Below, one piece after another: positions 1-64,000 of a stretch of DNA of 64,000 nucleotides. The stretch's first letter is position 1, and every line of letters begins with the position of its first letter. The position numbers were made by a program, and so were the translations under genes. The stretch is from positions 19,594,146-19,658,145 of the forward strand of contig CM066919.1 of assembly GCA_033964015.1 (NCBI GenBank), given 5' to 3'. The DNA is from Scolanthus callimorphus (Eukaryota > Cnidaria > Anthozoa > Actiniaria > Edwardsiidae). The notes under the pieces were generated by a model. That model was not told where the DNA came from and did no database searches. It worked only from the letters and a program-made list of their open reading frames with translations.

Positions 1-163
1 AGGCCCAAAATGCAATGTTCGATATTCCGTGTAGACCTTGTTTCACAACATGTTAGCAAAGTTCGAACAAGCTGCGAAATAGTTCATCGCAAACGGAAAA
101 GAAAGTCGCTATATTCTCCTTAATTGAATAACTCATTCTGTTACACTGCCTGTGGTCACGCTA

Positions 164-273
164 ATTGCGCGCGCAATCAAAACAGACGAGTTTCCACTGA
201 AACTCGTCTGTAAATAAAAGATTTGTGACTACTCATAACTTTCTCAGTAAAACGAGTTTCAATGGAAACTCGT
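164..273. repeat. Hairpin pair between 3' ends of transposase and rep, copy 1
   Basis: Three dyads in 110 bp: a 14-bp palindrome ATTGCGCGCGCAAT (164-177); a perfect 13-bp stem with loop CACT (182-211); and a 9-bp stem with loop AATG (252-273). The 22-mer at 186-207 and the reverse complement of 252-273 differ at one base, so the two hairpins are inverted copies of one motif. Possible roles are a Rep nick or origin site, or a boundary between converging transcripts. I saw no canonical CRESS nonanucleotide such as TAGTATTAC in the loops. Confidence 0.8.
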
Positions 274-363
274 CCATTCCGCATGCGCGGATCCACAGGT
301 ATTCCGAAAGCTAAACGAACACAAACTTTCTGAAAAAATATACATGGCAGTGCTTCCCGCTCA

Positions 364-1754
364 CTATGCTAGTAAAAAATGTGCAAAGCATCTGCCGCAC
401 GGCTCAATCGAGACCTGGTCAGCTTCTTGAATCTGATGTGTAAAAGAAAACACCCTCCAGCGCACTCTCATCATCTCTGTCTCCCTCTCGTCTACTGCGT
501 TTCCAGTAAGCGACAATATTTCAGACTTTGATGTACAAAACACAGGAGTGTCGCTGCCAAATGTGATGTCCTCGGCATAGTGTGTCTTAGGAGCTGGTAG
601 GTGCACGGGTTGCCCTTCCAAGAGCAATAGCATATCATGCCATGGCATTACTTTTGGCGACCACCTAAAGTCATTCAGAAATATCACCTCAGCTTTCTCA
701 GCCCCAACCCAAGCAAAAGTTGTGGTTGCTGGGTTTTGAAAGGCATTATAGACAACAGTCAAGGGGCGCAAGAGAAACGTCTTAGCAGTATTAGCTGGGC
801 CTTTAAGGAATACATTTCTGTACTTTCCTCTACCTTTCTCTAATAGCAGAATAATGGCATTTCTAAAAGCATCTGCGTCAATGTTGTTATTGTTGAGAAC
901 CTCTAGTGCCATTTCGCACCAGCGCCCTCTACAGCCATTCGCGTGATCTAGAGTCAGCGCGTTTTGGAGAATTTCCATGCGACTCATGCGCTGGCGTCTA
1001 AGTTTTTCATTGGAATACTCCAGCTCCCAGGCAATATGAAGAGCCTCCTCGACTACCTTTTGCCTCTTGCTGATAATAAATTGAGCTATTTCAGTTTTGC
1101 CTTCGTCCTTCTGCTGCTTTGCAAAGGCCAAAAGCGCGAGATAGGTTTTGATACCTCGTGACACAGCACTCTCAGTAACTTCATACATATTTATTTTTCG
1201 CTTCTTTGGTGCGATCTCTTCTCCCACCTCTATTGCCTCTCGTTCTTCGTCCCCTGTCTCTCGTGCTCTCAAATGAGCCTGTGAAGCGGCTGTCGTTGTT
1301 GGTGGGCGAGCGTCCCACAGATCGGGGTGATTCTGAGACTGCAAGACGTTAGCGTCTTCTTTGATTATATACCTCCAAGCGAAGTAATAGTTCGGATGTC
1401 TGTCAGAAAATTAACTTTTACTCCATACTTGGTGTCTAGATAATTTCGGGCACTTAGCCACCGCTTTGGAGCGCTAAGTTTAAGCGCCATGTGATAATGG
1501 CGTCCTCCGTCGCCATGATTTTCCTCGCAGCACGCCCAGTGCAGTATTTCTACGGGAGGATTGTCGGCGTTTCGAGGATTTACAGGACGTTGACTAAAGG
1601 CTTCGAGAACAATTTCCGAGAATCTCTCCCGTGTGGGAACAATATCCAAATCAGCTCTGCTGTAGGTTATTAGATAAACTCGACGGAAAAGACTCCTGTT
1701 AGGCAGCGCATTCGCCATGTTTAGTGTGTTTGGTTTGCACCAAAAGAATTTCAC
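364..1754 (-). pseudogene. Rep protein (HUH endonuclease + SF3 helicase), copy 1, frame-broken
   Basis: Two open frames on the minus strand read as one Rep gene. The first (1754 to 1365, 129 aa) has the HUH-endonuclease strand motif YLITYS (about residues 27-32) and the metal-binding HYH (residues 86-88). The second (326 aa, ending at 364) has an SF3 helicase with Walker A GPANTAKT, Walker B EVIFLNDFRW and motif C PVFCTSKS. The frame changes near the A4 run at 1407-1410. The probable catalytic tyrosine motif YIIK (codons at 1371-1360) is in the second frame, upstream of its first ATG, so it belongs to the joined gene. The true start may be the internal Met at codon 13. The expected role is rolling-circle or rolling-hairpin initiation: nicking DNA and unwinding it. 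Oddities are an Ala where Walker A normally has Gly, and Lys where SF3 motif C usually has Asn. The break may be real decay or a sequencing deletion. Confidence 0.85.
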
Positions 1755-2186
1755 ATGTTAAAATTCGTCTGTCGTGTGGCTGTCGGGAAACCATTTCACA
1801 GCTAATTCAATCAACAAAAGCGCCGCGTTTACCATTACAGTTGCTTTAATAAAAAGATCGCACTTTTAAGCTCCGTGTTTTAGGCGATGTTTTTAGGGTT
1901 CTGTATACTTTTTCTTGGCGTTTTGAAGTTTAGATAGTCAGAATATGGAAATACCTTCGTTAACTCCTAATAATTTTCACAAATTAAGTTCTATACGCGA
2001 TAAACTTTTTCTAGCGTACTGCATAGCTCATGTCATTTGCAAATTCACACTTTCAAACCGGTAATACGAGAAAACCGTTTTAAAAATAGCTAAAACTCCC
2101 CCTTCTTATTCCTTCCTATCCCGCTTGTTAGAAACCCTGCGCTACAGTTATTACGTTACTTGGAAAATGACACCCATATACGGCTA

Positions 2187-2347
2187 TACAACCAAATGCA
2201 AAATGTTGGAACACTTTGCAGAGAGAACGCGCTCTCCCTGCCCTCCCTTTCAATGTTGTCCAAAATTGTGTTCAGTAATTTTTTCTGGTCAACATTGGGA
2301 GGGGAAGGAAGGACAGGGTGTTCCAACGACTTATGCATTTGGTTGTA
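2187..2347. repeat. 161-bp imperfect palindrome (ITR-like), copy 1
   Basis: Begins TACAACCAAATGCA and ends with its complement TGCATTTGGTTGTA. Further pairing continues inward: TTGGAACA with TGTTCCAA, and CCCTGCCCTCCC...CAATGTTG with CAACATTGGGAGGGG...CAGGG, leaving a loop around 2260-2290. One arm carries an extra small hairpin (GAGAG-aacgcg-CTCTC near 2220-2236), so the fold would be branched. TA flanks both ends. It lies between the divergent 5' ends of rep and transposase. It could be a terminal repeat of a linear element, a Tc1/mariner binding site, or a MITE inserted in the ancestral unit. Confidence 0.85.
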
Positions 2348-2531
2348 TACCATGATTGACAGGGTCATGACCTCAATTATCACGCTGTTATCGTTACGCG
2401 GAGTGTACGTAGTGTTGCTCTACACTGAAGTGCTCGCGTGTCTCATTGCTAATGACGTCTAACTATAAACAATTCACACTCGATTTTTCTAGTATAAGTT
2501 GATTACAATAGTAAATCACGTCGTGAGGATC

Positions 2532-2539
2532 TATAAAAA
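2532..2539 (+). promoter_or_regulatory. TATA box of transposase, copy 1
   Basis: TATAAAAA, 62 bp upstream of the transposase ATG, a normal distance for a TATA-driven start near 2560 with a short leader. Confidence 0.5.
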
Positions 2540-2593
2540 AGGTGTGCTTTAAGTTCACGTTCAGATTGCGTTGCTTTTGCTACAAAAACTAGA

Positions 2594-3682
2594 ATGGTGT
2601 TTAAGAGACATATCCCCGCTGATGTAAAAGCGATGATATTTAAATTACGGCAGAAAACAGACCTAAGTAAAAGAGCTATTGCCAAAGCTTGTGGAGTTTC
2701 TCCTTCGTCTGTCTTACGTGTGCTCGGTGGAAAATCAAAACTGAAACAAATTCCCAAGCGTGGCGGCAGGGCTCCAAAATTGACTGAGAGGCAAAAAGAA
2801 CTATTACTGCGTAGCGTTCCAGTTGTTCGTTTGCGAAACCCCTGTTTTACAATCCGGGAACTAATGAAAGAGTGTGGGATTGAAGACGCAGATGTTTCAG
2901 AGACTACAGTAGGACGCTTTCTGAAAAAACAAGGCTATGATTATCGGTACGCAAGAAAGAAGGGCGTTCTGAAGGCAGAAGATTTGGTGAAGCGCTTGGC
3001 ATTTGCGACTGCGGTGAAAAATAACTATAGCGACGATTTCTGGACAAATGAATTTGCATTTTTTCTGGACGGTGTATCTCTAGCATATAAAAGGAATCCC
3101 TTAGGGAATGCGAGGTCTCCAAAAGGACGGATATGGAGGAAAAAGAACGAGGGGTTGTCATTTGGGTGCACTGCGAAGGGTAGCAAGGAGGGTACTGGAG
3201 GAAAGCTAGTGAAACTGTTCGTCGCTATTAGCCATAACGAAGGTGTGGTTTTGTGTGAGTCTTACAAGCACTTAAATGGGCCTTATTTTGCTAGACTAGT
3301 ACGAAGGAATTTCAATAGGGTATTTCATTTGGCTAATAAGAACGGCAGTAGATTTTGGATCCAAGATAATGACCCATCTCAGAACAGTAAGCTTGCAAAA
3401 ATTGCAATGAGTCAGTGTGCTTGCAGAGACACATTGATTGCCATTCCTGCTCGCTCGCCTGATCTCAATCCAATCGAAAACATTTTCCATATTCTAAAGC
3501 AGGATTTAAAAAGAAATGCAATACGGTTACAAATAAATAAGGAGACATTTGAAGAGTTTGAGCGACGAGTCATTCAAACTTTATATGAAATACCACTTGA
3601 GATTATCAACAGGACAATCGCTTCTATGTCAAATAGATTAGCAATGATCATAGAAAACAATGGGCGGCGCACCAAATATTGA
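2594..3682 (+). CDS. Tc1/mariner-type DDE transposase, copy 1
   Basis: Intact 362-residue frame. Two helix-turn-helix regions form the DNA-binding half: residues about 23-43 (KRAIAKACGVSPSSV) and 86-114. The RNase-H-like catalytic domain has D159 (FFLDG), D258 (IQDND) and E295 (SPDLNPIEN), so 36 residues separate the second Asp and the Glu, a DD36E spacing. The family cuts and pastes DNA between terminal inverted repeats into TA sites. The start is the first ATG, about 62 bp after a TATA box at 2532. It lies directly beyond the 161-bp palindrome and reads towards the 3' end of rep. In most animal genomes such a gene sits alone between simple TIRs; here it shares a unit with a Rep gene, which is unusual. 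Uninterrupted frames in copies 1-3 suggest it was functional until recently. Confidence 0.93.
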   Translation: MVFKRHIPADVKAMIFKLRQKTDLSKRAIAKACGVSPSSVLRVLGGKSKLKQIPKRGGRAPKLTERQKELLLRSVPVVRLRNPCFTIRELMKECGIEDADVSETTVGRFLKKQGYDYRYARKKGVLKAEDLVKRLAFATAVKNNYSDDFWTNEFAFFLDGVSLAYKRNPLGNARSPKGRIWRKKNEGLSFGCTAKGSKEGTGGKLVKLFVAISHNEGVVLCESYKHLNGPYFARLVRRNFNRVFHLANKNGSRFWIQDNDPSQNSKLAKIAMSQCACRDTLIAIPARSPDLNPIENIFHILKQDLKRNAIRLQINKETFEEFERRVIQTLYEIPLEIINRTIASMSNRLAMIIENNGRRTKY

Positions 3683-4162
3683 TTATACTTTTATTATAAT
3701 TATGGAAAATGGTTGTGCTGAAACACTTTTGGGTACATGTAATACTCTAAACCGTGTGGCATAACATCAATTTGTATATCGGCTGCGTGTTGAAATGTCA
3801 TTTAGGAGCGCAATACAACTATGAAACTTAGCGTTTGGGAGAACGCTAAATAGAGTAAGTAAAGCGTATTATTGATAAACAAATGCATCTGTTTACTTTG
3901 TCTGGCAGAAAAGTTCTTACACATTTTTCTTACACATCGGTTTGATAAACGAATGCGATCTTATTAGATACAGTTTATGCTGTGTTCTGCACAAACTACA
4001 GGCCCAAAATGCAATGTTCGATATTCCGTGTAGACCTTGTTTCACAACATGTTAGCAAAGTTCGAACAAGCTGCGAAATAGTTCATCGCAAACGGAAAAG
4101 AAAGTCGCTATATTCTCCTTAATTGAATAACTCATTCTGTTACACTGCCTGTGGTCACGCTA

Positions 4163-4272
4163 ATTGCGCGCGCAATCAAAACAGACGAGTTTCCACTGAA
4201 ACTCGTCTGTAAATAAAAGATTTGTGACTACTCATAACTTTCTCAGTAAAACGAGTTTCAATGGAAACTCGT
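4163..4272. repeat. Hairpin pair, copy 2
   Basis: Same three dyads as at 164-273: GC palindrome, hairpin at 4181-4210 and inverted hairpin at 4251-4272, between transposase 1 and rep 2. Confidence 0.8.
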
Positions 4273-4362
4273 CCATTCCGCATGCGCGGATCCACAGGTA
4301 TTCCGAAAGCTAAACGAACACAAACTTTCTGAAAAAATATACATGGCAGTGCTTCCCGCTCA

Positions 4363-5753
4363 CTATGCTAGTAAAAAATGTGCAAAGCATCTGCCGCACG
4401 GCTCAATCGAGACCTGGTCAGCTTCTTGAATCTGATGTGTAAAAGAAAACACCCTCCAGCGCACTCTCATCATCTCTGTCTCCCTCTCGTCTACTGCGTT
4501 TCCAGTAAGCGACAATATTTCAGACTTTGATGTACAAAACACAGGAGTGTCGCTGCCAAATGTGATGTCCTCGGCATAGTGTGTCTTAGGAGCTGGTAGG
4601 TGCACGGGTTGCCCTTCCAAGAGCAATAGCATATCATGCCATGGCATTACTTTTGGCGACCACCTAAAGTCATTCAGAAATATCACCTCAGCTTTCTCAG
4701 CCCCAACCCAAGCAAAAGTTGTGGTTGCTGGGTTTTGAAAGGCATTATAGACAACAGTCAAGGGGCGCAAGAGAAACGTCTTAGCAGTATTAGCTGGGCC
4801 TTTAAGGAATACATTTCTGTACTTTCCTCTACCTTTCTCTAATAGCAGAATAATGGCATTTCTAAAAGCATCTGCGTCAATGTTGTTATTGTTGAGAACC
4901 TCTAGTGCCATTTCGCACCAGCGCCCTCTACAGCCATTCGCGTGATCTAGAGTCAGCGCGTTTTGGAGAATTTCCATGCGACTCATGCGCTGGCGTCTAA
5001 GTTTTTCATTGGAATACTCCAGCTCCCAGGCAATATGAAGAGCCTCCTCGACTACCTTTTGCCTCTTGCTGATAATAAATTGAGCTATTTCAGTTTTGCC
5101 TTCGTCCTTCTGCTGCTTTGCAAAGGCCAAAAGCGCGAGATAGGTTTTGATACCTCGTGACACAGCACTCTCAGTAACTTCATACATATTTATTTTTCGC
5201 TTCTTTGGTGCGATCTCTTCTCCCACCTCTATTGCCTCTCGTTCTTCGTCCCCTGTCTCTCGTGCTCTCAAATGAGCCTGTGAAGCGGCTGTCGTTGTTG
5301 GTGGGCGAGCGTCCCACAGATCGGGGTGATTCTGAGACTGCAAGACGTTAGCGTCTTCTTTGATTATATACCTCCAAGCGAAGTAATAGTTCGGATGTCT
5401 GTCAGAAAATTAACTTTTACTCCATACTTGGTGTCTAGATAATTTCGGGCACTTAGCCACCGCTTTGGAGCGCTAAGTTTAAGCGCCATGTGATAATGGC
5501 GTCCTCCGTCGCCATGATTTTCCTCGCAGCACGCCCAGTGCAGTATTTCTACGGGAGGATTGTCGGCGTTTCGAGGATTTACAGGACGTTGACTAAAGGC
5601 TTCGAGAACAATTTCCGAGAATCTCTCCCGTGTGGGAACAATATCCAAATCAGCTCTGCTGTAGGTTATTAGATAAACTCGACGGAAAAGACTCCTGTTA
5701 GGCAGCGCATTCGCCATGTTTAGTGTGTTTGGTTTGCACCAAAAGAATTTCAC
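4363..5753 (-). pseudogene. Rep protein (HUH + SF3), copy 2, frame-broken
   Basis: Same sequence as the copy at 364-1754, with the same frame change (near 5406-5409) between the HUH part (5753-5364) and the helicase part (5343-4363). It converges with the transposase ending at 3682, with the two hairpins in between. I found no difference from copy 1 in the coding part. Confidence 0.85.
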
Positions 5754-6185
5754 ATGTTAAAATTCGTCTGTCGTGTGGCTGTCGGGAAACCATTTCACAG
5801 CTAATTCAATCAACAAAAGCGCCGCGTTTACCATTACAGTTGCTTTAATAAAAAGATCGCACTTTTAAGCTCCGTGTTTTAGGCGATGTTTTTAGGGTTC
5901 TGTATACTTTTTCTTGGCGTTTTGAAGTTTAGATAGTCAGAATATGGAAATACCTTCGTTAACTCCTAATAATTTTCACAAATTAAGTTCTATACGCGAT
6001 AAACTTTTTCTAGCGTACTGCATAGCTCATGTCATTTGCAAATTCACACTTTCAAACCGGTAATACGAGAAAACCGTTTTAAAAATAGCTAAAACTCCCC
6101 CTTCTTATTCCTTCCTATCCCGCTTGTTAGAAACCCTGCGCTACAGTTATTACGTTACTTGGAAAATGACACCCATATACGGCTA

Positions 6186-6346
6186 TACAACCAAATGCAA
6201 AATGTTGGAACACTTTGCAGAGAGAACGCGCTCTCCCTGCCCTCCCTTTCAATGTTGTCCAAAATTGTGTTCAGTAATTTTTTCTGGTCAACATTGGGAG
6301 GGGAAGGAAGGACAGGGTGTTCCAACGACTTATGCATTTGGTTGTA
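6186..6346. repeat. 161-bp imperfect palindrome (ITR-like), copy 2
   Basis: Second copy of the branched palindrome, between rep (5' end at 5753) and transposase (start 6593). TA follows each terminal heptamer, as in copy 1. Confidence 0.85.
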
Positions 6347-6530
6347 TACCATGATTGACAGGGTCATGACCTCAATTATCACGCTGTTATCGTTACGCGG
6401 AGTGTACGTAGTGTTGCTCTACACTGAAGTGCTCGCGTGTCTCATTGCTAATGACGTCTAACTATAAACAATTCACACTCGATTTTTCTAGTATAAGTTG
6501 ATTACAATAGTAAATCACGTCGTGAGGATC

Positions 6531-6538
6531 TATAAAAA
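6531..6538 (+). promoter_or_regulatory. TATA box of transposase, copy 2
   Basis: Same TATAAAAA, 62 bp before the ATG at 6593. Confidence 0.5.
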
Positions 6539-6592
6539 AGGTGTGCTTTAAGTTCACGTTCAGATTGCGTTGCTTTTGCTACAAAAACTAGA

Positions 6593-7681
6593 ATGGTGTT
6601 TAAGAGACATATCCCCGCTGATGTAAAAGCGATGATATTTAAATTACGGCAGAAAACAGACCTAAGTAAAAGAGCTATTGCCAAAGCTTGTGGAGTTTCT
6701 CCTTCGTCTGTCTTACGTGTGCTCGGTGGAAAATCAAAACTGAAACAAATTCCCAAGCGTGGCGGCAGGGCTCCAAAATTGACTGAGAGGCAAAAAGAAC
6801 TATTACTGCGTAGCGTTCCAGTTGTTCGTTTGCGAAACCCCTGTTTTACAATCCGGGAACTAATGAAAGAGTGTGGGATTGAAGACGCAGATGTTTCAGA
6901 GACTACAGTAGGACGCTTTCTGAAAAAACAAGGCTATGATTATCGGTACGCAAGAAAGAAGGGCGTTCTGAAGGCAGAAGATTTGGTGAAGCGCTTGGCA
7001 TTTGCGACTGCGGTGAAAAATAACTATAGCGACGATTTCTGGACAAATGAATTTGCATTTTTTCTGGACGGTGTATCTCTAGCATATAAAAGGAATCCCT
7101 TAGGGAATGCGAGGTCTCCAAAAGGACGGATATGGAGGAAAAAGAACGAGGGGTTGTCATTTGGGTGCACTGCGAAGGGTAGCAAGGAGGGTACTGGAGG
7201 AAAGCTAGTGAAACTGTTCGTCGCTATTAGCCATAACGAAGGTGTGGTTTTGTGTGAGTCTTACAAGCACTTAAATGGGCCTTATTTTGCTAGACTAGTA
7301 CGAAGGAATTTCAATAGGGTATTTCATTTGGCTAATAAGAACGGCAGTAGATTTTGGATCCAAGATAATGACCCATCTCAGAACAGTAAGCTTGCAAAAA
7401 TTGCAATGAGTCAGTGTGCTTGCAGAGACACATTGATTGCCATTCCTGCTCGCTCGCCTGATCTCAATCCAATCGAAAACATTTTCCATATTCTAAAGCA
7501 GGATTTAAAAAGAAATGCAATACGGTTACAAATAAATAAGGAGACATTTGAAGAGTTTGAGCGACGAGTCATTCAAACTTTATATGAAATACCACTTGAG
7601 ATTATCAACAGGACAATCGCTTCTATGTCAAATAGATTAGCAATGATCATAGAAAACAATGGGCGGCGCACCAAATATTGA
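6593..7681 (+). CDS. Tc1/mariner-type DDE transposase, copy 2
   Basis: Translation identical to the copy at 2594-3682: 362 residues, catalytic D159, D258 and E295. It is flanked by the palindrome at 6186-6346 upstream and hairpins at 8163-8271 downstream. Confidence 0.93.
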   Translation: MVFKRHIPADVKAMIFKLRQKTDLSKRAIAKACGVSPSSVLRVLGGKSKLKQIPKRGGRAPKLTERQKELLLRSVPVVRLRNPCFTIRELMKECGIEDADVSETTVGRFLKKQGYDYRYARKKGVLKAEDLVKRLAFATAVKNNYSDDFWTNEFAFFLDGVSLAYKRNPLGNARSPKGRIWRKKNEGLSFGCTAKGSKEGTGGKLVKLFVAISHNEGVVLCESYKHLNGPYFARLVRRNFNRVFHLANKNGSRFWIQDNDPSQNSKLAKIAMSQCACRDTLIAIPARSPDLNPIENIFHILKQDLKRNAIRLQINKETFEEFERRVIQTLYEIPLEIINRTIASMSNRLAMIIENNGRRTKY

Positions 7682-8161
7682 TTATACTTTTATTATAATT
7701 ATGGAAAATGGTTGTGCTGAAACACTTTTGGGTACATGTAATACTCTAAACCGTGTGGCATAACATCAATTTGTATATCGGCTGCGTGTTGAAATGTCAT
7801 TTAGGAGCGCAATACAACTATGAAACTTAGCGTTTGGGAGAACGCTAAATAGAGTAAGTAAAGCGTATTATTGATAAACAAATGCATCTGTTTACTTTGT
7901 CTGGCAGAAAAGTTCTTACACATTTTTCTTACACATCGGTTTGATAAACGAATGCGATCTTATTAGATACAGTTTATGCTGTGTTCTGCACAAACTACAG
8001 GCCCAAAATGCAATGTTCGATATTCCGTGTAGACCTTGTTTCACAACATGTTAGCAAAGTTCGAACAAGCTGCGAAATAGTTCATCGCAAACGGAAAAGA
8101 AAGTCGCTATATTCTCCTTAATTGAATAACTCATTCTGTTACACTGCCTGTGGTCACGCTA

Positions 8162-8271
8162 ATTGCGCGCGCAATCAAAACAGACGAGTTTCCACTGAAA
8201 CTCGTCTGTAAATAAAAGATTTGTGACTACTCATAACTTTCTCAGTAAAACGAGTTTCAATGGAAACTCGT
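8162..8271. repeat. Hairpin pair, copy 3
   Basis: Same dyads, hairpins at 8180-8209 and 8250-8271, between transposase 2 and rep 3. Confidence 0.8.
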
Positions 8272-8361
8272 CCATTCCGCATGCGCGGATCCACAGGTAT
8301 TCCGAAAGCTAAACGAACACAAACTTTCTGAAAAAATATACATGGCAGTGCTTCCCGCTCA

Positions 8362-9752
8362 CTATGCTAGTAAAAAATGTGCAAAGCATCTGCCGCACGG
8401 CTCAATCGAGACCTGGTCAGCTTCTTGAATCTGATGTGTAAAAGAAAACACCCTCCAGCGCACTCTCATCATCTCTGTCTCCCTCTCGTCTACTGCGTTT
8501 CCAGTAAGCGACAATATTTCAGACTTTGATGTACAAAACACAGGAGTGTCGCTGCCAAATGTGATGTCCTCGGCATAGTGTGTCTTAGGAGCTGGTAGGT
8601 GCACGGGTTGCCCTTCCAAGAGCAATAGCATATCATGCCATGGCATTACTTTTGGCGACCACCTAAAGTCATTCAGAAATATCACCTCAGCTTTCTCAGC
8701 CCCAACCCAAGCAAAAGTTGTGGTTGCTGGGTTTTGAAAGGCATTATAGACAACAGTCAAGGGGCGCAAGAGAAACGTCTTAGCAGTATTAGCTGGGCCT
8801 TTAAGGAATACATTTCTGTACTTTCCTCTACCTTTCTCTAATAGCAGAATAATGGCATTTCTAAAAGCATCTGCGTCAATGTTGTTATTGTTGAGAACCT
8901 CTAGTGCCATTTCGCACCAGCGCCCTCTACAGCCATTCGCGTGATCTAGAGTCAGCGCGTTTTGGAGAATTTCCATGCGACTCATGCGCTGGCGTCTAAG
9001 TTTTTCATTGGAATACTCCAGCTCCCAGGCAATATGAAGAGCCTCCTCGACTACCTTTTGCCTCTTGCTGATAATAAATTGAGCTATTTCAGTTTTGCCT
9101 TCGTCCTTCTGCTGCTTTGCAAAGGCCAAAAGCGCGAGATAGGTTTTGATACCTCGTGACACAGCACTCTCAGTAACTTCATACATATTTATTTTTCGCT
9201 TCTTTGGTGCGATCTCTTCTCCCACCTCTATTGCCTCTCGTTCTTCGTCCCCTGTCTCTCGTGCTCTCAAATGAGCCTGTGAAGCGGCTGTCGTTGTTGG
9301 TGGGCGAGCGTCCCACAGATCGGGGTGATTCTGAGACTGCAAGACGTTAGCGTCTTCTTTGATTATATACCTCCAAGCGAAGTAATAGTTCGGATGTCTG
9401 TCAGAAAATTAACTTTTACTCCATACTTGGTGTCTAGATAATTTCGGGCACTTAGCCACCGCTTTGGAGCGCTAAGTTTAAGCGCCATGTGATAATGGCG
9501 TCCTCCGTCGCCATGATTTTCCTCGCAGCACGCCCAGTGCAGTATTTCTACGGGAGGATTGTCGGCGTTTCGAGGATTTACAGGACGTTGACTAAAGGCT
9601 TCGAGAACAATTTCCGAGAATCTCTCCCGTGTGGGAACAATATCCAAATCAGCTCTGCTGTAGGTTATTAGATAAACTCGACGGAAAAGACTCCTGTTAG
9701 GCAGCGCATTCGCCATGTTTAGTGTGTTTGGTTTGCACCAAAAGAATTTCAC
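8362..9752 (-). pseudogene. Rep protein (HUH + SF3), copy 3, frame-broken
   Basis: Third copy, again split into a 129-aa HUH frame (9752-9363) and a 326-aa SF3 helicase frame (9342-8362). The break is at the same base as in copies 1 and 2, so it was either amplified with the array or imposed by a shared consensus error. Confidence 0.85.
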
Positions 9753-10184
9753 ATGTTAAAATTCGTCTGTCGTGTGGCTGTCGGGAAACCATTTCACAGC
9801 TAATTCAATCAACAAAAGCGCCGCGTTTACCATTACAGTTGCTTTAATAAAAAGATCGCACTTTTAAGCTCCGTGTTTTAGGCGATGTTTTTAGGGTTCT
9901 GTATACTTTTTCTTGGCGTTTTGAAGTTTAGATAGTCAGAATATGGAAATACCTTCGTTAACTCCTAATAATTTTCACAAATTAAGTTCTATACGCGATA
10001 AACTTTTTCTAGCGTACTGCATAGCTCATGTCATTTGCAAATTCACACTTTCAAACCGGTAATACGAGAAAACCGTTTTAAAAATAGCTAAAACTCCCCC
10101 TTCTTATTCCTTCCTATCCCGCTTGTTAGAAACCCTGCGCTACAGTTATTACGTTACTTGGAAAATGACACCCATATACGGCTA

Positions 10185-10345
10185 TACAACCAAATGCAAA
10201 ATGTTGGAACACTTTGCAGAGAGAACGCGCTCTCCCTGCCCTCCCTTTCAATGTTGTCCAAAATTGTGTTCAGTAATTTTTTCTGGTCAACATTGGGAGG
10301 GGAAGGAAGGACAGGGTGTTCCAACGACTTATGCATTTGGTTGTA
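10185..10345. repeat. 161-bp imperfect palindrome (ITR-like), copy 3
   Basis: Third copy, same sequence and context, between rep 5' end (9752) and transposase start (10592). Confidence 0.85.
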
Positions 10346-10529
10346 TACCATGATTGACAGGGTCATGACCTCAATTATCACGCTGTTATCGTTACGCGGA
10401 GTGTACGTAGTGTTGCTCTACACTGAAGTGCTCGCGTGTCTCATTGCTAATGACGTCTAACTATAAACAATTCACACTCGATTTTTCTAGTATAAGTTGA
10501 TTACAATAGTAAATCACGTCGTGAGGATC

Positions 10530-10537
10530 TATAAAAA
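10530..10537 (+). promoter_or_regulatory. TATA box of transposase, copy 3
   Basis: Same TATAAAAA, 62 bp before the ATG at 10592. Confidence 0.5.
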
Positions 10538-10591
10538 AGGTGTGCTTTAAGTTCACGTTCAGATTGCGTTGCTTTTGCTACAAAAACTAGA

Positions 10592-11680
10592 ATGGTGTTT
10601 AAGAGACATATCCCCGCTGATGTAAAAGCGATGATATTTAAATTACGGCAGAAAACAGACCTAAGTAAAAGAGCTATTGCCAAAGCTTGTGGAGTTTCTC
10701 CTTCGTCTGTCTTACGTGTGCTCGGTGGAAAATCAAAACTGAAACAAATTCCCAAGCGTGGCGGCAGGGCTCCAAAATTGACTGAGAGGCAAAAAGAACT
10801 ATTACTGCGTAGCGTTCCAGTTGTTCGTTTGCGAAACCCCTGTTTTACAATCCGGGAACTAATGAAAGAGTGTGGGATTGAAGACGCAGATGTTTCAGAG
10901 ACTACAGTAGGACGCTTTCTGAAAAAACAAGGCTATGATTATCGGTACGCAAGAAAGAAGGGCGTTCTGAAGGCAGAAGATTTGGTGAAGCGCTTGGCAT
11001 TTGCGACTGCGGTGAAAAATAACTATAGCGACGATTTCTGGACAAATGAATTTGCATTTTTTCTGGACGGTGTATCTCTAGCATATAAAAGGAATCCCTT
11101 AGGGAATGCGAGGTCTCCAAAAGGACGGATATGGAGGAAAAAGAACGAGGGGTTGTCATTTGGGTGCACTGCGAAGGGTAGCAAGGAGGGTACTGGAGGA
11201 AAGCTAGTGAAACTGTTCGTCGCTATTAGCCATAACGAAGGTGTGGTTTTGTGTGAGTCTTACAAGCACTTAAATGGGCCTTATTTTGCTAGACTAGTAC
11301 GAAGGAATTTCAATAGGGTATTTCATTTGGCTAATAAGAACGGCAGTAGATTTTGGATCCAAGATAATGACCCATCTCAGAACAGTAAGCTTGCAAAAAT
11401 TGCAATGAGTCAGTGTGCTTGCAGAGACACATTGATTGCCATTCCTGCTCGCTCGCCTGATCTCAATCCAATCGAAAACATTTTCCATATTCTAAAGCAG
11501 GATTTAAAAAGAAATGCAATACGGTTACAAATAAATAAGGAGACATTTGAAGAGTTTGAGCGACGAGTCATTCAAACTTTATATGAAATACCACTTGAGA
11601 TTATCAACAGGACAATCGCTTCTATGTCAAATAGATTAGCAATGATCATAGAAAACAATGGGCGGCGCACCAAATATTGA
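10592..11680 (+). CDS. Tc1/mariner-type DDE transposase, copy 3
   Basis: Third intact 362-residue copy, identical in translation to copies 1 and 2. TATA box at 10530; palindrome at 10185-10345 upstream. Confidence 0.93.
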   Translation: MVFKRHIPADVKAMIFKLRQKTDLSKRAIAKACGVSPSSVLRVLGGKSKLKQIPKRGGRAPKLTERQKELLLRSVPVVRLRNPCFTIRELMKECGIEDADVSETTVGRFLKKQGYDYRYARKKGVLKAEDLVKRLAFATAVKNNYSDDFWTNEFAFFLDGVSLAYKRNPLGNARSPKGRIWRKKNEGLSFGCTAKGSKEGTGGKLVKLFVAISHNEGVVLCESYKHLNGPYFARLVRRNFNRVFHLANKNGSRFWIQDNDPSQNSKLAKIAMSQCACRDTLIAIPARSPDLNPIENIFHILKQDLKRNAIRLQINKETFEEFERRVIQTLYEIPLEIINRTIASMSNRLAMIIENNGRRTKY

Positions 11681-12160
11681 TTATACTTTTATTATAATTA
11701 TGGAAAATGGTTGTGCTGAAACACTTTTGGGTACATGTAATACTCTAAACCGTGTGGCATAACATCAATTTGTATATCGGCTGCGTGTTGAAATGTCATT
11801 TAGGAGCGCAATACAACTATGAAACTTAGCGTTTGGGAGAACGCTAAATAGAGTAAGTAAAGCGTATTATTGATAAACAAATGCATCTGTTTACTTTGTC
11901 TGGCAGAAAAGTTCTTACACATTTTTCTTACACATCGGTTTGATAAACGAATGCGATCTTATTAGATACAGTTTATGCTGTGTTCTGCACAAACTACAGG
12001 CCCAAAATGCAATGTTCGATATTCCGTGTAGACCTTGTTTCACAACATGTTAGCAAAGTTCGAACAAGCTGCGAAATAGTTCATCGCAAACGGAAAAGAA
12101 AGTCGCTATATTCTCCTTAATTGAATAACTCATTCTGTTACACTGCCTGTGGTCACGCTA

Positions 12161-12270
12161 ATTGCGCGCGCAATCAAAACAGACGAGTTTCCACTGAAAC
12201 TCGTCTGTAAATAAAAGATTTGTGACTACTCATAACTTTCTCAGTAAAACGAGTTTCAATGGAAACTCGT
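12161..12270. repeat. Hairpin pair, copy 4
   Basis: Same dyads, hairpins at 12179-12208 and 12249-12270, between transposase 3 and rep 4. Confidence 0.8.
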
Positions 12271-12360
12271 CCATTCCGCATGCGCGGATCCACAGGTATT
12301 CCGAAAGCTAAACGAACACAAACTTTCTGAAAAAATATACATGGCAGTGCTTCCCGCTCA

Positions 12361-13751
12361 CTATGCTAGTAAAAAATGTGCAAAGCATCTGCCGCACGGC
12401 TCAATCGAGACCTGGTCAGCTTCTTGAATCTGATGTGTAAAAGAAAACACCCTCCAGCGCACTCTCATCATCTCTGTCTCCCTCTCGTCTACTGCGTTTC
12501 CAGTAAGCGACAATATTTCAGACTTTGATGTACAAAACACAGGAGTGTCGCTGCCAAATGTGATGTCCTCGGCATAGTGTGTCTTAGGAGCTGGTAGGTG
12601 CACGGGTTGCCCTTCCAAGAGCAATAGCATATCATGCCATGGCATTACTTTTGGCGACCACCTAAAGTCATTCAGAAATATCACCTCAGCTTTCTCAGCC
12701 CCAACCCAAGCAAAAGTTGTGGTTGCTGGGTTTTGAAAGGCATTATAGACAACAGTCAAGGGGCGCAAGAGAAACGTCTTAGCAGTATTAGCTGGGCCTT
12801 TAAGGAATACATTTCTGTACTTTCCTCTACCTTTCTCTAATAGCAGAATAATGGCATTTCTAAAAGCATCTGCGTCAATGTTGTTATTGTTGAGAACCTC
12901 TAGTGCCATTTCGCACCAGCGCCCTCTACAGCCATTCGCGTGATCTAGAGTCAGCGCGTTTTGGAGAATTTCCATGCGACTCATGCGCTGGCGTCTAAGT
13001 TTTTCATTGGAATACTCCAGCTCCCAGGCAATATGAAGAGCCTCCTCGACTACCTTTTGCCTCTTGCTGATAATAAATTGAGCTATTTCAGTTTTGCCTT
13101 CGTCCTTCTGCTGCTTTGCAAAGGCCAAAAGCGCGAGATAGGTTTTGATACCTCGTGACACAGCACTCTCAGTAACTTCATACATATTTATTTTTCGCTT
13201 CTTTGGTGCGATCTCTTCTCCCACCTCTATTGCCTCTCGTTCTTCGTCCCCTGTCTCTCGTGCTCTCAAATGAGCCTGTGAAGCGGCTGTCGTTGTTGGT
13301 GGGCGAGCGTCCCACAGATCGGGGTGATTCTGAGACTGCAAGACGTTAGCGTCTTCTTTGATTATATACCTCCAAGCGAAGTAATAGTTCGGATGTCTGT
13401 CAGAAAATTAACTTTTACTCCATACTTGGTGTCTAGATAATTTCGGGCACTTAGCCACCGCTTTGGAGCGCTAAGTTTAAGCGCCATGTGATAATGGCGT
13501 CCTCCGTCGCCATGATTTTCCTCGCAGCACGCCCAGTGCAGTATTTCTACGGGAGGATTGTCGGCGTTTCGAGGATTTACAGGACGTTGACTAAAGGCTT
13601 CGAGAACAATTTCCGAGAATCTCTCCCGTGTGGGAACAATATCCAAATCAGCTCTGCTGTAGGTTATTAGATAAACTCGACGGAAAAGACTCCTGTTAGG
13701 CAGCGCATTCGCCATGTTTAGTGTGTTTGGTTTGCACCAAAAGAATTTCAC
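12361..13751 (-). pseudogene. Rep protein (HUH + SF3), copy 4, frame-broken
   Basis: Fourth copy with the same two frames (13751-13362 and 13341-12361) and the same break. The neighbouring transposase of this unit (14591-15678) has a frameshift of its own, but this rep shows no extra damage. Confidence 0.85.
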
Positions 13752-14183
13752 ATGTTAAAATTCGTCTGTCGTGTGGCTGTCGGGAAACCATTTCACAGCT
13801 AATTCAATCAACAAAAGCGCCGCGTTTACCATTACAGTTGCTTTAATAAAAAGATCGCACTTTTAAGCTCCGTGTTTTAGGCGATGTTTTTAGGGTTCTG
13901 TATACTTTTTCTTGGCGTTTTGAAGTTTAGATAGTCAGAATATGGAAATACCTTCGTTAACTCCTAATAATTTTCACAAATTAAGTTCTATACGCGATAA
14001 ACTTTTTCTAGCGTACTGCATAGCTCATGTCATTTGCAAATTCACACTTTCAAACCGGTAATACGAGAAAACCGTTTTAAAAATAGCTAAAACTCCCCCT
14101 TCTTATTCCTTCCTATCCCGCTTGTTAGAAACCCTGCGCTACAGTTATTACGTTACTTGGAAAATGACACCCATATACGGCTA

Positions 14184-14344
14184 TACAACCAAATGCAAAA
14201 TGTTGGAACACTTTGCAGAGAGAACGCGCTCTCCCTGCCCTCCCTTTCAATGTTGTCCAAAATTGTGTTCAGTAATTTTTTCTGGTCAACATTGGGAGGG
14301 GAAGGAAGGACAGGGTGTTCCAACGACTTATGCATTTGGTTGTA
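14184..14344. repeat. 161-bp imperfect palindrome (ITR-like), copy 4
   Basis: Fourth copy, the last one followed by a transposase gene. Confidence 0.85.
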
Positions 14345-14528
14345 TACCATGATTGACAGGGTCATGACCTCAATTATCACGCTGTTATCGTTACGCGGAG
14401 TGTACGTAGTGTTGCTCTACACTGAAGTGCTCGCGTGTCTCATTGCTAATGACGTCTAACTATAAACAATTCACACTCGATTTTTCTAGTATAAGTTGAT
14501 TACAATAGTAAATCACGTCGTGAGGATC

Positions 14529-14536
14529 TATAAAAA
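14529..14536 (+). promoter_or_regulatory. TATA box of transposase, copy 4
   Basis: Same TATAAAAA, 62 bp before the ATG at 14591. Confidence 0.5.
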
Positions 14537-14590
14537 AGGTGTGCTTTAAGTTCACGTTCAGATTGCGTTGCTTTTGCTACAAAAACTAGA

Positions 14591-15678
14591 ATGGTGTTTA
14601 AGAGACATATCCCCGCTGATGTAAAAGCGATGATATTTAAATTACGGCAGAAAACAGACCTAAGTAAAAGAGCTATTGCCAAAGCTTGTGGAGTTTCTCC
14701 TTCGTCTGTCTTACGTGTGCTCGGTGGAAAATCAAAACTGAAACAAATTCCCAAGCGTGGCGGCAGGGCTCCAAAATTGACTGAGAGGCAAAAAGAACTA
14801 TTACTGCGTAGCGTTCCAGTTGTTCGTTTGCGAAACCCCTGTTTTACAATCCGGGAACTAATGAAAGAGTGTGGGATTGAAGACGCAGATGTTTCAGAGA
14901 CTACAGTAGGACGCTTTCTGAAAAAACAAGGCTATGATTATCGGTACGCAAGAAAGAAGGGCGTTCTGAAGGCAGAAGATTTGGTGAAGCGCTTGGCATT
15001 TGCGACTGCGGTGAAAAATAACTATAGCGACGATTTCTGGACAAATGAATTTGCATTTTTTCTGGACGGTGTATCTCTAGCATATAAAAGAAATCCCTTA
15101 GGGAATGCGAGGTCTCCAAAAGGACGGATATGGAGGAAAAAGAACGAGGGGTTGTCATTTGGGTGCACTGCGAAGGGTAGCAAGGAGGGTACTGGAGGAA
15201 AGCTAGTGAAACTGTTCGTCGCTATTAGCCATAACGAAGGTGTGGTTTTGTGTGAGTCTTACAAGCACTTAAATGGGCCTTATTTTGCTAGACTAGTACG
15301 AAGGAATTTCAATAGGGTATTTCATTTGGCTAATAAGAACGGCAGTAGATTTTGGATCCAAGATAATGACCCATCTCAGAACAGTAAGCTTGCAAAAATT
15401 GCAATGAGTCAGTGTGCTTGCAGAGACACATTGATTGCCATTCCTGCTCGCTCGCCTGATCTCAATCCAATCGAAAACATTTTCCATATTCTAAAGCAGG
15501 ATTTAAAAAGAAATGCAATACGGTTACAAATAAATAAGGAGACATTTGAAGAGTTTGAGCGACGAGTCATTCAAACTTTATATGAAATACCACTTGAGAT
15601 TATCAACAGGACAATCGCTTCTATGTCAATAGATTAGCAATGATCATAGAAAACAATGGGCGGCGCACCAAATATTGA
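14591..15678 (+). pseudogene. Tc1/mariner-type DDE transposase, copy 4, C-terminal frameshift
   Basis: Identical to the other copies through residue 346, but an AAA run near 15628 has lost one A. The frame then stops at 15637 (348 aa) instead of 15678, removing about the last 15 residues. All catalytic residues are upstream of the break. A G-to-A change near 15090 is silent. This is the last transposase copy before the array edge. Confidence 0.88.
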
Positions 15679-16158
15679 TTATACTTTTATTATAATTATG
15701 GAAAATGGTTGTGCTGAAACACTTTTGGGTACATGTAATACTCTAAACCGTGTGGCATAACATCAATTTGTATATCGGCTGCGTGTTGAAATGTCATTTA
15801 GGAGCGCAATACAACTATGAAACTTAGCGTTTGGGAGAACGCTAAATAGAGTAAGTAAAGCGTATTATTGATAAACAAATGCATCTGTTTACTTTGTCTG
15901 GCAGAAAAGTTCTTACACATTTTTCTTACACATCGGTTTGATAAACGAATGCGATCTTATTAGATACAGTTTATGCTGTGTTCTGCACAAACTACAGGCC
16001 CAAAATGCAATGTTCGATATTCCGTGTAGACCTTGTTTCACAACATGTTAGCAAAGTTCGAACAAGCTGCGAAATAGTTCATCGCAAACGGAAAAGAAAG
16101 TCGCTATATTCTCCTTAATTGAATAACTCATTCTGTTACACTGCCTGTGGTCACGCTA

Positions 16159-16268
16159 ATTGCGCGCGCAATCAAAACAGACGAGTTTCCACTGAAACTC
16201 GTCTGTAAATAAAAGATTTGTGACTACTCATAACTTTCTCAGTAAAACGAGTTTCAATGGAAACTCGT
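16159..16268. repeat. Hairpin pair, copy 5
   Basis: Same dyads, hairpins at 16177-16206 and 16247-16268, between transposase 4 and rep 5. Confidence 0.8.
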
Positions 16269-16358
16269 CCATTCCGCATGCGCGGATCCACAGGTATTCC
16301 GAAAGCTAAACGAACACAAACTTTCTGAAAAAATATACATGGCAGTGCTTCCCGCTCA

Positions 16359-17748
16359 CTATGCTAGTAAAAAATGTGCAAAGCATCTGCCGCACGGCTC
16401 AATCGAGACCTGGTCAGCTTCTTGAATCTGATGTGTAAAAGAAAACACCCTCCAGCGCACTCTCATCATCTCTGTCTCCCTCTCGTCTACTGCGTTTCCA
16501 GTAAGCGACAATATTTCAGACTTTGATGTACAAAACACAGGAGTGTCGCTGCCAAATGTGATGTCCTCGGCATAGTGTGTCTTAGGAGCTGGTAGGTGCA
16601 CGGGTTGCCCTTCCAAGAGCAATAGCATATCATGCCATGGCATTACTTTTGGCGACCACCTAAAGTCATTCAGAAATATCACCTCAGCTTTCTCAGCCCC
16701 AACCCAAGCAAAAGTTGTGGTTGCTGGGTTTGAAAGGCATTATAGACAACAGTCAAGGGGCGCAAGAGAAACGTCTTAGCAGTATTAGCTGGGCCTTTAA
16801 GGAATACATTTCTGTACTTTCCTCTACCTTTCTCTAATAGCAGAATAATGGCATTTCTAAAAGCATCTGCGTCAATGTTGTTATTGTTGAGAACCTCTAG
16901 TGCCATTTCGCACCAGCGCCCTCTACAGCCATTCGCGTGATCTAGAGTCAGCGCGTTTTGGAGAATTTCCATGCGACTCATGCGCTGGCGTCTAAGTTTT
17001 TCATTGGAATACTCCAGCTCCCAGGCAATATGAAGAGCCTCCTCGACTACCTTTTGCCTCTTGCTGATAATAAATTGAGCTATTTCAGTTTTGCCTTCGT
17101 CCTTCTGCTGCTTTGCAAAGGCCAAAAGCGCGAGATAGGTTTTGATACCTCGTGACACAGCACTCTCAGTAACTTCATACATATTTATTTTTCGCTTCTT
17201 TGGTGCGATCTCTTCTCCCACCTCTATTGCCTCTCGTTCTTCGTCCCCTGTCTCTCGTGCTCTCAAATGAGCCTGTGAAGCGGCTGTCGTTGTTGGTGGG
17301 CGAGCGTCCCACAGATCGGGGTGATTCTGAGACTGCAAGACGTTAGCGTCTTCTTTGATTATATACCTCCAAGCGAAGTAATAGTTCGGATGTCTGTCAG
17401 AAAATTAACTTTTACTCCATACTTGGTGTCTAGATAATTTCGGGCACTTAGCCACCGCTTTGGAGCGCTAAGTTTAAGCGCCATGTGATAATGGCGTCCT
17501 CCGTCGCCATGATTTTCCTCGCAGCACGCCCAGTGCAGTATTTCTACGGGAGGATTGTCGGCGTTTCGAGGATTTACAGGACGTTGACTAAAGGCTTCGA
17601 GAACAATTTCCGAGAATCTCTCCCGTGTGGGAACAATATCCAAATCAGCTCTGCTGTAGGTTATTAGATAAACTCGACGGAAAAGACTCCTGTTAGGCAG
17701 CGCATTCGCCATGTTTAGTGTGTTTGGTTTGCACCAAAAGAATTTCAC
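16359..17748 (-). pseudogene. Rep protein (HUH + SF3), copy 5, doubly frame-broken
   Basis: Last copy, next to the array edge. Besides the common break between HUH part (17748-17359) and helicase part, a T run near 16729-16731 is one base shorter than in copies 1-4. This splits the helicase after Walker A (219-aa frame 17338-16679) from the segment carrying Walker B and motif C (107-aa frame 16682-16359). No transposase follows: the array ends 592 bp beyond the rep 5' end, before the transposase would begin. Confidence 0.85.
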
Positions 17749-18179
17749 ATGTTAAAATTCGTCTGTCGTGTGGCTGTCGGGAAACCATTTCACAGCTAAT
17801 TCAATCAACAAAAGCGCCGCGTTTACCATTACAGTTGCTTTAATAAAAGATCGCACTTTTAAGCTCCGTGTTTTAGGCGATGTTTTTAGGGTTCTGTATA
17901 CTTTTTCTTGGCGTTTTGAAGTTTAGATAGTCAGAATATGGAAATACCTTCGTTAACTCCTAATAATTTTCACAAATTAAGTTCTATACGCGATAAACTT
18001 TTTCTAGCGTACTGCATAGCTCATGTCATTTGCAAATTCACACTTTCAAACCGGTAATACGAGAAAACCGTTTTAAAAATAGCTAAAACTCCCCCTTCTT
18101 ATTCCTTCCTATCCCGCTTGTTAGAAACCCTGCGCTACAGTTATTACGTTACTTGGAAAATGACACCCATATACGGCTA

Positions 18180-18340
18180 TACAACCAAATGCAAAATGTT
18201 GGAACACTTTGCAGAGAGAACGCGCTCTCCCTGCCCTCCCTTTCAATGTTGTCCAAAATTGTGTTCAGTAATTTTTTCTGGTCAACATTGGGAGGGGAAG
18301 GAAGGACAGGGTGTTCCAACGACTTATGCATTTGGTTGTA
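18180..18340. repeat. 161-bp palindrome forming the right edge of the array
   Basis: Fifth copy. Its outer end TTTGGTTGTA is where similarity to the unit stops: internal copies continue TACCATGATT, here the sequence continues GCTAGACTGA, which appears unique. The array therefore ends exactly at a palindrome terminus carrying TA, as expected for a TA-targeted insertion end or an ITR-bounded integration. Confidence 0.85.
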
Positions 18341-19562
18341 GCTAGACTGAAGAAGGCATGAACTTAGAAGATGTGTGGTTGATGTCATTGGTCAGGACGA
18401 AGAGTAGTAGCGATGAGGATGAAGATGATAACGTGCTTGCGTTTGAAGGCACGTCAGTGAGCCTCATCACGACGACGTTTGCGGCGTCACAGAGATGACA
18501 GTTTGTACGCTTATTATTAATTTCTGATAGGTTCTGATATTTCATGTTTGTTAAAGGCGAGTGATCAAAATAAAAATATTGCGATATTGCCATTTTCTTG
18601 TTAAACAAGTTATGGTTCAAATCCTATTTGAGGAAGGTTCTGTGTAGTAAAACAATAGCCTACGTGTTTGCATGGATGCTTTCTTCATAGACAATAGTTT
18701 AGATTTTACTGCTTCTCTCACGGGCTATGGGGATTCGTTCCCTGAGGATAATCTTCTCTTGATGCTAGCTCATTAGATCCCCCGTTTTCTCCAAACGTTG
18801 CACCACACGCTTAGAATTCGAGATATCAACTTGAATTGTCCCATGATGTTTCATTCACAGTCCTCTATTGATATTCAGAGCTCATCATCTTATAGCTCCC
18901 TCGAACGGTCTGATTCTGAACATGGCTTATGCTAATGCACTAGTCAGTAGAAAGCCCAGGGATTAGTGTTTTTTTTTTTTTAGATCGTGGTTGCTGCTAC
19001 GGCCGGGACTGTAGGCGGGGTTTGAGCCGAGAATAAAAATCTAATGTTCCACACAGAATTCTATTGATGTTTCTAAGCGGCGCACCTACAATGCAAAGAA
19101 ATTGGCGTAGCGGCCCTGGGGCAGCAGACAAAAGCCTAGATAAGACATGGCAATGTACCTCGCATTGCGGGGAACTAGCGGGGCATTAGCAGGCTCAGAA
19201 ATCTAATTCCCGCTATTCCCCGGGTAGAGGGGTACAAGGCTTACCACTGACTAGTACATAAGGAGCACAGACTGTAAACAAATGCTATATTAATGCATAC
19301 ATTTTCATACTTAGTCGTAAGACCCGTAAGACGATTGCGCTTAGGATTACATCGCGTGGGAACCAACCTTAAACATGAACAACAAAGTCATGATAATCAG
19401 ATACTGTTTAATCAAATTTTGATAAGGATGGTATTGCTCTAATCATTATCAAAAATCTCGCTTCCTTTGGAATGTTTGTAGCGCGTCACCCTCACGCTCG
19501 TGCCCGCAGTTTCGGCGGGAAAAGTGGCGGGAAATATAAGGCGTCCGCGACGTGAAAATCTC
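18341..19562. other. Unique flank between array and SGK3 stop codon
   Basis: About 1.2 kb with no gene or repeat I recognise. A 92-codon minus-strand frame (18620-18342) has no family resemblance and low-complexity serines. This stretch probably includes the 3' UTR of the SGK3-like gene, whose stop is at 19563-19565. Confidence 0.5.
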
Positions 19563-44359
<24,797 letters not shown>

Positions 44360-46371
44360 CTGCCACGGAAGCAATATTATATCGTCGTTTGGCTGAATTA
44401 TTCGCTGAGTTTGCTCAGAACTTGGATGGCAGCTTCGATCAAGGCGCTGATTGAAAACTACCGACTAACTACAAAATAAAACTACGTTTTGAGTTCTTGA
44501 TTCAGTAGACGCATTTGATATATATGTCCTTATGAATCCTCTAGATCTTGCTAAGCTTGTAACCCTTAAAACACAAGGATTTTTTTCTTCAAAACGGAGC
44601 AAACCTTATCCCGTGTTTCGACCGACCACTGAACTCCGCCAGCACGAGTCCAGAGCCTGGGCACGAATGCCGGATATGTATTGGAAACATCGGTATGCAA
44701 ATGTTTAGAGAATTTACTTATCAATCATAAAAGGACAGTTAAAAGTTTATCTATAAATGAGCTATAAAAGCTCTGTCAAAATATTTACTTTTCAAGAAAA
44801 TACATTTCGTTATTTCGTTTAAGATATACCGTTTTCCTCCAATAATCATTGCATATTCCCATCAAGAGAGACTAATTGGTATGCATCTTGAATGATGAAC
44901 ATGTAGATTCCTCCTTACTTCTGAGGAATGTTGTTTGTCGCAGCGAGAAAAACACCAAGGCCGGCGGCGCGAAGACGTAAGCCAGATGCCAAGCATTCTA
45001 ATCTTTCTGTAATCTTGTTAGTGCGCCAGAAAGCACCAAGTGAAAACGCGACTTCCACGATTACTGACGTGACGTTACTTGTTGTAGCCAAGAATCTGTT
45101 TTCGATGCTTGGAAATAGATTTGCACAAGATTTGCAAACCACTGCTAGGCAATGTGGCGCAGGATCGGACGTCACAGTCAACACTCACAGGCCTACCACG
45201 AACTCGACTCGAGCCCTCTTCATTTCACTTTTGAAGGGAGGAGGGGGTTGGAACTTTATTCCGTGCAAGACTTATTTTTTTATTCCTCTGTAATGCGGTG
45301 ATAATTTTATTCCAATATTCCAACGAGAAAGACCACACCCCATGGATCCAAGAGTGAAATGGTCGGCCCTTGGCGAGCACTTGTGACGTGACACTTGCGG
45401 AGCACCTGGTTTTCCTATGCGAATCCGCCGAGCATTTTGATTTTGAAGCAAGTACGAATAAACGACGCACCGCAAAAATCATCGTTGCGCGAGCTGCATT
45501 ATCATTTCTTGGGGCTGGTCTACACACGAAAGCAAAGCGCAAGCGCTATTTTGGTATAGTAAAAAGAATCACGATAAATACGAACTGAACACAAAGGTGA
45601 TTCATCTGAGAACTTGTTCTCTCGGCGGGGTTAACCCTAAACGTTGCTCAAAACAACAAAAGTTGCTGAAAAGTTGCCGAGCCGGACACGGTACTGTTCT
45701 ACTATGCTGACGCCACTAACGGAACGCCCAGACCGAAAAGTTGTCTGGGTATTTTAGGATGTCTTGTAGCCTCCTCGGGCGTTTGGTGGATCGATGAATC
45801 GTTAAAAACAAGAAAGGAGAAAAGGTGGGCTAAAGTAGGACGGGCTACCTGTGGTGAACGTTTCACGGTCCATTCCAACCTCGTTCCCAGGGTCTCCTCG
45901 GTCAATTTTAAAATGGCGGGTCGTCCTCTGGCACGACCTCTGGCCAACCCATCCGTAGTTTTTAGCGATTTATCAGATGGCCACGCCAGACGCTTGCGTT
46001 GGAGGCCAGTGTCTTTGAAAGTACAATAGTTACAATCATAGCAGCCAGACCAGCAACATGCCATCAAAATAGGATATTTGTTTCTACCCAAACTGCCTTT
46101 CGGTCTGGGTGCATAGGCTAGAGCGCTCGCAAGAAGGCCGACAACCTTTTTGAAAAAGCTGTATGTGTAGTGTATGCTCTCGTGATCAAGGCAGTGAATG
46201 TAAACACGTTTATGAGAATAACATCCCTATAATAAATTATCAGCAATTTACAACGATGCTATAGTTTTCACATAGCGGTTGCCTCTTGTGCTCTGAAAAG
46301 AATCCACCACATGCACCCCACCAACTAGAAGAGCCATGATAAGTACTACATGTACATGTATCCGTTATTTA
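44360..46371. other. Region between SGK3 exon 1 and the DNAAF2 tail duplication
   Basis: No convincing coding exon found. It should contain the SGK3 promoter and start exon and, beyond the stop of DNAAF2, its 3' flank. An element with CCCAGACCGAAA and TTTCGGTCTGGG ends spans 45727-46109. Confidence 0.45.
45727..46109. mobile_element. Possible DNA element with CCCAGACCGAAA inverted ends
   Basis: Short inverted ends CCCAGACCGAAA/TTTCGGTCTGGG around 380 bp. It includes CCTCGTTCCCAGGGTCTCCT, shared with the foldback at 63677-63898. Confidence 0.55.
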
Positions 46372-46499
46372 ACATTCATCGATACTTATTTTACGTTAAC
46401 TCTCATTTTTTGCTTGCTTCTTTTTTTCACCAAAGTTTTGCTGATTTCTTTCACCCTTTTTTGTTTGAACTTTTGGTTCAGTTTGTATGCTTCGCCGAT

Positions 46500-47175
46500 T
46501 TTTTATTTGTTTTGCTAATTTGTCCAATTCGAAACAAGTTTTTAGACAGAGGAGTCTCTGTAGGTTTATCTACAAGCGTTTGTTTGTTTGTTTGTTTTGT
46601 TTGTTTGGTAAACCATTTGTTTGTTTGTTTTACCACCATATATTTTAGTCGTCCAAATTGAAAATCAAGTTATTAGACAGATAAGTTTCTGTAGATTTAC
46701 CTACGAGCGATGGTTTGTTTTGTTTGCTCAACCATTTGCTTGATTGTTTGTGTTCACCAAGGTCGTCTAATTTGAAAATCAAGTGATTAGACAGAGAAGT
46801 CTCTGTAGATTTATCTACAAGCTGTGTTTGCTTGCTAAACCATCTGTTGTTTGTTTGTTTCACCAAAGAGGTATTTTAGTTGTCCAAATCGAAAATTAAG
46901 TTATTAGACAGACGTCTTTGTAGTTTTTATGTACGAGTGTTTCTTCTTTGTTTTCTAAATCACCATTTGTTTGTCTGTTTTACCAGAGGTATTTTAGTCG
47001 CCCAAATCTCGAAAATTAAGCTATTAGACAGATAAGTATCTGTAGAGGTTATTTTACGAGTGTTTTCTTTGTTTGCTAAATCACCATTGGTTTGTTTCTT
47101 TTAACAACTTTTTGTATTTTAGTCGTCCAATTCAAAAATTAAGTATTAGACAGAGAAAGTCTCTGTTGGTTTATC
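46500..47175. repeat. About 120-bp minisatellite derived from the DNAAF2 terminal exon, copy 1
   Basis: Six to seven units, each with a TTAGACAGA.AAGTCTCTGT block, then a TTTATCTACAAG block, a GTTTGTTTG-rich spacer and GTCGTCCAA. On the minus strand the blocks read LVDKSTETSLSNNLIFNLDD, echoing the DNAAF2 C-terminus LVDKPTETFSV. Confidence 0.8.
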
Positions 47176-48002
47176 TACAAGGGTCCAGTCCTCATCAACA
47201 CTTGAATCGCTGTCCTTCCTATTACTGGCACCTGACGACACCACCTCCTCTAACTCAGCAATTGGTTCGCTTCCTTCACTTACTCCATTTTCACGATCAC
47301 GCATCTCCTTTTGCTGCGCTTTCAGTCTTTGCTCCATTTTCCATCTCTTTTTGTCCTTTTTATTGCTGAAAACACGCACATTAGGATTCAGATTAAATCG
47401 CACGTTCTTCCTTCCCGGCGATTCTGAAGTCCCATTAGGCGACAGGGCCCGTTGAAGTCGAATTCCTCACTCAAGGAATCGTCCGTGGACAGCTGGACGA
47501 CCGACGGAGACATGATTTTCTCGACCGTATAGCATTCGCCACGATGTCGGTATCCGATCGGTCTGACGACGCCGATTCGACGCTGTCCGAACGATTTACT
47601 TTCGACTCCTGAGATGCACTGCTATCATGAATGTTCCCGTTAGTATCTGGCAACTGATCGGCGTCGAGAGTAGACGACAACAAGCGAGACTTATCTTCCG
47701 TCATCGATAAGTCGCTAAACAATTCCCTCGTCAGAACTCGAAAGCCGCGATTCCTGTAACTTTGACGTGATCTTCTCTACTGAATCTAATCCAAGATTTT
47801 CTCCAGTTTCCATTCCTGGCTCCATATTTCCTATCTGATTCCCGTTTTGGTGTTTTGTTGATTCCACGTGTGTTTTGCTTGTACCCGCTTGAGTAGTTTT
47901 CGCGTTTTCCTCCGGCTTTAGTTTACTCTCAAGTTTTATCGACAAGCTTTCCTCTGAGAGAGCAGTTACTTCCAAGTCTGTCTCGTACTTTGACTCGTTG
48001 AC
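47146..48002 (-). CDS. DNAAF2 last exon, distal duplicate copy
   Basis: VNESKYETDLEVTALSEESL..., then RSRKSCLRRSSSC, VRFNLNPNVRVFSNKKDKKR and WKMEQRLKAQQKEMRDRENG, ending DWTLVDKPTETFSV-stop at 47146. The frame is broken at a few one-base indels (47480-47500 and 47715-47725) relative to the proximal copy. Confidence 0.75.
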
Positions 48003-51000
48003 CTGAGAGTCAATTTAAAACAAATATTAATAATAATTTCAAGACGAGCGCAGCCTGTATCGCATTGCAAGCCACAAACGCGATGCATGAATGGAAGCGT
48101 GGCCACCCAGTCTTACTGGTACCCGCACCATTCAATTAACCCAGACATGCCCAGTTATCATGGCAACCGACAATTTCTATACTATATTTCTGACGTGTCT
48201 GTAGGAGGAACGTTTCTGATTGGCTAAGTGTTTTCCGCCTAAATTCGCGCCAATTGTGGCGAGTGCGTGGTACCACGGGAAGCCCGCAATAAATATTTTG
48301 CTATAACCCATTTACACGTTGTACGCCCCGTTTGTATAGCGATTTTCAGACCGGCCTGAGGTTAACATCGAGTGAGAGGGATGAAATATTAGTTTGATTA
48401 CATGAAAAAAACTAAGCCCTTTCGTTGCATTCTCGTAACCAGAGGTCCCCGGCTCGTATGCTCGCAGGGGAGGCTCTTGGGACATCCAATTGAGGGCCTT
48501 GCGCTGATTGGCTGATTTTGAACGCTGGGGCATGTGAAGAAATTGTTTCGTCACGGCTCTGTATCGAAACTTGCGCATGTGACAATGGCTGTCACCATAG
48601 CCTCCACCGAGGAGACGAGCGGGGAGCTCTGGTTCGAGAATGCTCTGTTGAAGATACTAGGTGTCTTCACAGCGCATGCGTATACTTCGATTTCTGTTCG
48701 GATAAAAATGTAGCTTTTTCAGCCCGAGTTGAAAATTCCAGCCTGGTTTACCAAAACGACTCACAATTTCAGCCCAAGCTCAAATTTCCTCATACAATCA
48801 AGAATTCCTTATTCAGCATTTGTGAAAGGGACTCGGGTGAATTTTGGGTCTTTTTGTAGGTACCGGAAACGTTTGGAAACTACGTATTGTATTCTGTTAA
48901 CAACTGAAGAGGCTTGGAGAGCCGAAACGTTTTGAAATCAAGAAACACTGAGCGACACACAGACCAAGTGGAAACGACTACCAAAAGATAGGTAAAGGAA
49001 AAGCCAACATTCATCGATACTTATTTTACGTTAACTCTCATTTTTTGCTTGCTTCTTTTTTTCACCAAAGTTTTGCTGATTTCTTTCACCCTTTTTTGTT
49101 TGAACTTTTGGTTCGTTTGTATGCTTCGCCGATTTTTATTTGTTTTGCTAATTTGTCCAATTCGAAACAAGTTTTTAGACAGAGAGTCTCTGTAGTTTAT
49201 CTACAGCGTTTGTTTGTTTGTTTGTTTGTTTGTTTGGTAAACCTTTGTTTGTTTGTTTTACCACCAATATATTTTTAGTCGTCCAAATTGAAATCAAGTT
49301 ATTAGACAGATAAGTTTCTGTAGATTTACCTACGAGCGATGGTTTGTTTGTTTGCTCAACCATTTGCTTGATTGTTTGTTTCACCAAGGTCGTCTAATTT
49401 GAAAATCAAGTGATTAGACAGAGAAGTCTCTGTAGATTTATCTACAAGCTGTTGTTTGCTTGCTAAACCATCTGTTTTTTGTTTGTTTGTTTCACCAAAG
49501 AGGTATTTTAGTTGTCCAAATCGAAAATTAAGTTATTAGACAGACGTCTTTGTAGTTTTATGTACGGTGGTTTCTTTGTTTGCTAAATCACCATTTGTTT
49601 GTCTGTTTTACCAGAAGGTATTTTAGTCGCCAAATCTCGAAATTAAGCTATTAGACAGATAAGTATCTGTAGGTTTATTTACGAGTGTTTCTTTTTTGCT
49701 AAATCACCATTGGTTTGTTTCTTTTAACAACTTTTTATTTTTAGTCGTCCAATTCAAAAATTAAGTTATTAGACAGAGAATCTCTGTTGGTTTATCTACA
49801 AGGGTCCAGTCCTCATCACACTTGAATCGCTGTCCTTCCTATTACTGGCACCTGACGACACCACCTCCTCTAACTCAGCAATTGTTCGCTTCCTTCACTT
49901 ACTCCATTTTCACGATCACGCATCTCCTTTTGCTGCGCTTTCAGTCTTTGCTCCATTTTCCATCTCTTTTTGTCCTTTTTATTGCTGAAAACACGCACAT
50001 TAGGATTCAGATTAAATCGCACGTTCTTCCTTCCCGGCGATTCTGAGTCCCATTAGGCGACAAGGGCCCGTTGAAGTCGAATTCCTCACTCAAGGAATCG
50101 TCCGTGGAACAGCTGGACGACCGACGGAGACATGATTTTTCTCGACCGTATAGCATTCGCCACGATGTCGGTATCCGATCGGTCTGACGACGCCGATTCG
50201 ACGCTGTCCGAACGATTTACTTTCGACTCCTGAGATGCACTGCTATCATGATGTTCCCGTTAGATCTGGCAACTGATCGGCGTCGAGAGTAGACGACAAC
50301 AAGCGAGACTTATCTTCCGTCATCGATAAGTCGCTAACAATTCCCTCGTCAGAACTCGAAAGCCGCGATTCCTGTAACTTTGACGTGATCTTCTCTACTG
50401 ATCTAATCCAAGATTTTCTCCAGTTTCCATTCCTGGCTCCATATTTCCTATCTGATCCCGTTTTGGTGTTTTTTGATTCCACGTGTGTTTTGCTTGTACC
50501 CGCTTGAGTAGTTTTCGCGTTTTCCTCCGGCTTTAGTTTACTCTCAAGTTTTATCGACAAGCTTTCCTCTGAGAGAGCAGTTACTTCCAAGTCTGTCTCG
50601 TACTTTGACTCGTTGACCTGAGAGTCATTTAAACAAAATATTAATAATAATTTTCAAGACGAGCGCAGCCTGTATCGCATTGCAAGCCACAAACGCGATG
50701 CATGATGGAAGCGGGCCACCCAGTCCTTACTGGTACCCGCACCATTCAATTAACCCAGACATGCCCGTTATCATGGCAACCGACAATTTCTATACTATAT
50801 TTCTGACGTGTCTGTAGGAGGAACGTTTCTGATTGGCTAAGTGTTTTCCGCCTAAATTCGCGCCAATTGTGGCGAGTGCGTGGTACCACGGGAAGCCCCG
50901 CAATAAATATTTTGCTATAACCCATTTACAACGTTGTACGCCCCGTTTGTATAGCGATTTTCAGACCGGCCTGAGGTTAACATCGAGTGAGAGGGATGAA

Positions 51001-54000
51001 ATATTAGTTTGATTACATGAAAAAAACTAAGCCCTTTCGTTGGCATTCTCGTAACCAGAGGTCCCCGGCTCGTATGCTCGCAGGGGAGGCTCTTGGGCAT
51101 CCAATTGAGGGCCTTGCGCTGATTGGCTGATTTTGAACGCTGGGGCATGTGAAGAAATTGTTTCTGTCAACGGCTCTGTATCGAACTTGCGCATGTGACA
51201 ATGGCTGTCACCATAGCCTCCCACGCGAGGAGACGAGCGGGGGAGCTCTGGGTTCGAGAATGCTCTGGTTGAAGATACTAGGTGTCTTCACAGCGCATGC
51301 GTATACTTCGATTTCCTGTTCGGATAAAATGTAGCTTTTTTCAGCCCGAGTTGAAAATTCCAGCCTGGTTTACCAAACGACTCACAATTTCCAGCCCAGC
51401 TCAAAATTTCCTCATACAATCAGAATTCCTTATTCAGCATTTGTGAAAGGGACTCGGGTGAAATTTGGGTCTTTTTGTAGGTACCGGAAACGTTTGGAAA
51501 CTACGTATTGTATTCTGTTAACAACTGAAGAGGGCTTGGAGAGCCGAAACGTTTTGGAAATCAAGAAACACTGAGCGACACACAGACCAAGTGGAAACGA
51601 CTACCAAAGATAGGTAAAGGAAAAAGCCAAAGTCCCACTATGTATTCTGTTAGCTTCGTTCTTTGTGTTACTTGGAGACTTTTTCTCGGGTTTTTGCGCG
51701 GGTTCCTTGAGCTCCGATACTTACTAGCCTGTGAACATCCGGTCCCGCGAGCTTAACCTTTAAGCTACGGCTCAACTAGGACACATGTAGCACGCAACAG
51801 TTGTGTCCTGCATGTTTCCCCGGCTAAACTAGGTAACATCGCACGCGTTCTCGAACACATTAAATGTTTCTTGGCTTGCGAAGAAACATTTCTTTGTGTC
51901 TCGGCTACAAAAATTTGTCGCGCGCAACATGTTTCTACTAACCCTTGTTCGCGGGTGCTCGCGGGTGCCGGATGTTCGCAGGCTAGTACTTTAACGGAAG
52001 AAACTAAAATTTCATTACACTAGTCAGGTTGAGTTCTGCTCTGTCCTCCAGTCAGAATTCTTCATGTAATCGGAACCTTTACAATGTAAACGCCGCCAAC
52101 ACTTACCCAAGGGTCTTGTGACGCAATCTCCTCTAGCATCGCCTGGATAGGTTTCTGTCAGAAATTGCTTCTCCTGGAGAGGAAATCGATGGATTAGTCA
52201 AACATTTGGCTTCAAATATTGTATCTATCCCACGTTGCCAAAAGTAGATTGCAGCGTGGAAATGAAATTTCACATAAATTATCGCTCCCTATCTAAATAA
52301 ACACCAAATGAAATACCAGTAGTGTCTCCCACGCGAAAAGGAGAGAAGAGAGGATACGAGGCAAACAGTGCCGTAGATAGCGAGGGGGCAGTTGCCCCCA
52401 CCCCCCAGCGAGTAAACATTTTAGTGTCAACATGTGGAAAAAATCTGTTTGCCCCCCAGCAAAACAAAGGACGACCAGACTTGCCCCCCAGTAGAAATTT
52501 CTAGCTACGGCCTTGGCAATAACCACGACGCATGAAAACAGAATAACTCCTCGCCCCCACCCCCGCGAAGTAAACATTTTAGTGTCAACATGTGGAAGAA
52601 AATCTGTTTGCCCCCCAGCAAAAACACAGGACGACCAAGACTTGCCCCCCCGGTAAATTTCTAGCTACGACGGCCTTGGCAATAACCCACGACGCATGAA
52701 AACAGAATAACTCCTCGACATTCTGTCCAAGATTCGTTCCAACAAAACTAACAGTCACGTGATAACCAACCTCTAACGCCTCCTCGCTAGGCCCAGCCCT
52801 GAAACTATCCCAGGTTCCCTGCAGGCGTCGCCTTTCTGTAATGTCAGCACCAGGTTCTGCTCTGCCACGTCGATATGACAGAGGTCTGGGCGAGATTGTG
52901 TCATCCTTGAATATGATATAGAGGGCGTAGTCCGGATCAGGAGATGGCGAGGACTTGTGGTGCATGCAGGGAAGCTGATGTAGCACTGAAACAAGCAAAT
53001 CACATATCAATCAAACTCTGTAGATTTTGCCACCTTTCAGGAAACTTTAGGCTTCATACTATATTGTGAATTCTCCGATCCCGCATTCATTGCTCTCCCT
53101 CCCAAGTTACTATTGCTACGTCGGACAACCAATGTGTTACTTTGACATAGAGAAGGAAAATACACCGATTGCACGAATATGTTGCAAGTTTCCTCATAAT
53201 ACATGTGTTTGATATTTTTACCAGGAAAAGCTGAAAATCCATGTAAAATCGAGTTTGTGTTTGTTGCTAGAACATTTTGAATTCCTCTAGGAAAAACTGC
53301 CTATTGTTTGGTGATTAATCAAGCGAAAGAAAGGTGCAGCTATTGAGCTTTGTTCTCGTGGTTCACTACGCTACCGAGTTTCCACCTGCGAGTTTCAGGG
53401 GCGAGGGGGGGGGGATAGAATGCTGATAAACCACTGAGAGCATAATAAATTCCTTGGCAGTGACCACCCTCAATATCTGTGCTTATGCCGCTTGCTTGAC
53501 GCCGTCGAGACCCACCTTAATTCAGCTTACGAGCTGCAAGTCTGAGGAGTTGACCTCAAACATTTACTTTTACATTTACAGATAGCTAACACACACTAAT
53601 AAAAATGAAACCTTGTTTTCATTGAAGCCGAGTGACACCGTGTCCATGGCAACGCCAGCGACGTGTACGATAAAGTCACAGTTTCGTCATCTTGATGGTA
53701 TAGTAGGAGGACACTTGAAGAAAACGGACTTGAGAACTCTACAAACAACAACAATCAACAAAATTATATGATGCGCAAGTTAAGTGTCAGGGACAGAATA
53801 GGACTGTTTCCGATTAATTTCTGCAACTTAAGGTGGCTCAGGGCTAACCTGGTAGTAAATCACCCTATTTGCCTGGAAACGACAGCATTTCAGATAATAT
53901 TCTAATACCGAGGTGATAATGGGGTCGATCTTCTCCCTGTTCTCCCTAGATAGCTATCATCATGTAGCGGTACATTATAAATAAGCAGTGGCAGTTTCAT

Positions 54001-57000
54001 TTGAGGTCTGTTTTCATATAAATAGAAAACACTGAGCCCTTCCCATCCAAAAAGGCATAAGAATTTCAAAAAAAAGGAATATTTGTAATACCTTTTTCGA
54101 ATATGAGGCAGTTCTACTAATTTTCTCCTGAAGACATCATATGGGCAGAGTAAACATGAGAGGGTCGTGTAAATATGACCCACATTGTAAGTAAATTATA
54201 GAGTTTCTTCTTCACAGGCCTTGGCTAAAATTTGCAAAGGAATTTCGTCGCAAACTATCATCATACCATACCTGCCATGTTTCTGGGATGTCAAATTCTA
54301 CATCATGTTCTCCGTCAACTGTGACGAAATCTTCTTCTGTCGCTTTAGCACAAACACAGGAGTACCTAGGCCTGGAGCTACTCCAGCTGACATTTCACTG
54401 CATGCTTCAGTTTGACATGCCTCAGCGTTGTCCTTTCTTGGCTCTCATTAATGGCTGATTTTCGGTGTGTCAGGATGAGAGATAACTCAGCCTGGTCAAG
54501 TAATTTTACTTGGTCCCCTAGTCGTGTAGGCGTTTGCTTATTGTCGCCAATATGGTTTGTATTAGTGACGTTTTCAGTTGCACCATCATGACTGCAAGAG
54601 GATAGATCAGCCTTGTCAGGTTTTCGAATTTTATCTTCAGACTGAGCGTCTGCTTGATTTCTGTCATGAGAGACTGGTTCAGTTGCTTCTTCATGCGAAT
54701 GTAAGTCGCCTGCGCATGCTCAGACACTTGGTCCCTAGTTGTGTTGCATCACCATTCTCTGGCTCTTTTATTGTGCTGCATGACTCTGCTGTACATTGAT
54801 CGCCAGGGTTTATAACTTGATCTTCTACGTCCGAGTTAACATCTTGTCCCTCAGCTGAAAGGCAAAAGCAAATTAATTAAGTGTAAAATTCTTGTCGCCA
54901 AATGATAAAATTTGGGCGCCAAAATATAATTTGCTCCTGGTCTTCTTTTCATTTTCCCTTCATTTCCATCTTTATTTTCTTCTTTCTTGCTATCTTCCCG
55001 TTTTTGGCATGGGTCCACAAAAGACTTAAATGCCCAATTGGATTTTTGACGTGAATATCGAAAGTCTACACAGTAGAACTGGGCCCTGTAGGCAATGCAG
55101 ATGCTGGGTGAATTGTGCCAGGTCATTCAGGCACTGCCATTCGCTTTGTAATGTGCCGCCATCTTGAGCACAGAAATCAGGCCAAGCTCTCGCGTTCTTA
55201 ACGTTTTCAAAATCCTGCTTTACAAATCTTTGGTATCCACATTTTCATTTAACATTTTCAGGGCAGAGTTTGTGTTAATCTTGCGTGTCACTTCCTGCTT
55301 GGCCTCAATTCCATTACAAAGAAAACAAGATGGCAGTGATGTGACAAGGGCGAATGTTACTTGTTGATACAACTCTAATTTTAAATGGTTGTAATGTATG
55401 CTTACCTTGGGGTTCCTGTGTTTTTTCAAGCACCTCAACTAGTGGCGTTTCATCAACTTCCATAGCTGTAGGTCTGACTGTGGGGGGAGGGGTGGGGGTT
55501 GTACTGACAGTGTAACAACAAGCTGCTGTTTAGTTTTATCAAACTTTGCCGAGCCTTGTTTCTCATCAACAGGGTATGGTAATGATAGGTGAAGCATAGT
55601 CAAGGACAAACTTTGATATCTATTTCTTTCTTTTCTAACAAAATACATTCTATATTGTGTGTTTCCAAAAATATCCATACCCCCCACAGAAGGGTGTTGA
55701 GAATGATGCCCCAACCCCTCTGGAATTTCCCAAAGAAACATACAGTATTTGCATTTGCCTCATGATTAATCAATAATGTAATTGTAGATTTATTAGCCTA
55801 TTATGTATTTATTAGCCTGTAATGTAATATTAACTGTTTGCTGACTGTATCTGTAATTCAGCTTCGGCTGCAAGAGATACATTAAACATATCTATCTATC
55901 TATCTATCTATCATGGAAAATCAAGCATTTTACTTGATTTTTATAGTGCCACCTATGTTGTTCTTGGGAAAAAATCACCTATGTTGATGTTGTTATACTG
56001 TTCGTTGCTTTCTGTATAATTAGGACTCTCCTTTTCTCTTTTTTTTTCTTGTTATCAAATTATTTATATTTAGTTAGCTATTTATTTATTTTCAAAGAAG
56101 CACGGCTGATCCGCCTCGACTAGTTTATACTATTTGCGTTCAGCCGGTAATATTTTGTAATCTGTCTATATTAAGATTTTAGTAAAATCTTAATAAACTT
56201 GAACTTGTTAATGGTGACCATGCCCCTTTCAATAATCCACAGTATTTGCAGGTTCCTACAGGAACCTCCCATTTTGCTATTGACGTTCCAATAAAACACT
56301 TGTTCTTCTGCCACGTCTTGATCTTATTTTTCTTAGCTCTTACAGAAAAGTTCGCTAAACAGAAACAATACCGTATTCACATGTATTCCCACATATACAA
56401 GTACATGTATTTGTTCTGTCTCATATAAAGGATATATCAAGGTGATATGCTGGTTTCTTGTTACTGAGAACAAGTTGTTTCTCAAAGATGTCAAGTTTCC
56501 AAAGAAGCTGCTGATTTCTGCGAAGCAAAAATGTAAAGCATAGTGAGTTATTTTTTGTTACTTGATAATTTTCAAGCAGATGACTATGTGCAAGGCGTTC
56601 CTTGCTTTGTCCTGTTCTGTTGCGCACAAACTCGAAGAACGTTCACAATGGCAGACAACACGTACAGCAGTGAAGTATGCATAAATGTGCCAATAAAATG
56701 ATGCTTACAAAACAGCTCTGAAGTATTTTCATATCATACGAAAATCGATACTGCAGACACATTGAATGACGGTCGACATGCATTCTTTAAGACTTACGTA
56801 CTACCCTTGTTTTTTCGACCAACCGGCGCCGTGCTTCAAATTGATCGTGTGATTGCTTTTTGTGTTCCATGTGATGCATTGTTTTATGTACCATGTGATC
56901 AATACTTGTGACCCTCCACAGGAAAACGTAACTTAGCGATTTTTCCTTGTAGCCAGAAACCGTTTATCAAACCGTTATAACGGTCTACCAAACCGTTATC

Positions 57001-60000
57001 TGACCTCAAGAGAGCGTTAACTTTTTAGAACAGCCCGTTATCTTTTGGGTGGTAAGTTAGAACATCTTTTGTTTTGGTTGCTCTCAAATGAAGTTAAAGG
57101 CCAAAAGTATTCATCATGTGGTACACAAACAATGCATCACGTGGTACATTAAAACAGTGACACGATCAATTTGAAGCAGAAGTGGGCCAAAAAACCAAGG
57201 TTGCCACAGTCTACTGGGATGCACAGCAGAATCCACTTGTGAGCGAGCAGGTTTAATAAGAACTCACCAGAGCAGGTAGTTCTATCTTGACAACTAGTTC
57301 TTTGGGGCGAGTGCTTGAGCAGGAGTCTCTAACATAATTCAAATAGACTAGGCTGTTATAATAGATACTCATTTTTGCCACATAAGCCCAAGGATTATAG
57401 AGTGACAGAATTTGAGATGATGCATGACTATAGAACAACTCTAAATTTTGCCGCATTTCCATTGGAAGTGACTTATAAAGGGACATGGATAGTGCCCACT
57501 TTTGCTGTATCAGCCATCAGTAATCTTCGCTTGGTGATTATAGGAAATTCTGTGCGCTAATGGATGATTCCGCTATAAGCGCTCACACTGGGTCTTCTTC
57601 CAAGTCGTGTGCCACAACAACCAGACTGCAGTGCACGCTTTTTAAACAGTCACACTATTCAACAATATCCCTCCTTTACTGACATGCTGCACGCACATGT
57701 GTTATGGCTGGAATCATCCATTTATTGCATTTTGTTTTCTTTTGCTACAATCACGTATTGGTGATAGAGTGGATTTCAGATGACTGTCGTGAAAACCGCT
57801 CTATATCATTGAAAGCATTAACAGTATGCACTAAGGATTCTGCAACTGAACTAAAACTAATGAGCATAACCAATGGTGAAGCACCCCAGTGTTCCCTTAA
57901 GTAAGTAATCACTCAAAAAACCTACCTGGCATTTGTAAAGTTCTGAAAGTCTATAACCCCTCTGTGAACAATGTTATATTTTGGTTCTACCGGCCCCGTA
58001 TTGTTATTACTGTGGTCAGTGATCTTGATATTTTCTGACTTATTTGATTCTTTTGTTTTGCCATGCTTCATTGTTGATGTTGTGTTATTGGCATAAGGGT
58101 ATGGAATTGTTTTATCTCCAACTGTTATCCCTTCATCTTGGTTCTTGGTGGCTGATCCCTAGAATAGAGTATTGACTTAAATGACTTAACATTATCTAAT
58201 AACAACACAGGCATAAAAATTGAAGTTTTCAGAAATATTATATGTCCATGTACTACAGTATACACCCTCTTTTGATTTGCTTCTTATAACAGTTGCTTGC
58301 TTCATCCCCTTAAACTTCATTTTCGGAAACTTCAGATCTACAACAAAATCCATGATCAGGATAATATCATGAATAAGTACTGTACACACACACAAACTTA
58401 ATTGAATCATGGAGTATTTATGATTGAATGCACAGTAAAACAGTCTGGAAGATAACAAAACACAATTAAAAACATATTACTGAACTTGCCAATGTTTTAC
58501 GCATACCTGCCAACTCTCCAGGTTTTCCCGGAGTATCCAGGTTTTTCAATCAAATTTCCCAGTCTCCAGGGTAAGCATCAAATCTTCCGATTTTTCAACA
58601 TATTCATAGTCAGCACAAAAAGTCAACCTAAGTCTGCACCATCGGCAAAGATTTAGAGAGAGTTTGGATGTTTTTGGAAGGGATTCGGTAAGGTTTCGGG
58701 AAAGACTTTCATTTTTTTTCTTTATTTATATCATTCCCCCCACCTCTTCTCCCCTCCCTACCTGTATATTACAGAAACACCCCTTCCACCCTCTCCCAGA
58801 AAAAAAGGCCAAGATTACGAACTGACAACTAAACAAATACGTAAGATAACTTACTTTTCTTGTCAAGCTTTACATTATGTTGTTTTTCTACCCCATCTAA
58901 TGCTGTATCAATGACCATTTTCTTGAACTGGGAATTCTGTAGTTCAAAATGTAAAATTAATCACAATCTGTGAAAACTCTGTAATGTGGAAAAAATATAA
59001 TCCTTAATATCTATTAATTCATGAATTATACATTTTGTTTTTCGCAGCATAATATACTATACAGGACTGTCCAACACAAAAAGAAAAATATCTAGCATTT
59101 AAAAGCAAACCTTGCCTACCTCTTGACATTTGTTGTAGGTGTCTGGATTGAACACAGCATCAAATGTGACACACTTTTTACCAACTGTCAAGAAATGGGA
59201 GCTCATGAATTAGTATGGGGCAGAGTACGATTTGGGATTTATTTCACAAGTGTTTTCAATTGGTTTCCAAAATTGCCCGAACCATTTGTGATGATTGCAA
59301 TTTGGAAAAAATGAAAACACAAGTGAAAAATACAGTGATTGTATAGGAAATAAAATGCATTTGAACACCCCACCCCTTTTCCAAATACCTTTGTCAACAT
59401 CATCTCTAGGCTGTGATATGCTATATGGTATGCTCCACTGTTGACCTTTTTTCCTTGAGAACGTACACAACAAAACAAAATGTTATTGACTCTATAAGAC
59501 TTGTCTCTGTCCGTCCGTCTGTCCGTCTGTTTATGTAGTATATTGTAATAGACCATTCTTTCAGCGATATAATATGTTTGTAGCAAGTTCAGTTTTAGGA
59601 CCGGTCAACAAGGGATTCATTCACATTGTTATTCAAAATGGTGGTTTGTAGTAATTGCACCAGCACAAAAGCTACCACAAAGACTTATTCCCTTGACCGA
59701 TCCTGAAGCCAAACTTGATCCAGTGAAGGTAAATTGTGTGAGTGTCTCAATACAAACTGTCTCTACCTTTCGCCACCTTCTCTCTTCTCGGCTTGCTGAT
59801 AAGTTGCCTTTCCAATGTGTTGGTTATAGCAGACATTTACAAATGCTTTTAAACCATCCTTAACTTGTGTTGTTTTAACAACAAATCCTCCCTGAAAAAG
59901 AATTGTTATGGTATCATTGTACAAACTCAGTTCAATTATTCACTTGTGGAGCAGGAAATGTCTGTCAAAATGTTACTTTACAATGCCTATTTCTGACATT

Positions 60001-61464
60001 TCCCATTTCTGACATTTCCCTTATATATGGGTATAGGTGGCTTTCCACCATAAAGTAGAGTTCAAATAAGATTTACAAGCAGAATAGTATGAGTTATATG
60101 GTATTTCTTGGTGGCAGTAATTCCTCTAGGGTTACCTCAGGGTTGACAAACTTGACGTCCATTCCTCGTTCTTTTTCCATCATAGCTATTTCTTCTTCAT
60201 ATTTCTACAAACACACCAGGTTAGAAGTTTACAACGTTAGCAAGATTTTCTGTTTGCCGAACAATTACCATACATAAAATTGCAAAGTTTGCCAAGCCAG
60301 TTCTTTACTATTTTAAAAGGATGCACTGTCACTCTCTTATTTTGAGGTGTTCTTTCCAACCGTGGAGATCAATGTTCTCTATGTTCATGCAGGGACTTCA
60401 GAACAGTTTCAAAAGTGGAAGGGGTCAAGGCTCATTAGTAAGATTGTATGGCAAGGAAGGTGGGGGAGGGCTGAGTTTAGTGAAAATGTATCAAAACTTT
60501 GCGAAGGGCTATGCCATAAAAAATTTTACCCCCCGGTTGAGGACCAAGGAATTCTTCAGGGTAGGAGCTCGAAGGTTGAAAGAATTATTTGGGGTAGCAG
60601 CGATTAAGACTAAAGAATTGTTGGGGGTCAAGGCCTGAAAATGCAAAATTCTTGGGGGTGACTGTAAAATTATTGGGGGTAACTGCTGAAAATTCGTCAA
60701 AATTAAAGAATTCTTCGGGGTGAGCACATGAACTAAAGAATTCTTTGGGGTAATCGTATTTAGTAGGTCCTCAACCCGGGGGGTACAAATTTTGTATGGC
60801 ATAGCCCAATGTGGGGCGACTACTAGCCCTCCAGGCTCCGCCATCCCTGATGTTTCAAAATGAGAAAACTGTACTGCATACTCAGTTGGAAGAATGTACA
60901 TACTGAGAGTACCTTTTTATTTTCAGGATCTGATATCTCCTGAGCATATTCAACAAGCAGCTTACGGAACTCTTCATTTTTCATAGCCTTCTCAAACTTT
61001 TCAACCTCCTGAAACATGAATTGCAATAAAAAATATGAACTAAATGTATTTCCTCTGCATTTATCAGTAACCATAGTAAATCCAATGCAGAAAGGCAATG
61101 GAAAGAGCTGATGTGGATGCAGTAGCTCCCTCCCAAGCGCTTGTATTTGTAGTGATGGATGAGGTCATTAGGCCATTTCAAAAACTAAAGCTTTTAAACA
61201 TTCCTGAAGTCGAAAATTTGCTTTACCTTAAGACTAGAGGTTGCCCGTGCAGATTGTATCCGGTCATTCAATTGCATTGTTATCTCTAAAGTCTGTCTGA
61301 ATTCTCTAAATTAGCAGTTTGCAGATCATGACAACAATAACTAGTAGATACAGATCCCATAACATGTGGCTGTGCACATAAGAACACACAGTCACTCGCT
61401 GCAAGATTTCAAGCAATTTCCTCACCTCTCTCGTCATCTGAAATTCCTTGTCATTCGCAGCCAT
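47146..61464 (-). CDS. DNAAF2 / Kintoun, dynein arm preassembly factor (whole gene span)
   Basis: Multi-exon minus-strand gene starting MAANDKEFQMTRE at 61464. The first nine exons give a PIH1 domain (KFEKAMKNEEFRKLLVEYAQ, EISDPENKK, ERGMDVKFVNPE, CYNQHIGKAT, WSIPYSISQPRDD). Then comes the RDSCSSTRPKELVVKIELPAL / SLPYPVDEKQGSAKFDKTKQ segment of Kintoun's second conserved region. The C-terminus has RSRKSCLRRSSS, VRFNLNPNVRVF and KKDKKRWKMEQRLKAQQ, the basic motif block of Kintoun. Kintoun works in the cytoplasm with Hsp70/Hsp90 co-chaperones to assemble axonemal dyneins, so the host has motile cilia. Several exons contain one-base indels. The last exon occurs twice (47146-48002 and 49768-50617). 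Confidence 0.88.
48430..48640. mobile_element. MITE, TCTCGTACCCAGAGC family, in duplication copy 1
   Basis: Ends TTCTCGTAACCAGAG and GGTTCGAGAA, with GGCTCGTATGCTCGCAGGGG and its partner. Same family as 26372-26587. Confidence 0.75.
49137..49805. repeat. About 120-bp minisatellite derived from the DNAAF2 terminal exon, copy 2
   Basis: Same array in the second duplicate, with numerous one-base length differences in T and G runs. Confidence 0.8.
49768..50617 (-). CDS. DNAAF2 last exon, duplicate copy proximal to the gene
   Basis: Starts VNESKYETDLEVTALSEESL and carries the same C-terminal motifs as the distal copy, with frame breaks from one-base indels. This copy is next to the upstream exons and may be the functional end of the gene. 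Confidence 0.7.
51046..51260. mobile_element. MITE, TCTCGTACCCAGAGC family, in duplication copy 2
   Basis: Duplicate of 48430-48640, carried along by the 2.6-kb duplication. Confidence 0.75.
52107..52173 (-). CDS. DNAAF2 exon 16
   Basis: Contains QAMLEEIASQDPW leading to donor gtaagt; the first codons (EKQFLTE) are in another frame, so one more indel is likely. Confidence 0.65.
52390..52720. repeat. 158-bp tandem duplication containing TTGCCCCCC-rich repeat
   Basis: AGTAAACATTTTAGTGTCAA occurs at 52411 and 52569, and both are followed by the same sequence through ATAACTCCTCG. The C-rich blocks (TTGCCCCCCAG) are typical of a low-complexity element. Confidence 0.75.
52771..52985 (-). CDS. DNAAF2 exon 15, frame-interrupted
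   Basis: Three frame segments follow one another: LHQLPCMHH...DYALYIIFKDDTISP, DLCHIDVAEQNLVLTLQKGD, and WDSFRAGPSEEALE. Together they look like the CS-like region before a WD.F/Y..G motif. Indels interrupt the frame. Donor gttggt. Confidence 0.65.
54212..54854 (-). CDS. DNAAF2 acidic linker exon(s), frame-interrupted
   Basis: After acceptor cag the frame reads EGQDVNSDVEDQVINPGDQC, then in shifted frames HEEATEPVSHDRNQADAQSE and EEDFVTVDGEHDVEFDIPET. The composition (acidic, low complexity) suits Kintoun's variable middle. At least two one-base frame changes are needed; a possible donor is at ACATGGCAG/gtatgg near 54275. Confidence 0.55.
55406..55586 (-). CDS. DNAAF2 exon 13 (approximate 5' end, indel)
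   Basis: SLPYPVDEKQGSAKFDKTKQ then QLVVTLS, then a C/G-rich run near 55480-55500 where the frame shifts, then AMEVDETPLVEVLEKTQEPQ. Donor gtaagc at the 3' end. Confidence 0.8.
55890..55912. repeat. (TATC)n microsatellite, LINE-type tail
   Basis: TATCTATCTATC run after ACATTAAACA, like the 3' tails of CR1/L2-type LINEs. Confidence 0.6.
56432..56517 (-). CDS. DNAAF2 exon 12 (approximate ends, indel)
   Basis: Contains FEKQLVLSNKKPAYHLDI, matching the LLCLDSRKPDYRL segment. A frame change near 56490 separates the first codons from this part; the donor is unclear. Confidence 0.75.
57268..57328 (-). CDS. DNAAF2 exon 11
   Basis: DSCSSTRPKELVVKIELPAL, matching RDSAPSPVPHELVVTIELP of DNAAF2. Donor gtgagt. 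Confidence 0.92.
57765..57803. mobile_element. Short remnant of TAGAGC-type MITE
   Basis: TAGAGTGGATTTCAGATGAC joined almost directly to GTGAAAACCGCTCTA; the interior is nearly gone. Confidence 0.55.
57926..58158 (-). CDS. DNAAF2 exon 10
   Basis: GSATKNQDEGITVGDKTIPY to NTGPVEPKYNIVHRGVIDFQ then NFTNA: linker followed by the PKY..V.R..VD.Q. segment. Donor gtaggt, phase 2. Confidence 0.85.
58266..58337 (-). CDS. DNAAF2 exon 9
   Basis: LKFPKMKFKGMKQATVIRSK then SKEG; end of the PIH1 region. The phase to the next exon is off by one, so one of the two has an indel or the boundary differs. Confidence 0.8.
58855..58936 (-). CDS. DNAAF2 exon 8
   Basis: NSQFKKMVIDTALDGVEKQH then NVKLDKK, matching TALEAVEKQFGVKLD in DNAAF2. 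Confidence 0.93.
59120..59184 (-). CDS. DNAAF2 exon 7
   Basis: GKKCVTFDAVFNPDTYNKCQ then E, matching the DVVFHPD segment of DNAAF2. Donor gtaggc. Confidence 0.9.
59389..59453 (-). CDS. DNAAF2 exon 6
   Basis: KKGQQWSIPYSISQPRDDVD then K, the WSIPYS..PR motif of PIH1 domains. Confidence 0.92.
59767..59891 (-). CDS. DNAAF2 exon 5
   Basis: GGFVVKTTQVKDGLKAFVNV then CYNQHIGKATYQQAEKREGG; PIH1 domain. Phase 2 donor gtagag. Confidence 0.92.
60136..60204 (-). CDS. DNAAF2 exon 4
   Basis: KYEEEIAMMEKERGMDVKFV then NPE; matches YE.EI..LERERGVEVRFV.PE of DNAAF2. Confidence 0.93.
60506..60807. mobile_element. MITE with GGGCTATGCCATA ends and internal AAGAATTCTTTGGGGT repeats
   Basis: Ends GGGCTATGCCATAAAAAATT and TTTTGTATGGCATAGCCC, arms continuing ACCCCCCGGTTGAGGACC. 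The interior has about eight loose copies of AAGAATT.TTGGGGGT. Confidence 0.78.
60913..61008 (-). CDS. DNAAF2 exon 3 (PIH1 N-terminus)
   Basis: EVEKFEKAMKNEEFRKLLVE then YAQEISDPENKK, matching the FR..YA.E..DPEN signature of Kintoun. Confidence 0.93.
61227..61292 (-). CDS. DNAAF2 exon 2
   Basis: TLEITMQLNDRIQSARATSS then LK; acceptor cag, donor gtaaag; 22 codons. Confidence 0.8.
61426..61464 (-). CDS. DNAAF2 exon 1
   Basis: MAANDKEFQMTRE then donor gtgagg; ATG preceded by ACAGTC. Start chosen as the only ATG leading in frame into a canonical donor. Confidence 0.85.
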
Positions 61465-61769
61465 GACTGTACACTAAGGAAAGGTATATCAAGTCAAGAA
61501 ATCGTGTGTTTTATGTAATCCTTAGTGCGAATAGGTTCGGGGACTTTTCAGTGTGTTTCTTGTTGATTTCTTGTTGTCGTTTAACATCGACTGAGTAACC
61601 AAGCTTCCCTAGGCCCAGTCTTTACGCGGCCAACAGTCCTAAGCGAGTTTCGCGGGGCGCAGATCGATCATATCTATCGTGAATACTTTTTTTTATGATC
61701 CCGAAAGGACTATAGGCTTGCTTAGAATTATAAGTGGATTATTTAAGAGTGGTTATCCATCTTGATACT

Positions 61770-61976
61770 TAGACCCCGTCCACACTACACCGTTTTCAAA
61801 CGAAAACGGATACTTCTTGCTCCGGATACGGCTATCACCCATACAACGCCGAAAACGATCACCGAAAACGGCGAAAACAATACGAAAAAACGATAAGTGT
61901 GGACGCAAATCTTTTTGAAAACGGAGCAAAAAGTATCCGTTTTCGTTTGAAAACGGTGTAGTGTGGACGGGTCTTA
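61770..61976. mobile_element. Foldback MITE, TAGACCCCGTCCACACTACACC ends
   Basis: Arms TAGACCCCGTCCACACTACA and TGTAGTGTGGACGGGTCTTA extend through CCGTTTTCAAACGAAAACGG for about 55 bp each. It lies 306 bp upstream of the DNAAF2 start. Confidence 0.82.
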
Positions 61977-62377
61977 GATTTCACTACTGCGGCGCGGATT
62001 TGAAAAAAGGCTTTTTAAAAATATGAAATTAAGGTGGCACGGTAAGGAAGTCACGGCGGTGATCGGTGCTTTTTGGTACATCATTCAACCATCGGAAGCA
62101 ATGTTTACGAAAAGTACGGTTCCAGAAAATATCCGTTGGGTATCGATATTTTCTGGAACCGCACAAATAACATTTACAATAACAACTTGTTATATTTTTC
62201 TGGTTGTAGTGCTTTGTCGATGCGAATCCTTATAAGAACACAGGGCTAATTCTTATTCACCTAAGAAACGATGACGCAGAATATGTAAATTAAAAAATTG
62301 TCAATTCTATTTTTCGACAAAAAAACATATTTCGTTTATTTCAATACTCCTTTCAGTACAAAAAATAGATTTTAAAA

Positions 62378-62441
62378 ATGCCATTGACTCCGCCACCAGA
62401 TAGACCTACAACAACGCTTTACCAAAACTTCGCATTTCCAG
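62378..62441 (+). CDS. Possible first exon of a divergent gene
   Basis: ATG followed by 21 codons (MPLTPPPDRPTTTLYQNFAF then P) ending exactly at a strong donor CCAG/GTAAGC. I do not recognise the product. It is about 0.9 kb from the DNAAF2 start in the opposite direction, so a shared bidirectional promoter is possible. Without a second exon this remains weak. Confidence 0.3.
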
Positions 62442-63676
62442 GTAAGCAGAGACGGTTATGTTTTATGAAAACGCTGGAATACTCATACATGTTAGTGAAG
62501 ATAGCGAGTCTAGAACGCATCGAAGTAATATTACCAATATTCTGTCTCTCAGGCATTATATAACATTAAAAAAACTCTGCTTAAACAGAGCCCTCAATTT
62601 CCATCACGCGTTTTTCTCAATACAAACAATTCAACAAAAATTGGAGCCAACCGTTTGTCTAAGGTAATGTTATGGGTATGTACCGGACTGGTTATTTGAA
62701 AATATTTTAGAGTTACCCTAGAGTCGACGGGGTTTACTCCTTACATTACGTACACTGACTACTTGTTTTTGTTTAAGTGGTAGGGAGTATAGGTATGGTA
62801 ATGTATGCCCCATTCGCTGATATAACTGGCATATCAACACTGATATGCTTTTGTAAATGTTTACCACTGCATGTATTGCTACGCGCCTGTTGGATTCAAT
62901 GTTGCAATGGACGATTGTCGATTTTTAGCTGTCAATCAACAAAAACGCTGGATTTGGCTACTTCCGTGAGTACATTGATTGCAAAGTCAGCCAAAATGAT
63001 TTTAAGCTTTCCTTTGGCTTTCTAACCTAGGATGATGAAATGTGTCCGGTTCAAAAAATATGCCATTGCAATTCTCTTGCTGAGAATCACCTATCACAGC
63101 AGTAAATTTTCAGGTCGTTTATGTTGTTCTTTGTTGGTATGTGATAGCAGAGGCCACTTCTTTCTTTCTGTGTTTTACAAGAATGGTGTCAGTGTTTTTG
63201 CTTCCAAAACAGCGCGTGCTTAAAAAAATGTAAAATGTTCAAATTATATGTAATTGTTCACCAAGACTACTTATTTAAATTACAAAATTTTCAATGTTGA
63301 ATAGAAAATTGCATTTTTGGATTGAATAATGAAATCAATAATGAATAATGAATTGAATATTCAACTCTAGGCCGGAGGCACGCTTCATGTCTTTTGACTG
63401 TAAATTGAGCAAACGGACCTCGGCCGCGATGGTCGACGGTCCGGACCTAGTAATCGGACACCAGTGCGCGCTGTGCTCGAATTTTGGCTTGCACACTCGA
63501 TCACCTGGTGTGTGTTCACATTAGTGGCACGGCGCCCAGGCTCCAAGTGTGAACGCAGCCTTAGACGGGACATTCTCGTACCCAGTGCTCCATGGCTCGT
63601 CCTCACCTCGCGGGGGAGGCACTGGTGACAGCCACCGACGCATGCGTATAAGAATATGGTGGTTTTATGCCTCAAC
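62442..63676. other. No gene recognised
   Basis: AT-rich stretch with only short unrecognised frames. The far end (63570-63650) contains half of a TCTCGTACCCAG-family MITE. Confidence 0.45.
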
Positions 63677-63898
63677 AACCTCGTCCCCAGGGTCTTCTCG
63701 GTCGTTTTTCAAAATGGCGGTTGACTCGGGAGAAGACCCTGGGGGAGGCTAAGTCACATGACCGTTTCGAAACAAAGGACAACCTCGTTCCCATGTACGT
63801 CCTCAAACAGTGGTCATGTGACTCAGCCTCCCCCAGGGTCTTGTGCTCCACCAACCGCCATCTTGAAAATTACCCACAAGACCATGGGGACGAGGTTG
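63677..63898. mobile_element. Foldback MITE, CAACCTCGTCCCCAGGGTCTT ends
   Basis: Ends CAACCTCGTCCCCAGGGTCT and CATGGGGACGAGGTTG; arms share TTTTTCAAAATGGCGGTTG and its complement, with an inner copy of the end at about 63780. Confidence 0.78.
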
Positions 63899-64000
63899 AT
63901 GCCTCAATTACTTTTGGGGCGTTCAAGTCGGAGGCAAGGGTGGAAAACACGATTAGGAAACGAATGCCAGAGTTATGTATCAGTCAATTCCAGCGGTGAC

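Follow-up and report, generated by a model that had tools for sequence, protein, structure and literature searches.

A tandemly repeated 3999-bp unit pairing a Rep with a Tc1/mariner-type transposase

Introduction

The pairing of a Rep with a transposase has a precedent: in 2011 a recently amplified geminivirus-like transposon with a Rep-like ORF, transposase ORFs and terminal inverted repeats was described in Tuber melanosporum (PMC3198968). Teratorn is a piggyBac-herpesvirus fusion of 180 kb (PMC10175614). A parvovirus-type Rep and a Tc1/mariner transposase in one element did not turn up among the listed titles and opening lines of abstracts of open-licence PMC papers; Repbase, which lies outside this scope, may hold such an element. 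Tc1/mariner elements such as Sleeping Beauty and Mos1 are not known to carry a gene other than the transposase. Helitrons join an HUH Rep to a Pif1-type SF1 helicase, Polintons include a polymerase gene among their family features, and some densoviruses have an ambisense layout. The logic of Rep plus transposase has reportedly been brought together by vector builders in a hybrid AAV-transposase vector.

Here we describe a stretch of 64,000 nucleotides from Scolanthus callimorphus (the window), in which a 3999-bp unit is repeated 4.6 times in tandem, head to tail, over positions 1..18340. We lean towards reading this unit as a composite DNA transposon in which a parvovirus/CRESS-type replicon carries a Tc1/mariner-type transposase; it would be copied extrachromosomally with the help of Rep and would enter the chromosome by means of the transposase. 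On the evidence given below this seems to us somewhat probable.

Results

The unit carries a Tc1/mariner-type transposase on one strand and a Rep (HUH endonuclease plus SF3 helicase) on the other, and the two genes point away from a 161-bp palindrome and run towards paired hairpins. Both this gene content and the ambisense layout between palindromes had been proposed in the initial annotation and are borne out, the transposase by Pfam and fold and the Rep by the alignment with its relatives and the fold of one of them. The transposase of copy 1 (2594..3682, plus strand; ORF, Pfam and fold) has 362 aa. Its ORF recurs on the same strand in copy 2 (6593..7681) and copy 3 (10592..11680), and comparison of the copies showed that copy 4 (14591..15637, plus strand) is frame-broken near the end and has 348 aa; of the four copies that the window contains, three have an open reading frame. 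The Pfam domains HTH_Tnp_Tc3_2 (38 bits, curated cut-off 31.5) and DDE_3 (36.8 bits, cut-off 28.6) were recognised, the sequence matches Sleeping Beauty, and the predicted fold matches Mos1 and Sleeping Beauty. The catalytic triad consists of D159, D258 and E295, where D258 is the residue that we take to be the catalytic D from the Sleeping Beauty alignment and from recall. Between D258 and E295 lie 36 residues. This spacing occurs in 8 of 121 transposases, the one from the window included; 88 have a spacing of 34, and the pattern is missing in 25.

The 326-aa protein, which the initial annotation had taken for the whole Rep, comprises only the linker and the SF3 helicase; the HUH endonuclease motif resides in a 129-aa ORF in another frame. 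In copy 1 this N part lies at 1365..1754 and is followed by a frame break, and the C part lies at 364..1344 (both minus strand; ORF and alignment). The corresponding ORFs on the minus strand are located at 5364..5753 and 4363..5343 in copy 2, 9363..9752 and 8362..9342 in copy 3, 13362..13751 and 12361..13341 in copy 4, and 17359..17748 and 16679..17338 in copy 5, where the comparison of copies revealed a second frame break in the C part. Rep is split over two reading frames in all five copies. In copy 1 the tyrosine motif of the family is found in the frame of the C part, in a stretch that lies upstream of the 326-aa ORF and overlaps part of the N ORF, and copies 2-5 are identical to copy 1 around this motif. 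Therefore, the two ORFs are parts of a single, frame-broken Rep gene and not two genes. The position of this conserved motif led us to reject an intron between the ORFs, and a joining of the two parts by programmed frameshifting is conceivable but not supported. The copies in the window, as they stand, cannot encode an uninterrupted Rep, which counts against the composite reading; to move from this locus, the element would have to draw on the Rep of an intact copy at another place or on recoding.

Each of the two Rep parts alone stayed below the Pfam cut-off, and comparison of Rep with the sequences in the PDB yielded nothing meaningful. The assignment is based on the alignment with one-piece relatives having both parts and on the fold of one of them, P0011. 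The helicase of P0011 is closest to AAV Rep and B19 NS1, with papillomavirus E1, whereas the single-domain fold matches of its HUH domain are CRESS-virus Reps (among the 50 matches listed). The likeness to densoviruses noted in the initial annotation is partial: the helicase is parvovirus/papillomavirus-like, but the listed single-domain matches of the HUH domain point to CRESS viruses. Among the relatives listed, 133 of 151 have at least 400 aa, and a pattern search detected all four motifs in 96 of these 133. Over 100% of its length, the C part is free of stops and shares 61% identity with the best-scoring relative. These data bear on an account in which the pairing is old and real and only the transposase moves the element; Rep would be a relic or have another role, and the array would result from unequal crossing-over or template switching at the palindrome. 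A Rep that is frame-broken in five of five copies beside a mostly open transposase agrees with this account, and host repair can duplicate in tandem without Rep. However, one-piece Rep relatives are common, and such a stop-free and conserved C part is unlike long neglect. We regard a purely transposase-driven element as unlikely and prefer the composite transposon that is replicated by its Rep.

The 3999-bp units, also part of the initial annotation, were confirmed as a tandem arrangement by self-comparison, in which positions 1-14344 of the window match 4000-18340 with 99.97% identity. The offset of the repeat is 3999 over 1-11630 with one mismatch, and beyond this region it is 3998 and then 3997 after single-base losses. 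Four positions in total distinguish the copies, one by a substitution and three by the loss of 1 nt, and all of these fall in copies 4 and 5; copies 1-3 are identical. The window begins within the array, whose left end and left flank lie outside it. The right end is the exact coordinate 18340, coincides exactly with the outer edge of a palindrome and is located at a TA; the sequence downstream has no match to the unit and continues for 45.7 kb in the window. The segment 14184..18340 (4157 bp), which extends from palindrome to palindrome, is probably one single element, with its right end at the end of the array and its left palindrome at a junction inside the array. The unit has no further ATG-started ORF of more than 88 aa that could be a capsid gene, and the replicon is without a recognisable one. 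Neither Rfam nor tRNA scans found a match in the window, and four ORFs of the flank had none in Pfam.

It is rather doubtful that assembly produced some or all of the array as an artefact, out of reads that came from a high-copy or circular element, a possibility compatible with the composite transposon. The identity of copies 1-3 and an array that is already under way at the start of the window would fit, and noisy long reads could account for the differences in copies 4 and 5. Against this, the array stops at a structurally meaningful base and is followed by other sequence, and the unit would stand even if the array were an artefact.

The imperfect palindrome of 161 bp, TACAACCAAATGC...GCATTTGGTTGTA, is located at 2187..2347 in copy 1 and, as judged by sequence identity, at 6186..6346, 10185..10345, 14184..14344 and, at the right end of the array, 18180..18340; all five copies are identical. 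Its predicted fold (2183-2351) has a z value of -9.35, and 0 of 200 shuffled sequences were equally stable. The same palindrome with its inverted repeat is present at every unit junction and at the right end, the one true end within the window. A search of the window for exact copies of the palindrome end TACAACCAAATGC detected ten occurrences, all in the array. Allowing two mismatches, two matches were found in the 45.7 kb of flank, compared with 2.88 expected by chance. The palindrome could in principle be a separate non-autonomous Tc1/mariner MITE; a palindrome-bearing circle would then have recombined homologously into a resident MITE, and the array would end at this MITE. The palindrome alone does have MITE-like inverted ends and folds back, and inside the array it is adjoined by a further TA on either side. 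But the flank holds no other copy of TACAACCAAATGC, and the palindrome lies between divergent gene starts, the expected place of a terminal repeat or an origin. A resident MITE is in our opinion improbable, and a terminal palindrome belonging to the composite element itself is preferred.

Between the convergent 3' ends, paired stem-loops whose stems share one sequence, ACGAGTTTC/GAAACTCGT, were identified by folding at 170..289 in copy 1. They lie at 4169..4288 in copy 2 and 16165..16284 in copy 5, and their cores were located by self-complementary matches at 8183..8272 in copy 3 and 12182..12271 in copy 4. The fold of 160-300 has a z value of -7.18, and 0 of 200 shuffles were equally stable. 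The stem-loops at 170-289 are possible candidates for an origin or for terminators.

Homology searches served to examine whether the two genes recur together on other contigs. They comprised the best 120 of 668 Rep matches and the best 120 of 651 transposase matches; a later search started with a member of an earlier pair, scored the 7996 candidates sharing most words and gave the best 120 of 646 matches, 31 of these 120 being new. Among the matches listed, 150 Rep and 120 transposase relatives entered the comparison, with P0094 left out as the size of its contig is not given. Six pairs of Rep and transposase were found on contigs of exactly equal size and source. In 300 shifts the mean was 1.16 pairs, and six were reached in 0 of 300. 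The sixth pair stems from the search started with a member of an earlier pair; a first comparison (P0094 and P0224 left out) gave five matches with a shift mean of 0.96, a weak result with the largest shift value also at five. Contigs of 3.5-4.75 kb seem to show a local excess of both Rep and transposase. Weighing against the composite reading, only one pair agrees on contigs of more than 8 kb (69 Rep and 39 transposase relatives among the matches listed), and a listed partner exists for only 6 of the 150 Reps and 6 of the 120 transposases; the majority of the listed proteins have none. In IMG/VR no relative was detected with the Rep C part, the Rep alignment (27 of the 120 listed) or the transposase alignment (that of the window and 23 of the 120 listed), and the Rep alignment found none in GTDB contigs.

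With respect to the case raised in the initial annotation, a pairing that exists only at this locus, the equal contig sizes and sources indirectly support a recurrence of the pair elsewhere. The pairing seems not to be confined to the present locus, which gives the impression of a genuine family of virus-transposon hybrids. Alternatively, one of the two, a Tc1 element or a Rep element, could by chance have inserted into the other, and the nested product could have been amplified at this locus alone. This would suit the abundance of both gene kinds and the lack of a listed partner on an equal-sized contig for most listed relatives, but it is highly improbable in view of the excess of pairs over the shifts, the 4-kb contig excess common to both genes and correlated distances.

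Discussion

If the unit is a composite transposon, its palindromic ends (TA-CAACCAAATGC...) would be the substrate of the transposase, which would excise the element and insert it at TA. The excised form may be circular, or linear with hairpin-forming ends. Rep would nick and unwind this form and host polymerase would copy it, either as a rolling circle or as a rolling hairpin at the palindrome. Head-to-tail concatemers with one palindrome common to each junction would be the product, and the array at 1-18340 may be such a concatemer, derived from replication, or a unit amplified in place.

A wider reading, which we put forward tentatively and which may fall somewhat short of being probable, is that separately evolving elements of about 4 kb are widespread in animals. 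They would be hairpin-ended parvovirus-like replicons in which the capsid was exchanged for a Tc1-type transposase, with extrachromosomal replication by Rep, cut-and-paste entry and multimeric arrays. If true, they would bridge ssDNA viruses and cut-and-paste transposons as capsid-free intermediates. Such a transposon with its own replication initiator would multiply independently of the timing of host replication and would be a natural example of what vector builders have combined by hand. Whether virus-like Reps drive the copy number of transposons would become testable in species with intact copies.

Like the unit, the Parvoviridae (densoviruses, dependoparvoviruses) have a Rep/NS1 with HUH and SF3 domains, and AAV Rep and B19 NS1 are nearest in helicase fold. 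Some densoviruses are likewise ambisense; the palindromes of the array lie between units, and the Rep copies in the window are frame-broken. The unit differs from these viruses in that no capsid gene was recognised in it, and the listed single-domain matches of its HUH domain are CRESS Reps. Compared with CRESS-DNA viruses, the unit has hairpins and no capsid ORF. Read as a circle, the present layout corresponds to a CRESS virus as well. With Sleeping Beauty and Mos1 the unit shares transposase domains and fold. It has an inverted repeat, and the right end of the array adjoins a TA; unlike in those elements, 161-bp palindromes form the ends and there is a Rep gene in addition. A Helitron is ruled out, the helicase being SF3 by motifs and fold, and so is a Polinton, for whose polymerase gene the unit is too small.

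Teratorn likewise joins a cut-and-paste transposase to a viral replication module; in contrast to the unit it has 180 kb, a herpesvirus and a transposase of the piggyBac superfamily (PMC10175614). Parvovirus-type NS1/Rep occurs in repeats of lower animals in the acorn worm element, planarian PIVE and Hydra DENSOV_HM. The acorn worm element resembles the present unit also in its 5' palindromic hairpin, but it retains a capsid (VP1) domain, and for none of the three does the cited account report a transposase (PMC3198968). The Tuber melanosporum element, like the unit, is an integrated repeat with Rep-like and transposase ORFs and terminal inverted repeats; unlike the unit, it has a geminivirus-type Rep and a fungal host. 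In the same account its Rep is interrupted, its two transposase ORFs are of unstated superfamily, its terminal inverted repeats have 37 bp without an obvious target duplication, and neither palindromic ends nor a tandem array are reported (PMC3198968). The nearest published systems are the ssDNA-virus-like transposons (PMC3198968).

Organization of the array and its genes

Self-comparison of the window revealed that 4.6 head-to-tail units of 3999 bp fill positions 1-18340 (copies 1 to 5, from left to right). Only copies 4 and 5 deviate from the others, at four positions in total: by one substitution and three losses of a single base. As the initial annotation had proposed, every full unit carries both Rep and a Tc1/mariner transposase, located on opposite strands.

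The single transposase gene of each unit (2594-3682 on the plus strand in copy 1) encodes 362 aa. The protein matched the Pfam families HTH_Tnp_Tc3_2 and DDE_3 above their cut-offs and the catalytic domain of Sleeping Beauty in sequence, and its predicted fold matched Mos1 and Sleeping Beauty. We read D159, D258 and E295 as the putative catalytic triad, with D258 assigned by alignment to Sleeping Beauty. The D-E spacing is 36; among 121 sequences including that of the window it was 34 in 88 and 36 in 8, and the pattern failed in 25. The open reading frame is intact in copies 1-3 and broken near the end of the gene in copy 4; copy 5 ends short of the gene.

The Rep of the initial annotation, with HUH endonuclease and SF3 helicase, was confirmed as far as both parts are present, but they are split over two frames of the minus strand: a 129-aa ORF bears the HUH motif and the 326-aa ORF is the helicase side. 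In most aligned relatives both parts are joined in one protein. Upstream of the 326-aa ORF the conserved tyrosine motif of the family can be read in the helicase frame without correcting the sequence, and therefore the two ORFs are, judged by sequence, one Rep gene with a frame break. Both ORFs were found in all five copies, with a second break in copy 5. Uninterrupted Reps exist among the relatives: 96 of the 133 listed with at least 400 aa contain all four motifs, as counted with our own patterns.

Palindrome, stem-loops and flanking sequence

Transposase and Rep are read outward from a 161-bp palindrome (2187-2347 in copy 1), whose sequence does not vary among the five copies, and their 3' ends face two stem-loops with a common stem sequence (170-289). 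This bears out the ambisense layout proposed initially. Of 200 shuffled sequences each, none folded as stably as the palindrome (z -9.35) or the stem-loops (z -7.18). The last base of the array at 18340 is also the last base of the palindrome (...GGTTGTA); it is flanked by GCTAG, and different sequence follows. Hence 14184-18340 reads as a putative 4157-bp element bounded by two palindrome copies. The left end of the array, required to recognise a TA duplication, lies outside the window. At each unit junction one palindrome is shared. This trace would be expected from a replicon, hairpin-ended or circular, that forms concatemers, but also from recombination at the repeated palindrome.

The flank contains four self-complementary stretches of 120-240 bp (79-90%; 21919-22107, 25582-25702, 34177-34406 and 38954-39174), which look like fold-back MITEs. 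At 46371-51630 a stretch of 2.6 kb is directly duplicated in tandem; the halves are 97% identical, and each holds an internal array with units of roughly 112-120 bp. Two tandem 158-bp copies with runs of C, 91% alike, are located at 52394-52717. For a 151-aa ORF at 20736-21191, presumably similar to the end of a protein from a non-LTR retrotransposon, Pfam gave no match with E values up to 0.01.

Apparent recurrence of the Rep-transposase pairing

Homology searches yielded 668 hits for Rep and 651 for the transposase. A Rep from another branch, used as query, gave 646 overlapping hits, and 31 of the best 120 were new. Named sources comprise the sea anemones Actinostola and Exaiptasia, the coral Acropora millepora, the sea cucumbers Apostichopus and Holothuria and the brittle star Amphiura. 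On the basis of these names alone, a cnidarian host is probable.

Among the matches listed, we compared the longest contig of each protein (150 Rep, 120 transposase). Six pairs agreed in source and in size to the base (3810, 4287, 4295, 4601, 6287 and 24302 bases); with one list shifted by up to 150 either way, the mean was 1.16 and six was never reached. No pair lay below 3.5 kb (shift mean 0.59), four lay at 3.5-4.65 kb (0.55) and two above (0.02), and none of 300 shifts gave as many in either of the latter classes. A smaller first comparison had given five pairs against a shift mean of 0.96, a number that some shift also produced. Weighing against recurrence, for most proteins of both lists the partner was absent among the matches listed, and above 8 kb only one pair agreed despite 69 Rep and 39 transposase contigs.

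Contigs of 3.5-4.75 kb were in apparent local excess among these matches (33 of 150 Rep, 28 of 120 transposase), with sparse neighbouring bands (12 Rep and 12 transposase contigs at 2.25-3.5 kb; 4 and 5, respectively, at 4.75-8 kb) and 32 and 36 contigs below 2.25 kb. This would be expected if high-copy elements of about 4 kb, tandem or circular, assemble to unit size. Many listed relatives were on short contigs (30 of 150 Rep at 1.5-2.25 kb; 31 of 120 transposase at 1.25-2.25 kb), as if assemblies broke at palindrome and hairpins; these could equally be ordinary short contigs.

Rep and transposase distances of seven pairs were correlated (r = 0.66; 47 of 5040 permutations), which fits common descent, and in both matrices the pair at 3810 bases and the one at 24302 bases were mutually closest.

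Possible mechanism and comparison with known elements

The gene parts, their layout and the right end of the array are observed directly; for cutting and joining, replication and multimer formation we infer a course from the transposase and Rep families. The transposase would cut the element and join it at TA, Rep would nick and unwind the excised form for copying by host polymerase, and the multimers arising could then be integrated or retained. Since no copy here has an unbroken Rep, the array would either be the product of Rep from another copy or have been amplified by host repair.

A truffle element described in PMC3198968 (2011) likewise combines Rep and transposase ORFs, with a Rep that is geminivirus-like. 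The same paper describes parvovirus-like repeats of acorn worm, planarian and Hydra, and its account of them includes no transposase. Teratorn also joins a viral module to a cut-and-paste transposase, in that case a herpesvirus and piggyBac. Parvovirus-like sequences were reported from such phyla in PMC5013282 (2016) and in a survey of 2018 that covered sea anemone and starfish among others (PMC6085071), where piRNA-like small RNAs were described and partial integration was suspected. Among the open-licence PMC papers listed by our literature searches, none described an element that unites a Rep of parvovirus type with a Tc1/mariner transposase. Given the truffle element and related reports, the Rep-transposase hybrid is not new as an idea. 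What seems to be new is the combination of parvovirus-type Rep and Tc1/mariner transposase, together with its palindromes and an apparent spread among marine invertebrates.
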